Assembly: GCA_947313885.1 (NCBI GenBank)
Contig: CAMZNU010000010.1
Span: forward strand, 16,330-80,329
DNA: 64,000 nucleotides
From: an uncultured Clostridia bacterium
GTDB taxonomy: Bacteria; Bacillota; Clostridia; Lachnospirales; CAMZNU01
Direction of reading: 5' to 3'
Of this stretch, positions 1 through 64,000 are shown in pieces. The notes under the pieces were generated by a model. That model ran no database searches. It saw only the letters and a list, made by a program, of their open reading frames with translations, and was not told the origin of the DNA. Every line of letters starts with the position of its first letter. Position 1 is the stretch's first letter. A program made the translations under genes and the position numbers.

Positions 1-1
1 G

Positions 2-358
2 GAAAAAGGAATAAGAAAAATTTTAAACTTTGGGCATACGATAGGACACAGTATAGAGAGTTGTACAAACTTTGAGAAATATAGCCATGGTGAGGCTGTA
101 GGACTTGGAATGGTTAAAATGATGTATAAAAATAAAAACCAAAAAAGGTTAATAAACTTATTAAAAAAACTAAATATGCCTTATGAAATTAAATTAGATG
201 TTGAAAAAATAATAGAGATAATAAAATTTGATAAGAAAAGTGTAAGTAAGGAAGAAATAAATATAGTAGTAATAGATGAAGATGAAATAGGAAAATGCGA
301 AATAAAAAAAGTGACGTATAACTATTTAAAAAATTATTTAGAAGAAGGTGAAAAATAA
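2..358 (+). CDS. aroB: 3-dehydroquinate synthase, C-terminal part (cut by window start)
   Basis: This reading frame is open from base 2. It encodes the metal-binding C-terminal half of dehydroquinate synthase, which converts DAHP to 3-dehydroquinate in the shikimate pathway. The diagnostic motif [13 protein letters not shown] is followed by [11 protein letters not shown], supplying the histidines of the zinc site. An internal ATG at 110 lies inside this motif block and is not the true start, because the family signature begins upstream of it. The stop at 356-358 abuts the aroC start, so the genes are co-transcribed. The N-terminal NAD-binding part lies outside the window. Confidence 0.95.
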
Positions 359-1435
359 ATGAGTAGTATACAATTTAAAAATATAAAGATGAATATATTT
401 GGCGAATCACATAATGATTACATAGGTGGAACTATAGAGGGGATACAAGCAGGACATAAAATAAATTTAAACGTAATAAGAGAAGAAGTAGAAAAAAGAA
501 AACCAAAGGGGAACATTAGTACTAGTAGAAAAGAAGAGGATGATTTTAAAATAATTTCAGGTATTTTTAATGATAGAACAACAGGTATGCCAATAACGAT
601 AATAATAGAAAATAAAAATAAAAAATCGAAAGATTATGAAAAAACTAAAGATATACCACGTCCATCGCATAGTGATTATACGGCATTTAAAAAATATGAA
701 GGGTTTAATGATTATAGAGGTGGTGGGCATTTTTCGGGACGTCTTACAGCAGTATTTGTAGTGCTAGGTAGTATTTGTAAAAGTATATTAGAAAATACAG
801 AAGTAGAAATATTAGGACAAGTTAAAAGTATTGGGGAAATAGAGGGAGAAGATTTTTTAGACGTTAATTTTACAAAAGAAGTTTATGAAAATTTAAAAAG
901 TAATTTTCCAGTATGTAAAATGGAACATAAAGAAAAATTTATAAAAGAAATAGAAAAAGCAAAAAATAAAAATGATTCTGTAGGTGGCACGGTACAAATT
1001 ATGATAAGAGGGTTGCAAAGCGGTTTAGGAAATCCAATGTTTGAATCAGTTGAAAGTAACATATCAAAATTAATTTTTGGCATTCCAGGGGTAAAAGGTA
1101 TTGAATTTGGAAAAGGTATAGAAATTTCTAAAAGTAGTGGATCTAAAAGTAATGATAACTATAAAATAGAAAGTGGAGTAGTTAAAACTATTACTAATAA
1201 TTCAGGTGGGATAAACGGCGGAATAACGAACGGTATGGAAATAGTGTTTACAGTATATTTTAGACCGACGCCGTCAATAGGAATGGAACAAAAAAGTTTT
1301 AATTTAAATACATTAGAGGAAGTAACATTAGAAATAGAAGGACGACATGATCCGTGTATAGTACATAGAGGTAGTATAGTAGTAAAAAATATAATAGCGG
1401 TGTACGTACTAGATATGTATTTAGAAGGTGTATAA
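359..1435 (+). CDS. aroC: chorismate synthase
   Basis: Chorismate synthase makes chorismate from EPSP with reduced FMN. The 358-residue product has the usual length. Family motifs are GESHND (residues 15-20, where GESHG is more usual), RPSHSD (101-106), RGGGHFSGR (120-128) and GRHDPC near 328-333. The ATG follows the aroB stop with no gap, implying translational coupling. It is the second gene of an aroB-aroC-aroQ-aroA run whose genes abut. No frame damage is visible. Confidence 0.97.
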   Translation: MSSIQFKNIKMNIFGESHNDYIGGTIEGIQAGHKINLNVIREEVEKRKPKGNISTSRKEEDDFKIISGIFNDRTTGMPITIIIENKNKKSKDYEKTKDIPRPSHSDYTAFKKYEGFNDYRGGGHFSGRLTAVFVVLGSICKSILENTEVEILGQVKSIGEIEGEDFLDVNFTKEVYENLKSNFPVCKMEHKEKFIKEIEKAKNKNDSVGGTVQIMIRGLQSGLGNPMFESVESNISKLIFGIPGVKGIEFGKGIEISKSSGSKSNDNYKIESGVVKTITNNSGGINGGITNGMEIVFTVYFRPTPSIGMEQKSFNLNTLEEVTLEIEGRHDPCIVHRGSIVVKNIIAVYVLDMYLEGV

Positions 1436-1702
1436 ATGGATAAAATAGAAAATTTAAGAGAAGAAATAGATGTTATAAACAAGGATATAATAAAGTTGTT
1501 GATTAGTAGGTTTGAAATAAGTAAAAAAATAGGTGAAGAAAAAAAACTTATAAAAAAAAGTGTGTTAGATAAAAACCGTGAAGATGAAATATATATAAAT
1601 TTAGAAAAGCAGTTAAAAAATAGTGAATATAAAGTTGAAATAATAGAAATATTTAAAGAAGTTATTACAAGAAGTAAAGAAATACAAAAAAGAGGTAAAT
1701 AA
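1436..1702 (+). CDS. aroQ: chorismate mutase (AroQ type)
   Basis: This 88-residue, all-helical protein matches the monofunctional AroQ chorismate mutase fold. It has an N-terminal LREEIDVINKDIIKLLISRF helix with the active-site arginine and a VLDKNREDEI segment. It converts chorismate to prephenate for phenylalanine and tyrosine. It starts directly after the aroC stop and ends directly before aroA. No prephenate dehydratase or dehydrogenase domain is fused to it. Confidence 0.93.
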   Translation: MDKIENLREEIDVINKDIIKLLISRFEISKKIGEEKKLIKKSVLDKNREDEIYINLEKQLKNSEYKVEIIEIFKEVITRSKEIQKRGK

Positions 1703-3004
1703 ATGGATATTACAGTTAATAAAAGTGAGTTAAATGGAGAAATAATAATACCGCCATCAAAAAGTATGAGTCACCGTCAAATAATAAGCGGTAGTTTAAG
1801 TAAAGGGATAAGTAAAATAAGTAACATAGTATATTCAGAAGATATAAACGCTACTATTGATGCTATGGAAAGTTTAAATATACGAATAAAAAAGGAAAAA
1901 GATTGTGTAATAGTTGGACATGATAGTATAGAAGTAAAAAAAAATTATATAAATTGTAATGAATCGGGATCAACTATTAGGTTTTTAATACCTATAGCAG
2001 TTGCTGTATCAAAAAATGAAACAATAAAATTTGATGGTAAAGAAGGGTTAAGAAAAAGACCGTTACAAATTTATGAAGATGAGTTTGTAAAAAAAGGGAT
2101 TAGTTGGAATTGTAGTAATGATAATTTACCTGTTGAAATAAAAGGTGAGCTTAAAAGTGGAATTTATAAAATACGTGGAGATGTAAGTTCACAATTTATA
2201 ACAGGGTTATTATATGGATTGTCATTAGTAGAAGGGAAATCTAAAATAGAAATAATAGGAGATTTAAAATCAAAAGGGTACGTAGATCTTACGATTAAAT
2301 CGATGTTAGATTTTGGTGTAAAAGTTATAAATAATAATTATAAAAGTTTTGAAATAGAAAAAAGTGAATATAAACCATGTGATGTAATAGTAGAAGGCGA
2401 TTATTCACAACTTGCATTTTATGGCTTAGCAGGAGTTTTAGGGAAGGAGATAACAGTAAAAGGATTTAATGATAAAGAAAAAAGTTTGCAAGGTGATAAA
2501 GAAATAATAAAAATGTTAAAAAAGTTTGGCGTAAAGATAGAGGAATTTAAAGATGGGTATAAGTTTTATAAAAGCGAAACAAAAGGAATAGAAGTTGATG
2601 TAAGTGACGTACCAGATTTAGCCCCTGTTTTATGTTGTGTAGGAGCAATTAGCACAGGAGTTACAATAATAAAAGGTATAGAACGTTTAAAAATAAAAGA
2701 ATGTGATAGAGGTATGGCTATAGTAACAGAGCTTAGTAAACTTGGGTGTAACATAAAACATAAAGGTAGTTATATAGAGATTGTAGGTAGTAAATTAATA
2801 GGAAACGTTACGTTAAATAGTTATAACGATCATAGAATAGCTATGGCGTTAACAATACTAGGAAGTAGTATAGGAAATATAAAAATAAAAAATATTGAAA
2901 GTATAAATAAGTCGTATCCAGAATTTTTAAATGACTTTAAAAAAATAAAAGGTGACTTTAAAAAATCTAGATATAACATAATTATTGAAAATCAAGGAGA
3001 GTAA
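1703..3004 (+). CDS. aroA: 3-phosphoshikimate 1-carboxyvinyltransferase (EPSP synthase)
   Basis: EPSP synthase joins shikimate-3-phosphate and PEP. The 433-residue protein carries the PPSKSMSHR motif (residues 17-25), the NESGSTIRF segment (about 86-94), LRKRPL, GDVSSQF and the C-terminal NDHRIAMAL motif. The length is normal. It ends 1 nt before the GTG chosen for the next gene, so the aro operon probably continues into that membrane protein. Confidence 0.97.
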   Translation: MDITVNKSELNGEIIIPPSKSMSHRQIISGSLSKGISKISNIVYSEDINATIDAMESLNIRIKKEKDCVIVGHDSIEVKKNYINCNESGSTIRFLIPIAVAVSKNETIKFDGKEGLRKRPLQIYEDEFVKKGISWNCSNDNLPVEIKGELKSGIYKIRGDVSSQFITGLLYGLSLVEGKSKIEIIGDLKSKGYVDLTIKSMLDFGVKVINNNYKSFEIEKSEYKPCDVIVEGDYSQLAFYGLAGVLGKEITVKGFNDKEKSLQGDKEIIKMLKKFGVKIEEFKDGYKFYKSETKGIEVDVSDVPDLAPVLCCVGAISTGVTIIKGIERLKIKECDRGMAIVTELSKLGCNIKHKGSYIEIVGSKLIGNVTLNSYNDHRIAMALTILGSSIGNIKIKNIESINKSYPEFLNDFKKIKGDFKKSRYNIIIENQGE

Positions 3005-3005
3005 T

Positions 3006-4433
3006 GTGGAAGGAAAAAAACATATCATTATACTAGTAATATTTATATTTATACTGATAGGTGTAGTAATTTACTTTACACTAGCATATGAAAATAGTGA
3101 TGGTGTAAATATTAAAGAAAAAATATATACCTATGGAGAGGATTATTTCTTTATAACAGAAATAAAACAAAATGAAGAAAATATAAATGAGAGTGTAAAA
3201 ACTAAAATTCCTATAATGAATAAAAAGGGAATTATAGAAAACAATAAATTAATAATAAAATTACAATTAAGTAATGAAAAATTTAAATTAACGTACTTAG
3301 ATGAAAATGAAGAACTTAAAAAATTAGACTATATAAGTATTAATGATGAAATAATATTAGAAACAAAAGGTGTCATGTACGTAGAAAATAAAGACGGTAC
3401 ATATATATTAGGAAATAATTTAAATTATGTAGAAATAGGCGATGCTACAATTGTAAAAAAAGAAAACGAACCAATTAAAATTAAAAATGTAGGGGAAAAA
3501 ATGATTTTTGAATATGTAGTAAATAAAGATAGAAAAATGAGTATATGGGGAGCTTATTCAAAAGATGAGTTGTTTACATATGAAACATTTAAAGAAAAAT
3601 TTAATAGTCACAAACTAGGTAATGGGAGAGAATTATTAATAGATGGATATTATTTTAATACCCCTACAAGTTATGAACCTTATGAAGAAAATGCACTATG
3701 GAGAATACCGTCGGCGTATATTACGAATAATTTTATAAAGTACGGACATAGTATAGGGGAAAGTATAATAGGACAAAGTATGTTAAAAATATCTGTAAAT
3801 AATATAAACGATGAAGGATATATACCATCGAAACCAAAAAGCATGTGGTTAAGTGATGAATATGGCTATGAAAAATATTTTTTTGATACAAGATTTAATT
3901 CAGATACGATAGAAACTTTTTTAGTAGGATATATAAAGTATGGGGATGATGAATATAGAAACGCATATTTAAAAATGGGCGAGTACTATATAAATCATGT
4001 AAAAGAAAATAAACATATAAATTATAGTGAAGATGGAGAAGAAGGATGGCTTATGGAAGATTATAACCAAGAGGGAAATGATAACAAAGTCCATTCATCA
4101 TTAAATCATCAATTACATACGATGAAAGTGTTTTATGATATTTATTTAGAAGAGAAAGATGTAGAATATTTAAATGTTGCAAATAAAATGTTATACGGAA
4201 TAAAAAACATAAAAGATAAATATATAATAGAAGATGGTGGATTAGAGTATGCATATTTGCCAAATGGAGAGATGGGATTTGTAGATTATCCATATCTTAC
4301 GTATAATGATTTATTTTTAGCCCAGAAAACTATAGAAAAAATAAAGGGGTATAGAGATGATGATTTAGATTATTTAATGAGACATAAAAAAAAGCAAATG
4401 GATAGAGATGGTATAACAAATTATAAAAAATAA
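3006..4433 (+). CDS. membrane-anchored extracytoplasmic protein, function unknown
   Basis: I do not recognise a named family. The GTG at 3006 is chosen because AAGGAG at 2994-2999 lies six bases upstream; the TTG at 2985 would overlap aroA and has no comparable site. The 475-residue product has one hydrophobic N-terminal segment (about residues 6-26), then a beta-rich half. The C-terminal half is rich in aromatic residues and repeats helix pairs (ALWRIPSAYITN, FNSDTIETFLVGYI, HSSLNHQLHTMKVFYDIY). These resemble alpha/alpha-barrel sugar-active enzymes such as glucuronyl C5-epimerase C-termini. That similarity is by eye and weak. It is probably transcribed with the aro genes. Confidence 0.7.
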   Translation: MEGKKHIIILVIFIFILIGVVIYFTLAYENSDGVNIKEKIYTYGEDYFFITEIKQNEENINESVKTKIPIMNKKGIIENNKLIIKLQLSNEKFKLTYLDENEELKKLDYISINDEIILETKGVMYVENKDGTYILGNNLNYVEIGDATIVKKENEPIKIKNVGEKMIFEYVVNKDRKMSIWGAYSKDELFTYETFKEKFNSHKLGNGRELLIDGYYFNTPTSYEPYEENALWRIPSAYITNNFIKYGHSIGESIIGQSMLKISVNNINDEGYIPSKPKSMWLSDEYGYEKYFFDTRFNSDTIETFLVGYIKYGDDEYRNAYLKMGEYYINHVKENKHINYSEDGEEGWLMEDYNQEGNDNKVHSSLNHQLHTMKVFYDIYLEEKDVEYLNVANKMLYGIKNIKDKYIIEDGGLEYAYLPNGEMGFVDYPYLTYNDLFLAQKTIEKIKGYRDDDLDYLMRHKKKQMDRDGITNYKK

Positions 4434-4451
4434 ATCGAAGGTTGGTAAAAT

Positions 4452-5288
4452 ATGAAAAAAGTAATTTTTTGTGGATATGGAGAACTAGGGTTTCAATGTT
4501 TAAGAGAATTAAAAAAAAATAAATATGATATAAAATTTATTTTCACCCATAAAGATGTTAAAAATAATGAAGTTGAAAAATTTGCTATAGAAAATAAAAT
4601 AGAATATACATATGATGATAGTAGAAAACAAAAAATATTGTATATAGAAAAATTGAATCAAATAGAAGGTGAGTATTTAATTTCTGTAAATTATAGATAC
4701 ATATTAGAAAGAGAAATATTTGAAATTCAAAAATATGCGGTAAATATTCATGGCTCGTTGTTGCCCAAATATAGAGGGCGAACGCCCAATGTGTGGAGTA
4801 TTATTAATGGTGAAAAATATAGTGGTGTCACAGTACATTTAATAGATGATGGAATAGATACAGGAGATATAGTAAAGCAAATAAAAATAAAAATAGAAAA
4901 TAGTTATACAGGGTTTGAATTGCTAAAAAAATTTGAGGAAGTATATCCAAAAATAGTAATTGATAGTTTAGAAAAATTAGATAGAAATGAAAAATTAGAA
5001 AAACAAAATGAAGAAGAGGCAAGTTATTTTGGGAGAAGAACATCGATGATGGGATATATAGATTTTAATAAAGATAGCAATGAGGTAATAAATTTTGTAC
5101 GTAGCCAAAGTTACCCATATCCAGGAGCATATTATTATATTAGAGATGGAAGAAAAATAATAATTAATAAAATAAAGGTAAGTGAAAGGGAAAAAACTAT
5201 GCCTATCGGAATAATTAAAAAAGATGGTGGAAAATATTTTGTTAATTGTAAAAATGAAACATTACTATTAGAAAGTTATGAATTATAA
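4452..5288 (+). CDS. formyltransferase family protein (Fmt/ArnA-like paralogue)
   Basis: This 278-residue protein of the formyl-THF-dependent formyltransferase fold is about 40 residues shorter than Fmt. The catalytic triad is conserved: N98, H100 in NIHGSLLPKYRGRTP, and D136 in IDDGIDTGDI, with the same Asn-to-Asp spacing (38) as in E. coli Fmt. A short C-terminal domain with SYPYPGAYY follows. The true Fmt is at 36232-37182 beside def, so this copy probably formylates another amine such as an amino sugar. A 102-bp repeat begins at its stop codon. Confidence 0.82.
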   Translation: MKKVIFCGYGELGFQCLRELKKNKYDIKFIFTHKDVKNNEVEKFAIENKIEYTYDDSRKQKILYIEKLNQIEGEYLISVNYRYILEREIFEIQKYAVNIHGSLLPKYRGRTPNVWSIINGEKYSGVTVHLIDDGIDTGDIVKQIKIKIENSYTGFELLKKFEEVYPKIVIDSLEKLDRNEKLEKQNEEEASYFGRRTSMMGYIDFNKDSNEVINFVRSQSYPYPGAYYYIRDGRKIIINKIKVSEREKTMPIGIIKKDGGKYFVNCKNETLLLESYEL

Positions 5289-5386
5289 AAAATAAATATA
5301 ACTTATATTTATAAATTTTCAGATAAAAATTGACAAAAGATATTTAAACTTATATGATTAAAAAAATGATGTAGAAATACATAAAA
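5285..5386. repeat. 102-bp perfect direct repeat, copy 1
   Basis: Bases 5285-5386 are identical to 7264-7365 at an offset of 1979. The repeat starts at the stop codon of the formyltransferase gene. It contains a consensus promoter and the 5' strand of riboswitch stem P1, and stops just before what would be the aptamer core. Here it leads into a DUF488 gene. A looser match extends a few bases further left, to about 5281/7253. Confidence 0.97.
5330..5358 (+). promoter_or_regulatory. sigma-A promoter driving the DUF488 cassette (duplicated B12-operon promoter)
   Basis: TTGACA at 5330-5335, a 17-bp spacer, then TATGAT at 5353-5358. This is a near-perfect housekeeping promoter lying inside repeat copy 1. 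Transcription should start near 5365, with no aptamer following. Confidence 0.85.
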
Positions 5387-5398
5387 ATGGGGTTTATT

Positions 5399-5425
5399 AT
5401 GATTGTTGTATGTAAATTTAGATAA
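5399..5425 (+). other. possible 8-codon leader ORF
   Basis: An ATG at 5399, preceded by GGGG at 5389-5392, opens the short frame MIVVCKFR. Its stop overlaps the AAGGA ribosome site of the DUF488 gene at 5436. It could couple translation or be chance; nothing else supports it. Confidence 0.25.
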
Positions 5426-5435
5426 GGAAAATAAT

Positions 5436-6110
5436 ATGAGAAAGAATAAGGTTATATATACAATAGGATACTCTCCTTTTAAAATAAAAAGATTTATAGA
5501 AGTTTTAAAGCAGTATGAAATTTTATGCGTAATTGATGTTAGGAGTAACCCATATTCTAAAATGTATCCAGAATATAATAAAAATAATTTGGAGAATGAA
5601 TTAAAACAGATGGGAATACTTTATAGTAACTACAAAACAGAATTTGGAGCAAGACAAACAGATTTAAAATATTTTAGTAATGATAAATACTTAGACTTCA
5701 ATAAATATTCAGAATCTTGTTATTTTAAAGAAGGTATTAGAAAGATAGAAGAAGGAATGGCATTAAATTATGTTTTTGTCTTAATGTGTTCCGAAAAAGA
5801 CCCTATAATCTGCCATAGAAATATTATGGTTGCAAAGGCATTTTATAGTATTGGATATGAAATAAGAAATATTCTAGCAGATGGAAAATATGAGAAACAA
5901 GATAGTATCGAACAACGATTAGTAGACATATATTTTAAAAATAAAAATCAGATTGCACTATCTGAAGAATTTTACAAAGAAAATGTAAGGGAAAGTTATG
6001 AGTTGCAAAACAAAAAGATAGGGTATAAAAAAGAACAAGATAGTTATGGATGGAGCGATTATAATGAAGAAGCAACTTTTCACAATAGGATTTACGCAGA
6101 AAACAGCTGA
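5436..6110 (+). CDS. DUF488 domain protein (first of two)
   Basis: DUF488 family, function not established. The ATG at 5436 is preferred because AAGGA at 5424-5428 precedes it by 7 nt; a TTG at 5403 would add 11 residues. The 224-residue product shows the family signatures: TIGYSPF at the N-terminus, VIDVRSNPYSKMYPEYN, and LMCSEKDPIICHR with its Cys-His-Arg motif. It lies between the 102-bp repeats, and its last 47 bases overlap the second DUF488 gene. It is probably the first gene of a three-gene accessory operon read from the duplicated promoter. Confidence 0.85.
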   Translation: MRKNKVIYTIGYSPFKIKRFIEVLKQYEILCVIDVRSNPYSKMYPEYNKNNLENELKQMGILYSNYKTEFGARQTDLKYFSNDKYLDFNKYSESCYFKEGIRKIEEGMALNYVFVLMCSEKDPIICHRNIMVAKAFYSIGYEIRNILADGKYEKQDSIEQRLVDIYFKNKNQIALSEEFYKENVRESYELQNKKIGYKKEQDSYGWSDYNEEATFHNRIYAENS

Positions 6111-6516
6111 AAAATTCTTTGAAATACTTATAGATAATAATATTGAAGTAGTTCTAGACATTAGATTAAATAATACGTCGCAATTATCTGTTTTTTCTAA
6201 ATATCCAGATATAGAGTATTTTTTAAAAGTTATTTGTAATATGGAATACAGACATGATATAAAATTTGCTCCAGATGAGAATACTTTAAAAAAATATAAA
6301 AAAAAGGAAATAGATTGGATAGGATATGTTGATGAATTTAATAAAACAATGAGTAATAGAAATATAATAGATTATTTAAGTGAAAATTATTCAGATATAG
6401 CAAATAAAAACTATTGTTTGCTTTGTAGTGAGGCAAAAGAGAATATGTGTCATAGAAAGATTCTTTCTAATATACTAGCAAAGCATTTTAAAGGATTAAC
6501 AATAACACACTTATAA
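6064..6516 (+). CDS. DUF488 domain protein (second, shorter and divergent)
   Basis: This 150-residue product is a DUF488 paralogue of its upstream neighbour. It keeps FTIGFTQKTAEKFFEIL, VVLDIRLNN (in place of DVRSNP) and the closing CLLCSEAKENMCHRKI. The ATG at 6064 follows a GGAG about 8 nt upstream; an ATG at 6046 has no ribosome site. It overlaps the previous gene by 47 nt, so translation is coupled. The degenerate DIRLNN motif suggests a different role from the first copy. Function unknown. Confidence 0.8.
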   Translation: MKKQLFTIGFTQKTAEKFFEILIDNNIEVVLDIRLNNTSQLSVFSKYPDIEYFLKVICNMEYRHDIKFAPDENTLKKYKKKEIDWIGYVDEFNKTMSNRNIIDYLSENYSDIANKNYCLLCSEAKENMCHRKILSNILAKHFKGLTITHL

Positions 6517-6530
6517 ATGGGGGTTATAAT

Positions 6531-7180
6531 ATGAAAAAAGAGATAATAATACTAACGAAGAGTAGCAAAAATAATGAATACTGTGTAGCGGGAAAGGATA
6601 TATCAAATGGTAAATGGATAAGAGTTGTTTCAGAAACCGATGGTGGGGAAGTTCCCAAAAAAGATGTAAAATATTCTGATGGCAGTGAAGTGGAAATACT
6701 TGATATTGTAGAAATAACATTTAAAAAGCATGAACCTAAAGAACATCAATGTGAAAATTATATCTATGACAATAATGTAACATGGAAAAAAATGGAACGT
6801 AACACGGTTGAGGAAATAAAAAATACATAGATGAAGAAGAGGATATTTTTTTAGATACAAAGCCTTCTATTGCTTTGCGTGAGATAACTAAACTAGAAAA
6901 ATCATTGTTATTACTTAAGATAGAAAAAACAAAAGTTGTTCTGTTTGATGATGGAAATATAAAATTACGTTTCCATTATAAAAATGAAAAATATAAGAGT
7001 TTTCATATTACTGATCTAAAAATTAAAAAAATTAAAACAAAGGATGATCTATATATTGTAAATAATGAGATTAAAGAATCAGATAATATATTAGTTGTAG
7101 TTAGCTTGGCTAATAAACATACAGATGATAAATGTTATAAGGTGATAGCAAAAATATTTACCAATAAATCAGATAAATAA
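6531..7180 (+). pseudogene. dual-OB-domain protein, frameshifted in an A-run
   Basis: The first frame (6531-6830, 99 codons) starts MKKEIIILTKSSKNNEYC and has AGKDISNGKWIRVVS, as in dual-OB-fold proteins I recall beside DUF488 genes. It stops at TAG 6828-6830. The continuation lies in another frame and runs to 7180 with IDEEEDIFLDTKPSIALRE and a second beta-rich domain. One extra A in the A6 run at 6818-6823 restores a single frame of about 216 codons. So the gene is broken by a one-base loss, is slippage-controlled, or carries a sequencing error. Ribosome site GGGGG lies upstream of 6531. Confidence 0.78.
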
Positions 7181-7263
7181 TGAATTTAAGTATATTTTTT
7201 GAAGTATATGATTTATTCGAATAAAAGTTAAGATTTTTTTATGACAGTGACAAATTATAAAAA

Positions 7264-7365
7264 ATAAAAAATAAATATAACTTATATTTATAAATTTTCA
7301 GATAAAAATTGACAAAAGATATTTAAACTTATATGATTAAAAAAATGATGTAGAAATACATAAAA
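7264..7365. repeat. 102-bp perfect direct repeat, copy 2
   Basis: Identical to 5285-5386. This copy is in its functional context: promoter, transcription start and the 5' strand of the riboswitch P1 stem, with the aptamer core starting right after it. This makes copy 2 the likely native arrangement. Confidence 0.97.
7309..7337 (+). promoter_or_regulatory. promoter of the corrinoid uptake operon
   Basis: TTGACA at 7309-7314, a 17-bp spacer and TATGAT at 7332-7337. The predicted start near 7344 falls at the first bases of the P1 stem of the cobalamin riboswitch. Confidence 0.88.
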
Positions 7366-7497
7366 GGGAATTAAGTGAAAATCTTAAAACTGCCCCAGCA
7401 ACCGTAATATGGACGAAATGCAAATACCACTGCAATTAAATTAATTGTGGGAAGGTGCAAAGTAGGATGAAATTAAGTCGGTAGACCTATCATTTTT
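7341..7497 (+). ncRNA. cobalamin riboswitch aptamer
   Basis: The conserved core is present in order: AAGTGAAAATC, then ACTGCCCCAGCAACCGTAA (B12 box), CCACTG, GTGGGAAGGTG, AGGATGAAATTAAGTCGGTAGACC. P1 is formed by 7341-7349 pairing perfectly over 9 bp with 7489-7497. It precedes btuF, as expected for corrinoid uptake genes. I see no terminator between it and btuF, so the control step (translation or an alternative fold in 7498-7640) is unresolved. Confidence 0.95.
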
Positions 7498-7640
7498 AGT
7501 TACTATTCTTCTGGGATGTGAGAAAATGTAGGTTAATCAATTAAATATTAAATAAAAATAAAAATATTAAAGATTAAAACTATTTCGCTACCTGTAGAAT
7601 TGTAATTTGTTAATTATAATTTATTATGGAGGAGTTAATT

Positions 7641-8531
7641 ATGAAAAAAGTTTTAGTCTTATTTTTATTGGTTTTTTTAGTAGGGTGTTCTAATAACACA
7701 GAAGTAAAAGAGGAAGTAAAAGAAATTGTAGAAACAAAAGAAGAAGTTAGTAGTATTAATAGAATAATTTCAACAGCACCATCAAATACAGAAGTTATAG
7801 TAGGTTTAGGTTTAGGCGATAAAATAGTAGCTGTAGATAACTTTAGTGATAAATCAGAAATTCCGCATGACGTTGTGTTAATGGACATGATGGCACCAAA
7901 TATGGAATTAATAATGTCTTTAGAGCCAGATGTAATTATTACATCAAATCTTAATAGTGAAGGTGGTAGCCCCTTTGATCAGATAATAGATTTAGGTTAT
8001 AACGTTGTAAATATCGAAACAGCGAATTCAATAGAAGATATATATAGTAGTATAGAAGCAATAGGTATAGCAGTGGAAAAAGAAGAAGAATCAAAAATAA
8101 TGGTAAAAAATTTAAGAGAAGAAATTGAAGAAATAAGAGAGAAATCAAAACAAATAGAAGAGAGAAAAAAAGTATATTTTGAGTTAGGAAATTTTTCAGG
8201 TAGTTTATATAGTTTGGGGAATGGAACGTATATAGATGAAATTATAAGTGTAGTAGGTGGAGAAAACATTTTTCATGAACAGGAAAGTTGGATAGTAGTG
8301 TCAGGGGAGAGTATAGTAGATAAAGATCCAGAGATAATAGTAACTAGTTCAAGTATGGCAGATTCAGTAGCAGAGGAAATAAAAACGAGAGAAGGATTTA
8401 GTGAAGTTGAAGCGATTAAAAATGATAGAGTACATGTGTTAAAAACTAGTAATTTGTCAAGAGGATCACAAAAAGTAATAATAGGGATAAGAGAACTTGC
8501 GGAGGTTATGTATCCAAATGTTTATAAATAG
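7641..8531 (+). CDS. btuF: corrinoid ABC transporter, substrate-binding lipoprotein (BtuF-like)
   Basis: This periplasmic-binding-protein-like receptor is of the BtuF/FecB class. Starting at ATG 7641 (GGAGG at 7628-7632; the ATG at 7626 lies before the site), it has 296 residues. A lipoprotein signal ends in LVGC with C16 as the lipidated cysteine. The mature domain has IISTAPSNTEVIVGLGLGDKIVAVDNFS, EPDVIITSN, a long rigid helix (about 145-170) and a C-terminal lobe, as in class III binding proteins. The upstream cobalamin riboswitch identifies corrinoids as the likely ligand. Confidence 0.93.
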   Translation: MKKVLVLFLLVFLVGCSNNTEVKEEVKEIVETKEEVSSINRIISTAPSNTEVIVGLGLGDKIVAVDNFSDKSEIPHDVVLMDMMAPNMELIMSLEPDVIITSNLNSEGGSPFDQIIDLGYNVVNIETANSIEDIYSSIEAIGIAVEKEEESKIMVKNLREEIEEIREKSKQIEERKKVYFELGNFSGSLYSLGNGTYIDEIISVVGGENIFHEQESWIVVSGESIVDKDPEIIVTSSSMADSVAEEIKTREGFSEVEAIKNDRVHVLKTSNLSRGSQKVIIGIRELAEVMYPNVYK

Positions 8532-9528
8532 TAGTAAACTAAAATTTATAATTTTAATTAGTGTTTTAATAGTAGTAATTTTTTTAGGTGTGGCATTAGG
8601 AAGTGTACATATAGGGTTAAGAGATATAATAGAAATATTTAAAATAAAAATATTTAATTTAGATATGGAAATAGAAACACCAAAATACATGTCTATTATA
8701 TGGCAGTTAAGATTTCCAAGAGTGTTAGTAGGCATTTTATCAGGAAGTGCATTGGCTGTTAGTGGATTATTGTTCCAAACTATATTAAAAAATCCTATAG
8801 CATCACCGTATACATTAGGTGTATCAACAGGGGCATCAATAGGAGTTGCTATAGGAGTTATATTAGGTGTTAGTAATTTTATGTTATCGGTATTAGGATT
8901 TACAGTATCGATATTAGTAGTAGGTTTTATTTTATTAGTAGCGAGCTTATATGATAAATCGCTATCAAATGTTTCAATAATTTTAATAGGAATGGTAACG
9001 TCGTTAACTCTTAATGGATTTTTAACTTTATTAATTCTTTTTGCAGGAGAATCAAGTGGACAAATAATATATTGGCAAATGGGTTCATTATCGCTAAAAA
9101 CCTATAAAAACTTTGTAGACTTATTAGTTGTATTAGTAATAAGTGTAACGTACATATCATTTAAACATGTAGAGCTAGATATTTTAAGTTTTGGAGAATA
9201 TGAGGCGAAAAAAATAGGATTAGATGTTGGTAAATTAAAAATTATAATAATAGGTGTTGCAACATTATTAACAGCAGTAGTAGTATCGTTAAATGGTGTA
9301 ATAGGATTTATAGGGTTAGTGTCACCGCATATAGCGAGGAAAATTTTTGGAAGTAGACATAAATTATTAATACCAGGATCAATAATTATAGGAAGTATAA
9401 TATTAGTAAGTGCAGATATGGTAGCGAGGACAGTTATGCAACCATCAGAGTTACCAGTAGGAGCTATAACAGCTTTAATGGGTGGACCATTTTTTGGATA
9501 TGTGTATTTAAGAAAAGGGAAAAAATAA
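8518..9528 (+). CDS. btuC: corrinoid ABC transporter permease (FecCD/BtuC family)
   Basis: A multi-spanning FecCD-family permease of about 336 residues. ATG 8518 is chosen because it places the first hydrophobic helix correctly; GGAGG lies about 12 nt upstream and the TTG at 8497 would overlap further. Family motifs include RFPRVLVGILSGSALAVSG, NPIASPYTLGVSTGAS and GFIGLVSPHIARKIFG. The gene overlaps btuF by 14 nt and btuD by one base (TAATG). It forms the membrane channel of the B12 importer. Confidence 0.94.
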   Translation: MFINSSKLKFIILISVLIVVIFLGVALGSVHIGLRDIIEIFKIKIFNLDMEIETPKYMSIIWQLRFPRVLVGILSGSALAVSGLLFQTILKNPIASPYTLGVSTGASIGVAIGVILGVSNFMLSVLGFTVSILVVGFILLVASLYDKSLSNVSIILIGMVTSLTLNGFLTLLILFAGESSGQIIYWQMGSLSLKTYKNFVDLLVVLVISVTYISFKHVELDILSFGEYEAKKIGLDVGKLKIIIIGVATLLTAVVVSLNGVIGFIGLVSPHIARKIFGSRHKLLIPGSIIIGSIILVSADMVARTVMQPSELPVGAITALMGGPFFGYVYLRKGKK

Positions 9529-10283
9529 TGTTAAAAATCGAAAATATGAGTTGTGGGTATGACAATAAAAAAGTAATAAAAAATTTAAGCATTGAATTAG
9601 AAAAAGGTAAGTTATATGGAGTAATAGGTATAAATGGGTGTGGTAAAAGCACCCTTTTAAATGCAATATCATCATTAATAAAATATACAGGTTCAATTAA
9701 ATTAGAAAATAAGGAATTAAAGAAATTAAAAATAATAGATAGAGCAAAAGAAGTAAGTTATTTATCACAAAGTATAGAAAATAATGTAGACTTTACGGTA
9801 TATGAGACGGTAATATTGTATAGATATCCAATGATGAAAGGGTTAATAAGAACGCCGAGTCAAGAAGATAGAGAAACAGTAGAGAGTACACTAAAAAAAT
9901 TAAATTTATTAGAATTTAGAGATAGAAAAATAAAAGAGCTATCAGGTGGTCAAAAACAACGAGTTTTTTTAGCAGGGGCAATAGTAAATGAGCCGAAGAT
10001 TTTGCTGTTAGATGAGCCGACGAATCACTTAGATATAAAATATCAAATACAAACTATAGAGCTAGTAAAAAAAATTGGTAAAGAAAAAAATATAATAGTA
10101 GTTGCAGTTTTACATGACTTAAATATTGTTATGAAATATGTAGATAAAGTTTTGTTACTAAGAAAAGATGAGAAATATATATTTGATGATACGGATAAAG
10201 TGCTAAAAGGTTTTGATATAGAAGATGAATATAAATTCAACATAAAAAGATATATGGAGGATAGTTATAAAATATGGGTATAA
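9528..10283 (+). CDS. btuD: corrinoid ABC transporter ATPase
   Basis: This 251-residue ABC ATPase has Walker A GINGCGKST (34-42), signature LSGGQKQR (138-145), Walker B ILLLDEPTNHLD (158-169) and the switch histidine in VLHDLN. Its start overlaps the btuC stop. It powers the BtuCDF-type importer. The 3' end overlaps the next gene by 10 nt, so the PP-loop protein is made in the same operon. Confidence 0.95.
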   Translation: MLKIENMSCGYDNKKVIKNLSIELEKGKLYGVIGINGCGKSTLLNAISSLIKYTGSIKLENKELKKLKIIDRAKEVSYLSQSIENNVDFTVYETVILYRYPMMKGLIRTPSQEDRETVESTLKKLNLLEFRDRKIKELSGGQKQRVFLAGAIVNEPKILLLDEPTNHLDIKYQIQTIELVKKIGKEKNIIVVAVLHDLNIVMKYVDKVLLLRKDEKYIFDDTDKVLKGFDIEDEYKFNIKRYMEDSYKIWV

Positions 10284-10945
10284 CTAAAGAAAAGTTTTGT
10301 TTATCATATAGTTTAGGAAAAGATAGTACATTAGCATTAAATAGGATGATTGAAAAAGGACACAGACCAGTAGCACTTATAATATCAGTGAATGAAGATT
10401 ATAATCTTACGTGGTTTCATGGAGTAGAAAATAATTTTTTAGATAAAGTTTCAAAATCTTTAGGTATTAAAATAATAAAAGCAGTAGGAAACGGTAAAAA
10501 TTATAGAGAAGTTTTAAAGGATGGGTTAAAAGAAGCAAAAGGATTAGGAGCAACAAGTTGTGTTTTTGGGGATATAGATATAGAAGAACATAAAGAATGG
10601 GGAAATAAAATTTGTGAGGAAGTAGGTTTAAAAAGTGTATACCCTCTGTGGCAAGAAAATAGAGAAACAATAGTTAAAGAATTTATAAATAAAGGTTTTA
10701 AAGGGATAGTAAAAACGGTATCAAAAGAGTATAAAGTATCAAAAGAGTTTTTAGGACGTGATCTAAATTTAGAATTGTTAGAAGAGTTTAGAAAAATAGG
10801 AATAGACTTATGTGGTGAAAATGGTGAATATCATACATTTGTATATGATGGAAAACTATTTAAAGAGCCGATAAAATTTAAAAAAATGTCTATACATGAA
10901 AGTGAATATTCATATTCGTTAATGTTAGGTGAATTAGATGGGTAG
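10274..10945 (+). CDS. PP-loop ATPase of the diphthine-ammonia ligase-like family
   Basis: This 223-residue protein has an N-terminal PP-loop SLGKDS (13-18, where SGGKDS is usual), GATSCVFGDIDIEEHKEW and the C-terminal CGENGEYHTFV motif of the Dph6/MJ0570 family. Family members adenylate a carboxyl group and use ammonia to make an amide. Bacteria have no diphthamide, so its place in a cobalamin-riboswitch operon suggests a corrinoid-related amidation; that is inference. It overlaps both btuD and the CobQ-like gene. Confidence 0.82.
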   Translation: MGITKEKFCLSYSLGKDSTLALNRMIEKGHRPVALIISVNEDYNLTWFHGVENNFLDKVSKSLGIKIIKAVGNGKNYREVLKDGLKEAKGLGATSCVFGDIDIEEHKEWGNKICEEVGLKSVYPLWQENRETIVKEFINKGFKGIVKTVSKEYKVSKEFLGRDLNLELLEEFRKIGIDLCGENGEYHTFVYDGKLFKEPIKFKKMSIHESEYSYSLMLGELDG

Positions 10946-11735
10946 AAGTGTTGCAATACTTGGTACAGGGTCATCAGTTGGAAAAACATTAATAACTATG
11001 AGTTTATGTTATTACTACGGATATGAAAAACAAATGTTAGTATCACCGTTTAAAGCATTTAATTTATCAGGAGAATCATTTGAATTAGATGGTAGAACTA
11101 TAGGAAATGCACAATATATACAAAGTATAGCAAGTAATAAACTTTATAATTGTAAAATGAATCCTATATTAAAACAATACGATAATAATAAAATGAAAAA
11201 TATTGTTTTAGGAGATGAAGTAGATAAGTTAGATATATGTGAAATGAAAGAAATAGTTAATAGAAGTTATGATGATATAAAAAAAGAAAATGATATAATA
11301 ATTATAGAAGGAAGTGGAAGTTTTTTAGAATTGAACATAGATGATTTAGATATTCCAAATTTAATGTTAGTAAAAGAAAAAAAAATACCGATAATTATTG
11401 TATGCGACATTAGTAATGGAGGTGTATTTGGAAATTTATATGGACATATAAATCTTTTAGATGAACAGACTAGAAAACTTGTAAAAGGTATTATAATAAA
11501 TAAATTTGATGGTGAGCCTAAGTTTTTCGAAACGGGAAAAGAAATATTAGAAAAAATATGTAAAGTACCGATATTAGGAATAATACCCAAAATAGAAAAC
11601 ACGCTACCAGAGGAAGATGTTAAACATGTATATAAACATAAGTGTTTAAATTTAGAAGATGAAATAAAAAAGGTTTCAAGAGAAATAATAAAACATATGG
11701 AAATGGAATTAATAACGAACATAATAAGAAAATAA
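10938..11735 (+). CDS. CobQ-like synthetase domain protein lacking the glutaminase domain
   Basis: The 265-residue protein matches the N-terminal ATP-binding half of cobyric acid synthase: GTGSSVGKT (9-17), SPFKAFN (36-42), IGNAQ (55-59) and MNPIL (74-78). CobQ is normally about 500 residues with a C-terminal class I glutamine amidotransferase domain, which is absent here. The gene ends cleanly before a terminator, so it is not visibly truncated by mutation. It would need free ammonia or a partner. The overlapping PP-loop ATPase gene is an obvious candidate. The role in corrinoid salvage is inferred. Confidence 0.8.
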   Translation: MGRSVAILGTGSSVGKTLITMSLCYYYGYEKQMLVSPFKAFNLSGESFELDGRTIGNAQYIQSIASNKLYNCKMNPILKQYDNNKMKNIVLGDEVDKLDICEMKEIVNRSYDDIKKENDIIIIEGSGSFLELNIDDLDIPNLMLVKEKKIPIIIVCDISNGGVFGNLYGHINLLDEQTRKLVKGIIINKFDGEPKFFETGKEILEKICKVPILGIIPKIENTLPEEDVKHVYKHKCLNLEDEIKKVSREIIKHMEMELITNIIRK

Positions 11736-11763
11736 AAAAGCCCCTATAAGGGGTTTTTTTATT
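11734..11763. terminator. bidirectional terminator between the B12 operon and the hydratase gene
   Basis: A CCCCT/AGGGG stem with a three-base loop is flanked by A-rich sequence on the left and T7 on the right. It can stop transcripts from both convergent units. Confidence 0.85.
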
Positions 11764-11767
11764 TTAA

Positions 11768-12184
11768 TTATTTAGGTGGCATAACTGTAGCAGTTCCATC
11801 TACAACAATTTTGCCATCTTGATTTGTGCAAGTAGTTTTAAGTACAATTCTATTTTTCTCTGTAATAATTTCTGTAACTTCAGCTTTAGCAGTAATTGTA
11901 TCGCCAAATTTAACAGGTGCTAAAAACTTAAGATTTTGCCCTAAGTAAATAGTACCAGGACCTGGTAAATGCATACCAAGAACTGTAGAAATAAAAGAAC
12001 CTACAAGCATACCGTGAGCAATTCTACCTTTGAACATACTTTTAGATGCGATCACATCATTTACATGTGCAGGATTTAGATCACCAGTAATACCAGCAAA
12101 AAGATAAACATCACTTTCAGATATAGTTTTTTGAAAAGATGCGGTATCACCTAATTTAATTTCTTTAATCGTTTTACCATTCAT
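11768..12184 (-). CDS. MaoC-like (R)-specific enoyl-CoA hydratase
   Basis: This 138-residue hot-dog-fold hydratase carries AGITGDLNPAHVND with the catalytic Asp/His pair and GRIAHGMLVGSF. The start at 12184 has an AGGAGG site on the complementary strand (CCTCC at 12192-12196). An upstream in-frame extension to 12349 is hydrophobic and unrelated to the family, so it was excluded. It would hydrate crotonyl-CoA to (R)-3-hydroxybutyryl-CoA. It is divergent from the lysine operon, which produces crotonyl-CoA, so a link is plausible but inferred. Confidence 0.85.
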   Translation of the reverse strand: MNGKTIKEIKLGDTASFQKTISESDVYLFAGITGDLNPAHVNDVIASKSMFKGRIAHGMLVGSFISTVLGMHLPGPGTIYLGQNLKFLAPVKFGDTITAKAEVTEIITEKNRIVLKTTCTNQDGKIVVDGTATVMPPK

Positions 12185-12355
12185 AATAAAACCTCCTTTT
12201 GGTGGAATTATAACATAAAACATATTATAGAGCAATATACATAGAAAAAGGGCGAAAATAATACAATATAAAAACAATACAAATAGAAAAAAAGTAAATA
12301 GTAATATATTAATTTTAATATGTATAGAAAAATTAGTGTAAACATACAAAAACTA

Positions 12356-12384
12356 TTGACAGTGAAAAAAAATAAAAATATAAT
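12356..12384 (+). promoter_or_regulatory. promoter of the lysine fermentation operon
   Basis: TTGACA at 12356-12361, 17-bp spacer, TATAAT at 12379-12384: an exact consensus. The start near 12390 coincides with the first base of riboswitch stem P1. The rest of the 12185-12605 gap is AT-rich leader for the divergent hydratase, with nothing else recognised. Confidence 0.9.
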
Positions 12385-12387
12385 AAA

Positions 12388-12552
12388 GAAGATAGAGGAG
12401 CAGTTAGTAGGTAATAACATATGTTAAAGCTTAAAGTGGCTAATGATGTTATGAATTACTAAATTGCCGAAGAACAATATTAACTTTATAACATTGTTCT
12501 GGTACATAGGTTAAGCTATGTGTACTGTTACGAATTGTAAAGAGCTATCTAC
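12388..12552 (+). ncRNA. lysine riboswitch aptamer
   Basis: The L-box core is present: AAGATAGAGGAGC at the 5' side, TTGCCGAAG at 12464-12472, a hairpin ending in TTCTGG, TACTGTTACG, and the closing GAGCTATCT. P1 pairs 12390-12395 with 12545-12550. It precedes lysine degradation genes, not the usual biosynthesis or transport genes. The 3' strand of P1 lies inside the terminator that follows, so ligand binding should favour read-through. Confidence 0.93.
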
Positions 12553-12590
12553 ATACGGGGATACCCGTGTGTAGATAGCTCTTTTTCTTT
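12541..12590 (+). terminator. riboswitch-controlled intrinsic terminator
   Basis: Arms 12541-12559 and 12564-12582 form a 19-bp stem with one G-U pair and a GATA loop, followed by a T-rich run. The 5' arm contains the 3' strand of aptamer stem P1. The hexamer AGATAG at 12573-12578 in the 3' arm is identical to the P1 5' strand and competes for the same partner. Confidence 0.93.
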
Positions 12591-12605
12591 TAATAGGAGG
12601 ATATT

Positions 12606-12986
12606 ATGGAATCTTTAATAAGAATGAGAATGAGTATGCACGATGCACATTATGGTGGGAACTTAGTAGATGGTTCAAGAATGCTAAACCTTTTCGGGGA
12701 TGTTGCAACAGAATTATTAATAAAAAATGATGGAGATGAAGGTTTATTTAGAGCGTATACGGAAGTAGAATTTTTAGCACCTGTGTATGCAGGTGATTTT
12801 ATAGAAGCAGTAGGTAAAATTGTTAAAACAGGAAACACATCAAGAACGATGGAATTTGAGGCAAGAAAAGTTATAGCACCAAGAACAGATATAAGTGATT
12901 CAGCTTGTGATGTATTAGAACAACCAATAGTAGTATGTAGAGCGAAAGGTGTATGTGTAGTACCAAAAGAAAGTCAAAGGGGGTAA
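12606..12986 (+). CDS. kal: 3-aminobutyryl-CoA ammonia-lyase
   Basis: Kal removes ammonia from L-3-aminobutyryl-CoA to give crotonyl-CoA in lysine fermentation. The 126-residue hot-dog-fold protein has the expected length and the segment [24 protein letters not shown] precedes the ATG. It is the first gene after the lysine riboswitch and is 3 nt from kce. The identification rests on family resemblance and on its place among the other lysine-pathway genes. Confidence 0.93.
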
Positions 12987-12989
12987 AAA

Positions 12990-13805
12990 ATGGAGAAGTT
13001 AATAATCACGGCGGCTATTTCAGGTGCAGAAGTTACAAAAGAGCATAATCCAAATGTACCGTATACAGTAGATGAAATAGTAAGAGAGGCAAAAAGTGCC
13101 TATGATGCAGGAGCATCAATAATTCATTTGCATGTAAGAAATGATGATGGAAAGCCAACACAAGATAGAGAAAGATATAGACAATGTATAGATGCTATAA
13201 AAAAACAATGTAAAGATGTAATAGTTCAGCCGTCAACAGGTGGTGCAGTTGGTATGAGTAGTGAGGAGAGATTGCAACCAGTTGATTTAAAACCAGAGAT
13301 GGCTACGTTAGATTGTGGTACTTGTAACTTTGGTGGTGATGAAATATTTATAAATACAGAAAACATGATAAAAGAGTTTGGGCAAAAAATGATAGATTTA
13401 GGAGTTAAGCCAGAAGTTGAAGTATTTGATAAAGGAATGGTTGATACAGCTATAAGAATGAATAAAAAAGGATTTATAAAATCGCCTATGCATTTTGATT
13501 TTGTGTTAGGTGTAAATGGAGGAATGAGTGCTACGCCACGAGATGTAGTATATATGGTAGAAAGTATACCAACAGGTTCAACGTTTACAGTAGCAGGAAT
13601 AGGAAGACATCAATTTCCGATGGCGACACTAGCGATATTAATGGGTGGTCATGTAAGAGTAGGATTTGAAGATAATTTAAATATTGAAAAAGGTGTATTA
13701 GCAAAATCAAATGGAGAGCTTGTAGAGAAAGTTGTAAGAATAGCAAAAGAGTTAGGAAGAGAAATAGCTACACCAGAAGAAGCTAGAAAAATTTTAAACT
13801 TATAG
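12990..13805 (+). CDS. kce: 3-keto-5-aminohexanoate cleavage enzyme
   Basis: Kce condenses 5-amino-3-oxohexanoate with acetyl-CoA to give acetoacetate and 3-aminobutyryl-CoA. The 271-residue TIM-barrel protein has the zinc ligands H46 and H48 in IIHLHVRNDDG, a conserved E14, and a further acidic candidate ligand E227 in GFEDN. It lies directly between kal and the CoA-transferase genes, as the pathway requires. Confidence 0.95.
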   Translation: MEKLIITAAISGAEVTKEHNPNVPYTVDEIVREAKSAYDAGASIIHLHVRNDDGKPTQDRERYRQCIDAIKKQCKDVIVQPSTGGAVGMSSEERLQPVDLKPEMATLDCGTCNFGGDEIFINTENMIKEFGQKMIDLGVKPEVEVFDKGMVDTAIRMNKKGFIKSPMHFDFVLGVNGGMSATPRDVVYMVESIPTGSTFTVAGIGRHQFPMATLAILMGGHVRVGFEDNLNIEKGVLAKSNGELVEKVVRIAKELGREIATPEEARKILNL

Positions 13806-13813
13806 GGGGAAAA

Positions 13814-14464
13814 ATGAATAAGGTAAAAAAAATAGAGGAGTTAGAAAATTTATTTTTTGATGGCATGACGTTAATGATCGGAGGATTTTTAGGTTGTGGA
13901 ACGCCAGAGAAATTAATAGATTACGTAGTTAAGTTAAATATACAAAATATAGAAATAATAGCAAATGATACAACATTTGATAATGTAGGTGTTGGTAAAT
14001 TAATATCAAATGGTCAAGTAAAAAAAGTGATAGTGACCCATGTAGGAACGAATCCAACTACAGGAAAATTAATGTTTGAAAATAAATTAGAAGTTGAGTT
14101 ATCACCACAAGGAACATTAATAGAAAGAATACGAGCAGGTGGATATGGTTTAGGTGGAATATTAACAGCTACAGGAGTTGGTACAGAAGTAGAAGAGGGT
14201 AAAGAAAAAATAAAGATTAAAGGTAAAGAATATTTATTAGAATTACCGTTAAGAGCAGACGTATCGTTAGTGTATGGAACTAAGTGCGATAAGTTTGGAA
14301 ATACATATTATGAAGGTACGACAAAAAACTTTAATCCTATGATTTGTATGGCGGGGGATAAAGTAATAGTGCAAAGTGATGAAATAGTAGAAATAGGACA
14401 AATAGACGTTGAGAAAATTATGACACCAGGAGTAGTAGTAAACTACGTAGTGAAGGGGGAGTAA
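13814..14464 (+). CDS. atoD: acetoacetate/butyrate CoA-transferase, alpha subunit
   Basis: This is the alpha subunit of a heteromeric CoA transferase (216 residues). It has the glycine-rich [13 protein letters not shown] and the ARTIER-like region [14 protein letters not shown]. With the next gene it would move CoA from butyryl-CoA to acetoacetate, releasing butyrate and returning acetoacetyl-CoA to the pathway. The stop is one base from the beta-subunit start. Substrate assignment is from operon context. Confidence 0.92.
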
Positions 14465-14465
14465 G

Positions 14466-15128
14466 ATGATTAATGAAAAAACAGTAAAAGAAGTAATAGC
14501 AAAAAGGGTAGCAAGAGAATTAAAAGAAGGACAGTTAGTAAATTTAGGAATAGGGTTACCAACAATGGTATCAAACTATGTTGATAAAAATAAAATGATA
14601 ACATTTCAATCAGAAAATGGAATGGTAGGAATGGGAAAAGCACCAGAAGAAGGAAAGGAAAATGACAATATAAAAAATGCAGGTGGATCACATGTAACGG
14701 TAGAAAAAGAAGGTGCATTTTTTGATTCTAGTTATTCGTTTGGTTTAATAAGAGGTGGACATGTAGACGTTACAGTATTAGGAGCGTTACAAGTAGATGA
14801 AAAAGGAAATGTATCTAATTGGAAAATACCAAATAAACTGTTACCAGGAATGGGCGGTGCTATGGATTTAGTAGAAGGAGCAAAAAAAGTAATAATAGCA
14901 ATGCAACATACAGCAAGAGGGAAAGAAAAAATATTAAAGGAATGTAATTTACCATTTACAGCGAAGGGGGTAGTAAACTTAATTATAACAGAATATGGTG
15001 TAATGGAAGTAACTAAAGATGGTTTATTATTAAAAGAGATAAATAAAGAAACAACAGTAGAAGAAATGCAAAAAGTAACAGGAGCTAAGTTAATAATATC
15101 AGAAGATTTAAAAGAGATGACAGTATAA
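14466..15128 (+). CDS. atoA: acetoacetate/butyrate CoA-transferase, beta subunit
   Basis: The beta subunit (220 residues) carries the catalytic glutamate E50 in the SENG motif (49-52), then GMVGMGKAP and [19 protein letters not shown]. It pairs with the preceding alpha subunit. Its position in the lysine operon assigns it to acetoacetate activation with butyryl-CoA as donor. A 23-nt gap with GGGGAG separates it from kdd. Confidence 0.93.
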
Positions 15129-15151
15129 ATTATAAAAGGGGAGAATTTAAA

Positions 15152-16189
15152 ATGAAAACAGGATGTAAATTTGGAACGCATAGAGTAATATCACCATTAA
15201 ACGTATTACCACAAACAGCAACGAAAATTAATAATGATATGGAAATTTATGATAATGAAATATTAATAGATGTAATGTCATTAAATATTGATTCAGCAAG
15301 TTTTACACAAATTGAAGAAGTTTGTGGCGGAGATGTAGAAAAAATAAAAAAAATGATAATGGAGATAGTTGAAGAAAAAGGTAAAATGCAAAACCCAGTA
15401 ACAGGTTCAGGAGGAATGTTAATAGGTAAAGTATCAAAAATAGGTGACAAATTAAAAGGTAAAATCGATTTAAAAGAAGGAGATAAGTTAGCAACATTAG
15501 TATCATTATCGTTAACACCATTAAAAATAGATACGATAATAGACATTAAAAAAGATATAGATAGAGTGGATATTAAAGGTAAAGCGATATTATTTGAAAG
15601 TGGAATATATTCAGTATTACCAAATGATATGGAAGAGACGTTAGCATTAGCGGCATTAGACGTAGCAGGAGCACCAGCACAAGCTAGAAAATTAGTAAAA
15701 AAAGATGATTATGTAGTAGTGTTAGGAGCAAATGGTAAGTCAGGATTATTATGTTGTTATGAAGCTATGAAAAAGGTTGGGGATAATGGATTAGTAGTTG
15801 GGCTTGTAAGAAATGAAAAAGGGAGAGTTGCATTAGAAAAAACAGGTTTTTGCCATAAAGTAGTAATAGCAGATGCACAAGAGCCTATAACAGTATTAAA
15901 TGAATTAATGAAAGTATCAGGAAATAAAGAATATGATGTAGCAATTAATGTTGTTAACGTTCCAAATACAGAAATGTCTACAATATTACCAGTAAAAGAT
16001 GATGGAATAGTATACTTCTTCTCAATGGCAACAAGTTTTACAAAAGCGGCATTAGGAGCAGAAGGTGTAGGAAAAGACGTTAATATGATAATTGGAAATG
16101 GTTATACAAGAGGTCATGCAAAAGTGACTATAGAAGATGTTAGAGAAAGTAAAGTTATAAGAGAAATATTTGAAAACATGTACGTGTAG
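15152..16189 (+). CDS. kdd: L-erythro-3,5-diaminohexanoate dehydrogenase
   Basis: Kdd oxidatively deaminates 3,5-diaminohexanoate to 5-amino-3-oxohexanoate using NAD(P)+. The 345-residue protein starts CKFGTHRVISPLNVLPQTA and has a Rossmann segment VVVLGANGKSGLLCCYEA around residues 187-205. It sits between the CoA-transferase and kamA genes. The identification relies on family resemblance and the complete surrounding pathway. Confidence 0.94.
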   Translation: MKTGCKFGTHRVISPLNVLPQTATKINNDMEIYDNEILIDVMSLNIDSASFTQIEEVCGGDVEKIKKMIMEIVEEKGKMQNPVTGSGGMLIGKVSKIGDKLKGKIDLKEGDKLATLVSLSLTPLKIDTIIDIKKDIDRVDIKGKAILFESGIYSVLPNDMEETLALAALDVAGAPAQARKLVKKDDYVVVLGANGKSGLLCCYEAMKKVGDNGLVVGLVRNEKGRVALEKTGFCHKVVIADAQEPITVLNELMKVSGNKEYDVAINVVNVPNTEMSTILPVKDDGIVYFFSMATSFTKAALGAEGVGKDVNMIIGNGYTRGHAKVTIEDVRESKVIREIFENMYV

Positions 16190-16219
16190 AAATTAATTTT
16201 ATATAAGGGGGAAATTAAA

Positions 16220-17500
16220 ATGGCAGTTATAAAAAATGAAGTATCAGAGGTTAATAGAAAAAGATTTTTTAGTGACGTAACAAATGAGCAATGGGATGAT
16301 TGGAAATGGCAAGTAGCAAATAGAATAGAAACTTTAGATGATTTAAAAAAATATGTGTCATTAACAGAAGAGGAAGAAGAAGGTATTACAAAATGTTTAG
16401 GAACGTTAAGAATGGCGATAACGCCACATTATTTAACATTAATAGATTTAGAAGATCCGTATTGTGCAATAAGACGTCAAGCAGTACCACAGGGATTAGA
16501 AACGTATAGATCAGAAGTTGATCAAGAAGATCCATTACACGAAGATGGAGATTCACCAGTGCCAGGGCTTACACATAGATATCCAGATAGATGTTTATTG
16601 TTAGTAACAGATCAATGTTCTGTATATTGTAGACACTGTACGAGAAGACGTTTTGCGGGACAAAAAGATGATTCATTAGCGACAGCGGGAATAGATAGAG
16701 CAATAGAATATATAGCAAAAACAAAAGAAATAAGAGATGTAGTAATATCAGGGGGAGATGCTTTATTAATAAGTGATAAAAAATTAGAGCATGTATTAAA
16801 AAGTTTAAGAGCAATACCACATATAGAAATGATAAGAATAGGAACAAGAACACCAGTAGTTTTACCACAACGTATAACAGATGACTTATGTAATATGCTT
16901 AAAAAATATCAACCAATATATTTAAATACACATTTCAATCACGGAAAAGAAATGTCAACAGCGTCAATAGATGCATTAAATAAATTAGTAAATGCAGGTG
17001 TATGTGTAGGGAATCAATCAGTATTATTAGCAGGAGTAAATGATTGTGTACATGTTATGAAAGATTTAGTAACGACATTAACATATAACAGAGTTAGACC
17101 GTATTATATATATCAATGTGATTTATCGTTAGGGTTATCACACTTTAGAACGTCAGTATCAAAAGGTGTAGAAATAATAGAAGGACTAAGAGGACACGTA
17201 TCAGGATTATGTGTACCAACGTTTGTAGTAGATGCACCAGGAGGCGGCGGTAAAATACCTGTAATGCCACAATATGTAATATCACAAAACCATAATAAAA
17301 CGATATTAAGAAACTTCGAGGGAGTAATTACGACGTATGAAGAGCCAAGTGATTATGTGCCAGGATGTAAATGTGAAGTATGTAGAGGTGATAAAGTAGT
17401 TAATAAGGTAGGAGTTGCAGGACTGTTAAATGGTCAGCAAATTGCATTAGAGCCAGAAGGTTTAGAAAGAAAGAAAAGAAGTGAAAAAAATAAACATTAA
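16220..17500 (+). CDS. kamA: lysine 2,3-aminomutase (radical SAM, PLP)
   Basis: KamA converts L-lysine to L-beta-lysine, the first pathway step. The 426-residue protein has the radical-SAM cluster motif CSVYCRHC (C133, C137, C140), the GGD SAM-binding loop near 178-180, the PLP lysine K345 in PGGGGKIP, and zinc-type cysteines C276, C383, C385 and C388. The C-terminal KRSEKNKH tail overlaps or abuts the kamB start. Oxygen sensitivity of this class fits an anaerobe. Confidence 0.97.
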   Translation: MAVIKNEVSEVNRKRFFSDVTNEQWDDWKWQVANRIETLDDLKKYVSLTEEEEEGITKCLGTLRMAITPHYLTLIDLEDPYCAIRRQAVPQGLETYRSEVDQEDPLHEDGDSPVPGLTHRYPDRCLLLVTDQCSVYCRHCTRRRFAGQKDDSLATAGIDRAIEYIAKTKEIRDVVISGGDALLISDKKLEHVLKSLRAIPHIEMIRIGTRTPVVLPQRITDDLCNMLKKYQPIYLNTHFNHGKEMSTASIDALNKLVNAGVCVGNQSVLLAGVNDCVHVMKDLVTTLTYNRVRPYYIYQCDLSLGLSHFRTSVSKGVEIIEGLRGHVSGLCVPTFVVDAPGGGGKIPVMPQYVISQNHNKTILRNFEGVITTYEEPSDYVPGCKCEVCRGDKVVNKVGVAGLLNGQQIALEPEGLERKKRSEKNKH

Positions 17501-17501
17501 T

Positions 17502-18530
17502 ATGGATGAAATAATAGAAGGAATAATAAAAAATAGAAGTGTATCAATTATAGGAATGGGAAAAAACGTAGGTAAAACTACAGTATTAAATTATTTAATA
17601 AATAAGACCAAGGGTAAAATAGCTCTTGGTCTTACTTCTATAGGAAGAGATGGGGAAACGGAAGATATAGTAACGTCAACGAGTAAACCAAAAATATATG
17701 TATATGAAGGAACTGTAATAGGTACGGCAAAAAATCTTTTAATGAGAAGTTGTATAACATATGAAGTAATAGAAAGTACACATATAAAAACACCTATGGG
17801 AAAAATAATAATAGTTAAGGCGTTATCAAGTGGATATATAGAAATAGGTGGGGCGTCAATAAATGAGCAAACAAAAACTATAATTAATAAGATGAGAAAT
17901 TTGGGTAGTGAATTAATAATAGTAGATGGTGCAATATGTAAAAAAACGACTTCATCACCATTGATAACGAATAGTACAATTTTATGTACAGGCGGAGCTA
18001 TAAGTAATGATGTAAATAAAGTAGTAGAGGATACTATAAACACGATAAAATTATTAACTATGAAAAAAGCTAATGATAATATAAGGAAAACAAGTTATGA
18101 AATATTAGAAAAAAGCGATGTAGGAATTATTGACAACGATAATAATGTTAAAAATATTAATATAAAAACAGCGCTAGGAAATAGTAAAATTATTATTGAC
18201 GAGACAGATGAAAATAGTAAATACATAGTAATAAAAGGTGTAGTAGTAGAAAGTATTTTAGAAGACTTTATGAAAAGTGGAAAATGTAGAGATGTAAAAA
18301 TTGTAGTGCTAGACGGTACAAAATTATTTATAAACAAAGAAGTGCTAAATAAATTTGAAAAAAAATGTAAAGGCATAGAAGTACTAGAAAAAATAAATGT
18401 ATGTCTAATAGCGGTAAACCCAACGTCTCCAAATGGAAATAAATTAAATGGAGATGAGGTTATAATGAAATTAAGAAAAAGAACAAATGTACCAGTAATA
18501 GACGTATGTAGAGAAGGTGATACAAATTAG
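17502..18530 (+). CDS. kamB: KamB-like P-loop protein of the lysine operon
   Basis: This protein of about 342 residues has a Walker A motif SIIGMGKNVGKTT near its N-terminus and a glycine-rich GGAISNDVNKVVEDTI segment. The chosen ATG is 1 nt after the kamA stop; a GTG at 17481 would add seven residues and overlap kamA. Neither start has a strong ribosome site. The position between kamA and a MutS-like gene matches kamB of lysine-fermenting clostridia. Its biochemical function is not known; mutase upkeep is an inference. Confidence 0.83.
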   Translation: MDEIIEGIIKNRSVSIIGMGKNVGKTTVLNYLINKTKGKIALGLTSIGRDGETEDIVTSTSKPKIYVYEGTVIGTAKNLLMRSCITYEVIESTHIKTPMGKIIIVKALSSGYIEIGGASINEQTKTIINKMRNLGSELIIVDGAICKKTTSSPLITNSTILCTGGAISNDVNKVVEDTINTIKLLTMKKANDNIRKTSYEILEKSDVGIIDNDNNVKNINIKTALGNSKIIIDETDENSKYIVIKGVVVESILEDFMKSGKCRDVKIVVLDGTKLFINKEVLNKFEKKCKGIEVLEKINVCLIAVNPTSPNGNKLNGDEVIMKLRKRTNVPVIDVCREGDTN

Positions 18531-19977
18531 TTATTTAAATGGAAAGTATGATGAAATAGGGGTTAATTATATAATAGATAAATTATATATACACACTGAT
18601 TTTGGAAAAGAAGAAAGAAAGAATATAAGGATTTATAAAAGTAAGGATATTGGAAAACTAAAAGATGAGCTAAATAGAGTTGAGCAAATAATAAAAAAAG
18701 TCGATGAAAACAAATATCAACAAATATTATTAGAGATGGTTAAAATAAAAGACATACGGGGAACGTTAAAAAGATGTGAAAATAATTTAGTGTTAGATGT
18801 AGTAGAATTTTTTGAAATTAAAAATTTTGCTATAACAACAAATAAAATAATGAAAATATATAAAACCATGGATTTAAATTTAGATAATATTGAATTTAAA
18901 AGCCAAGAAGAAGTAGTTAAAATTTTAGATGATGGAAAAGGTTTAAATACTTTTCATATATATAACGGCTATAGTGAAAAAATATCAAAAATAAGAAATG
19001 CAAAAAAAGTAATAGAGAATAAAATATTTTCAGAAGTGGATTATGAAAATAGAGAAAAGTTAAAAGAAGAAAGAATAAATATAGTAATAGAAGAAGAGGA
19101 AGAAGAGTTAAAAATCAGAAAAAAACTAACAAATGAAATTAGGGGTAACATAGATAAGTTTTACAGCAATATAAAAAGTATAGGTACGTTAGATTTTTTA
19201 CTAGCCAAAGGGAGATTAGCGAAGGCGTACAATTGTTCTAAGCCGATAATAAATAATAATAATATTATTATTTTAAAAAATATGGTTAATATGCAAGTAA
19301 AAAATAGACTAGAAACAAAAGGAAAAAAATACACGGAAATAAGTGTTAATTTAGAAGATGGGGTAACAGTGCTTACAGGTGCTAACATGGGCGGTAAAAG
19401 TGTCGCACTAAAAACTACTGTAATAAATGTTTTATTATCACAGCTGGGATTTTATATATTTGCACAGTATGGAGAGATAGGTATTGTAGATTATATAGAA
19501 TTTATTTGTAACGATTTAGAGGAAGAAAAAGAAGGGCTAAGTACATTTGGCGGGGAAATAGTTAAATTAAAAGAAATTATTTTCAAGCTTAAAAGAGGTA
19601 GAGGATTTGTAATATTAGATGAATTTGCCCGTGGAACTAATCCAAAAGAAGGTAGTGTAATATTAAAATCATTAATTAAATATTTAAACAAACTAAATAG
19701 TACAGTAATAATTGCGACCCATTTAGATTTAGAAATAGAGGGAAAAGTTAAGAGATTAGAAGTAGTAGGTTTTAAAAACATAGATTTAAAAAAGATGAAA
19801 AAGAAAATAGAACTTAATAGTAGAGATGGAGTTAAATTATTACAAAAATATATGGATTACACTATAGAGGAAGTTAATGATAATAAAGAAGTGCCAAAAG
19901 ATGGTATAAACATATGTGAATTGTTAGGGTTAGAAAAAGAAATTATCGATGTAGCAAAAGAGTATTATAAAAAATAG
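18517..19977 (+). CDS. kamC: KamC, MutS-like ATPase of the lysine operon
   Basis: This 486-residue protein has a MutS-type ATPase domain: Walker A TGANMGGKS near 286-294 and Walker B VILDEFARGTNP near 364-375, then IATHLD. It lacks the MutS mismatch-recognition domain; the N-terminal half is a helical clamp-like region. A GTG start at 18517 overlaps kamB by 14 nt. Together with KamB it may reactivate or assemble the B12-dependent mutase encoded next. This is inference from context, since the purified mutase is known to inactivate. Confidence 0.86.
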   Translation: MIQISYLNGKYDEIGVNYIIDKLYIHTDFGKEERKNIRIYKSKDIGKLKDELNRVEQIIKKVDENKYQQILLEMVKIKDIRGTLKRCENNLVLDVVEFFEIKNFAITTNKIMKIYKTMDLNLDNIEFKSQEEVVKILDDGKGLNTFHIYNGYSEKISKIRNAKKVIENKIFSEVDYENREKLKEERINIVIEEEEEELKIRKKLTNEIRGNIDKFYSNIKSIGTLDFLLAKGRLAKAYNCSKPIINNNNIIILKNMVNMQVKNRLETKGKKYTEISVNLEDGVTVLTGANMGGKSVALKTTVINVLLSQLGFYIFAQYGEIGIVDYIEFICNDLEEEKEGLSTFGGEIVKLKEIIFKLKRGRGFVILDEFARGTNPKEGSVILKSLIKYLNKLNSTVIIATHLDLEIEGKVKRLEVVGFKNIDLKKMKKKIELNSRDGVKLLQKYMDYTIEEVNDNKEVPKDGINICELLGLEKEIIDVAKEYYKK

Positions 19978-19988
19978 GAGGAAACATT

Positions 19989-21545
19989 TTGAACAGTAAA
20001 TTAAATTTAAATTTAAAATTAGTAGATGAATCACGTGAAATAGCAAAAAAAATAGCCGAAGATACACAACTTTTCATTGAAAAGCATACGACGGTATCAA
20101 CAGAGAGAACAATTTGTAGACTTTTAGGAATAGATGGAGTAGATGAATTTGAAGTGCCATTGCCAAACGTTATAGTAGATAACGTTATGGAAAAGGGAGG
20201 GTTAAGCGTTGGACTTGCTACATATATAGGTAATGCTATAGTACAACTTGGGTTAACTCCTAATGAAATAGCTAAAAAAGTTTCAAAAGGTGAATTAGAT
20301 TTAACGACAATGGAATTAGCTGATGAAATGGATATTAAATTAGCTGTAGAAAAAGTTGCAAAAGAAACAGTAGAAAAAATAAAAGCGAATAGAGGAAAAA
20401 GAGAAAGTTACTTAAATGAATTTGGAGATAAAGAAGGACCATATTTATACGTAATAGTAGCTACAGGAAATATATATGAAGATATTACACAAGCAAAAGC
20501 AGCGGCAAGACAAGGGGCAGATATAATAGCAGTAATAAGAACTACAGGACAAAGTTTATTAGATTATGTGCCGTACGGAGCGACTACAGAAGGTTTTGGA
20601 GGTACTTATGCGACACAAGAAAATTTTAGATTAATGCGTGAGGCATTAGATGAAGTAGGAGAAGAAGAAAAAAGATATATAAGGTTATGTAACTATTGTT
20701 CAGGGTTATGTATGCCAGAAATAGCGGCAATGGGAGCGACAGAAAGATTAGATGTAATGTTAAACGATGCTTTATATGGAATATTATTTAGAGATATAAA
20801 TATGAAAAGAACGTTAGTAGATCAATATTTTTCAAGAGTAATAAATGGATTTGCAGGAGTTATAATAAATACAGGAGAAGATAATTACTTAACGACAGCA
20901 GATGCAGTAGAAGAAGCATATACTGTATTAGCGTCACAATTTATAAACGAGCAGTTTGCGGTAACGGCCGGAATGAAAGAAGAACAAATGGGATTAGGTC
21001 ATGCTTTTGAGATGGATCCTAGTTTAAAAGATGGATTTTTATTAGAATTAGCCCAAGCACAAATGGCAAGAGAGATTTTCCCAAAAGCACCATTAAAATA
21101 TATGCCACCTACAAAATTTAAGACAGGAGATATATTTAAAGGACAAATACAAGATACGTTATTTAATATGGTAACTATAATGACAGGACAAAAACTACAT
21201 TTATTAGGAATGTTAACAGAGGCGTTACATACACCGTATATGTCTGATCGTGCATTATCTATAGAAAATGCACAATATATATTTAATAATATGGAATCAT
21301 TAGGAGAAGAAATAACTTTCAAAAAAGATGGTATGATACAAAACAGAGCTAATTCAGTATTAAAAGAAGCAAATGATTTATTAAAAGAAATAGACAAAAA
21401 TGGTTTATTTAAGACGATAGAAGAAGGTAAGTTTGCAGGTATAAAAAGACCTATAGATGGCGGTAAAGGATTAGAAGGTGTTGTAGAAAAAGGTGAAAAA
21501 TATTTCAATCCGTTTATTAGGTTAATGTTAGAGGAGGTTAAATAG
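19989..21545 (+). CDS. kamD: lysine 5,6-aminomutase, alpha subunit
   Basis: The large subunit of the adenosylcobalamin- and PLP-dependent D-lysine/beta-lysine 5,6-aminomutase, 518 residues. The start is TTG at 19989 with GGAGG at 19978-19982. The family N-terminus LNLNLKLVDESREIAKKIA and TERTICRLLGIDGV begin just after it, so no later start is possible. The long conserved barrel includes VIRTTGQSLLDYVPYGATTE. The stop overlaps the GTG start of kamE. Confidence 0.96.
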   Translation: MNSKLNLNLKLVDESREIAKKIAEDTQLFIEKHTTVSTERTICRLLGIDGVDEFEVPLPNVIVDNVMEKGGLSVGLATYIGNAIVQLGLTPNEIAKKVSKGELDLTTMELADEMDIKLAVEKVAKETVEKIKANRGKRESYLNEFGDKEGPYLYVIVATGNIYEDITQAKAAARQGADIIAVIRTTGQSLLDYVPYGATTEGFGGTYATQENFRLMREALDEVGEEEKRYIRLCNYCSGLCMPEIAAMGATERLDVMLNDALYGILFRDINMKRTLVDQYFSRVINGFAGVIINTGEDNYLTTADAVEEAYTVLASQFINEQFAVTAGMKEEQMGLGHAFEMDPSLKDGFLLELAQAQMAREIFPKAPLKYMPPTKFKTGDIFKGQIQDTLFNMVTIMTGQKLHLLGMLTEALHTPYMSDRALSIENAQYIFNNMESLGEEITFKKDGMIQNRANSVLKEANDLLKEIDKNGLFKTIEEGKFAGIKRPIDGGKGLEGVVEKGEKYFNPFIRLMLEEVK

Positions 21546-22327
21546 TGAGTAGTGTAAAATTAAATACAGAAGTGTTAAATACAGAATTAGATTTATCAAA
21601 AATAAAACCATATGGCGATACTATGAATGATGGTAAAGTACAATTAAGTTTTACATTACCGATAGTTGATGATGAAAAAGGTATGGAAACGGCAAAAGAA
21701 CTAGGTAAAAAAATGGGATTAAAAGATGTTGGAGTAGTGCATCATAAACCATTGGATAAAGGGTTTACGTTTTATGTAGTGTATGGAACGGTAGAACATA
21801 CAGTAGATTATAATAAAATAGAAGTAGAAGTGTTAGATATAAATGTTATGTCTATGAAAGAAACTAATGAATATATAAAAGAAAATATTAAGAGAAAAGT
21901 AGTAATGATAGGTGCAAGTACAGGAACAGATGCCCATACAGTGGGAATAGATGCGATAATGAACATGAAAGGATTTGCAGGTCATTACGGATTAGAAAGA
22001 TACGAAATGATAGAAGCATATAATTTAGGAAGTCAAGTACCGAATGAAGAATTTATTAAAAAGGCGATAGAGTTAAAAGCTGATGTACTGTTAGTATCAC
22101 AAACAGTAACACAAAAAGATGTACACATTGCAAATTTAACAAACTTAGTAGAGTTATTAGAAGCAGAGGGAATAAGAGATAAAGTAATATTAATAATGGG
22201 TGGACCTAGAATATCACAAGAATTAGCAAAAGAATTAGGATATGATGGCGGGTTTGGAATTGGGAAGTTTGCCGATGACATAGCAACTTTTGCAGTGACA
22301 GAAATAGTAGAAAGAAAATTAACATAA
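21545..22327 (+). CDS. kamE: lysine 5,6-aminomutase, beta subunit (B12-binding)
   Basis: The 260-residue small subunit binds cobalamin and PLP. The base-off B12 motif DAHTVG gives the cobalt ligand H131, and K142 in NMKGFAGH is the expected PLP Schiff-base lysine. The GTG start overlaps the kamD stop by one base. It makes 3,5-diaminohexanoate from beta-lysine with KamD. Its cofactor demand explains the neighbouring corrinoid importer. Confidence 0.97.
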   Translation: MSSVKLNTEVLNTELDLSKIKPYGDTMNDGKVQLSFTLPIVDDEKGMETAKELGKKMGLKDVGVVHHKPLDKGFTFYVVYGTVEHTVDYNKIEVEVLDINVMSMKETNEYIKENIKRKVVMIGASTGTDAHTVGIDAIMNMKGFAGHYGLERYEMIEAYNLGSQVPNEEFIKKAIELKADVLLVSQTVTQKDVHIANLTNLVELLEAEGIRDKVILIMGGPRISQELAKELGYDGGFGIGKFADDIATFAVTEIVERKLT

Positions 22328-22343
22328 AAAAAATTTAATAAGA

Positions 22344-22389
22344 AAACAAAAAAATAAAACCTATTAAAATAGGTTTTATTTTTTTGTTT
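22344..22389. terminator. bidirectional terminator after kamE
   Basis: A perfect 21-bp inverted repeat (22344-22364 with 22369-22389, loop TAAA) has A-rich and T-rich ends. It ends the lysine operon and the convergent small gene. Confidence 0.9.
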
Positions 22390-22392
22390 CTT

Positions 22393-22527
22393 TTATTTTA
22401 AATGTTTTTTCTTTTTATGGTCTGTTAGTATTTTGCTAGCTTCTGATTTTTCTTTTTTTGATGGAGAAGTTCTTAAATCATACCCAGCCTTTCTAACTTT
22501 TTTTGATGGATTACATTTTTTAGCCAT
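22393..22527 (-). CDS. small lysine-rich basic protein (44 aa)
   Basis: A 44-codon frame begins MAKKCNPSKKVRKAG and ends KKKKHLK, with an AAAGGAGAAG ribosome site before the ATG at 22527. It has one cysteine, about one third lysine, and no hydrophobic segment. It lies between two terminator-bounded units and just upstream of nothing else on its strand. Clean start, stop and ribosome site suggest a real gene. A nucleic-acid-binding role is possible, but the family is not recognised. Confidence 0.6.
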   Translation of the reverse strand: MAKKCNPSKKVRKAGYDLRTSPSKKEKSEASKILTDHKKKKHLK

Positions 22528-22550
22528 ATAAGCTTCTCCTTTGAATTATG

Positions 22551-23258
22551 TTAACTTAAAAATAAAACCATAGTTAATATAAAAATAAGTATGTTTAACC
22601 GCATAAGTATAAAAGTTAATTTAGAGAACAAAGTATACTTTTCTTTAAAAACTTTTTCAAATATAGAAATTGTAGATAAAGAAAAATTTTGGTTTATAGC
22701 ATAACGTACTGTTGCTACAGTTGTATACTTTGTTAATAAAAAATCTGAACTACTTCTAGAAGTTTCAATTTGTGAAAATAAATATTTTCGTGAACCGGCC
22801 ACACGATTTTGGTACTTTCGTAAGAAAGATATTCCGAAAAAAGGTAATGGTTTAATTTTTTTATAATCTATGTCCAGATTAATATTAGACTTAACTAAAA
22901 TTGTATCGAAACTATCACGATAAAAAATATCATAAGCTAAAAAGAATTCATTTTTAAAAATTTTAGGCGATAAAAACAATTGCATCCAAAGTAATGCGAT
23001 AAAAATAAAATATATAAAAATTACATATATATTTAAAAATTTTATAAGGTATATACTTGGATGAAATAATAATACCGCCATTAAAGTTAAAAAAAGAAAA
23101 GTTCCTTTAAAGAAAAGGGAAAAATACAAATGTAATTTAACTTTTCGTATAGCATAAATATTTTTATATAATATTTTTTTGTTACCAACTAATAAGCCAT
23201 CAACAACGATAGAAACAGTAGTTTTATTATTGTTATATATACAATCAATTTGTTTCAT
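22551..23258 (-). CDS. membrane protein, function unknown
   Basis: The 235-residue product has two closely spaced hydrophobic segments near residues 47-70 and 76-95, a soluble middle domain, and a final hydrophobic helix at about 215-233. An AGGAGGA site precedes the ATG at 23258. The short N-terminal beta-like region (CIYNNNKTTVSIVVDG) may be a PH- or YcxB-like fold; this is only a visual guess. It lies downstream of the NhaC-family gene, 37 nt from it, probably in the same transcript. Confidence 0.65.
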   Translation of the reverse strand: MKQIDCIYNNNKTTVSIVVDGLLVGNKKILYKNIYAIRKVKLHLYFSLFFKGTFLFLTLMAVLLFHPSIYLIKFLNIYVIFIYFIFIALLWMQLFLSPKIFKNEFFLAYDIFYRDSFDTILVKSNINLDIDYKKIKPLPFFGISFLRKYQNRVAGSRKYLFSQIETSRSSSDFLLTKYTTVATVRYAINQNFSLSTISIFEKVFKEKYTLFSKLTFILMRLNILIFILTMVLFLS

Positions 23259-23295
23259 ATATCCTCCTAATTAGATGGTAAGTATATATTACGTA

Positions 23296-24738
23296 TTATT
23301 TAGTAGTTGTTTCATCAGTTTTAAACATACCGATTCCAAGAATAGCAAATACAATTTCCATTATTGGATTTATTAAATTTAAAAATGCAAATGGTAAATA
23401 AGCAAGAGTGCTAACACCAAGGTACGTACTCATAGTAACCCCACATGTATTCCAAGGAACCAATGCAGAAGTTAAAGTACCACCCGATTCTAGTACACGA
23501 GATTGAACCTTAGGGTGTAAGTTAAGTTTTGAAAAATCTTCTTTAAACATTTTACCTGGTAAAATAATTGCTATATATTGATCGGCTGTAACTATGTTAA
23601 TTAAAATTGCTGTAAATATGCTAGTAGCTACTAATGGTGCTGGTTTTGTTGTAAATCTTTTTAAAGAGTTAACAACAGAATCTAAAAATCCAGTAGTTTC
23701 TAGGACTCCACCGAAACACATAGCAAGAATAATTAGTGAAATAGTCCAAAGCATAGAATCAAGTCCACCACGATTTAGAAGATCATTAATATTATCAACA
23801 ACGTCTGGTGAGTATGCTGTTAAAGAGCTAGTATCAAAACTATAACCATAATGTAAAGCGTCTAAAAACTCTGAAAAAGTGTGACCTGTTTGTATAAATA
23901 AAGCTGAAATTCCACCTAAAAATACAGATAATAATAATCCTGGCATCGCTGGTATTTTAAATATAACCATAACAACGATTAAAACAGGAGGTAGTAACAA
24001 TAGAGGCGAGATAACAAAAGTATCATTAAGTATAGCTTTAAATTCTGCGATGCTACTAACATCGGCACCAGCACCGCCACTAGTAAGCCCTATAATTAAA
24101 AATAATATTAGGGCTATAACAAAACTAGGTATAGTTGAATATGTCATCGACTTAATATGTTCAAACACTGTAGTTCCAGAAATAGCAGGAGCTAAGTTAG
24201 TAGTATCAGATAGAGGTGACATTTTATCACCAACATATGCACCAGATACAACAGCACCAGCTGTAATTGCTAAATTTAAATCAAGAGCTGTCGCAATACC
24301 GATAAGAGCGATACCAACAGTTCCCGCCGTTGTCCATGACGATCCTATTGAGAGAGCAATAATTGATGACAATAAAGCTGCGGCAAAATAAAAAATCTTC
24401 GGATTAATAATATCTAATCCGTATGTAATCATAGTAGGAACAATTCCCCCCATAATCCATGCTGATATTAGCATACCAATAATCATAAGAATAATTATTG
24501 ATTGCATAGCAACAGTAATAGTGTTAATCATACCTTTTTCAATATCCTCCCAAGATTGCTTATCGATAACAACAGCTAAAATTGCCGCTGATATTGTAGC
24601 AAAAATTAATGGAATATGTGGATCTAAACCAAGAACTATAATTCCATAACCTAGAAAAACCATAGCAAATACTATTGATAAATAGCCTAAGATAGTACGT
24701 AGATGTGTAATTTTACTTTTTTCATTTTCAGTATTCAT
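23296..24738 (-). CDS. nhaC: NhaC-family Na+/H+ antiporter (possible lysine or amine exchanger)
   Basis: This 480-residue protein has about eleven to twelve membrane segments with NhaC-family motifs (SGAYVGDKMSPLSDTTNLAPA, and SSWTTAGTVGIALIG). The ATG at 24738 has GGAGG upstream; the 22-residue upstream extension was rejected. NhaC-like transporters often accompany amino-acid fermentation genes, so exchange of lysine or its products is plausible. Ion specificity cannot be read from sequence. It has its own promoter. Confidence 0.87.
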   Translation of the reverse strand: MNTENEKSKITHLRTILGYLSIVFAMVFLGYGIIVLGLDPHIPLIFATISAAILAVVIDKQSWEDIEKGMINTITVAMQSIIILMIIGMLISAWIMGGIVPTMITYGLDIINPKIFYFAAALLSSIIALSIGSSWTTAGTVGIALIGIATALDLNLAITAGAVVSGAYVGDKMSPLSDTTNLAPAISGTTVFEHIKSMTYSTIPSFVIALILFLIIGLTSGGAGADVSSIAEFKAILNDTFVISPLLLLPPVLIVVMVIFKIPAMPGLLLSVFLGGISALFIQTGHTFSEFLDALHYGYSFDTSSLTAYSPDVVDNINDLLNRGGLDSMLWTISLIILAMCFGGVLETTGFLDSVVNSLKRFTTKPAPLVATSIFTAILINIVTADQYIAIILPGKMFKEDFSKLNLHPKVQSRVLESGGTLTSALVPWNTCGVTMSTYLGVSTLAYLPFAFLNLINPIMEIVFAILGIGMFKTDETTTK

Positions 24739-24775
24739 ATAAAATCCTCCCAAATAAAAAATAAATTCCACTACA

Positions 24776-24804
24776 ATCGTATGTGAAAAAAACATAAAAG
24801 TCAA
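24776..24804 (-). promoter_or_regulatory. promoter of the nhaC-like gene
   Basis: On the minus strand, TTGACT (24804-24799), 17-bp spacer, TACGAT (24781-24776), 38 bases before the chosen start codon. Confidence 0.65.
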
Positions 24805-24863
24805 TATTTTGCAAACAATTTTTATGAATTATGACGTATAGATAAAAAAGTAAAGTGAAAAAC

Positions 24864-24920
24864 TTAATAGCAATCAAAAAAAAAACTAGCTATTAGCTAG
24901 TTTTTTTTGATTGCTATTAA
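24864..24920 (-). terminator. long palindromic terminator after rubrerythrin
   Basis: Arms of 25-27 nt (TTAATAGCAATC, A10, CTAGC against GCTAG, T8, GATTGCTATTAA) enclose a TATT loop. On the minus strand the stem is followed by a T10 tract. Its outer arm includes the rubrerythrin stop codon. Confidence 0.85.
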
Positions 24921-25459
24921 GCGAAATATCTGTCTAATAAACCTTTAAAAGCTCTACCGTGACGTGCTTCATCTTTAGCCATTTCATGAACTGTATCATG
25001 GATAGCATCAAGACCTAATTGTTTAGCTTTAGTAGCTATATCTTTTTTACCAGCTGTAGCGCCATGCTCAGCCATTACACGCATTTCTAAGTTTTTCTTA
25101 GTTGATGTATCAACAACTTCACCTAATAACTCAGCAAATTTTGCTGCATGTTCAGCTTCTTCAAAAGCGATTCTTTTATAAGCTTCTGCAACTTCAGGAT
25201 AACCTTCACGGTCAGCTTGACGAGACATAGCAAGGTACATACCAACTTCAGTACATTCGCCCATGAAGTTTTGTCTTAAACCTTCAACGATTTCTGGATC
25301 AACGTCTTTAGCAACACCGATTCTGTGTTCATCAGCAAAAACTAAATCACCAGTTTGTTCCGCGAATTTATTTGTTGGAGCTTTACATTGTACGCAAGAT
25401 TCAGGAGCAGTAGCACCTTCATGAACGTAACCACATATAGTACAAACGAATTTTTTCAT
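24917..25459 (-). CDS. rbr: reverse rubrerythrin
   Basis: This 180-residue protein has a rubredoxin-like domain at the N-terminus (CTICGY and CVQCKAP, four cysteines) followed by a ferritin-like diiron domain with EEAEHAAKF and EARHGRAF. This domain order is the reverse of classical rubrerythrin. In clostridia such proteins reduce H2O2 and O2. The ATG at 25459 has AGGAGG upstream. A candidate PerR/Fur operator and a good promoter precede it, consistent with peroxide control. Confidence 0.95.
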
Positions 25460-25474
25460 TTTAATCCTCCTATA

Positions 25475-25490
25475 GATAATAATGATTATC
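25475..25490 (-). promoter_or_regulatory. candidate PerR/Fur-type operator
   Basis: GATAAT at 25475-25480 and ATTATC at 25485-25490 form a perfect inverted repeat with an AATG spacer. It lies just downstream of the predicted transcription start of rubrerythrin. The shape fits the Fur/PerR family. Confidence 0.6.
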
Positions 25491-25503
25491 AATTACAATT
25501 ATA

Positions 25504-25532
25504 ACTATATTAAAAAAAATAGAAGAAGTCAA
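25504..25532 (-). promoter_or_regulatory. rubrerythrin promoter
   Basis: Minus-strand TTGACT (25532-25527), 17-bp spacer and TATAGT (25509-25504). Confidence 0.7.
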
Positions 25533-25628
25533 TATATATTAAAAGTGAAATATGCATATTTTTTATTTTAGCTTTATTTACATAGTAATATACGTTAGAA
25601 TTAAAATAAAACAATAGGAGAAATACAT

Positions 25629-28277
25629 ATGGATAAAATATTATTAATTGACGGAAACAGCATTTTAAATAGAGCATATTACGGAATACCTTTATTGCAA
25701 AATGAAAAAGGACAGTATACAAATGGTGTATATGGATTTTTAAATATGTTATTTAGATTTTTAGAAGAGGAAAAACCACAAATGTTGGTAGTAGCATTTG
25801 ATTTAAAAGGTAAAAATTTTAGACATGATATGTATAAAGAATATAAAGGTACAAGGAAAGGTATGCCAGAAGAATTAAGAGAACAGTTACCAGCATTAAA
25901 AAAAATATTAGAAGCTATGGGAATAATGATAATAGAAAAAAAGGGGTATGAGGCGGATGATGTATTAGGTACATTAGCTAAAATATCAGAAGTAGATGGA
26001 TTAAATACAGTAATAATATCAGGGGATAGAGATTTACTACAATTAGCAACAAAAAAAACAAAAATAAGAATACCAAGAACGAGAAAAGGGAAAACAGAAG
26101 TAGAAGATTATTATGAAAAAGATGTAATAGAAAAAATAGGAGTAACACCTACAGAATTTATAGATATAAAAGGATTAATGGGAGATGTGTCAGATAATAT
26201 ACCAGGAGTTCCAGGAATTGGTGAGAAGACAGCTTTAAAAATTATACTTGAATATAAGTCAATAGAAAAAGCTTTAGAAAATATAGAAGATGTGAAGCCA
26301 AAGAAGGCAAAAGAAAATTTGTTAGAGTATAGAGATGTTGCAGTAATGTCAAAAGAACTTGCAACTATAATAACAGATGTGCCATTAGAATATAATAAAG
26401 AAGAAACAATTATAAAAGATATATTTAATGAAGAAGCATTTAAAAAAATTCAGGAGTTACAGTTAAAAAGTTTGTATAAAAAATTTGGTACAGAAGCTAT
26501 GGGCAAAGAAGTTGAAATAGAAATAGAAGCGATAGATAACCCATTTGAGTTAGAAGATTTATTGGAAAATGTATTAGAAGAAAAAATAGTTGCCTATAAT
26601 TTAGGAATAGTAGATGAGAATTTAGTAGGTATAACGTTTAGTTATAACGATGAAAAAGCATATATAGCTACAGTAGATGACTATATAACAGAAGATGAAT
26701 TAATAAATACTTTTAAAAAGTTTTTTGAAAGTGATGTAGAAAAAATAGTAGAAGATAAGAAAAGAGATAAAAAATATTTAAGAAAATTTGGCGTGAAATT
26801 AAAAAATGTTAAATTTGATGTAAGCCTTGGAGCATACTTACATAAGCCTACAAAACAAGCTTATGACTTATCTGATATTGGATTAGATTATTTAGAAGAA
26901 AACATTGAAAGTTTGGAAATGTTAGTAGGAAAGGGAAAAAAGAAAATATCTTTTGAAGAAGTGGAAGTTGCTAAAAAGGAGAAATATTTAGGATTGTTAT
27001 CAAATGTATTATGGAGAAGTTATGAGATTATATTAAATGCATTAAAAGAGAAAGAACTATACGATTTATATATAGATGTTGAAATGCCATTAGAAGAAAT
27101 ATTATTAGATGTAGAAACAGAAGGTATAACAATAGACAAAGAACAATTAAAAAATCAAGGTGAAAAAATAAAATCAAGGTTAGATGAGTTAAGTGAGGAA
27201 ATATATATGTATGCAGGTGAAGAGTTTAATATAAATTCGCCGAGTCAACTAGGGGTAATATTATTTGAAAAATTAGAGTTAAAGGGTGGTAAAAAAACAA
27301 AAACAGGATTTTCAACGTCAATAGATGTATTAGAAAAAATAAGAAAAGCCCACCCAATAGTAGAAAGTGCTATGGAATATAGAACTTTATCAAAATTATT
27401 ATCAACATATGTGCAAGGTTTATTAAAGGAAATAAAAGATGACAATAAAATACATTGTACGTTTACGCAAAAAATAACAGCTACAGGAAGATTAAGTAGT
27501 ATAGAACCAAACTTACAAAATATACCGATCAGAACAGAAATAGGAAGAAGTATAAGAAAGGCGTTCATACCAAAAAATAAAGACTACGTCTTTGTGTCAT
27601 CAGATTATAGCCAAATAGAATTAAGAATATTGGCACATTTATCGGAGGATGAGACGTTAATAAAAGCTTATGAAAAAGGTGAAGATATTCATACATTAAC
27701 GGCATCACAAGTGTTTAATAAAAAATATGGTGAAGTAACTAGTGAGGAAAGAAGTAATGCAAAAGCTGTAAATTTTGGGATAGTATATGGAATAAGTAGT
27801 TTTAGTTTAAGTAAAGATTTATATATCACAAAAAAAGAGGCAGATAGATATATAGAAAGTTATTTTAAAACATACCCTAAAATAAAAATATATTTAGATA
27901 AGTGTATAGAAGATGCTAAAAAGAATGGGTATGCAAAAACTTTGTTTAACAGAAGGAGGAACATCCCAGAAATAACATCGACAAATTTCATAAAAAGAGG
28001 GTTCGGCGAAAGAATAGCAATGAATATGCCAATTCAAGGCACGGCAGCGGATATTATGAAAATAGCGATGATAAAAGTTTATAATAAGTTAAAAGAAGAA
28101 AAAATAGATAGTAAAATAATATTGCAAATTCATGATGAGTTAGTAATAGAAAGTAAATTAGAAGATGTAGAAAAAGTTAAGAGTATATTAAAAGAAGAGA
28201 TGGGAAAAGCAGTTAAATTAAAAGTTGATTTAGAAATATCAATGTCGGTAAGTGACAATTGGTATGATGCAAAATAA
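25629..28277 (+). CDS. polA: DNA polymerase I
   Basis: The 882-residue enzyme has an N-terminal 5' nuclease domain (EADDVLGTLA, ISGDRDLLQL, DNIPGVPGIGEKTA) and a C-terminal polymerase domain. Polymerase motif A is SSDYSQIELRILAHLSE near 657-673, motif B is RSNAKAVNFGIVYG near 707-720, and motif C is IHDELVIE near 833-840. The middle 3'-5' exonuclease-like domain lacks the acidic Asp-x-Glu motif, so proofreading is probably absent, as in several Gram-positive PolA proteins. It leads an operon with coaE. Confidence 0.97.
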   Translation: MDKILLIDGNSILNRAYYGIPLLQNEKGQYTNGVYGFLNMLFRFLEEEKPQMLVVAFDLKGKNFRHDMYKEYKGTRKGMPEELREQLPALKKILEAMGIMIIEKKGYEADDVLGTLAKISEVDGLNTVIISGDRDLLQLATKKTKIRIPRTRKGKTEVEDYYEKDVIEKIGVTPTEFIDIKGLMGDVSDNIPGVPGIGEKTALKIILEYKSIEKALENIEDVKPKKAKENLLEYRDVAVMSKELATIITDVPLEYNKEETIIKDIFNEEAFKKIQELQLKSLYKKFGTEAMGKEVEIEIEAIDNPFELEDLLENVLEEKIVAYNLGIVDENLVGITFSYNDEKAYIATVDDYITEDELINTFKKFFESDVEKIVEDKKRDKKYLRKFGVKLKNVKFDVSLGAYLHKPTKQAYDLSDIGLDYLEENIESLEMLVGKGKKKISFEEVEVAKKEKYLGLLSNVLWRSYEIILNALKEKELYDLYIDVEMPLEEILLDVETEGITIDKEQLKNQGEKIKSRLDELSEEIYMYAGEEFNINSPSQLGVILFEKLELKGGKKTKTGFSTSIDVLEKIRKAHPIVESAMEYRTLSKLLSTYVQGLLKEIKDDNKIHCTFTQKITATGRLSSIEPNLQNIPIRTEIGRSIRKAFIPKNKDYVFVSSDYSQIELRILAHLSEDETLIKAYEKGEDIHTLTASQVFNKKYGEVTSEERSNAKAVNFGIVYGISSFSLSKDLYITKKEADRYIESYFKTYPKIKIYLDKCIEDAKKNGYAKTLFNRRRNIPEITSTNFIKRGFGERIAMNMPIQGTAADIMKIAMIKVYNKLKEEKIDSKIILQIHDELVIESKLEDVEKVKSILKEEMGKAVKLKVDLEISMSVSDNWYDAK

Positions 28278-28286
28278 AGGAGTCGT

Positions 28287-28883
28287 ATGAAAATTATAGG
28301 AGTAACAGGAAATATAGGTAGTGGTAAAACTATAATAAGCGAAAAATTTAAAGAAGAAAATAGCTGTGTAATAAATGCAGATAAAGTAGGACATAAAATA
28401 TTAGAATATAAAAAATACGCATATGAGGAAGTAATAAAAGAATTTGGGGTAAGTATATTAATAGATGGTAAAAAAGTAGATAGAAAAAAACTAGGTGAAA
28501 TAGTATTTAATAATAAAAATAAGCTAGATAAATTAACGTTAATAACTCATAAATATATAGTTAAATATATTTTAGAAACAATAAATATAGAAAAAGAAAA
28601 AGGGTATGAATTTTTAGTAATAGATGCACCGTTATTAATAGATGTAGGAATGGAGAAGTTATGTGACTATGTAATAGTAGTAACTAGTAATGATGATGAC
28701 CGAATAAAAAGAATAATGGAAAGGGATTTAGTAAGTAAAGAGTTAGCTATAAAAAAAATGAAATCACAAAAAACTAAAGATGAGTTAATAAAGTACGGTG
28801 ATTACATAATAGAAAATATAGGGACTATATATGAACTAGAGAAAAAAACAATTAAATTAATAAATGAGTTAAGGGGAAAATAG
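28287..28883 (+). CDS. coaE: dephospho-CoA kinase
   Basis: CoaE phosphorylates dephospho-CoA in the last step of CoA synthesis. The 198-residue protein has the P-loop GNIGSGKT (8-15), NADKVGH, and DAPLLIDVGMEKLCD. The AAAGGAG site lies 9 nt after the polA stop. The polA-coaE order is common in Bacillota. It abuts the transglycosylase gene. Confidence 0.95.
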   Translation: MKIIGVTGNIGSGKTIISEKFKEENSCVINADKVGHKILEYKKYAYEEVIKEFGVSILIDGKKVDRKKLGEIVFNNKNKLDKLTLITHKYIVKYILETINIEKEKGYEFLVIDAPLLIDVGMEKLCDYVIVVTSNDDDRIKRIMERDLVSKELAIKKMKSQKTKDELIKYGDYIIENIGTIYELEKKTIKLINELRGK

Positions 28884-29450
28884 ATGTTAGTAAAAATAGG
28901 AAAATTATCAATAGTAATGATATTTATAGGTCTTAGTTTATTTATAGGGTATAAAAGTTTTTATATAGTAGGAAAAAAAATTTTTCCATTAAAAGAAGAA
29001 TATATAATAAGGGAAATGAGTAATAAATATGAAGTAGATCCGTATTTAATAAGTGGAATTATTTATACCGAAAGTAAATTTAATAAGTATGCGATATCAA
29101 ATAAAGGTGCAAAAGGATATATGCAACTTATGGACACGACGGCGATATGGGGACAGGATGAAATAAAGTTAGATAATTTTGATATAGAAAAGGTGTACGA
29201 GGCGAAATATAACATAGAAATAGGGACGTGGTATATAAGTAAATTAATAAAACAGTTTGGAAGTGTAGATGTGGCATTGGCAAGCTACAATGCAGGAAGT
29301 GGAAATGTAAGTAAATGGCTTGAAAATGTAAGATATAGTACAGATAAAAAAACCCTTAAAAACATACCATTTGAGGAAACTAAAAATTATGTCGATAAAG
29401 TTAAAAAAATAAAAGAAGTGTATAAAATATTGTATAAAGATTATTTTTAA
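28884..29450 (+). CDS. lytic murein transglycosylase (SLT domain), membrane-anchored
   Basis: The 188-residue protein has an N-terminal membrane segment (about 8-28) and a Slt70-type catalytic domain. The catalytic glutamate is E63 in IIYTESKF, followed by SNKGAKGYMQLM and ALASYNAGSGNVSKWL. It would cleave glycan strands of peptidoglycan outside the membrane. The start abuts the coaE stop. Placement after coaE is common in clostridia. Confidence 0.92.
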   Translation: MLVKIGKLSIVMIFIGLSLFIGYKSFYIVGKKIFPLKEEYIIREMSNKYEVDPYLISGIIYTESKFNKYAISNKGAKGYMQLMDTTAIWGQDEIKLDNFDIEKVYEAKYNIEIGTWYISKLIKQFGSVDVALASYNAGSGNVSKWLENVRYSTDKKTLKNIPFEETKNYVDKVKKIKEVYKILYKDYF

Positions 29451-29462
29451 TAGGAGACGGAT

Positions 29463-31079
29463 GTGTTGAAAATAAATAAAAGTGTAAAACTAATAATGAT
29501 AATAGTAATAACGCTAGTATTAGTAAGCTGTATAAATGAAGAAAAAGCACTAATAGAAGAAATAAATGTAAAAGAAATAAAAAAAGAGAAAGTAAGAAAA
29601 GAAAAAGGTGAAATAACGATAAGTATAGCACCGCCTAAAACGTTTAACCCTTTAAAAAATGAAGACATCTATATAAATAATATGTTAGAAATATTATTTG
29701 AGCCACTTTTTGAATTAGATGAAAATTATAGACCAAAGCCTATTTTAGTTGAGAGCTTCACATCAAACTATACGGACAACACTACAACAATAAAATTAAA
29801 AGAAGGGCTTAAATGGAGTAATGGAACAGATATAACATCAGATGATATAATATATTCATTAGAAGTGATTAAAAATGCAAGTGAAAAGTCTATGTATAAA
29901 AACATGGTACGTGACGTAGTAAGTGCTAAAAAAGAAGATGAGTTAAAGGTAACTATACAATATGGGACGCCAAAGATGTTAATAGGTTATGATTTATTAT
30001 TTCCGATTATATCAAAACAATATTATAGCAAAAAAGGTGTAGATTTAGAACCTATGGGAAATGGTAAATATAAGTTTGTAGATTTAAATAAAAGTAGAGA
30101 ATATCTGTTAGAAAGAGATGAAAGTAAAGAAATAAGTGGAAATATAGAAAAAATAAATGTAATAGTAATTCAAGATAGTGCAACTATGTTGTATAGTTTT
30201 GAGCAAAATAAAACAGATGTTATTATTTCAAGTTTCGAGGATTGGAATAAATATAATATGTCAAAGGAAAGTAATAGTTACAATTTTTATAATCAAGAAT
30301 TTGAATTTATAGGAATGAATTTCGATAGAATACTTTTGCAAGATAAAAACCTTAGAATATTGTTAGATATGTTAACAAACGAAGAAGAGTTATTAAGTAA
30401 AGTATATTTAAATGATGGTGGGATAACTAAAACACCAGTAAATCCAAAAAGTTTTTTGTATAATGAAGATGTAAAAGATTATGGAAGTGATATAAATATT
30501 ATAAACGATATTATAAAAGAAAATTTTACAACAGAAGAAAAAAACGGAATTAAAAAATTATATACAGATATAAATGGTATTAAAAAAGAAATACTATTGA
30601 GCTTAATAGTTAATGAAGAAAATGAATTAAGGATAAAAGTAAGTGAATATTTAAAAAAAACAATGAAAAAGTTCGGAATAGAAATAGAAATATCAAAGTT
30701 ACCATATAGCGAATATTTAGAAAGAATTAATGTTGGTAATTATGATTTATTTTTAGGAGGATATAAAAGTGAAGCGAATCAAGATATAACGCCATTATTT
30801 GGAGTTATAGATAATGGTGAATTTGGCAATGTGTTTAATTATAAGATTAATAATATAGAAGAAAGAGTATATGCTGTAAGAAATGCAAGAGGTGAAGAGC
30901 AATATAAAGTTGCATTAGAGCAGTTACAAAAATTAATAGCAGAGGAAATCATAATAATTAACACAGTGTATAAAAAGGATATGATGTTAACAAATAGCAC
31001 GATAAAGAATGATGAACATATATCTTATTCAAACCCGTTTAGAGGTATAGATAAGTTAGTTATGTATGAGTATAAATAA
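29463..31079 (+). CDS. peptide-type ABC transporter substrate-binding lipoprotein
   Basis: This 538-residue family 5 extracellular solute-binding protein is similar to OppA/DppA. A lipoprotein signal ends in VLVSC. The family segment TFNPLKNEDIYINNMLEILF precedes LKEGLKWSNGTDITSDDIIY. Start GTG 29463 (AGGAG at 29452-29456) or TTG 29466; the ATG at 29461 is out of frame. No permease or ATPase genes are adjacent, so it either works with a distant transporter or acts alone. The ligand is unknown. Confidence 0.88.
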   Translation: MLKINKSVKLIMIIVITLVLVSCINEEKALIEEINVKEIKKEKVRKEKGEITISIAPPKTFNPLKNEDIYINNMLEILFEPLFELDENYRPKPILVESFTSNYTDNTTTIKLKEGLKWSNGTDITSDDIIYSLEVIKNASEKSMYKNMVRDVVSAKKEDELKVTIQYGTPKMLIGYDLLFPIISKQYYSKKGVDLEPMGNGKYKFVDLNKSREYLLERDESKEISGNIEKINVIVIQDSATMLYSFEQNKTDVIISSFEDWNKYNMSKESNSYNFYNQEFEFIGMNFDRILLQDKNLRILLDMLTNEEELLSKVYLNDGGITKTPVNPKSFLYNEDVKDYGSDINIINDIIKENFTTEEKNGIKKLYTDINGIKKEILLSLIVNEENELRIKVSEYLKKTMKKFGIEIEISKLPYSEYLERINVGNYDLFLGGYKSEANQDITPLFGVIDNGEFGNVFNYKINNIEERVYAVRNARGEEQYKVALEQLQKLIAEEIIIINTVYKKDMMLTNSTIKNDEHISYSNPFRGIDKLVMYEYK

Positions 31080-31126
31080 AAAGACATAAAAAAAGAATCC
31101 ACTAAGATTCTTTTTTTATGTCTTTT
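31080..31126. terminator. bidirectional terminator between convergent genes
   Basis: Arms 31080-31099 and 31106-31126 form a stem of about 20 bp (AAAGACAT, A-run, GAATC). A and T tracts serve both the lipoprotein gene and degV. Confidence 0.88.
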
Positions 31127-31977
31127 TAAAAACCTATCATAATACCGCCTTTATCACCTTGAGTAATACAAAGTGCAGTAGGGTCTGCAATAATGATATT
31201 TTTAAAATTAGTTTTTTCTTTTAATTTTTCTTTAATATAATTAGCGCGTTCTAAACAACGTACGTGAGTAATTACTAAAGTTCTAGAAGTAAAATCAATA
31301 TCTTGATTAGAAATTAAATCAATAAGTTTGTTATAAACTTTAGATGCACGTGGTTTGTGTAATAAAGCAACTTCGCCATTTTCAGACTTACATAAAGGTC
31401 TAATAGATAATATAGAAGCAATTTTCGCTATGTAAGGACTAACGCGACCATTTTTAACTAATGTGTTATATCTTTCTAATATTATATAAAAATTCAAATC
31501 ATTTTTAATGAAGTTAGAAATTTTTTCGTTAATTTCTGTTGGTGTAAGTTTTTCATTGATAAAATCAATAGCTTTAAGTACACAAGCAGTTTCAGCAGCA
31601 GTAGCTACTAAAGTATCGTATATATAAATTGTTTTTGATGAATTTGGAAATTCTTCTTCGAACATAGATTTACCTAATACAGCACTACTGTAAGTAGCAC
31701 TAATTTTAGAAGACATACAAAAAATAAAAACTGTATCAACACTATCATCATTAATAGCATCAAAAAAATGTTGCGGTGATGGTGCGGCAGTTCTAGGAAT
31801 TCCTTTAAATTTCATAAGTTTATCAAAATAGTTATCAGTAGAAATATTACTATCATCTATAAACTCCTCATCGCCAAGAGTAATAGTAATAGGAATACTG
31901 GTAAAAGAATATAAATCGTTTTGTATTGTCATTTTATCGACAATGTCACAAGCGCTATCGGCTATAATTTTTATCAT
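31126..31977 (-). CDS. DegV family protein (fatty-acid binding)
   Basis: The 283-residue protein has the DegV N-terminus IIADSACDI, SIPITITLGDEEFID, the PRTAAPSPQHF segment, and a C-terminal GDKGGIMIGF. Family members bind fatty acids, and some act with fatty acid kinase. An AGGTG site precedes the ATG at 31977. It ends within the shared terminator. The exact ligand cannot be told. Confidence 0.93.
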   Translation of the reverse strand: MIKIIADSACDIVDKMTIQNDLYSFTSIPITITLGDEEFIDDSNISTDNYFDKLMKFKGIPRTAAPSPQHFFDAINDDSVDTVFIFCMSSKISATYSSAVLGKSMFEEEFPNSSKTIYIYDTLVATAAETACVLKAIDFINEKLTPTEINEKISNFIKNDLNFYIILERYNTLVKNGRVSPYIAKIASILSIRPLCKSENGEVALLHKPRASKVYNKLIDLISNQDIDFTSRTLVITHVRCLERANYIKEKLKEKTNFKNIIIADPTALCITQGDKGGIMIGF

Positions 31978-32043
31978 AAAACACCTCCATAGAATATAAA
32001 AATATTATAGCATAAAAATTATAAAAGTAAAATATTTATAAAA

Positions 32044-32235
32044 TCAACAAAAAGTATCAAATTTTTTATAAAAAGGAGTTTTATGTTTGCAAGATTTAGA
32101 AGTGAAATGAGTACAGCCACGGCATTGTGGTGGTTTACGAACGACATTAATCATAGCATTCATGTAAGAGACAACTTGTTTATTAGAAACAGGAGTATAA
32201 TTTTCGCAAAAAGTTATTTTTTTATTAGTCGACAT
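32044..32235 (-). CDS. small cysteine-rich protein (63 aa), possible zinc binding
   Basis: A 63-residue frame starts MSTNKKITF and has AGGAGG before its ATG at 32235. The C-terminal part has CRGCTHFTSKSCKHK and a last Cys at the end. Four to five cysteines and a histidine are spaced like a small zinc module. No family is recognised. It lies upstream of degV on the same strand, 66 nt away. The strong ribosome site supports translation. Confidence 0.65.
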   Translation of the reverse strand: MSTNKKITFCENYTPVSNKQVVSYMNAMINVVRKPPQCRGCTHFTSKSCKHKTPFYKKFDTFC

Positions 32236-32386
32236 ATAGACCTCCTAAGGTTTTAATTTTAGTATTGTCTTTAAAATATAAAATTATCATTTAAAGTAGA
32301 AAAATAGTAATTATTTATAGTTGTTTAAAAATAAAATAAGAAAAGCAAAATTATAGAAAGAAAAATAGTTAAAAATTAAATATAGA

Positions 32387-32415
32387 TTGATATAAAAAAA
32401 TAAATATTATATAAT
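32387..32415 (+). promoter_or_regulatory. promoter of the gmk operon
   Basis: TTGATA at 32387-32392, 17-bp spacer, TATAAT at 32410-32415; GGAG ribosome site and ATG 32449 follow. Confidence 0.75.
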
Positions 32416-32448
32416 AGGTTAATTATAATAAACAAAGGAGAGTTACCT

Positions 32449-33057
32449 ATGAGCATTAAAGGTATGTTAATAGTTATATCGGGTCCATCAGGCTCTGGAA
32501 AAGGAACAGTAGTAAACGAACTTAGGAAAAATGAAATGTATGCGTTATCTGTATCGATGACAACAAGATTACCACGACTAAATGAAAAAGATAGTGTAGA
32601 TTATTTTTTTAGAACAAAAGAAGAGTTTTTAAAAATTAGAGAAGCTGATGGTTTTTTAGAACATGCTGAGTTTGTAGGTAATATGTATGGTACTCCAAAA
32701 TCCTACGTGGAAGAAAAAATAAATGAAGGAAAAGCAGTAATATTAGAAATAGATGTTATAGGGGCATTACAAGTAAAAAAAATATTTAATGAATGTATAT
32801 TAATATTTTTAATACCGCCGACAAAAGAAATATTAAGAGAAAGGTTAATAGGAAGAAATACAGAAGATGCAATAGTAATAGAAAGGAGACTAAAGAAAGC
32901 AGAGGATGAGATAACACAAATTGATAACTACGATTACCTAATAATAAATGATAAAGTACTTAATGCTGTGAACCAAATATCATGTATAGTAAGTGCGGAG
33001 AGATTAAAACCAAAAAATTGTAAATTAAAAGTTAAAGAGTTTATAGGAGGAGAATAG
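32449..33057 (+). CDS. gmk: guanylate kinase
   Basis: Gmk phosphorylates GMP to GDP. The 202-residue product has the P-loop GPSGSGKGT (12-20), the GMP-binding SVSMTTRLPR and VDYFF segments, and EIDVIGALQVKK. It starts the operon gmk-rpoZ-priA-def-fmt, a conserved clostridial order, and is 1 nt from rpoZ. Confidence 0.97.
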   Translation: MSIKGMLIVISGPSGSGKGTVVNELRKNEMYALSVSMTTRLPRLNEKDSVDYFFRTKEEFLKIREADGFLEHAEFVGNMYGTPKSYVEEKINEGKAVILEIDVIGALQVKKIFNECILIFLIPPTKEILRERLIGRNTEDAIVIERRLKKAEDEITQIDNYDYLIINDKVLNAVNQISCIVSAERLKPKNCKLKVKEFIGGE

Positions 33058-33058
33058 T

Positions 33059-33304
33059 ATGTTAGAGCCGTCATATACACAATTAATGAAACAACTAAAT
33101 GAAGATCAAATAAAAGGAAAAGAAATAACGAGTAGGTATTCGATAGTGTTAGTTGCGGCAAATAGAGCGAGACAATTAATAGCGGGAGAAGAGCAAACAA
33201 CTACTAATGAAGTTAATAAGCCATTATCAATAGCTATAAAAGAGATGAGTGAGAATAATTTAAAAATAGAAATGAATTTAGACATAGAAGAAATAGTAGA
33301 TTAA
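33059..33304 (+). CDS. rpoZ: RNA polymerase omega subunit
   Basis: The 81-residue product has the omega motif ITSRYSIVLVAANRARQL, which contacts the C-terminus of beta-prime, and a short acidic tail. The gmk-rpoZ-priA order supports the call. An AGGAGG site overlaps the end of gmk. Confidence 0.94.
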   Translation: MLEPSYTQLMKQLNEDQIKGKEITSRYSIVLVAANRARQLIAGEEQTTTNEVNKPLSIAIKEMSENNLKIEMNLDIEEIVD

Positions 33305-33317
33305 TTAAGGAAATTAA

Positions 33318-35759
33318 ATGTATAAGTATGCGAAGGTAATAGTAAATGTATCACATAGTGAAGTTGATACTGTCTATAGTTATGAAATACCAAAAAAATT
33401 TAGCGACAAGGTAGAAATAGGTATGAGAGTTATTGTACCATTTGGTTATGGGAATAAAAATATAGAGGGATACGTTGTAAATTTAATAAATGACATAGAT
33501 ATACCAGAAAAAAAAATAAAGTATATATTAGACATACCAGATGAAAAAAAAATATTTACTTTAGAGATGTTAAGTTTAGCGAAATACATGCGAGAAAAAT
33601 ATTACTGTAATTTTATAGATTGCCTAAACACAATGAAACCACAAGGTATAAAATTTAAAACAGAATATGTTATTGAATTAATAGAAGAAACAGAAAAAAA
33701 ATTAGTAACAGAAAAAGGAAAAGAAGTAATAAAATATTTAAAAGAAAAAGGGCTTAAAGTTTTAGAAGTAGAAATAATAGAGATATATGGAATTAATATA
33801 AAAAGAACATTAAAAAGTTTAGAAAATAAAAATATTGTAAAAAGGACACAATTATCGAAAGTAAAAGACTTAACACAACGTGTAAAAGTTGCATACTTAA
33901 ATTATGATATAAACAATTTTTATAACGTTGTTAATAGTGTCCTAGAAAAAGAAGATAGTAAAAGTAAGATAGTAAAATATTTATTAGAAAACAAAAAAGG
34001 ACGAGTAATAGATTTAGTAAAAATGTTTTCTAAATCGAAAAGTCCAATAGATACATTAGAGAAATACGGAATAATTAAAATAGAAGTAGAAGAAGTTTTA
34101 AGAAACATAAATTATTCAATATATAAAGATAGTAGTGAAAAAAAAGTTTTAACAGATGAGCAGGATATGGTATGTAATTATATTTTTGAAAAAATAGATA
34201 GTAAAAGTAATAAACCAATAGTTATACATGGAGTAACAGGTTCAGGAAAAACAGAAATATACATTCAGTTATTAAAGAAAGTGTTAAAAGAAGGTAAAGA
34301 AGGTATTTTACTAGTTCCAGAAATTGCATTAACACCACAAACAGTAAGTAGGTTAGTAAATGTTTTTGGGGATAAAGTTGGTATAACCCATAGTAGACTA
34401 TCAGCAGGCGAGAGATATGATGAGTGGAAAAAAGCAAGAGATGGACAAGTATCAATAATGATAGGAGCAAGGTCAGCAGTATTTTCTCCATTTAAAAACC
34501 TTAGAATAATAATAATAGATGAAGAACATGAAAGTACGTATAGGTCGGAGACGACACCTAAGTATGACACTATAGAAGTAGCGAGAAAAAGAATGGAAAT
34601 AAGTAAAGGTACGTTAGTGTTAGGAAGTGCGACGCCTAGTATAAACACATATTACAAATGTGAAACTAATGAATACGAAATGGTAAAGTTAAATAAAAGA
34701 GTTAATAATAGTTTTCCAAATATTGAAATTGTAGATATGCGTGAACAATTAAAAAATGGAAATAAATCTATATTTAGTTGTCAGTTACAAAATAGTATAG
34801 AAAAAGCATTAAAAAATAAAGAACAAGTAATATTATTTTTAAACAAACGTGGTGCATCAAACTTTGTTAGTTGTAGAAGTTGTGGATATGTTTGTACTTG
34901 TGATAATTGTGCTGTGAGTTATACATACCATTCATATAAAAATAATTTAATGTGCCATTATTGTGGAAAAGAAATAGAAAACCCTAAAAATTGTCCGATG
35001 TGCGGTTCAAAATATATTAAGCATTTTGGAATAGGAACACAAAAGGTAGAAAATGAAGTAAAAAAAATATTTGATTGTGAAGTAGTAAGAATGGATTTAG
35101 ATACTGTAGGTGGAAAAGATAGCCATAGTAAATTATTAGAAAAATTTAGAACTAAAAAAGCAGACGTGTTAGTAGGTACGCAAATGATAGCAAAAGGTTT
35201 AGATTTTGAAAATGTAACAGTAGTGGGAATAATAGCAGGTGATTTATCGATAAATAATGGAGATTTTAAGTCAGGGGAAAACACATTTCAATTGCTAACA
35301 CAGGTATCGGGACGTGCGGGACGTGGCAGTAAAAAAGGGGAAGTGTATATACAAACATATAATCCAGAGCATTACAGTATAATAAAAGCTAGTGAAAATG
35401 ATTACGAAGGATTCTATAAACAGGAAATAGGAATAAGAAGAGCTATGAATTATCCGCCATTTAGTAATATTTTCGTAATATTGGTAATAGGGTCTAGCGA
35501 AAAAGAAGTTATAAATTTTTTAAATAATGTTAAAAGCGTACTAGAAATAAATAATATATATGAATATGAAATATTAAATCCAACACCAGCAATAGTATCA
35601 AAAATCAAAAATAGATATAGATGGAAAATAATAATTAAAGGTGAAGACGAAAAAAAAATCAAAAATTTTGCTGTAGGAACTATAAAGCAAATAAAAAAAA
35701 CTAATAACGTAACAAATTTAAATATCAGTTTAAATTTAAATCCTACAGTAATACCGTAA
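33318..35759 (+). CDS. priA: primosomal replication restart helicase PriA
   Basis: The 813-residue superfamily 2 helicase has the N-terminal DNA-binding domain (YSYEIP, VIVPFGYGNKNIEGYV), Walker A GVTGSGKTE near 305-313, DEEHE near 401, and SATPSINTYY. The insert contains eight cysteines of two zinc sites (CRSCGYVCTCDNC, CHYCGK, CPMCGS). QMIAKGLDF and QVSGRAGRG follow. It reloads the replisome at stalled forks. The length is slightly over family average. Confidence 0.97.
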   Translation: MYKYAKVIVNVSHSEVDTVYSYEIPKKFSDKVEIGMRVIVPFGYGNKNIEGYVVNLINDIDIPEKKIKYILDIPDEKKIFTLEMLSLAKYMREKYYCNFIDCLNTMKPQGIKFKTEYVIELIEETEKKLVTEKGKEVIKYLKEKGLKVLEVEIIEIYGINIKRTLKSLENKNIVKRTQLSKVKDLTQRVKVAYLNYDINNFYNVVNSVLEKEDSKSKIVKYLLENKKGRVIDLVKMFSKSKSPIDTLEKYGIIKIEVEEVLRNINYSIYKDSSEKKVLTDEQDMVCNYIFEKIDSKSNKPIVIHGVTGSGKTEIYIQLLKKVLKEGKEGILLVPEIALTPQTVSRLVNVFGDKVGITHSRLSAGERYDEWKKARDGQVSIMIGARSAVFSPFKNLRIIIIDEEHESTYRSETTPKYDTIEVARKRMEISKGTLVLGSATPSINTYYKCETNEYEMVKLNKRVNNSFPNIEIVDMREQLKNGNKSIFSCQLQNSIEKALKNKEQVILFLNKRGASNFVSCRSCGYVCTCDNCAVSYTYHSYKNNLMCHYCGKEIENPKNCPMCGSKYIKHFGIGTQKVENEVKKIFDCEVVRMDLDTVGGKDSHSKLLEKFRTKKADVLVGTQMIAKGLDFENVTVVGIIAGDLSINNGDFKSGENTFQLLTQVSGRAGRGSKKGEVYIQTYNPEHYSIIKASENDYEGFYKQEIGIRRAMNYPPFSNIFVILVIGSSEKEVINFLNNVKSVLEINNIYEYEILNPTPAIVSKIKNRYRWKIIIKGEDEKKIKNFAVGTIKQIKKTNNVTNLNISLNLNPTVIP

Positions 35760-35769
35760 GGAGAATAAA

Positions 35770-36222
35770 ATGGCTATAAGAGAAATAAGACAAAAAGAAG
35801 ATGTGGTTTTAAGAAAAATATCAAAAGAGGTAAAAGAGTTTGATAGTAAGTTAGAAATGATATTACAAGATATGGAAGACACAATGATAGAGAAGGAAGG
35901 GGTAGGAATAGCGGCTATCCAAATAGGTATATTAAAAAGAATATTTTTAGCAAATATAGATGATAAAATAATAGAGTTTATAAATCCGAAAATATTAGAA
36001 AAAAAGGGATCACAAATAAATGAAGAAGGTTGTCTAAGTGCAGTAGGGGAAACAGGAAATGTAGAAAGAGCTACATATATAAAGGTGCAAGCCTATAATA
36101 GATTAGGTGAACAATTTATATATGAAGCGGAAGATTTCGAAGCGATAATAATAAGTCATGAATATGATCATTTAGATGGTATTTTGTATTTGGATAAAGT
36201 GATAGAAAGTGACGAGATATAG
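35770..36222 (+). CDS. def: peptide deformylase
   Basis: Def removes the N-formyl group from new proteins. The 150-residue enzyme has motif 1 GVGIAAIQIG (44-53), motif 2 EGCLS (86-90, metal ligand C88) and motif 3 HEYDH (130-134, ligands H130 and H134, catalytic E131). It is next to fmt, its functional counterpart, with a 9-nt gap. Confidence 0.97.
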   Translation: MAIREIRQKEDVVLRKISKEVKEFDSKLEMILQDMEDTMIEKEGVGIAAIQIGILKRIFLANIDDKIIEFINPKILEKKGSQINEEGCLSAVGETGNVERATYIKVQAYNRLGEQFIYEAEDFEAIIISHEYDHLDGILYLDKVIESDEI

Positions 36223-36231
36223 GAGAACGAT

Positions 36232-37182
36232 ATGAAAATAGTATTTATGGGTACTCCAGACTTTGCAGTACCGTCATTAGAAAAACTAATAGAGAAGCAT
36301 AAAGTAGAATTAATAATAACACAACCAGATAGACCAAATAGAAGAGGCAAAAAAATTTCTTTTACACCAGTAAAAGAAATAGGATTAAAAAATGACATCG
36401 AAATATACCAACCGAAAAATTTAAAAGGTATTGATACGATAAAAAAGTTAAAAAAAATAAATGCGGATGTATTTATAGTAATAGCTTATGGGCAAATTTT
36501 ATCAGAAGAAATTTTACAAATACCAACGTATGGCTGTTTAAATGTACATGGAAGTATATTACCAAAATACAGAGGTGCAGCGCCTATACACTATGCGGTA
36601 AAAAATGGTGATGAAGAAACTGGTGTAACAATAATGTATATGGATAAAGGGCTAGATACAGGAGACATTATAAAAATAGGTAAAATGAGTATATCGGCTA
36701 AACAAAATACAGGTGACGTACATGATGAAATGATGGAGTTAGGAAGTGAAGTGTTATTAGAAGTGCTAGAAGAAATAGAAAATGGTACAGTAAAAAGAGT
36801 TAAGCAAAATGATGAGAAGGCGACATTTACAAGTAAAATAAGTAAAGAAGAAGGACATATAAATTTCAATAAAACATCAGAAGAAGTATTAAATTTAGTT
36901 AGAGGGATGACACCATATCCGTCGGCATATACTATTTTAAATGATAAAAAATATAAAATAGGCGAAGTTGAAATAGTTGACGATGTGGAATTAAAAACAA
37001 TAGAAGCTACAAACAATAGTAAAACAAATGGAGAAATAATTAAAAGTGAAGAAGAAATAATAGTTAAATGTAAGGGAGGAGGGATAAGAGTTAAAAAAAT
37101 ACAAAAACCAGGAAGTAAAATGATGTTAGTGAAAGATTTTTTAAGAGGAAATAAAATAGAAAAAGGAACAGTGTTAATTTAA
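36232..37182 (+). CDS. fmt: methionyl-tRNA formyltransferase
   Basis: Fmt formylates initiator Met-tRNA. The 316-residue protein has the usual length, N104 and H106 in NVHGSILPKYRGAAP, D142 in KGLDTGDI, and the C-terminal OB-like domain. Location after def marks it as the true Fmt, in contrast to the shorter paralogue at 4452-5288. Confidence 0.97.
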   Translation: MKIVFMGTPDFAVPSLEKLIEKHKVELIITQPDRPNRRGKKISFTPVKEIGLKNDIEIYQPKNLKGIDTIKKLKKINADVFIVIAYGQILSEEILQIPTYGCLNVHGSILPKYRGAAPIHYAVKNGDEETGVTIMYMDKGLDTGDIIKIGKMSISAKQNTGDVHDEMMELGSEVLLEVLEEIENGTVKRVKQNDEKATFTSKISKEEGHINFNKTSEEVLNLVRGMTPYPSAYTILNDKKYKIGEVEIVDDVELKTIEATNNSKTNGEIIKSEEEIIVKCKGGGIRVKKIQKPGSKMMLVKDFLRGNKIEKGTVLI

Positions 37183-37194
37183 AAGGAGGAAATT

Positions 37195-37890
37195 ATGTTT
37201 TATATGTATACAAGCACATCGATGGAAGTATGGTTATTTGTCTTATTGCCAGCATTTATGTTTGCGTTATATGCGCAGTCAAACATTAAAAGTACGTTTA
37301 ATAAATATTCAAAAATAAATAATAAAAGAGGTTTAACAGGAGCAGAAGTTGCAAAATTACTATTAGAAGCAAATGGAATATATGATGTAGAAGTTGAGTA
37401 TGTAAAAGGTAATTTATCAGATCATTATGATCCAAGAAATAAAGTTATTAGACTATCAGATGCGGTATATGGAAGTAGATCACTAGCAGGCATTGGAGTA
37501 GCGGCACATGAAACAGGACATGCAATTCAGCACAACGAAAGTTATGGTCCATTAGCATTAAGACATATGATATTACCGATGGCACAAATAGGTGGAAGTT
37601 TAGCGATGCCAATATTTTTTGCAGGTTTTTTCATAACGCCAGATCTTTTGTATGTAGGTATAATATTATTTACATTTACGATAATGTTTCAATTAGTTAC
37701 ATTACCAGTTGAATTTAATGCATCAAATCGTGCTATGAAAATATTAAGTAAAGAAAATATAATAGAAAAAGATGAAATAGCACCAGCAAGAAAAGTGTTA
37801 AATGCAGCAGCATTAACATATGTAGCGGGAGTTGTTACGGCGGTGGCACAACTAATAAGATTATTAGTGATAGCTAACGATAGAAGATAA
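37195..37890 (+). CDS. zinc-dependent membrane protease (YugP family)
   Basis: The 231-residue integral membrane protein has a zinc-peptidase motif HETGH (H105, E106, H109) followed by AIQH. Hydrophobic segments lie near 11-29, 120-175 and 205-225. It is commonly encoded near def-fmt in Bacillota. Its substrate is unknown. GGAGG precedes the ATG. Confidence 0.9.
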   Translation: MFYMYTSTSMEVWLFVLLPAFMFALYAQSNIKSTFNKYSKINNKRGLTGAEVAKLLLEANGIYDVEVEYVKGNLSDHYDPRNKVIRLSDAVYGSRSLAGIGVAAHETGHAIQHNESYGPLALRHMILPMAQIGGSLAMPIFFAGFFITPDLLYVGIILFTFTIMFQLVTLPVEFNASNRAMKILSKENIIEKDEIAPARKVLNAAALTYVAGVVTAVAQLIRLLVIANDRR

Positions 37891-37911
37891 ATCCTATATT
37901 AGGAGAATATA

Positions 37912-38856
37912 ATGATAAATGTATACCTAACAGAATCAGGCAAAATAGTAGAAAAAGAATATAAAAAGAATATAGAAAGTGGTAGTTGGGTATGTTTAAC
38001 AAATCCAACTATAGAAGAAATGAAGTTTATAGAAGATAAATATAATTTAGAAGAAACATTTATAACGGCGGCATTAGATGAGGAAGAAATGTCTAGAACA
38101 GAGTATGATGAAGATAATGGAAGTACATTAATAATTATGAATTTTCCAATAATAATTAAGGAAGAAACAAACAATATATATAAAACGATACCTCTTGGAA
38201 TAATACATACAGAAGATGTAATAATAACGATATGTTTACAAGATAATGCAGTATATAATTTTTTTAAGAGGAATAAAAATAAAAGTATAGATACAAAAAA
38301 AAAATCTAGATTTATATTGCAAATAGCATATAGAATACACACATATTTTTTAACGTATTTAAGACAAATAGAAAAAGAAGGTAACCATATAGAAGATGGG
38401 ATAGAGAAAGTGACAAAAAACCAAGCTATATTACATTTATTAGATTTGCAAAAAAGTTTAGTTTTTTTCTCCACGTCGTTAAGTTCTAATGAGTTAGTAC
38501 TAAGAAGAATAAAAAGGTTACAATTTATAACGCAGTACGATGAAGATGAGGAATTACTAGAAGATACTATAATAGAAAACAAACAAGCAATAGATACAGC
38601 AAAAATATATAGTAGTATTTTAAAAAGTACGATGGAAGCAATTTCATCTATTATAAATAATAATATGAACATAGTGATGAAATCACTAACAGTATTAACG
38701 ATGGTATTATCGTTACCAACAATGGTATACAGTTGGTATGGGATGAACGTTAGCTTACCATACATGAATAATGAATTCGCATATGTATGGATAACATTAG
38801 TATCGCTAATACCATTAATAATAGTAGTCTATTTATCAAAAAAACGTTTAATATAA
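37912..38856 (+). CDS. corA: CorA-family magnesium/divalent cation transporter
   Basis: The 314-residue protein has a large cytoplasmic N-terminal domain, a long coiled helix, and two C-terminal membrane helices. The selectivity signature GMN lies at 277-279 (YGMNV), between the two helices. Length and layout fit CorA/MIT proteins. AGGAG precedes the ATG. It is in the same transcript as its neighbours. Confidence 0.92.
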   Translation: MINVYLTESGKIVEKEYKKNIESGSWVCLTNPTIEEMKFIEDKYNLEETFITAALDEEEMSRTEYDEDNGSTLIIMNFPIIIKEETNNIYKTIPLGIIHTEDVIITICLQDNAVYNFFKRNKNKSIDTKKKSRFILQIAYRIHTYFLTYLRQIEKEGNHIEDGIEKVTKNQAILHLLDLQKSLVFFSTSLSSNELVLRRIKRLQFITQYDEDEELLEDTIIENKQAIDTAKIYSSILKSTMEAISSIINNNMNIVMKSLTVLTMVLSLPTMVYSWYGMNVSLPYMNNEFAYVWITLVSLIPLIIVVYLSKKRLI

Positions 38857-38866
38857 GGAGAAAATA

Positions 38867-39265
38867 ATGGTTGCTAACTGTTTGAAATGTAGAAAAATAT
38901 TTAACAAAATCAAAAGTCCAATTTGCCCAGAGTGTCAAAAGAAAGAAGAGGAGTTATTTGATGCAGTACGCTTATTTATAAAAGAAAATCCAAATACAAG
39001 TATGGAAGAAGTAATAGAAGAAACAGGCGTTACAAAAAAGAAAATTATTAAGTGGATAAAAGAAAAAAAATTAGATTTAGTATTAACAGGTGAAAATGCT
39101 ATTAGATGTTCTAAGTGTGGAGTTGTAATATCATCAGGCAATATATGTGAAAAGTGTTCAAAATCATTTATAGATACAGTAAATTCTTTGCAAAGTAAAG
39201 TAGTTGTTGAAAAAGAAAAAAGGTTAAGCCATGCTATGGAAACAGCAAAAAGAAGAAGAAAATAA
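38867..39265 (+). CDS. zinc-ribbon/HTH protein of the YvyF (flagellar operon protein) type
   Basis: The 132-residue protein has an N-terminal CLKC...CPEC zinc ribbon, a central helix-turn-helix-like MEEVIEETGVTKKKIIKWIKE, and a second CSKCG...CEKC ribbon. This layout matches the YvyF-like family known from flagellar operons. No flagellar genes are nearby, so a regulatory or structural role elsewhere is likely. It ends the gmk transcript. Confidence 0.82.
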   Translation: MVANCLKCRKIFNKIKSPICPECQKKEEELFDAVRLFIKENPNTSMEEVIEETGVTKKKIIKWIKEKKLDLVLTGENAIRCSKCGVVISSGNICEKCSKSFIDTVNSLQSKVVVEKEKRLSHAMETAKRRRK

Positions 39266-39304
39266 AAAAGATGACTTCTATTTTTTTAGAAGTCATCTTT
39301 TTTA
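39265..39304. terminator. bidirectional terminator
   Basis: AAAAAAGATGACTTCTA pairs with TAGAAGTCATCTTTTTT around a T-rich loop. It serves the YvyF-like gene and the convergent BpsA-like gene. Confidence 0.88.
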
Positions 39305-40468
39305 TTTCTTGCTAATAAGATCAAAAACATTTGCATTACATGAAAAACATCGGGTAGTTTTTAATTTTTCGATAGTTTTAATTTTTTCTGAAAACCCTAT
39401 GGTAAAAAGTTCTTTACAGTTTTTACACTTGTAAGTTCTAATAGTTTTACGTATTTCGCCGGTGTACAAATCATCTCCATAGACATCATCAATAATAAGT
39501 GAATAATTAGGAGTAGTAGTTAGACAAATCATTTGACTAAAACCGCCTATAATTTTAGCGCCTTCATAAAAATTAAAATGTTTATGAATTTCAGTAATAA
39601 CTAAACCTAAATCGTTAAAGGATTTTTGCATTTCTAAAGTTACTTTAGGTTGTTTGTTGGCAAAAGAGAAAAAAACGTTTAGATTACCTTCATTTTTTAA
39701 CATATATAACCCTCTAGATAAAAATAATTTAAGCCCTTCTATAGTATAGGGAGGATCTGTAAATAAACAATCAAAGGTATTAACTAATGAGGATGGTGGC
39801 AATTGCCTAGCATCATATTTAATAGTAGTAATATTTAAACTTATATCTGTGTTAATAGAATTAATGTAATTTAAAATGCGGTCATCAATATCAACAACAG
39901 TAATGTTGGATTTATTATTTTCTTTAGAATTAAATAGACGCATAGTAAGTAGGGCAATACTTATAGATATTAAATCATCATCACCAAAACATAAAATATT
40001 TTTTCCGATCAGACTATTTTTTTGTAAAGCTAAGACAGCTCTTTTTAAACTAGTAGATGGCGTACATTTAGATTGATCTAGTTCAACATCGACAATAGGT
40101 CTCTCATCGAGTAATTTTTTAATTATGCTTAGTTCAGGTGCTAAGAGATTTTCAAAATCATCAATATTGCCTTGAAGTTTGTTATAGAGGTCAAGATCAA
40201 AATTTTCATATTGAAGAGTTTTAGTAACGTATTCAAAACCTTTTTTCGTAAGCTTTATACCACAATCTTGTTTTACGATATCAATTTTTTTAAATTCATT
40301 TTTTATTGCAGATACGACGGGGATAGGCAATAATAGAAATTTTGCAATTTCTTTATTTGAAATACCGTTGTTAATATATATAAGAAATAGAATATTTTCT
40401 ATAACTTGCACGTCTTCAGATAAATTAACTTTCTCGCGAATTTCTTTTAATAGTTTGATAATAAACAC
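39302..40468 (-). CDS. BpsA-like branched-chain polyamine synthase family protein
   Basis: The 388-residue protein has an N-terminal winged-helix domain (about 1-95), a methyltransferase-like aminopropyltransferase core with LDERPIVDVELDQS, FGDDDLISISIAL and the signature CLFTDPPYTIEGL, and a C-terminal CKNC...CFSC zinc ribbon. This order matches bis-aminopropyl spermidine synthase of thermophiles. The start is uncertain: the GTG at 40468 directly touches its AAGGAG, while an in-frame ATT at 40462 has ideal 6-nt spacing. The substrate is unproven. Confidence 0.78.
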   Translation of the reverse strand: MFIIKLLKEIREKVNLSEDVQVIENILFLIYINNGISNKEIAKFLLLPIPVVSAIKNEFKKIDIVKQDCGIKLTKKGFEYVTKTLQYENFDLDLYNKLQGNIDDFENLLAPELSIIKKLLDERPIVDVELDQSKCTPSTSLKRAVLALQKNSLIGKNILCFGDDDLISISIALLTMRLFNSKENNKSNITVVDIDDRILNYINSINTDISLNITTIKYDARQLPPSSLVNTFDCLFTDPPYTIEGLKLFLSRGLYMLKNEGNLNVFFSFANKQPKVTLEMQKSFNDLGLVITEIHKHFNFYEGAKIIGGFSQMICLTTTPNYSLIIDDVYGDDLYTGEIRKTIRTYKCKNCKELFTIGFSEKIKTIEKLKTTRCFSCNANVFDLISKK

Positions 40469-40587
40469 TCCTTCATAATAATTTAAATAATTTAATTTAT
40501 TATATCATAAAAATATTAACTATTAAAAATTGCGGAAAATAAAAATAAGTTATGAAAAATGAAGAGTTAAATAAAGTTTTATATAAC

Positions 40588-40634
40588 TTGCTAAAAATAT
40601 AATACTATTGTAATATATTTTTTAAATAGTATTA
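40588..40634 (+). promoter_or_regulatory. promoter of the potassium transporter operon with inverted repeat
   Basis: TTGCTA (40588-40593), 17-bp spacer, TAATAT (40611-40616). TAATACTATT at 40600-40609 and AATAGTATTA at 40625-40634 form a perfect 10-bp inverted repeat around the -10 element, a possible operator or hairpin. Confidence 0.5.
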
Positions 40635-40651
40635 TATTAATGAGGGTGAAA

Positions 40652-42079
40652 ATGGAAAATAAAAAAATGGGAAACTATATAGAAAGAATAAAGATGTATT
40701 TTATGAAACAAACTCCAAGTCAAACAGTAATAATTAGTTTTTTAATGTTTGTAGGATTAGGTACAGTATTATTAATGTTACCTATATCAAATGCAAAAGG
40801 TGAATGGACAGGGATATACGATGCACTATTTACAGCGGTATCGGCTGTGTGTGTTACGGGGTTAGTCGTTGTGAATACATTTGAATATTGGTCATTGTTT
40901 GGAAAAATTGTATTATTAATTTTAATACAAGTAGGCGGACTAGGGTTTATGACTATACTTACGTTTATATATATATCAATAGGTAGAAAGATAACGTTAA
41001 AAGAAAGGTTAATAATACAATCTACTTTTAATAAGTCTACAATAGACGGAATGATAAGATTAACACTAAGAGCAATTAGGGGAACGTTATTAATTGAGTT
41101 AGTAGCTGGTATAATGTTATCAATATTTTTTTATTATGATAGAGATATAAATGTTATGACGTCTATATGGTATGGGACATTCCATGCTGTATCGGCATTT
41201 TGCAATGCAGGATTTGACATATTAGGCGATAATAGTTTAATGAGATACGATACAAATTTATTTACTAATATAGTATTTTCAACGTTAATAGTATTAGGAG
41301 GTTTAGGATTTGTAGTTTGGGATGACTTTATAGTAAAAGTACTAAAGAGTAAGAAAAAAATAACTATGAAAAAAAAATATTCTAGTTTAACGTTGCATAG
41401 TAAAATAGTCATATCAACTACATTTTATTTAATATTATCAGGTATGCTATTTACATTTGCTTTAGAATTTAATAATAGTGAAACGATAGGAAATTATAGT
41501 TTGTATGGAAAAGCAATAACATCATTTTTTCAATCGATAACATTAAGAACAGCAGGATTTAACACTATAAATTTAAGTGCTTTAAATGATGGAACTAAAT
41601 TTATTTATATAATTTATATGTTAATAGGAGGATCACCAGGAGGAACAGCAGGGGGATTAAAAACAGTAACGTTTGCGGTTATAGTAATAAGTGTATTGTC
41701 ATCAAACTTAGGTAAAGAAAAAGCGGAATGTTTTAAAAGAGAGATACCATTATCGGTACTTCAAAAATCATTATCAATACTTGGCATGTACACATTTACA
41801 TTAGTTGCAGGAACAGTATTGTTATCGGTAACAGAAGTAGAGATGTTAAATAGTTTTAATTTTATAGATTTATTATTTGAGACGGCATCGGCGCTAGGGA
41901 CAGTGGGAGTTACAGTTGGAATAACGAGTGAGTTAACAAATATAGGTAAAATAATAGTAAGTATAATAATGTTTTTAGGAAGGTTAGGACCGATAACGAT
42001 AGGAGTAGCGCTTACGATAAAACAAAGTACGAAAGTAAATAAATTAGACTTCCCAGAAGAAGAAGTGTTAGTAGGTTAA
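40652..42079 (+). CDS. potassium uptake protein, TrkH/KtrB family
   Basis: The 475-residue membrane protein has four pore-loop repeats: SAVCVTGLVVVNTFEYWS, SAFCNAGFDILGDNS, LRTAGFNTINLS and ALGTVGVTVGITSEL. ATG 40652 is preferred over 40640 because GAGGGTG lies at suitable distance. It is the K+-translocating subunit of a Ktr/Trk system, with the regulatory subunit next. Confidence 0.93.
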   Translation: MENKKMGNYIERIKMYFMKQTPSQTVIISFLMFVGLGTVLLMLPISNAKGEWTGIYDALFTAVSAVCVTGLVVVNTFEYWSLFGKIVLLILIQVGGLGFMTILTFIYISIGRKITLKERLIIQSTFNKSTIDGMIRLTLRAIRGTLLIELVAGIMLSIFFYYDRDINVMTSIWYGTFHAVSAFCNAGFDILGDNSLMRYDTNLFTNIVFSTLIVLGGLGFVVWDDFIVKVLKSKKKITMKKKYSSLTLHSKIVISTTFYLILSGMLFTFALEFNNSETIGNYSLYGKAITSFFQSITLRTAGFNTINLSALNDGTKFIYIIYMLIGGSPGGTAGGLKTVTFAVIVISVLSSNLGKEKAECFKREIPLSVLQKSLSILGMYTFTLVAGTVLLSVTEVEMLNSFNFIDLLFETASALGTVGVTVGITSELTNIGKIIVSIIMFLGRLGPITIGVALTIKQSTKVNKLDFPEEEVLVG

Positions 42080-42104
42080 GAGTAATGTTATTAAGGAGAA
42101 TAAG

Positions 42105-42770
42105 ATGAAAAAAAGACAATTTATAATATTAGGATTAGGAAGATTTGGAAATAGTGTAATAGATGTGTTGATAGAACATGGATATGATATTTTGGCTGTA
42201 GATAAAAGGAAAGAAGCAGTACAAAGCATGGCTACAAAAGTAACGCACGTAATACAAGGTGATGTTAGGGAAGATGGTACATTAGACAGGTTAGGATTTA
42301 ATAATTTTGATGTAGCGGTAATATCGATAGGAAGAGATATGGAAGCTAGTATAATGTCGATAATGAAAGCGAAAGAAGAAGGGGTAGGATTTGTAATTGC
42401 AAAAGCAGAAACTGTTGTGCAAAAAAAAATATTAGAAAGAATAGGGGCGGATAGAGTTGTGTTACCAGATAAGGAGATGGGGACACGTGTAGCAACAAAT
42501 TTAATAACAACAACAGTATTAGATTTTATAACGCTATCAGACGAATTTTCGATAGCGGAAATAGAACCATTAAATAAATGGTGTGGGAAAACATTAATAA
42601 ATGCAAATATAAGAGGAGATAATGGCTTAAACGTAGTAGCTATAAAAAGAGGAAAAAAAACGATAGTGTCACCAGACCCGAATATAGAAATAGGAAAAGA
42701 AGATATATTGGTAGTAATAGGTGAAAACAAGAACTTGCAGTTAGTGAAAGAAAATGATGAAGATATGTAA
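42105..42770 (+). CDS. potassium uptake regulatory subunit, TrkA/KtrA family
   Basis: The 221-residue cytoplasmic protein has an RCK N domain with the nucleotide loop GLGRFG (10-15) and acidic residue in AVDKRKEA, then an RCK C domain. It gates the TrkH/KtrB channel by binding nucleotides. AAGGAG lies upstream. The pair forms one transcript. Confidence 0.94.
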   Translation: MKKRQFIILGLGRFGNSVIDVLIEHGYDILAVDKRKEAVQSMATKVTHVIQGDVREDGTLDRLGFNNFDVAVISIGRDMEASIMSIMKAKEEGVGFVIAKAETVVQKKILERIGADRVVLPDKEMGTRVATNLITTTVLDFITLSDEFSIAEIEPLNKWCGKTLINANIRGDNGLNVVAIKRGKKTIVSPDPNIEIGKEDILVVIGENKNLQLVKENDEDM

Positions 42771-42798
42771 AAGCAAAGAGATAAACTAGGTGATATAA

Positions 42799-43566
42799 AT
42801 GATAAATAGTATAGATAATAAAAAAATGAAGTTAGTAAAAAGTTTAAATCAAAAAAAATATAGAGATAAAGAAAACAAATTTGTAATAGAAGGTAGTAGA
42901 TTTATAAATGAAATACCTAAGAAAATAAAAGTAATATTTACATTAGTGTCAGAAAGCTTTAAAAATAAAAATGATATTGATAAATATGAATCAGTAGAAA
43001 TAGTAGGAGATGATATTTTTAATAAAATAACGGATACAAAAAATACACAAGGAATATTAGCTGTATGTGAAAAATATAAATATAAAATAGATGATTTATA
43101 TAGTGTTAAAAATGATTATGTTATTTTAGGAGATAAAATAACAGACCCAGGAAATTTAGGGACAATAATAAGAACAGCAGAAGCAAGCGGGGCAGACTAT
43201 ATAGTATTATCAAAAGGGTGTGTAGATATATATAATCAAAAAGTTATTAGATCTACAGCAGGAAGTGTATTAAATATTCCTATAATAGAAGATGTAAATT
43301 TAGAAGAAGTAATAAAAAAATTAAAAAATGACGATGTTAAAATAATAGGGTCACATTTAAGTAGTAAAAAATATCATATAGATTGCAATATGAAAAACAA
43401 ATGTGGTATAGTAATAGGTAACGAGGCGAATGGTATGAGTGATGAAATAACAAATTTATGTGATGAGTTGGTAATAATACCTATGATAGGAAAAGTAGAA
43501 TCATTAAATGCGTCGGTAGCAAGCGGAATATTAATGTATGAATTGATAAGACAAAGAGGAGAATAA
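42799..43566 (+). CDS. TrmH/SpoU-family RNA 2'-O-methyltransferase
   Basis: The 255-residue product has an N-terminal substrate-binding domain (KMKLVKSLNQKKYRDKENKF) and a SPOUT domain with three motifs: DPGNLGTIIRTAEASGAD, VIGNEANGMSDE, and IPMIGKVESLNASVASGI. It methylates a ribose in rRNA or tRNA; the exact site is not readable. It is 1 nt from the cyclophilin gene. Confidence 0.93.
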   Translation: MINSIDNKKMKLVKSLNQKKYRDKENKFVIEGSRFINEIPKKIKVIFTLVSESFKNKNDIDKYESVEIVGDDIFNKITDTKNTQGILAVCEKYKYKIDDLYSVKNDYVILGDKITDPGNLGTIIRTAEASGADYIVLSKGCVDIYNQKVIRSTAGSVLNIPIIEDVNLEEVIKKLKNDDVKIIGSHLSSKKYHIDCNMKNKCGIVIGNEANGMSDEITNLCDELVIIPMIGKVESLNASVASGILMYELIRQRGE

Positions 43567-43567
43567 T

Positions 43568-44086
43568 ATGAAAAATCCAATAGTAACTATAGAAACAGAA
43601 AGATTTGGAACTATGAAATTAGAGTTATATCCAGAAATTGCACCTAATACAGTAAATAACTTTATATCGCTAGTTAAAAAAGGATATTATGACGGCTTAA
43701 TATTTCATAGAGTAATAGCAGGGTTTATGATACAAAGCGGATGTCCAGATGGTACAGGAATGGGAAACCCAGGATATAGTATAGCAGGTGAGTTTACAAA
43801 CAATGGTTTTGAAAATAATTTAAACCATGATCCAGGGGTTATATCGATGGCAAGATCACAAATGAAAGATTCAGCAGGTTCACAATTTTTCTTAATGCAT
43901 AAAGATTCACCACATTTAAATGGTGAGTATGCAGGTTTTGGGAAAGTAATAGAAGGATTAGACATAGTAGATGAAATAGCTAATGTAAAAAAAGATTGGG
44001 GCGATAAACCAGTGGACGACGTAGTAATTTCAAAAATGACAGTAGATTGTCAAGGTGTAGAGTATGATGAGCCTAAAAAAGTTTAA
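43568..44086 (+). CDS. peptidyl-prolyl cis-trans isomerase, cyclophilin type
   Basis: The 172-residue cytoplasmic cyclophilin has the active-site segments FHRVIAGFMIQSGCPDGTG and SAGSQFFLMHKDSPHLNGEY. There is no signal peptide. It assists protein folding at prolyl bonds. A terminator follows 30 nt downstream. Confidence 0.95.
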   Translation: MKNPIVTIETERFGTMKLELYPEIAPNTVNNFISLVKKGYYDGLIFHRVIAGFMIQSGCPDGTGMGNPGYSIAGEFTNNGFENNLNHDPGVISMARSQMKDSAGSQFFLMHKDSPHLNGEYAGFGKVIEGLDIVDEIANVKKDWGDKPVDDVVISKMTVDCQGVEYDEPKKV

Positions 44087-44114
44087 CACATTGTAAATTA
44101 AATAGGTTGTGTAA

Positions 44115-44145
44115 AACAAAAAAAGGGCTAAGCCCTTTTTTTGTT
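44115..44145 (+). terminator. intrinsic terminator after the cyclophilin gene
   Basis: AAAAAAAGGGC, loop TAA, GCCC and a T8 tract form a typical hairpin. Confidence 0.85.
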
Positions 44146-44200
44146 ATCTGTTGTAAACAATAAAAATATAAAATAAAATTTTAAATTTTAAGGGGGATGT

Positions 44201-44782
44201 ATGAAAAATAAAAAAGAAGTAATATTAACAGGATTGTTTGTAGCAATAATATCGGTTATGAGTTTTGTGCCGTATACAGGATTTTTAAATTTTGGAGTAA
44301 TATCAATAACGACATTACATATACCATTAATAATAGGGAGTATAGCGTTAGGGATTAAAGGTGGATTGATATTAGGAACTACATTTGGTGTATTGTCATT
44401 TTTAAAAATGTTATTAATGGGGACAAACCCAATAGAAGTAGCAATATTTACAAATCCTATGGTAGCGATAGTACCAAGGGCAATTACGGGATTGATAATA
44501 GCGTTAATGTTTAAGTTTATATATAAAGTAAGTGGTAAATTATTAGTATCGGCTACAATAACAGCGGTTTTTGGAACGATAACACATACGATATTAGTAA
44601 TTACAGCTATGAATGTATTTGAGGGAGCAAATATAATAAGTGCATATGGTGGATTAATACCAGTGTTAGGGGTTTTAGTTGGAATAAATGGGTTATTAGA
44701 AACAGGGCTTGCTTTTTTAGTAGTACCACCAATAGTAATAGCATTATCAAAGGCAGGTTATTTAACTAAAAAAACAAAATAA
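44201..44782 (+). CDS. ECF transporter S component (pantothenate-type likely)
   Basis: The 193-residue, six-helix membrane protein has LHIPLIIGSIALGIKGG and GTTFGVLSFLKMLL, which resemble the substrate-binding S components of the PanT-like group. The shared ECF ATPase and T subunits are not in the window. The ligand assignment is weak. GGGGG precedes the ATG. Confidence 0.78.
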   Translation: MKNKKEVILTGLFVAIISVMSFVPYTGFLNFGVISITTLHIPLIIGSIALGIKGGLILGTTFGVLSFLKMLLMGTNPIEVAIFTNPMVAIVPRAITGLIIALMFKFIYKVSGKLLVSATITAVFGTITHTILVITAMNVFEGANIISAYGGLIPVLGVLVGINGLLETGLAFLVVPPIVIALSKAGYLTKKTK

Positions 44783-44933
44783 AAAAATATTATATAATAA
44801 ATTGTAGCAACGAGAAAATATAAGTGTCTGGATAAGAAATTAAATGAAATTACGGCAAAATACATAAATTTGTGAGTTTACGGAAATATTATCAATAAAT
44901 AATAAAGCTTCAAGATCAATATATAGTAGTAAT

Positions 44934-44989
44934 AAAATGAACATATAAAGAGAAAGGTTTTTAAACCTTTCTCTTTATATGTTCATTTT
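44934..44989. repeat. perfect 27-bp inverted repeat, 2-nt loop
   Basis: 44934-44960 is the exact reverse complement of 44963-44989 (starts AAAATGAACATATAAAGAG). The 3' side ends in TTTT, so it can act as a terminator. The length and lack of mismatches are unusual, and it might be a mobile-element end. Confidence 0.85.
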
Positions 44990-45256
44990 GCTAAGGGATA
45001 TATTATTAGAAAGACAGAGATAATAAAAGAATACTTAAAGGAAAAAGAAAGAGAGAATAAAATAAAAGAAAGAGAGGTGTTAAAAAATAAAAGTGAGAAG
45101 AAAAGTTTAAATAAAAAATATTAGTAAGGGGAAGACTTTTTATGTATGAATATTAAATATACACCAAAGAATATAAGAGGTTCATTTTTTAATGTATAAA
45201 AAAACGGATATAAAAGTAAAATTAAAAAAATATATAGCTAAACACAATGTAAGATA

Positions 45257-45285
45257 TTGAAAAAATTAAATGTAAATGTTAATAT
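45257..45285 (+). promoter_or_regulatory. promoter of the nucleoside operon
   Basis: TTGAAA at 45257-45262, 17-bp spacer, TAATAT at 45280-45285; AAAGGAG and ATG 45323 follow. Confidence 0.6.
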
Positions 45286-45322
45286 AAAATAATAAACAAC
45301 CTAATAACCCAAAGGAGATTTT

Positions 45323-46504
45323 ATGAAGTTTAAAAGAGTACATTTAATAGTTATGGATTCAGTTGGAGTCGGAGAATTACCAGATGCAAAAGATTATGGT
45401 GATAGAGGTAGCAATACTATAGGAAATATTAGTAGAGTTACAAAAGGAATGAAAATACCGATGCTAGAAAAACTAGGAATAGGAAACTTAACAGAAATAG
45501 AAGGAGTAAAAAAGGTAAAAAACTTTAAAGGTTATAGCTGTAAACTTGGTGAAATGTCAATAGGTAAGGACACGATGACAGGACATTGGGAAATGGTTGG
45601 TTTAAAAGTAGTAGAGCCTTTTCAAACTTTTACAGATACAGGATTTCCAAAAGAGTTGTTAGATGAACTTGCAAAAAGAAGTGGAAGAAACATAGTAGGG
45701 AACAAATCGGCATCAGGAACAGAAATATTAGATGAACTAGGAGAACATCAGATGAATACAGGAGATTTAATAGTGTATACATCGGCGGACTCTGTATTAC
45801 AAATAGCGGCTCATGAAGAAATAATACCGATTAAAGAGTTGTGGTCAATTTGCGAGATGGCAAGAGATATAACGATGAAAGAAGAATGGAAAGTAGGAAG
45901 AATAATAGCAAGACCGTATGTAGGAAGTGGTAAAGGTAAATTTACCAGAACGTCAAATAGACACGATTATGCATTAAAGCCATTTGGAAGAACAACATTA
46001 GATGAATTAAAAGATGGTGGATTAGAAGTAGTATCGATAGGTAAAATAAATGATATTTTTGATACAGAAGGAATAACAAGAGCTATAAGAACAGTATCAA
46101 ATAAAAATGGTATGGATGAAATAATAAAAATTTTAGAAGAAGATTTTAAAGGGTTAGTATTTTTAAATTTAGTAGATTTTGATGCATTATATGGTCACAG
46201 AAGAGATCCGAAAGGTTACAGAAATGAAATTGAAGCTTTTGATAAGCAACTAGGTGAGTTTATAAAAAAGATGCCAGAAGAAGATTTATTGTTAGTGACG
46301 GCAGATCATGGGACAGATCCAACACAACCGGGAAGTGATCATACGAGAGAATATGTACCGTTATTAATGTATAGCAAACAATTTAAATTAGGTAAAATAT
46401 TAGAAGTAGGAGATACATTTGCAAATATAGGAGCGACAATAGCAGATAACTTCGGAGTTAAGAAACCAAGTATAGGGAAATCATATATGAATATATTTAA
46501 ATAG
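45323..46504 (+). CDS. deoB: phosphopentomutase
   Basis: DeoB interconverts (deoxy)ribose-1-phosphate and -5-phosphate. The 393-residue alkaline-phosphatase-fold enzyme has metal-site motifs [23 protein letters not shown] and [18 protein letters not shown]. The length is normal. It heads the nucleoside transport and salvage run. Confidence 0.96.
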
Positions 46505-46518
46505 AAAGGATTATGACA

Positions 46519-48036
46519 ATGGGATATGCGATAGAAATGTTAAATATAACAAAAGAGTTTCCAGGAATAAAGGCAAATGATGATATAACTTTAAAGTTAA
46601 AAAAAGGGACGATACATGCGTTGTTGGGGGAAAATGGAGCGGGTAAATCTACTTTAATGAGTGTGTTATTTGGATTATACCAACCAGAAAAAGGGGTAAT
46701 AAAAGTTGATGGTAAAGAAGTTAAAATATCAAATCCAAATGTAGCGACAGAACTTAAAATAGGTATGGTGCATCAGCATTTTAAATTAGTAGAATGTTTT
46801 ACAGTAATAGAAAATATAGTGTTAGGAGTCGAGCCAAAAGGTAAATTTGGCAAAACGGATTATAAAAAAGCGGAAGAAAAGATAATAGAAATATCAGAAA
46901 AATATGGGTTAGCTGTAGAATTACATAAAAAAATATCAGAGTTAACAGTAGGGGCGCAACAAAAAGTAGAAATATTAAAAATGTTATATAGAGAAGCGAC
47001 GACATTAATATTTGATGAGCCAACGGCTGTGTTAACACCCCAAGAAATAAAAGGGCTATTAGAAGTTATGAGAAATTTAACGTGTGAAGGGAAATCAATA
47101 GTAATAATAACCCACAAGTTAGATGAGATTAAAGAAATAGCATCAGAGTGTACTATAATAAGAAAAGGAAAAGGAATAGAGACGGTAAATGTTGCAGAAA
47201 AAACTGTGCAGGAATTAGCGGATCTAATGGTAGGACGAGCGGTATCTTTTAAAACGGAAAAGCAAGAAGCAGATCCGAAAGAAGTTGTCTTAAGAGTTGA
47301 AAAATTAAATATGAAAAATAAAATAGGTGTTGAAAAATTAAAAAATGTATCATTTGAAGTTAGAAGCGGAGAAATAGTAGGGATAGCAGGTATAGAAGGA
47401 AATGGACAAACGGAACTTATAAATGCAATAACAGGACTTGAAAATAAATTTGATGGAAAAGTAATATTAAACGGAAAAGATATTACTAAATCTAGCATTA
47501 GAGAAAAAACGCTAAGTGGAATCGGACATATACCAGAAGATAGACATAAACATGGATTAGTTTTAGATTACACATTAGAAGAAAACTTAATTTTACAAAC
47601 TTATTTCACAGAAGAGTTTAGTAAAAATGGATTTATTAAAAAGAGTAAAGTGTCAGAGCAAAGTGATGAATTAATAAAAAGGTTTGATATACGTGCAGGT
47701 AAAGAAGGAAAAACAATAGCTAGAAGTATGTCAGGTGGAAATCAACAAAAATCGATAATAGCAAGAGAGATGAAAAGAGAGCCGAATTTATTATTAGCGG
47801 CACAGCCGACAAGAGGGTTAGATGTAGGAGCTATTGAATTTATACATAAAGAGTTATTAAAAACTAGAGATAGCGGTAAAGGTGTTTTATTAATTTCGTT
47901 AGAACTGGATGAAATTTTGAATATATCGGATAGAGTGTTGGTGTTATTCGAAGGAAGTGTAGTAGCGGAACTGGAAACAAAGAACACAAATAAAGAAGAA
48001 ATAGGGCTGTATATGGCAGGCTCTAGAAAGGAATAA
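46519..48036 (+). CDS. nucleoside ABC transporter ATPase (duplicated ABC domains)
   Basis: This protein of about 505 residues has two ABC cassettes. The first has Walker A GENGAGKST and LIFDEPTAVLTPQE; the second has a degenerate A loop GIEGNGQTEL, signature MSGGNQQK, and LLAAQPTRGLDVGA. This is the RbsA/YufO type used by BMP-family nucleoside importers. ATG 46519 is favoured over 46513 since AAAGGA is then 8 nt away. The two permease genes follow. Confidence 0.94.
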   Translation: MGYAIEMLNITKEFPGIKANDDITLKLKKGTIHALLGENGAGKSTLMSVLFGLYQPEKGVIKVDGKEVKISNPNVATELKIGMVHQHFKLVECFTVIENIVLGVEPKGKFGKTDYKKAEEKIIEISEKYGLAVELHKKISELTVGAQQKVEILKMLYREATTLIFDEPTAVLTPQEIKGLLEVMRNLTCEGKSIVIITHKLDEIKEIASECTIIRKGKGIETVNVAEKTVQELADLMVGRAVSFKTEKQEADPKEVVLRVEKLNMKNKIGVEKLKNVSFEVRSGEIVGIAGIEGNGQTELINAITGLENKFDGKVILNGKDITKSSIREKTLSGIGHIPEDRHKHGLVLDYTLEENLILQTYFTEEFSKNGFIKKSKVSEQSDELIKRFDIRAGKEGKTIARSMSGGNQQKSIIAREMKREPNLLLAAQPTRGLDVGAIEFIHKELLKTRDSGKGVLLISLELDEILNISDRVLVLFEGSVVAELETKNTNKEEIGLYMAGSRKE

Positions 48037-48039
48037 CTT

Positions 48040-49110
48040 ATGAGTGAGGATAGTATAAAAAGAATATCGCCATTAATATCTATAATATTAGGGTTATTAT
48101 TAGGTTATTTACTTTTATTATTAGTAGGATATGATGGTAATAGTGGTTTCAAATATTTATTTCAAGGTGGAATAAAAGGAATAACAGAAGGTAAATATAG
48201 AAGGATCGGAGACACTTTAGCACAGATGACACCGTTGATGTTAACAGGTGCATCTGTAGCCTTTGCATTTAGGACAGGATTATTTAACATAGGTGCAAGT
48301 GGACAAATGTTATTTGGAGGATTTGTTGCTGTATTAGTTGGGATAACAGTGGATTTGCCACCTGTAATATTACCGTTGGTAGCAACATTATTAGCTGGTG
48401 TAGCAGGAGGGTTATACGGGTTTTTACCAGGGTATTTAAAAGCTAAATACAATATACATGAAGTAGTTATAGGTATAATGATGAATTATGTATCTGTGTA
48501 TTTAGTACAGTACTTAGTAAAAATATTAATACCGGGGAAATATGTTATAGAATCAGCACACATTCCAAAAGAGGCCTCTTTAAAAATGTCGTTCATAAGC
48601 AATATATTTAGAGGTTCACCATTAAATGCAGGTTTTTTTGTAGGAGTTATAGCGTTAATAGTTATTTATGTAATATTGGAAAAAACGACATTTGGATTTG
48701 AATTAAAAGCAGTTGGATTTAATAAAGATGCGGCAAAATATTCGGGGATGAAAGTTAACAAAAATATAATATATTCAATGATGATATCAGGATGTTTAGC
48801 AGGGCTTGCAGGAGCTACTTTTTACATAGGATATACAAACCATATAAAACTTGGAACAGTACCAACATTAGGATTTGATGGTATAGCTGTTTCTTTATTA
48901 GGTAAAAACTCACCGATAGGAATATTTTTCTCATCATTCTTATTTGGATACTTAAAAAATGGTGGTAGTTTTATGGCGAGTTCTACAGACATACCAAGGG
49001 AACTAGTAGATATAGTAATAGCTATAATAATTTACTTTTCAGCGATTTCATTTGTAATAGAAAAGTTTTTAAATAAACTTTTAGTTAAAATGAAAAAGGA
49101 GGGTAAATAA
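48040..49110 (+). CDS. nucleoside ABC transporter permease 1
   Basis: The 356-residue permease has about nine hydrophobic segments and the family motif FNIGASGQMLFGG. Later come SGCLAGLAGATFYIGY and GFDGIAVSLLGKNSP. It belongs to the YufP-type branched permease group. The last base overlaps the next permease start. Confidence 0.94.
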   Translation: MSEDSIKRISPLISIILGLLLGYLLLLLVGYDGNSGFKYLFQGGIKGITEGKYRRIGDTLAQMTPLMLTGASVAFAFRTGLFNIGASGQMLFGGFVAVLVGITVDLPPVILPLVATLLAGVAGGLYGFLPGYLKAKYNIHEVVIGIMMNYVSVYLVQYLVKILIPGKYVIESAHIPKEASLKMSFISNIFRGSPLNAGFFVGVIALIVIYVILEKTTFGFELKAVGFNKDAAKYSGMKVNKNIIYSMMISGCLAGLAGATFYIGYTNHIKLGTVPTLGFDGIAVSLLGKNSPIGIFFSSFLFGYLKNGGSFMASSTDIPRELVDIVIAIIIYFSAISFVIEKFLNKLLVKMKKEGK

Positions 49111-50066
49111 TGTTAAAAATAATAATTGATGTAATGCCTTATGCAATAATGGTAATGATTCCAATGTTTATAACAGCATTAGGGGGATTAGTTAGTGAAA
49201 GAAGCGGTATTGTAAACATAGCATTAGAGGGAATGATGGTAGTAGGTGGATTTACAAGTACTATGTTTGTATATTACTATGAGCCGATTTTAGGTAATAC
49301 GATGGCTATATGGTTATCATTAATTTTAGCGGGTGTAGTAACAGGATCCTTTGCAATGATACATGGTTATGCAAGTATAACGTTAAATGCAGATCAAGTA
49401 ATATCGGCTACAGCGTTAAATATAGTAGCACCAGCTATAACAATATTTTTAGCAAGAAAGATGACAGGAAGTCAAAATGTAAATTTACAAACAGGAGTAC
49501 CAAGAATAGATGTACCAATATTAAGCGATATACCAGTTATAGGACCTATGTTTTTCAAAAGTTTTTATATGAGTACAGTAGTAGTATTGCTAATAGGATT
49601 AGCCGTATGGTATGTAATATTCAAAACTAAATTCGGGTTAAGATTACGAGCTTGTGGAGAAAATCCACATTCAGCAGATTCTAATGGTATAAATGTTTTT
49701 AAAATGAGATATATTGCAGTATTTATTTCAGGAGCATTATCAGGTATAGGGGGAGCAGTATTTATATTGACAGTATCAAAAGAATTTAGCGGTACAGTTG
49801 CAGGGTTAGGATTTTTATCATTAGGTGCATTAATATTTGGTAAGTGGAAAGTATCAAATGTACTTTATGCAACATTTTTCTTTGGTTTTATGAAAACATT
49901 AGGAAATGTAGCGAGTGTAAATAAAGATTTACGTTCATTAGGGTTACCAATGGAGTTATATAATGTATTACCATATGCTATGACAATATTAGCTTTAGTA
50001 TTATTTAGTAAAAACACAGTAGGACCAAAAGCGGCAGGACAACCGTATGATAAAGGGAAAAGGTAG
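49110..50066 (+). CDS. nucleoside ABC transporter permease 2
   Basis: The 318-residue permease has [29 protein letters not shown] and [14 protein letters not shown], typical of the YufQ-like partner. It overlaps the previous gene by one base. Together with the ATPase and the BMP lipoprotein it forms a nucleoside importer. Confidence 0.94.
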
Positions 50067-50076
50067 AGGAGAAAAA

Positions 50077-50733
50077 ATGAATAAATTAGTAGACCATACA
50101 TTATTAAAGCAAGATGGAGTAGAAAGTGAAATAATAAAATTATGTAATGAGGCAAAAGAACATAATTTCAAATCGGTATGTGTAAATCCAACATGGGTAA
50201 AAAAATGTAGTGAATTATTAAAAGGAACAGAAGTTTTAGTATGTACAGTAATAGGTTTTCCGTTAGGAGCAAGTACAAAAGAAGTAAAAGGATTTGAGAC
50301 TAAAGATGCTGTATCAAATGGTGCAGGTGAAATAGATATGGTAATGAATGTAGGTAAATTAAAAAATGGACAATTTGACTATGTGTATGAAGATATAAAA
50401 AGTGTAGTAAATAATGCAGGAGGTAAAACGGTAAAAGTTATAATAGAAACATGCTTACTAACAGAAGCGGAAAAAATAAAAGCTTGTGAAATATCACTTT
50501 TAGCAGGAGCAAACTTTGTAAAAACATCTACAGGATTTTCAACAGGTGGAGCGACAGTAGAAGATGTTAAATTAATGAAGAAAGTAGTAGGAGATAAATT
50601 AGAAGTTAAAGCATCGGGTGGAGTAAGAACACCAGAAGATTTAAAAAATATGATAGAAGCAGGGGCTACAAGAATAGGAACGTCAAGTGGAATTAAATTA
50701 TTAAAAGGTGAAAATTCAAATACAAACTATTAG
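50077..50733 (+). CDS. deoC: deoxyribose-phosphate aldolase
   Basis: DeoC splits deoxyribose-5-phosphate into acetaldehyde and glyceraldehyde-3-phosphate. From ATG 50077 (GAGGAG just upstream; a start at 50047 would overlap the permease) the protein has 218 residues. It starts [14 protein letters not shown]. The Schiff-base lysine is in [16 protein letters not shown], and [11 protein letters not shown] follows. Confidence 0.96.
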
Positions 50734-50745
50734 GAGGAAAAAAAT

Positions 50746-51450
50746 ATGAAAGCTACAGCGCATATTGAAGTGTCAGAAAAAGGTGTAATAGCAGAAACGA
50801 TTTTATTGCCAGGAGATCCATTAAGAGCTAAATTTATAGCGGATACATTTTTAAAAGATGTGGTGCAGTTTAACGGTGTAAGAAATATGTTTGGATATAC
50901 AGGAACTTATAAAGGTAAAAAAATATCAGTAATGGGGACAGGAATGGGAATGGCATCAATAGGAATTTATTCATATGAATTAATACATACATATGGGTGT
51001 AAAAATTTAATACGAATAGGATCAGCAGGCTCATTTCAAGAAAATATAAAATTATATGACATAGTAATAGGTATGAGCGCATCGACAGATTCAAATTTTG
51101 CAAGTCAATATAATTTGCCAGGAACGTATGCACCAACGGCATCATATGAATTATTTAATAGAGCATTAGAATCGGCTAAAAAATTAAATTATAAAGTTAC
51201 GGCAGGAAATATATTATCATCAGATATTTTTTATAATGATGAGATAGATAGTTGGAAAAAGTGGCAAAAGATGGGCGTAATGTGTGTAGAAATGGAAGCG
51301 GCAGCGTTATATATGAATGCAGCAAGAGCGGGAGTAAATGCTTTATGTATATTAACAATTTCAGATTCGTTAGTAACTCATGAAGTTACATCATCTAAAG
51401 AAAGACAGACAGCGTTTACAAAAATGATGGAAATAGCATTAGAACTTTAA
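50746..51450 (+). CDS. deoD: purine-nucleoside phosphorylase (DeoD type)
   Basis: The 234-residue enzyme has LPGDPLRAKFIAD, GTGMGMASIGIYSYEL, RIGSAGSFQ, VEMEAAALY and the catalytic Asp in TISDSLVTHE. It phosphorolyses purine (deoxy)nucleosides to bases and pentose-1-phosphate, feeding DeoB. AGGAGG lies 7-8 nt before the start. Confidence 0.96.
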   Translation: MKATAHIEVSEKGVIAETILLPGDPLRAKFIADTFLKDVVQFNGVRNMFGYTGTYKGKKISVMGTGMGMASIGIYSYELIHTYGCKNLIRIGSAGSFQENIKLYDIVIGMSASTDSNFASQYNLPGTYAPTASYELFNRALESAKKLNYKVTAGNILSSDIFYNDEIDSWKKWQKMGVMCVEMEAAALYMNAARAGVNALCILTISDSLVTHEVTSSKERQTAFTKMMEIALEL

Positions 51451-51503
51451 AATAATATAAAAGGGTATATTAAATAATGAATAAAAAAATATAAAAAATA
51501 TTC

Positions 51504-51532
51504 TTTACAAATTAATAATAATAGTATACAAT
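51504..51532 (+). promoter_or_regulatory. promoter of the BMP lipoprotein gene
   Basis: TTTACA at 51504-51509, 17-bp spacer, TACAAT at 51527-51532. The binding protein may therefore be made at higher level than the upstream operon. Confidence 0.6.
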
Positions 51533-51560
51533 TTCAATATTAAAAAAAGGAGGATTTACA

Positions 51561-52736
51561 ATGAAAAAATTTATTACATTATTTGCAATGGCAACATTAT
51601 CAACAGTATTATTAGCAAGCTGTAGCTCTAAAGATGAGGTTGTAAAAGAGGATAAAATAGCATCAGATGAAAAAGTAAAAGACAAGGATGAAAATAAAGA
51701 TAAAGAAAAAACTTTAAAAGTAGCAATGGTTACAGATTCAGGAACAATAGATGATAAATCATTTAATCAAGGTACTTGGGAAGGTATAAAAAAATATGAA
51801 GCAGATCATAATATAGAGACACAATATTTAAAACCAGAAGGTGAAACGACACAACATTACATGAGTGCAATACATAATTTGGTAGACTCAGGGTATGAAA
51901 TGATAATTACACCAGGATATAAATTTGAAGAAGCTATATATGAAGCACAAGAAATATATCCAGATATAAAATTTACAATAATAGATGGTAATCCACATGC
52001 TGGAGATTACGTACCAGATATTGCTGAGAATACAAGTTCAATATTTTATTCAGAGCATGAAGCAGGATTTTATGCAGGGATAGTAAGTGCATTAGAATCA
52101 AATACAAGAAGTTTAGCATTTATAGGTGGTATGGAAATGCCAGCAGTGCAAAAATTCGGTTGGGGATTCACAGCAGGAGCAGCTTATGCAAATGAAGTTT
52201 ATGGAACAGCGGCAAAAGTTACGGATTATATATATGAAGGATCATATGATAACGTAGCAGGTGGAAAAACTTTAGCAGCATCATTATATGATAGTGGAGT
52301 AGATATTATATTTACAGCAGCAGGTGGAGTTGGAGTTGGAGTTATCGATGAAGGAAAAACAAGACGTGCATCAGGAAATGATATATGGGTAGTTGGAGTA
52401 GATATAGATCAATTTGAAGATGGTAAATATAACAATGAAGATTCTGTAATATTAACATCAGCAGTAAAAGAATTAGGAAACTCAGCATATGATTCAATCG
52501 ATTCTGTAATAAATGGAACGTTTGAAGGTGGTAAATCATTAATATTTGATTCAAAAAATAACGGTGTTGGACTTAGTTCGTCAGATGAATACTTAAGTGA
52601 AAAAACAAAGGAAGCTTATGAAGTAGCATTTGAAAAAGTTACAAATGGTACAATAGTAGTTCCATCTAGTGTATATGAACTAGAAGCATTTTTAGAAGAC
52701 CACGGATATACTACGCCAAGTGGTGTTGAGTATTAA
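51561..52736 (+). CDS. BMP-family nucleoside-binding lipoprotein
   Basis: The 391-residue protein has a lipoprotein signal ending VLLASC, a charged linker (residues 24-50), and a BMP/PnrA-like binding domain with DSGTIDDKSFNQGTWEGI and IFTAAGGVGVGVIDE. It is the receptor for the ABC genes at 46519-50066. AGGAGG precedes the ATG. Confidence 0.95.
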   Translation: MKKFITLFAMATLSTVLLASCSSKDEVVKEDKIASDEKVKDKDENKDKEKTLKVAMVTDSGTIDDKSFNQGTWEGIKKYEADHNIETQYLKPEGETTQHYMSAIHNLVDSGYEMIITPGYKFEEAIYEAQEIYPDIKFTIIDGNPHAGDYVPDIAENTSSIFYSEHEAGFYAGIVSALESNTRSLAFIGGMEMPAVQKFGWGFTAGAAYANEVYGTAAKVTDYIYEGSYDNVAGGKTLAASLYDSGVDIIFTAAGGVGVGVIDEGKTRRASGNDIWVVGVDIDQFEDGKYNNEDSVILTSAVKELGNSAYDSIDSVINGTFEGGKSLIFDSKNNGVGLSSSDEYLSEKTKEAYEVAFEKVTNGTIVVPSSVYELEAFLEDHGYTTPSGVEY

Positions 52737-52757
52737 AAATTAATATAAAACAAATTT

Positions 52758-52792
52758 AAAATGGTCATTAGAATTAATCTAATGACCATTTT
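52758..52792 (+). terminator. hairpin after the BMP lipoprotein gene
   Basis: AAAATGGTCATTAGA pairs perfectly with TCTAATGACCATTTT. The T tract is short, so termination may be partial. Confidence 0.7.
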
Positions 52793-52816
52793 ACTTATAA
52801 AAAATGGGGGTAAAAT

Positions 52817-54118
52817 ATGAGGATAGTAGATTTAATAGCGAAGAAAAGAGACAATAAAATATTAACAAAAGATGAAATTGATTGGATGATAAAAAATTAT
52901 ACAGGTGGCATAATAAAAGATTATCAAATGTCAGCTATGCTAATGGCTATATACTTAAATAACATGACAAAAGAGGAAAGTGTAAATTTAACTATGGCGA
53001 TAGTGGATAGTGGAGAAATAATAGATTTAACTGGAATAAAAGGAATAAAAGTAGATAAACATTCAACAGGTGGCGTAGGAGATAAAACAACAATAGTGCT
53101 AGCACCATTAGTAGCGTCACTAGGAATTCCAGTTGCAAAGATGAGCGGAAGAGGATTAGGACATACAGGTGGTACAGTAGATAAGTTAGAGGCGATAGAA
53201 GGATTCAAAACGGAACTACCATTAGAAAAATTTACAGAGCAAGTAAATGAATATAAAATAGCGGTAGCGGGACAAACGGCAAACTTAGCACCAGCAGATA
53301 AAAAATTATATGCATTAAGAGATGTAACGGCAACAGTTAGTAGTATACCGTTAATAGCATCATCAATAATGTCTAAAAAAATAGCATCAGGATCTAACGC
53401 TATAGTATTAGATGTGAAAGTTGGCAATGGTGCTTTTATGAAAACGATAGACGAGGCAAAGAAGTTAGCAAGAGCAATGGTAGATATAGGTAACGGTGCG
53501 GGAAGAAAGACAACAGCATTAATAACAGGAATGACAGAGCCGTTAGGGTATGCGGTAGGTAATACATTAGAAATAATAGAATCAATAGAGATGTTAAAAG
53601 GGAATGGTCCAAAAGATTTAATTGAGTTAGTACTGGAATTAGGAAGCCATATGGTAGTAAATGCGGGGTTTAGTAGCACGTATGAAGAGGCAAAAGGGCT
53701 ATTAAAAGAAAACATAGAAAATGGAAAAGGGTTAGAAATGTTTAAAACGTTTGTAAAAATACAAGGTGGAGATGAAAAAATAGTAGATGACTATAGTTTA
53801 TTAGGAGAATCAAAAGAGATTATAGAAGTAATAAGTAAAGAAGATGGATATATAAAAAGTATAGAAGCGGAAAAAATAGGAATATGTGCTATGAAATTAG
53901 GAGCAGGTAGAGAAACAAAAGAAGATAAAATAGATATGACAGTAGGAATAAAATTAAAGAAAAAGCAAAGTGATGCGGTAAAAAAAGGAGAAGTATTAGC
54001 ATATATGTATGTTAATAATGATAAATATAAAGATATACATGAAGATGTAGTAAATAGTTTTAATATAGTGAAAGAAAAATGTGAAAAAGAAAAATTAATA
54101 TACGACACAATAGAATAG
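52817..54118 (+). CDS. pdp: pyrimidine-nucleoside phosphorylase
   Basis: The 433-residue enzyme has KHSTGGVGDKTTIVLAPLVA, KMSGRGLGHTGGTVDKLEA and VKVGNGAFMKT, as in pyrimidine/thymidine phosphorylases. It splits pyrimidine nucleosides with phosphate, completing the salvage set with deoB, deoC and deoD. The choice between Pdp and DeoA specificity is not settled by sequence alone. It is 8 nt from gshF. Confidence 0.93.
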   Translation: MRIVDLIAKKRDNKILTKDEIDWMIKNYTGGIIKDYQMSAMLMAIYLNNMTKEESVNLTMAIVDSGEIIDLTGIKGIKVDKHSTGGVGDKTTIVLAPLVASLGIPVAKMSGRGLGHTGGTVDKLEAIEGFKTELPLEKFTEQVNEYKIAVAGQTANLAPADKKLYALRDVTATVSSIPLIASSIMSKKIASGSNAIVLDVKVGNGAFMKTIDEAKKLARAMVDIGNGAGRKTTALITGMTEPLGYAVGNTLEIIESIEMLKGNGPKDLIELVLELGSHMVVNAGFSSTYEEAKGLLKENIENGKGLEMFKTFVKIQGGDEKIVDDYSLLGESKEIIEVISKEDGYIKSIEAEKIGICAMKLGAGRETKEDKIDMTVGIKLKKKQSDAVKKGEVLAYMYVNNDKYKDIHEDVVNSFNIVKEKCEKEKLIYDTIE

Positions 54119-54126
54119 GAGAGAAG

Positions 54127-56382
54127 ATGAAAAATAGAATAGATGAAAATATATTAATGATATTTAAAAAGTATAGTGACGAAGGAAATATAAAAAGTAA
54201 TTTAGAAGTTGGGCTAGAGAGAGAAAGTTTACGAGTACAAAACAATAAAGTAAGTGAAAAAAACCACCCAAATATATTAGAACCAAAAGAAGAACATAAA
54301 TATATAACTGTAGATTATGCGGAAGGTCAAGTAGAGTTTATAACCCCTGTATTTAACGATAGTAAAAAAATAATAAATTTCATGGAAAATTTATATGATA
54401 TATATGCAAATGAGATAGGTGACGATTTAATTTGGCCATACTCTATGCCTTGTGATATTAGTGAACTTGAGAATATAAAAGAAGCGCAGTTTACGAAAAG
54501 TAAAAGAAACGAAGAAGCTATAAAATACAGAGAATTTTTGACAAAAAAGTATGGAAAAAAAGTACAGCTAATTAGTGGAATACATTTTAACTTTTCTTTT
54601 AGTATTTCGATGTTAAAAGATATGTACGAATTAACGGACAAAGAAAAATCATTTGAAACTTTTAGTGATGATTTATATTTAAAGGTAGCAAGAAGCTATG
54701 AAAGTTTAAAACATATAATAGTAATGTTATTTGGTGCAACGCCAATAGTAGATAAAAGTTTTAGAAATATAGAAAATGGAATATCAATAAGAAATAGTAA
54801 ATATGGGTATAGAAATACAAAAAGTTTAAAATTAGACTATTCTTCAAAAGATAATTTTGTAAAATCTTTAAAAAATGGAATTAAAGAAGGAATAATAGAT
54901 AGTGAAAGAGAAAATTACAGTAGTATAAGATTAAAAACATCTACAAATGAAGTAATTAAAAATTTAAAAGAAGAAAGAATAAAGTATATAGAAATAAGAA
55001 ACATAGATATAAACCCATATGACAAACTAGGAATAAATGAAGAAACGATAGAATTTATAAAAATATTTTTGTTATACTGTGCTGTAGATAATGAAAACTA
55101 TGTAAAATGTTATAGTGAAAATAATTGTAGAGAAGAAATAAGTTTAATGGCGGATTTATCAAAAGGGAAAGATGGCGGTGAATGTGGTTATATAAAGTGT
55201 GCTAAAACTATTCTTTTAGAAATGATAAAAGTGTGTAAAGCACTTAATATTAGTCATGCAAGTATAGAGAACCAACTTAAAAAAATAGAAGAAGAAGATA
55301 TACTATATTTAAACATAACAAAGGACATCGAAGAAAAAGGATATTTTAACTTTTTTAACGAGTTAGGATCAAAATATAAAAAAAGTGCTTATAATAATAG
55401 ATTTAAATATGTAGGGTTAGAGGAAATGGAGTTATCTACACAAATATTAATAAAAGAGAGTATAAAGGAAAATATAAATGTAGACATTTTAGATATTGAG
55501 GATAATTTCATTAGGTTAGAAAAAAACGGTAAAGTTGAGTATGTGAAACAGGCTACAAAAACAAGTAAAGATAATTATGTAACAGTGCTAGCAATGGAAA
55601 ATAAAGTAGTTACAAAAATAATATTAGAAGAAAATTTTATAGAGACACCAAAAGGAAAAAACTTTACAGATAAAGAGGAAGCACTTTATTTTGCTAAAAA
55701 ATTAGTTTCAAACTATGTAATAAAGCCAAAAAGTACAAATTTTGGTATAGGTATAAATATATTTAAAGAAGAGCCGGGCAGTAAAACGTTAAAAGAAGCT
55801 ATAGATATTGCATTTGATCATGATAAAACAATATTAATAGAAGAGTATATAGATGGACTGGAATATAGGTTTTTAGTAATAGGTGATGAAGTAGCTGGAG
55901 TACTTCACAGAGTACCAGCTAATGTAACGGGAGACGGTAAGTTATCAATAAAAGAATTAGTAGTAGAAAAAAATAAAAATAGTTTAAGAGGAACAGGATA
56001 TAAAACGCCATTAGAAAAAATAAAAATAGATGGTAATGCTAAAATGTTTTTAAAAGAAAAAGGAATGGATGAAAATTATGTCCCGAAAAAAGGAGAAGTA
56101 GTTTATTTAAGAATAAACAGTAATATTAGTACAGGAGGAGATAGTATAGATTTAACAGATGAAATACACGAGAAGTTTAAGGAAATAGCGGTAAAAGCAT
56201 CGAAGTCAGCAAATGCCGTATTTTGTGGAGTTGATATAATAATAGATGATTATAAAAACCCATATAGTAAATATTCGATAATAGAATTAAATTTCAATCC
56301 AGCTATCCACATACACAGTTATCCGTATAAAGGCAAGGAAAGAGAAATTGCAACGAAAGTGCTAAAAGTTTTAGGGTATTAA
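54127..56382 (+). CDS. gshF: bifunctional glutamate-cysteine ligase/glutathione synthetase
   Basis: The 751-residue fusion makes glutathione. The N-terminal glutamate-cysteine ligase part has LEVGLERESLRVQNN and SGIHFNFSFS. The C-terminal ATP-grasp part (about 490-751) has KPKSTNFGIGI, IEEYIDGLEYRFLVI, HRVPANVTGDG and IELNFNPAIHIHSYP. It is not obviously linked to the nucleoside genes upstream. Glutathione in an anaerobe probably serves redox defence, together with rubrerythrin. Confidence 0.95.
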   Translation: MKNRIDENILMIFKKYSDEGNIKSNLEVGLERESLRVQNNKVSEKNHPNILEPKEEHKYITVDYAEGQVEFITPVFNDSKKIINFMENLYDIYANEIGDDLIWPYSMPCDISELENIKEAQFTKSKRNEEAIKYREFLTKKYGKKVQLISGIHFNFSFSISMLKDMYELTDKEKSFETFSDDLYLKVARSYESLKHIIVMLFGATPIVDKSFRNIENGISIRNSKYGYRNTKSLKLDYSSKDNFVKSLKNGIKEGIIDSERENYSSIRLKTSTNEVIKNLKEERIKYIEIRNIDINPYDKLGINEETIEFIKIFLLYCAVDNENYVKCYSENNCREEISLMADLSKGKDGGECGYIKCAKTILLEMIKVCKALNISHASIENQLKKIEEEDILYLNITKDIEEKGYFNFFNELGSKYKKSAYNNRFKYVGLEEMELSTQILIKESIKENINVDILDIEDNFIRLEKNGKVEYVKQATKTSKDNYVTVLAMENKVVTKIILEENFIETPKGKNFTDKEEALYFAKKLVSNYVIKPKSTNFGIGINIFKEEPGSKTLKEAIDIAFDHDKTILIEEYIDGLEYRFLVIGDEVAGVLHRVPANVTGDGKLSIKELVVEKNKNSLRGTGYKTPLEKIKIDGNAKMFLKEKGMDENYVPKKGEVVYLRINSNISTGGDSIDLTDEIHEKFKEIAVKASKSANAVFCGVDIIIDDYKNPYSKYSIIELNFNPAIHIHSYPYKGKEREIATKVLKVLGY

Positions 56383-56387
56383 AAAAT

Positions 56388-56440
56388 AAAACAAATAAAA
56401 AAGATGACTTTTTTAAAAAGTCATCTTTTTTATTTGTTTT
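56388..56440. terminator. bidirectional terminator
   Basis: Arms 56388-56413 and 56415-56440 form a stem of about 25 bp (AAAGATGACTTTTT core) with A and T tracts. The right arm overlaps the 3' end of the convergent exonuclease gene. Confidence 0.88.
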
Positions 56441-57194
56441 CAGTCAACTTTTTATTTACGTTATAATGGTTGAATCTCCCAAGGTTGTAAAGAGCTAGAG
56501 CTAACTCTTTATCTTTATCAGTTGGAACATGACCAAGTTTTTTTTCTAAAAACTTAAATAATTTATCGGTATCTATATAAGTTTTATTTTTTGTCATAAC
56601 TTTTTTACGCGGTATTTTAAAAGTTGATATATATTTTTTTGAAGGCTTAATTATAAGAAAAATATCTGTTGTATATTTAGTATCAGAAATAGCTGTGTGA
56701 TAAGGATATGTTTCTTCAATTCCTAATAGTTCGCAAGCTTTTTGCAAACTAATGACAGGTGCACCATAGTTTAAATGTTTGCTAACTATAGGTTGTAAGT
56801 TGATAAAATTTTTAGTGATTTGTTTATAATTTAAATGAAAGTAAATAATATTTTTATATAGGATATTAATATCACTTTCACCCCACACACAAAAAACATA
56901 AGGTTCATCACCGATAAATTGCAAAAATTTATTATATGCATCTTCAAAAGTAGTAGCATTTTTAAAATCTTTCATAGTGTAATTAGTAAGTTTAGAAACA
57001 TAAGGGTGCAAACGTTTGTAAATGAAAGGTTTAATAAGTATAGAAAATTCATCAATAATGTTAAAATCTTTATCGACTTTAACGGCACCGATGTCTATAA
57101 TTTCAAACCTGCAATTTTCTTTATGTTTACCTTTTGAGTTATTTTTAAAATCAAAAGCTTGATTAAATTCGAAATCCAAAATAATATAATTCAT
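56430..57194 (-). CDS. DEDDh 3'-5' exonuclease (KapD/ERI-like)
   Basis: The 254-residue protein has the exonuclease motifs ILDFEFNQ (D7, E9), a central Asp in WGESDINIL, and HTAISDTKYT at the end of the core. This is the DnaQ-like DEDDh class, closest by eye to KapD/ERI-type nucleases. The C-terminal tail is lysine-rich and may bind nucleic acid. RNA or DNA preference is unknown. Confidence 0.88.
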   Translation of the reverse strand: MNYIILDFEFNQAFDFKNNSKGKHKENCRFEIIDIGAVKVDKDFNIIDEFSILIKPFIYKRLHPYVSKLTNYTMKDFKNATTFEDAYNKFLQFIGDEPYVFCVWGESDINILYKNIIYFHLNYKQITKNFINLQPIVSKHLNYGAPVISLQKACELLGIEETYPYHTAISDTKYTTDIFLIIKPSKKYISTFKIPRKKVMTKNKTYIDTDKLFKFLEKKLGHVPTDKDKELALALYNLGRFNHYNVNKKLTENK

Positions 57195-57248
57195 AATGTT
57201 CTCCAGATATAAATAATAATTAAAAATATTATAACATTTATAAATGAA

Positions 57249-57276
57249 TTGTAAAAGATATAATAAATGATATAAT
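57249..57276 (+). promoter_or_regulatory. promoter upstream of the ligA gene pair
   Basis: TTGTAA at 57249-57254, 16-bp spacer, TATAAT at 57271-57276, then AGGAGG and ATG 57309. Confidence 0.55.
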
Positions 57277-57308
57277 GAAATATATGAAAGTTTACAAAGG
57301 AGGTTGGT

Positions 57309-57566
57309 ATGAAATTTACAGAGACAGAAATAAAAGAAAAAAATAATATAGTAATAATAGAGGAAGAAAATTTAAAATTTATAGTAGATAAGATAACGAA
57401 AGAAGAAAATTTATATTTATTAAAAGGTGATGGATATTTTAAGGACGAGTTGTATAAAGATTTTATAGTAGAAGTTAAATTGGAAAATGAAGATAAGGAA
57501 ATAAAAGAAGCAATAGATGTAATTAATAGCGATTGGGCATTATACGATTTTAGATTTAACTTTTAA
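57309..57566 (+). CDS. small acidic protein (85 aa), function unknown
   Basis: The 85-residue, acidic, beta-rich protein starts MKFTETEIKEKNN and has KGDGYFKDELYKDFIVEV. AGGAGG is ideally spaced before the ATG. It has no membrane segment or cysteine. It is 10 nt from ligA and probably co-transcribed. No family is recognised. Confidence 0.65.
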   Translation: MKFTETEIKEKNNIVIIEEENLKFIVDKITKEENLYLLKGDGYFKDELYKDFIVEVKLENEDKEIKEAIDVINSDWALYDFRFNF

Positions 57567-57576
57567 GAGGTGCAAA

Positions 57577-59598
57577 GTGAAAAGTATTGATTTATTACGG
57601 GAAAAAATAAAAAAAAATAAAAAAAATAGCAAATTACAAAATGAATTAATTGAACTACTAGAAAACAAAACTAATGAGGCAAACATTGCATATTATACAA
57701 AGAGTAAAAGTATAATGTCAGATGTTGAGTATGATAAATTAATAGAAGAATTAAAAATGCTAAAAAGTGGGTTACCGATTATAGAAGAGATGCAAATATC
57801 AATGATTAGCCCATTAGACAATGTAGGAACAGGATTAGAGGAAATTGTAAGTAGTTTAAAAAAAGTAGTACATGATAAAAAAATGTTATCTCTTAGTAAA
57901 ACAAAAGAAGTTGAGGAGTTAAAAAGTTTTTTAGGGAATCATGAGGGATTATTATCGTGGAAAATAGATGGATTAACGATAGTGTTAATATATGAAAAAG
58001 GTAAATTAATAAAAGGGATAACTAGAGGTAATGGTGTAGTTGGAGAGGATATAACCCATAATGCAAAAGTTTTTAAAAATATACCGTTAGAAATAAAATA
58101 TAAAGGAAGGTTATCATTAAGAGGAGAGGCAGTAATAAAATATAAAGACTTTGATGAAATAAATAATAAATTAGAAGAAAAAGATAAATATAAAAATCCT
58201 AGAAATTTGTGTAGCGGTACAGTTAGGTTGCTAGACAATGAGAAATGTAAAGAAAGAAAAGTTAATTTTATAGGATTCAAATTAATTTATGTGGAAGATA
58301 GAAAATTTATAAAAAAGGAAGAAGAATTAAAGTTTTTAAAAGAAGAGGGGTTTGAAATTGTAGAAAGTGTTAAAGTTACAAAAGATACAATAGAAAAAGC
58401 CGTTATAAGACATGAAGAAGAAGTAGTAAATATAGAATACGCGACAGATGGATTAGTACTAACTTTTGATGATATAAAATATAGTGAAGATTTAGGAGTT
58501 ACAAGTAAAACACCAAAAGATTCCATGGCATTTAAATGGACAGATGAGTTAGTCAAGACGAAATTACTAGAAGTTATATGGCAATGTTCGAGAACAGGAA
58601 GTATAAACCCTATTGCAGTATTTGAAAATGTGGAAATAGAAGGAACGAGTGTAGGACGTGCAAGTTTGCATAATTTATCATATGTAAAACAGTTAAAATT
58701 AGGTATTGGCGATGAGATTATGGTTTATAAAGCAAATATGATAATACCACAATTAGAAAAAAACTTAACTAAAAGCGACACATTAGAAATTCCAAGTAAT
58801 TGTCCATTGTGCAATGAAAAACTAGATACATTAGAACAAAAAGAAGGAGAGATATTATTTTGTAGCAATGAAAATTGTAAAGGTAAAATAGTAAAAAAAC
58901 TTGTGCATTTTGTTAGTAGGGATTGTATGAATATTGAAGGATTATCAGAAGGTATATTAGAGAAGTTAAATAAAGTAGGTATTATAAAAAATATAAAAGA
59001 TATATATAAATTAGAGAATAAAAAAGAAGAGATAATAAATATAGAAGGCTTAGGAGAAAAATCTTATAATAAAATGATAGAAAGTATAAACAAAAGTAAG
59101 GAGACGTACTTATATAATTTCATAAATTCATTAGGTATAAACCAAGTAGGATTAAACAATAGTAAATTATTAGTTGAATTTTATGATAATGATATTAATA
59201 AAATAATAAAAAGTGATATGGCAGGATTAGAGAGTGTAGAAGGATTTGGAGAAGTTATAGCAAAAAACGTAGTAAGATATTTTGAGGATGAAAAAAATGT
59301 ATTAGAGGTAATGGAAATAGTTAGCCAATTAAAATTAAAAACAGATGAAAAAAAGGAAAGTAGTATAACGGGTTTAACATTCGTTATTACAGGGTCTGTA
59401 AATAGTTATAAAAATAGAAAAGAGTTGCAAAAAGATATAGAAAACTTAGGAGGTAAAGTTGTAACAAGTGTAAGTAGTAAAGTAAATTATTTAATAAATA
59501 ACGATAAAGAGTCAGGTAGTTCTAAAAACAAAAAAGCTAAAGAGTTAGGAATAAAAATAATAAGAGAAGACGAATTTATTAAAATGAAAGAGGTATAA
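57577..59598 (+). CDS. ligA: NAD-dependent DNA ligase (divergent LigA)
   Basis: The 673-residue enzyme has an N-terminal Ia-like region, the adenylation lysine in WKIDGLT, TRGNGVVGEDIT, an OB domain with YKANMIIPQ, a four-cysteine zinc site (CPLCNEKL, CSNENC), helix-hairpin-helix repeats and a C-terminal BRCT domain. The start is GTG 57577. The active-site region and YKANMIIP differ from the commoner LigA sequence, so it may be a second, specialised ligase. Confidence 0.92.
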   Translation: MKSIDLLREKIKKNKKNSKLQNELIELLENKTNEANIAYYTKSKSIMSDVEYDKLIEELKMLKSGLPIIEEMQISMISPLDNVGTGLEEIVSSLKKVVHDKKMLSLSKTKEVEELKSFLGNHEGLLSWKIDGLTIVLIYEKGKLIKGITRGNGVVGEDITHNAKVFKNIPLEIKYKGRLSLRGEAVIKYKDFDEINNKLEEKDKYKNPRNLCSGTVRLLDNEKCKERKVNFIGFKLIYVEDRKFIKKEEELKFLKEEGFEIVESVKVTKDTIEKAVIRHEEEVVNIEYATDGLVLTFDDIKYSEDLGVTSKTPKDSMAFKWTDELVKTKLLEVIWQCSRTGSINPIAVFENVEIEGTSVGRASLHNLSYVKQLKLGIGDEIMVYKANMIIPQLEKNLTKSDTLEIPSNCPLCNEKLDTLEQKEGEILFCSNENCKGKIVKKLVHFVSRDCMNIEGLSEGILEKLNKVGIIKNIKDIYKLENKKEEIINIEGLGEKSYNKMIESINKSKETYLYNFINSLGINQVGLNNSKLLVEFYDNDINKIIKSDMAGLESVEGFGEVIAKNVVRYFEDEKNVLEVMEIVSQLKLKTDEKKESSITGLTFVITGSVNSYKNRKELQKDIENLGGKVVTSVSSKVNYLINNDKESGSSKNKKAKELGIKIIREDEFIKMKEV

Positions 59599-59599
59599 A

Positions 59600-60010
59600 A
59601 TGGCGGAAACGGGTAAAGTTGTAAAAGTAATAGGAGATGAAATAGAAATAGAGATAGTAAGATTAGAGGCATGTTCTGGATGTCACGGTTGTGACGTTGG
59701 TAAAAAGGAGCATATGAATTTAATAGCTAAAAATTTATGTAAAGCAAAAGAAGGCGACATTGTAAAAATCGACATAGCTAATAGAGATTTTTTAGGTGCA
59801 ACGTTTATATTATATGGTATACCATTAATTATGTTAGTAAGTGGTTTTTTTATAGGATATTATACAGCGGACAACGTAGGTTTAAATAAAGATTTAGTAG
59901 GATTTTTCACAGGAATAATATTACTTTTATTAAGTTATAAATGGATAAGAAGCAAAGAAGAGTTGTGGAAAGCAAAAAATTTTAAAGCGATAGCATTTGA
60001 AATAATATAA
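59600..60010 (+). CDS. RseC/RsxC-type membrane protein
   Basis: The 136-residue protein has CSGCHGCDVG near its N-terminus and two membrane helices (about 70-93 and 99-115), as in the RseC/SoxR-reducing family. In clostridia such proteins accompany Rnf-type redox functions. No rnf genes are in view. It starts 1 nt after the ligA stop. Confidence 0.86.
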   Translation: MAETGKVVKVIGDEIEIEIVRLEACSGCHGCDVGKKEHMNLIAKNLCKAKEGDIVKIDIANRDFLGATFILYGIPLIMLVSGFFIGYYTADNVGLNKDLVGFFTGIILLLLSYKWIRSKEELWKAKNFKAIAFEII

Positions 60011-60018
60011 AGCTTGTA

Positions 60019-60053
60019 TCACTATTAGTAATATACGCATATACTAATAGTGA
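60019..60053. promoter_or_regulatory. 12-bp perfect inverted repeat upstream of the amidase
   Basis: TCACTATTAGTA (60019-60030) and TACTAATAGTGA (60042-60053) flank an 11-nt spacer. The right arm touches the GAGGTGA ribosome site, so the hairpin could limit translation. An operator is the alternative. There is no T tract. Confidence 0.55.
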
Positions 60054-60062
60054 GGTGATATT

Positions 60063-60686
60063 ATGAAAATAGAAGAGAAATTATTAACAATAAATAAATA
60101 TTCAAGACCGAATAAAAAAATAAATAAAATAAATGGTATCGTTGTTCATTACGTAGGAAACCCTATGACAACAGCTATGAATAATAGAGATTATTTTGAG
60201 GGTAATAAGGATAGAAAAATATATGCATCTAGTAACTATATAATAGGATTAGAAGGTGAAATTATAAGATGTATCCCAGATGATGAAGTTGCATATTGCA
60301 GTAATGAAAGAAATTATGACACGTTAAGTATAGAATGTTGCCATCCGTTAAAAGACGGTAAATTTAATGAAAAAACATTAGAGAGTTTAAAATGGCTATT
60401 AAAAGATTTAGTAAAAAAATATAATTTAAAATACGATGACGTAATTAGACATTATGATGTCACACAAAAAAAATGCCCATTATACTTTGTAAATAATCAA
60501 GACGAATGGGATAAATTTAAAAAAGAAGTGTTCGAAGTAGAAAAAAAAGAAATAAATGTTGAAGAGGCGTTAAATATATTAGTGGAAAATAAAGTTATAG
60601 GAACGAAAGCTTATTGGCAAAAATCTGTAACAGTCGTTAAATATTTAGATGATTTAATAATAAATATGGCAAATAAAATAAAATAA
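60063..60686 (+). CDS. N-acetylmuramoyl-L-alanine amidase (Amidase_2), phage- or autolysin-like
   Basis: The 207-residue protein has the zinc amidase fold: H29 in IVVHYVGNP, NERNYDTLSIECCHP, and H130 and C138 in RHYDVTQKKCP. A C-terminal segment (about 155-207) with VKYLDDLIINMANKIK follows. There is no signal peptide, as in phage endolysins. A tail relic nearly identical to its 3' end lies 2.27 kb downstream. Confidence 0.9.
   Translation: MKIEEKLLTINKYSRPNKKINKINGIVVHYVGNPMTTAMNNRDYFEGNKDRKIYASSNYIIGLEGEIIRCIPDDEVAYCSNERNYDTLSIECCHPLKDGKFNEKTLESLKWLLKDLVKKYNLKYDDVIRHYDVTQKKCPLYFVNNQDEWDKFKKEVFEVEKKEINVEEALNILVENKVIGTKAYWQKSVTVVKYLDDLIINMANKIK
60626..60683 (+). repeat. amidase 3' tail, partner of a downstream relic
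   Basis: These 58 bases match 62894-62951 with about five differences. In the coding frame the differences are partly synonymous (GTC/GTA, TTA/CTA). Confidence 0.85.
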
Positions 60687-60699
60687 ATATAATATACTG

Positions 60700-60741
60700 A
60701 AAAAATCGATAGTGGATTAAAACATGATGTCGATTTTTTTG
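60700..60741 (+). terminator. probable terminator after the amidase gene
   Basis: AAAAAATCGA pairs with TCGATTTTTT over a loop of about 20 nt. Confidence 0.6.
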
Positions 60742-60867
60742 TATAAAAAAATAAAATAGAGATATTAATTATTAGTTGTAAATAATTTTAGATATTTTTA
60801 AATATAAAAAACTTTAAAAATATACAAAAAAATGCTATTATAAATAATAAAAAGAAGGGGGATTTTA

Positions 60868-60975
60868 ATGAAAAAACAAGAAGCAAAACAAGAAGAAACA
60901 ATAGAAGAAGAAGTAAAAAAAGAGGAAATAAAAAAAGAGGAAATAAAAAAAGAGGAAATAAAAAAGAGGAAATAA
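60868..60975 (+). pseudogene. 5' fragment of the bacterial-PH-domain gene, cut off by an A-run frameshift
   Basis: An ATG at 60868 with a strong GAAGGGGG site opens 35 codons (MKKQEAKQEETIEEE, then KKEEI repeats) and stops at 60973-60975. The repeat units have A-runs of 7, 7, 7 and 6; restoring one A in the last run joins this frame to the ORF at 60987. This is very likely the real start of that gene. Confidence 0.75.
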
Positions 60976-60986
60976 AACAAAACGTA

Positions 60987-62681
60987 ATGAAAGAAAAAAT
61001 AAAGAATAAAGCAAAAGAAATAAAGGCGAAAATAAAAGATGTAAAAGAGAAAGTAAAAGAACTAAAAATAAAAGATGTAAAAGAGAAAGTAAAAGTGTTA
61101 AAAGTTAAAGTAAAAGATGTAACAAAAGAAATAAAAACTAAGTACGTTACAAGACATTATATAGCTCTAGTGATTATAATGGGTTTAATATATAGTTTGT
61201 TAATGTATTTTGAAAAATCAATTCACCCAGTATCATTTAGAGAAAATGATGGAATGTGGATAAAATACATTATGATATATATGTTATCGATGATAATAGA
61301 TGCTGTTTTCATATTAATACTTGGGACAGTAAAAGGTGGGATATCAATACTGATAGGGATTTTATTTGCATTTAAAACATCACTTACTTTACTAAAAGTA
61401 GGATCAACATCAATTTGGTTAATAATATTGTATTTAATAATAAATAAGACAAAAGCAAAGACATACATAGATAAAAACTTAAAAGATACAACAAATACAA
61501 TTGATAATACAATTGATAATACAATTGATATGGTTGTAGGAAAAATAGTTAAAACAACAGAAAGTACAAGTTTAAAAATTAAAAAGAAAGTTGCGGATAA
61601 AAAAGAAGAGGAAAGAACAGAAAGAGAAAAAGTTTATAAAAGAAGATTAGAAATAGATAGGAAAAAACAAGAAGCTATAGATGCTATACCAAAAGAACAG
61701 CGAGAATTAGAAAAAGCATTAGATAGGACAGAAAAAGTAATTAGAGTAGGAAAGGAACATGGAATAATCTTAATTACCCCAATATTAGCAACACTTTTGT
61801 TGCTTGTAATATTCCCACCACTAATTATAGTATCTGTAATATGGTTTGTTAAGAGAATTATACAGTGGAATAGCAATACAATAACGTTAACAAATTTTAC
61901 CCTTAAAAGAGACGCAGGTGTGTTTTCAACAAGATCATTTGATGCTCAATTAGGTAAAATTAATAATGTATCAGTTTATACAACTTTTTTTGGAGGAATT
62001 CTAGGTTATGGTAATATATACGTCAAAACATCAAGTGATACTTATTATTTTAGCAGACTAGGTGAGGCTAGTGCGTTTAAAGATGCTATAAATAAAGCGA
62101 TTGATGAACGTAAAAAATTGGATATGGACTATAGTGCTAACAAGACAGCGTTGTCTACTATGAAAGCTAACAAAGCGACTAATGATAGAAGAGATGCAAT
62201 AGCACAAAAAACTTTAGAAGAGACTAAAAAAAGAAATGAGATAGAAATAGAAAATAAAAAAAGAAGTATGGATATGCACAAAGAGCAAATGAAAAGCACT
62301 GAGATGATGATGAAAATGAATATGCAAAGTACGGAAATGATGATGAAAATGAGCATGCAAAATACGGAAATGATAGCAGAGGCACTAAAGAAATTAGGCA
62401 CAGTTGAAGTAAAAACAGAGGAAGTAAAAACAGAAGAAGTAAAAACAGAAGAAGTAAAAACAGAAGAAGTAAAAACAGAAGAAGTAAAAACAGAGGAAGT
62501 AAAAACAGAGGAAGTAAAAACAGAAGAAGTAAAAACAGAAGAAGTAAAAACAGAGGAAGTAAAAACAGGTGAAGTAAAAACAGAAGAAGTAAAAACAGAA
62601 GAAGTAAAAACAGAGGAAGTAAAAACAGGTGAAGTAAAAAAATATGAGTTAGAAGTAGAAATAGATGATTTGACAGAATAA
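60987..62681 (+). CDS. membrane protein with bacterial PH domain and C-terminal 15-bp coding repeats
   Basis: The 564-codon frame has a lysine-rich coiled N-terminus (1-50), membrane segments near 57-75, 93-140 and 250-275, and a bacterial PH domain (about 280-360) with FTLKRDAGVFSTRSFDAQLGK and YYFSRLGEASAFKDAI. A Met-rich helical stretch (MMMKMNMQS type) and about 15 EVKTE/EVKTG repeats end the protein. The ATG at 60987 lacks a ribosome site; the likely original start is 60868 in another frame. Function unknown; PH domains of this kind bind membranes. Confidence 0.68.
   Translation: MKEKIKNKAKEIKAKIKDVKEKVKELKIKDVKEKVKVLKVKVKDVTKEIKTKYVTRHYIALVIIMGLIYSLLMYFEKSIHPVSFRENDGMWIKYIMIYMLSMIIDAVFILILGTVKGGISILIGILFAFKTSLTLLKVGSTSIWLIILYLIINKTKAKTYIDKNLKDTTNTIDNTIDNTIDMVVGKIVKTTESTSLKIKKKVADKKEEERTEREKVYKRRLEIDRKKQEAIDAIPKEQRELEKALDRTEKVIRVGKEHGIILITPILATLLLLVIFPPLIIVSVIWFVKRIIQWNSNTITLTNFTLKRDAGVFSTRSFDAQLGKINNVSVYTTFFGGILGYGNIYVKTSSDTYYFSRLGEASAFKDAINKAIDERKKLDMDYSANKTALSTMKANKATNDRRDAIAQKTLEETKKRNEIEIENKKRSMDMHKEQMKSTEMMMKMNMQSTEMMMKMSMQNTEMIAEALKKLGTVEVKTEEVKTEEVKTEEVKTEEVKTEEVKTEEVKTEEVKTEEVKTEEVKTEEVKTGEVKTEEVKTEEVKTEEVKTGEVKKYELEVEIDDLTE
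62406..62640 (+). repeat. 15-bp minisatellite, about 15 units
   Basis: Tandem units GAAGTAAAAACAGAA (with GAG or GGT endings) encode EVKTE. Unit length is a multiple of three, so copy changes keep the frame. Confidence 0.93.
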
Positions 62682-62976
62682 ATAGAAAATAAAGAAGGGT
62701 TAGAAAAAATATTAAAAAGGACAAATAAATACTATGAAAATAAATTAAGTAAGAAGTGCTTAAAGAGAAATAATTAAAGAAAGGTATAAACTTTATAAGA
62801 AGGGCTAGAAAATATAAGGGTAGAAAAAATAAAAAAAGGTTAATAAGAGCATTAAGCAAACCTGAGAAATTAGGTCTAAAATGATAAAAAATATGTAATA
62901 GTAGTTAAATATTTAGATAACCTAATAATAAATATGGCAAATAAAATAAAAATGGATGGAATGAAAAGAGGGAAGT
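62682..62976 (+). other. decayed region between bacterial-PH-domain gene and deoR-type gene
   Basis: No intact gene is seen. A start-less charged frame runs to about 62778, then multiple stops, then a tail relic of the amidase. The region looks like eroded coding DNA. Confidence 0.6.
62894..62951 (+). repeat. relic of a second amidase gene 3' end
   Basis: Encodes VIVVKYLDNLIINMANKIK, against VTVVKYLDDLIINMANKIK at the amidase C-terminus. The frame continues past the former stop. Upstream the homology is lost. Confidence 0.82.
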
Positions 62977-63735
62977 ATGTTAGCAATGGAGAGGCAAAAT
63001 AAAATTTTAAACATACTAGACTTAGATGGTGGAGTGAAATCTTCAAATCTCACAAACATATTAAATGTATCTTTAGAGACAATTAGAAGAGATATAGATG
63101 TTTTGGAAAAAAAGGGGTTGTTAAAAAAAGTACATGGCGGAGCTGTTCAAAATAGAAAGAAGAATTTAGATTTACCACATAAGCTAAGAGTAAATAAAAT
63201 GCAAGAGGAAAAAAAAGAAATAGCTTTTAAAGCTATTAAGTACATTAAAGAAAATGATGTTATTGCAATAAATGGAAGTACGACTAATTTAGAATTGGCA
63301 AAATTAATAAAGACAAAAGAATATAAGTTAACTATAATTACTAATTCATTATTAATTGCAAATGAGTTATCTAATCTAAAGAATATAAGATTGATAATGA
63401 TAGGTGGAATATATGAATCTATAGAATTTTCATTTTTAGGAGATACGTCTGTTAAACAAATATTAAATTTTTCAGCCAATAAATGTTTTATTAGTGCAGG
63501 TGGAGTTTCACCAAAGAGAAGTATTACAGACTTTACAGAAAAAGATGTAAGCATATCAAAGGCATTTATGGAAATATCGGAGGAAATAATTATTTTAGCT
63601 GATTCTAGTAAGATAGGAAATAATGCACTAATAAAAATTTGTGATATAAGAGATGCTAGTCTTATTATTAGTGATTCTAATATAAAAAAAAATACAAGAG
63701 AGGAATTTCAGAACATAAATATAAATATCAACTAA
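62977..63735 (+). CDS. DeoR/GlpR-family transcriptional regulator
   Basis: The 252-residue repressor has an N-terminal winged helix (SNLTNILNVSLETIRRDIDVLEKKGLLKKVHGGAV, the DeoR signature) and a C-terminal sugar-phosphate sensor domain (INGSTTNLELAKLI, SAGGVSP, ADSSKIG). Such proteins sense phosphorylated sugars. ATG 62977 follows GAGGGAAG. The target operon probably lies beyond the window; no sugar genes are adjacent here. Confidence 0.92.
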   Translation: MLAMERQNKILNILDLDGGVKSSNLTNILNVSLETIRRDIDVLEKKGLLKKVHGGAVQNRKKNLDLPHKLRVNKMQEEKKEIAFKAIKYIKENDVIAINGSTTNLELAKLIKTKEYKLTIITNSLLIANELSNLKNIRLIMIGGIYESIEFSFLGDTSVKQILNFSANKCFISAGGVSPKRSITDFTEKDVSISKAFMEISEEIIILADSSKIGNNALIKICDIRDASLIISDSNIKKNTREEFQNINININ

Positions 63736-63785
63736 AACAACTGTAAAAGTTGTTTTTTTGTTATTGTTTGTGTTTATGTAAATAC
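63581..63785 (+). repeat. tail of the DeoR gene, repeat copy 1 (functional)
   Basis: The last about 155 coding bases and the following terminator region (AACAACT, GTAA, AAGTTGTT, T-run at 63735-63760) are repeated almost in tandem from 63789. Confidence 0.88.
63735..63760 (+). terminator. terminator of the DeoR gene
   Basis: AACAACT/AAGTTGTT stem followed by a T7 run, overlapping the stop codon. Confidence 0.8.
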
Positions 63786-63788
63786 CAA

Positions 63789-63989
63789 AGGAAATAATTA
63801 TTTAGATGATTCTAGTAAGATGGAATAATAAACTAATAAAAATTTGATGTATAAGAGATGCTAGTCTTATTATTAGTGATTCTAATATAAAAAAAATATA
63901 AGAGAGGAATTTCAGAACATAAATATAAATATCAACTAAAACAACTGTAAAAGTTGTTTTTTTGTTTTAGTTTGTTTTTTTGTAAATTT
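63789..63989 (+). pseudogene. degenerate tandem copy of the DeoR gene 3' end
   Basis: This stretch aligns with 63581-63785 over its whole length but has several one-base losses and an early stop (ATT ATT TAG). It ends with the same terminator hairpin. It cannot encode the regulator end. Confidence 0.85.
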
Positions 63990-64000
63990 ATTATTGATTA

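What the first reader, a model, noticed from the sequence alone, without database searches (positions are those of the whole stretch)
5285..7365. Accessory cassette bracketed by perfect 102-bp direct repeats that duplicate a riboswitch operon's promoter
Seen: bases 5285-5386 equal 7264-7365 exactly. Each copy carries TTGACA-17-TATGAT. Copy 2 leads into the cobalamin riboswitch and btuF; copy 1 leads into two DUF488 genes and a dual-OB gene. Inference: a unit of about 1.98 kb entered by single-crossover (Campbell-type) recombination at the promoter, or by segment duplication. It thereby took a strong promoter without the B12 control. No recombinase lies inside. Perfect identity of noncoding DNA implies a recent or actively homogenised event, and the cassette could pop out again by recombination.
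Basis: partly seen in the sequence, partly recalled or inferred. Interest (0 to 1): 0.82.

Follow-up and report, generated by a model that had tools for sequence, protein, structure and literature searches.

The report
Defence operon inserted with promoter duplication
Three neighbouring genes of a candidate anti-virus type, one of them broken by a frameshift, lie between two identical 102-letter copies of a DNA stretch that holds the predicted promoter of a vitamin-B12 uptake operon; they were likely inserted by an event that copied this stretch, which would give them the promoter without its B12 sensor and would let them be lost again without a scar.

Summary
In detail: 5285-5386 equals 7264-7365 exactly (longest exact repeat in 100 shuffles: 21 bp). 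Each copy carries TTGACA-17-TATGAT; copy 2 also holds the first 37 nt of the cobalamin riboswitch, so copy 1 has the promoter plus a beheaded riboswitch. The cassette is DUF488-DUF488-DuOB, PADLOC's candidate defence module PDC-M45; relatives of its first protein turned up at 76 loci in several phyla, 65 with a DuOB. In two genomes a 1,948-bp M45 unit is 99.3% identical although the flanks share almost nothing, so it does move. Best reading: insertion with long target duplication (about 100 bp, no transposase), a mode described for restriction-modification systems, here with another defence cargo and promoter capture. No empty site could be tested: no genome of this family was drawn. A second M45 island bracketed by long repeats exists (L105, 132 bp, 97%), but such bracketing is not enriched (1 of 64 other loci, 3 of 325 control intervals). 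Perfect identity over 102 bp only bounds divergence at about 3%, so 'recent' is weakly supported.

The parts
4452..5288 (+). formyltransferase gene, left neighbour; the repeat begins one base before its stop codon
   Evidence: Pfam Formyl_trans_N and _C; ORF
5285..5386 (+). direct repeat copy 1: stop codon of the upstream gene, intergenic DNA, promoter-like site, first part of the riboswitch leader
   Evidence: identical to 7264-7365
5330..5358 (+). promoter-like TTGACA-17-TATGAT of copy 1, predicted to drive the cassette
5387..7263 (+). inserted unit between the repeats (1,877 bp)
5436..6110 (+). DUF488 protein, PDC-M45B (the listed ORF starts at TTG 5403)
   Evidence: Pfam 8.1e-21, PADLOC 6.6e-48
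6064..6516 (+). DUF488 protein, PDC-M45C (the listed ORF starts at 6046)
   Evidence: Pfam 2.9e-16, PADLOC 3.9e-47
6531..7180 (+). DuOB gene, PDC-M45A, broken: frameshift in an A-run near 6820 splits it into 6531-6830 and a second frame ending at 7180
   Evidence: both halves match Pfam DuOB (1.1e-32, 3.3e-13); PADLOC M45A on the first half only
7264..7365 (+). direct repeat copy 2
7309..7337 (+). promoter-like TTGACA-17-TATGAT of the B12 operon
7329..7508 (+). cobalamin riboswitch; its first 37 nt lie inside repeat copy 2
   Evidence: Rfam RF00174, 72.8 bits
7641..8531 (+). btuF-like periplasmic binding protein, first gene of the B12-uptake operon (the listed ORF starts at 7626)
   Evidence: Pfam Peripla_BP_2

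Best explanation
A three-gene operon of the candidate defence type PDC-M45 (DUF488, DUF488 and a frameshifted DuOB gene) lies between two identical 102-bp direct repeats and was likely inserted between a formyltransferase gene and the B12-uptake operon by an event that duplicated this target stretch, so that the left copy is predicted to drive the operon from the B12 promoter without the B12-sensing aptamer. The repeat begins at the stop codon of the left gene and ends inside the riboswitch leader, so both neighbours stay intact (shown by sequence). This is the architecture reported for restriction-modification systems as insertion with long target duplication (similarity shown; membership not proven). 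How the duplication arose is inferred: most likely a donor strand joined the chromosome at a break or fork and copying resumed about 100 bp back, an illegitimate or homology-facilitated event; RecA, ComEC and DprA genes are present in the genome. RecA-type recombination between the copies would delete the operon and restore the single-copy site exactly (inferred). What the operon does is inferred too: the first DUF488 model looks like a cysteine-phosphatase fold, and the DuOB model of a relative looks like tandem OB folds that bind DNA, which fits a DNA-sensing or DNA-modifying defence module, here possibly already inactive because of the frameshift.
For: 102-bp identity far beyond chance and the longest exact direct repeat of the window. 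Copy 1 begins at the stop codon of one neighbour and copy 2 runs into the intact riboswitch of the other, as a duplicated target would. PADLOC and Pfam name the module; both DUF488 matches of the genome lie in it. M45 moves: 1,948 bp at 99.3% between L061 and L085, near a tmRNA gene in one and a tRNA-Ile gene in the other. A second M45 island, L105, is bracketed by 132-bp repeats at 97%; copy 2 holds the 3' end of an intact SASP gene and copy 1 only that end. No recombinase among the ORFs of 80 aa or more inside; no inverted repeat of 25 bp or more in 1-14000, and none of the 25 longest of 42 short ones in 5370-7280 pairs the two ends of the insert; one tyrosine recombinase match in the whole held genome. 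Precedent: target duplications 'in the order of 100 bp' for R-M systems (PMC3874152, passages). Hint: an M45B protein 96% identical lies on a 1,936-bp contig; a k=31 contig between the repeats would be 1,937 bp.
Against: No empty site was seen; the 38 relatives drawn are all of other families. Long bracketing repeats are not enriched at M45 loci: 1 of 64 others against 3 of 325 control intervals (from two loci) at 80 bits or more (Fisher p 0.51); with 10 further loci 2 of 74 (p 0.23), the extra one, L187, being bracketed by flagellin-like gene parts at 81%, not by a target copy. The formyltransferase has no relative above 57% identity among the best 120 listed although btuF has one at 99%, so the left flank of the sister strain is unexplained. 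If the sister on the 1,936-bp contig carries the same repeats, the insertion predates that split and the identity needs homogenisation. That contig was not read, that 'lgn' means k=31 contigs is recalled, and five other proteins of the 120 listed also lie on contigs of 1,900-1,980 bp. The cassette's GC (25%) is like its neighbours' (25-30%), with only M45B a little higher at third positions (0.21 against 0.13-0.18). RecA, ComEC and DprA occur in 10 or more of 14 control genomes, so they do not show competence.
Confidence: 0.6

Rival explanations
1. Campbell-type integration: a circle carrying the cassette and one copy of the 102-bp stretch, for example popped out of another strain, recombined with the single chromosomal copy.
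For: The end product would look the same; RecA, ComEC and DprA genes are present. It is a plausible way to spread between strains once the structure exists.
Against: The circle must already hold a stretch found only in these two copies in the held genome, without a good match in 38 other genomes of the order, so it does not explain the first event. No replication gene is among the Pfam matches of the unit.
Confidence: 0.16
2. The cassette was resident first and the promoter stretch was later copied to its left side by a segmental duplication or gene conversion.
For: Identity of non-coding DNA alone does not order the events.
Against: It needs a separate accident that places the copy exactly at the stop codon of the left gene, and it leaves the arrival of a mobile module unexplained. 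One event is simpler.
Confidence: 0.11
3. The repeats are attachment sites of a site-specific recombinase acting in trans on a satellite-like unit.
For: Repeats of 100 bp occur at integrated elements (general knowledge); L105's repeats cover a gene 3' end, and other M45 units lie near tRNA or tmRNA genes.
Against: No integrase in the cassette and a single tyrosine recombinase match in the genome, C1:53591; serine recombinases and transposases were not searched genome-wide. The repeats of the two islands share no more than a 7-base match.
Confidence: 0.07
4. The second copy is an assembly artefact.
For: Genome in 49 contigs; no reads could be mapped.
Against: The bases next to the two copies differ at both ends, each copy sits in a sensible place (gene end, riboswitch), and the contig runs on for 80 kb. 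The 1,936-bp contig of a related strain would fit real repeats.
Confidence: 0.05

Closest known systems
Insertion with long target duplication of restriction-modification systems (Nobusato et al. 2000 and Furuta et al. 2010, not held; cited in PMC3874152, PMC3031569 and, Nobusato only, PMC1643837)
   Same: Defence-type genes, direct repeats of the order of 100 bp made of host target DNA, no transposase linked
   Different: Cargo is not an R-M system; the duplicated target carries a promoter and the start of a riboswitch; the empty site is not documented here
PADLOC phage-defence candidate PDC-M45 (DUF488 + DUF488 + DuOB)
   Same: All three components, DuOB last, the order found at 54 of 77 loci, window included
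   Different: DuOB is frameshifted; the promoter region looks borrowed from a B12 operon
Integrative elements with attachment-site repeats
   Same: Accessory genes between direct repeats that overlap a host gene edge
   Different: No integrase, under 2 kb, repeat not found elsewhere in the held genome

Membership tests
Insertion with long target duplication | Direct repeats of about 100 bp flanking the insert | tested here: met
   102 bp, 100%
Insertion with long target duplication | Repeat is host target DNA, present once in an empty relative | not testable with these tools
   copy edges match host genes on both sides, but the relatives drawn are all of other families
Insertion with long target duplication | No linked transposase, insertion sequence or terminal inverted repeats | tested here: met
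   no such gene among ORFs of 80 aa or more inside; no inverted repeat of 25 bp or more in 1-14000; among the 25 longest of 42 shorter ones in 5370-7280 none pairs the two ends
PDC-M45 candidate defence system | M45B and M45C (DUF488 pair) | tested here: met
   6.6e-48 and 3.9e-47
PDC-M45 candidate defence system | Intact M45A (DuOB) | tested here: not met
   two frames, each a partial DuOB match
PDC-M45 candidate defence system | Protection against phage | not testable with these tools
   none; PADLOC lists it as a candidate only
Integrase-driven element | Integrase in the element | tested here: not met
   no recombinase among ORFs of 80 aa or more inside; one tyrosine recombinase match elsewhere in the genome
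Cobalamin riboswitch leader | Aptamer downstream of the promoter: copy 2 | tested here: met
   72.8 bits
Cobalamin riboswitch leader | Aptamer downstream of the promoter: copy 1 | tested here: not met
   the only match at E up to 5 in 5250-7700 is the one behind copy 2

The most novel reading that the evidence does not exclude
Compact defence operons in general, not only restriction-modification genes, move without any recombinase by inserting with a target duplication of about 100 bp, which keeps both neighbours intact, hands the newcomer a host promoter cut free of its riboswitch, and keeps the insertion reversible, so that a population can switch between defended and undefended cells.
Probability: 0.2. 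Interest if true: 0.75.

Novelty: new variant of a known kind. Interest (0 to 1): 0.45.

Why it matters
How small defence operons without recombinases enter genomes is an open question. This locus is a clean case that can be tested by PCR or long reads, and it shows how an insertion could capture a promoter while discarding its riboswitch control and leaving both neighbours whole.

Tried and rejected
Empty site in relatives: 38 other genomes of the order gave no good match to the 437-bp stretch from the repeat to the start of btuF; nine of them had weak hits (best E 8.6e-5, 42.8 bits). btuF relatives in 146 genomes of the order (own included) reach at most 42% identity, over part of the protein; their neighbourhoods were not read. 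Flank DNA of L105 against the other 75 M45 loci: nothing at E 1e-5.

Enrichment of long bracketing repeats at M45 loci: not found. 77 loci including the window (76, of which L037 and L039 are near-identical); 12 dropped for flanks under 500 bp, 65 tested. At 60 bits the counts are 2 of 65 and 7 of 325. From I fetched 20 more stretches; nine have the contig lengths of loci already counted and were left out, eleven were new, and L183 was dropped because its contig ends 30 bp behind DuOB. Four genomes with DuOB matches were not fetched (G506 below the cut-off, G711 and G924 at contig starts, G934 partial). L187 (219 bits) is bracketed by parts of flagellin-like genes (named by eye) and L185 (72.5 bits) by a repeat that occurs again upstream. 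Neither looks like a target duplication.

Full report
Observation. The two 102-bp stretches are identical and are the longest exact direct repeat in the window; chance gives at most 21 bp in 100 dinucleotide shuffles of 1-14000. The window is C10:16330-80329 of a 1.55-Mb genome in 49 contigs, 95.8% complete. No other good copy was found in it. In 19 stretches (355 kb) plus the window, the other direct-repeat pairs of 35 bp or more and 85% or more lying 1-10 kb apart are a 36-bp CRISPR-like repeat and a 65-bp, 91% pair in a repetitive region of the window (60619/62887).

Anatomy. Copy 1 starts at base 5285, the last base before the stop codon of a formyltransferase gene (4452-5288, Pfam). Both copies hold TTGACA-17-TATGAT. 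Copy 2 overlaps the cobalamin riboswitch match by 37 nt (7329-7365 of 7329-7508) and leads to btuF. Copy 1 ends inside that leader, so the small first hairpin is kept in the predicted folds of both leaders (neither fold stands out from shuffles, z about -1) and the aptamer core is lost; the only Rfam match at E up to 5 in 5250-7700 is the one behind copy 2. No terminator-like site was found in 4400-8600. Read as a target duplication, the stretch copied runs from a stop codon to the start of the next leader, which leaves both neighbours whole. The left edge is blurred by AT-rich DNA: ungapped 114 nt at 96%.

Mobility. L061 and L085 share 1,948 bp at 99.3% covering the M45 genes, while their held flanks (10 kb left; 9 and 1.6 kb right) share only 223 bp at 78% and 65 bp at 80%; L061 has a tmRNA gene and L085 a tRNA-Ile gene upstream. 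So M45 moves as a unit of about 2 kb, near the 1.88 kb found here. L105, a roe-deer cecum Clostridia MAG by its title, has M45 plus a HipA_C protein between 132-bp repeats at 97%; the right copy covers the 3' end of an intact SASP gene (14594-14800, Pfam 1.8e-28), the left copy only that end. This is a second case of the same layout with other target DNA.

How general. Against this, long bracketing repeats at 80 bits or more were seen in 1 of 64 other M45 loci and in 3 of 325 control intervals, these from two loci (Fisher p 0.51). Adding 10 loci gives 2 of 74, the extra one being parts of flagellin-like genes (p 0.23). So the case rests on the anatomy of this locus and on precedent, not on enrichment. 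Twelve loci with flanks under 500 bp had been dropped.

Strain evidence. M45B has a 96%-identical relative on a 1,936-bp contig (P0001). If assembled with k=31 the unique part between the repeats would give 1,937 bp. That the source uses k=31 is recalled, the contig could not be read, and five more of the 120 listed proteins lie on contigs of 1,900-1,980 bp, so this is only a hint that another strain has the same bracketed unit. btuF has a 99% relative on a 13,243-bp contig, yet the formyltransferase has none above 57% among the best 120; this is unexplained. If the hint is right, the insertion is older than the split of these strains and the perfect identity would reflect homogenisation or slow drift; 0 of 102 differences only bounds divergence at about 3% (by hand).

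Mechanism. The genome has RecA, ComEC and DprA, as do most control genomes, one tyrosine recombinase match outside the window, and DUF488 matches only in the cassette. I favour an illegitimate or homology-facilitated insertion that recopied about 100 bp of target. A circle integrating by single crossover gives the same product but presupposes the repeat on the circle.

Literature. [quoted passage not shown] PMC1643837 (passages) calls the pattern frequently associated with R-M genes in Helicobacter pylori; PMC3031569 (passages) speaks of long and variable target duplications by all types of R-M systems; PMC3154945 (passages) says 'sometimes'; PMC4978471 (passages) offers it as possible for one R-M cluster. 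PMC2654758 was seen only in its reference list; PMC2869330 (passages) reports long flanking repeats at moved plant genes. The primary papers (Nobusato 2000, Furuta 2010) and the rhodanese-phosphatase paper (Burroughs and Aravind 2023, title seen; that it treats DUF488 is recalled) are not held.

Verdict. It is a new variant of a known kind: a non-R-M candidate defence operon in the long-target-duplication layout, with promoter capture and a beheaded riboswitch.

Noticed in passing
G000 C10:25-1576 (L127), about 15 kb left of the window: CRISPR-like array at the contig start: a 36-bp repeat seen at 25 and 1541, with a further copy about 66 bp after the first (recognised by eye).
   Followed up: no
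window 60814-62720: Array of 15-bp period repeats, probably inside a repetitive coding region, with a 65-bp repeat at 60619 and 62887.
   Followed up: no
window 63565-63987: Two near-tandem copies of about 210 bp at 91%.
   Followed up: no
window 12385-12555: Lysine riboswitch (56.9 bits) ahead of a beta-keto acid cleavage enzyme gene at 12990-13805, which suggests a lysine fermentation operon.
   Followed up: no
L105 9208-14512: M45 island with a long DuOB protein (694 aa) and a HipA_C-type protein between 132-bp repeats.
   Followed up: partly
L061 9861-11807 and L085 9861-11808: M45 unit 99.3% identical in two genomes at different places, near tmRNA and tRNA-Ile genes: likely recent transfer.
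   Followed up: partly
L185 4582-7934: Dispersed repeat of about 60-70 bp (82-88%) on both sides of M45.
   Followed up: partly
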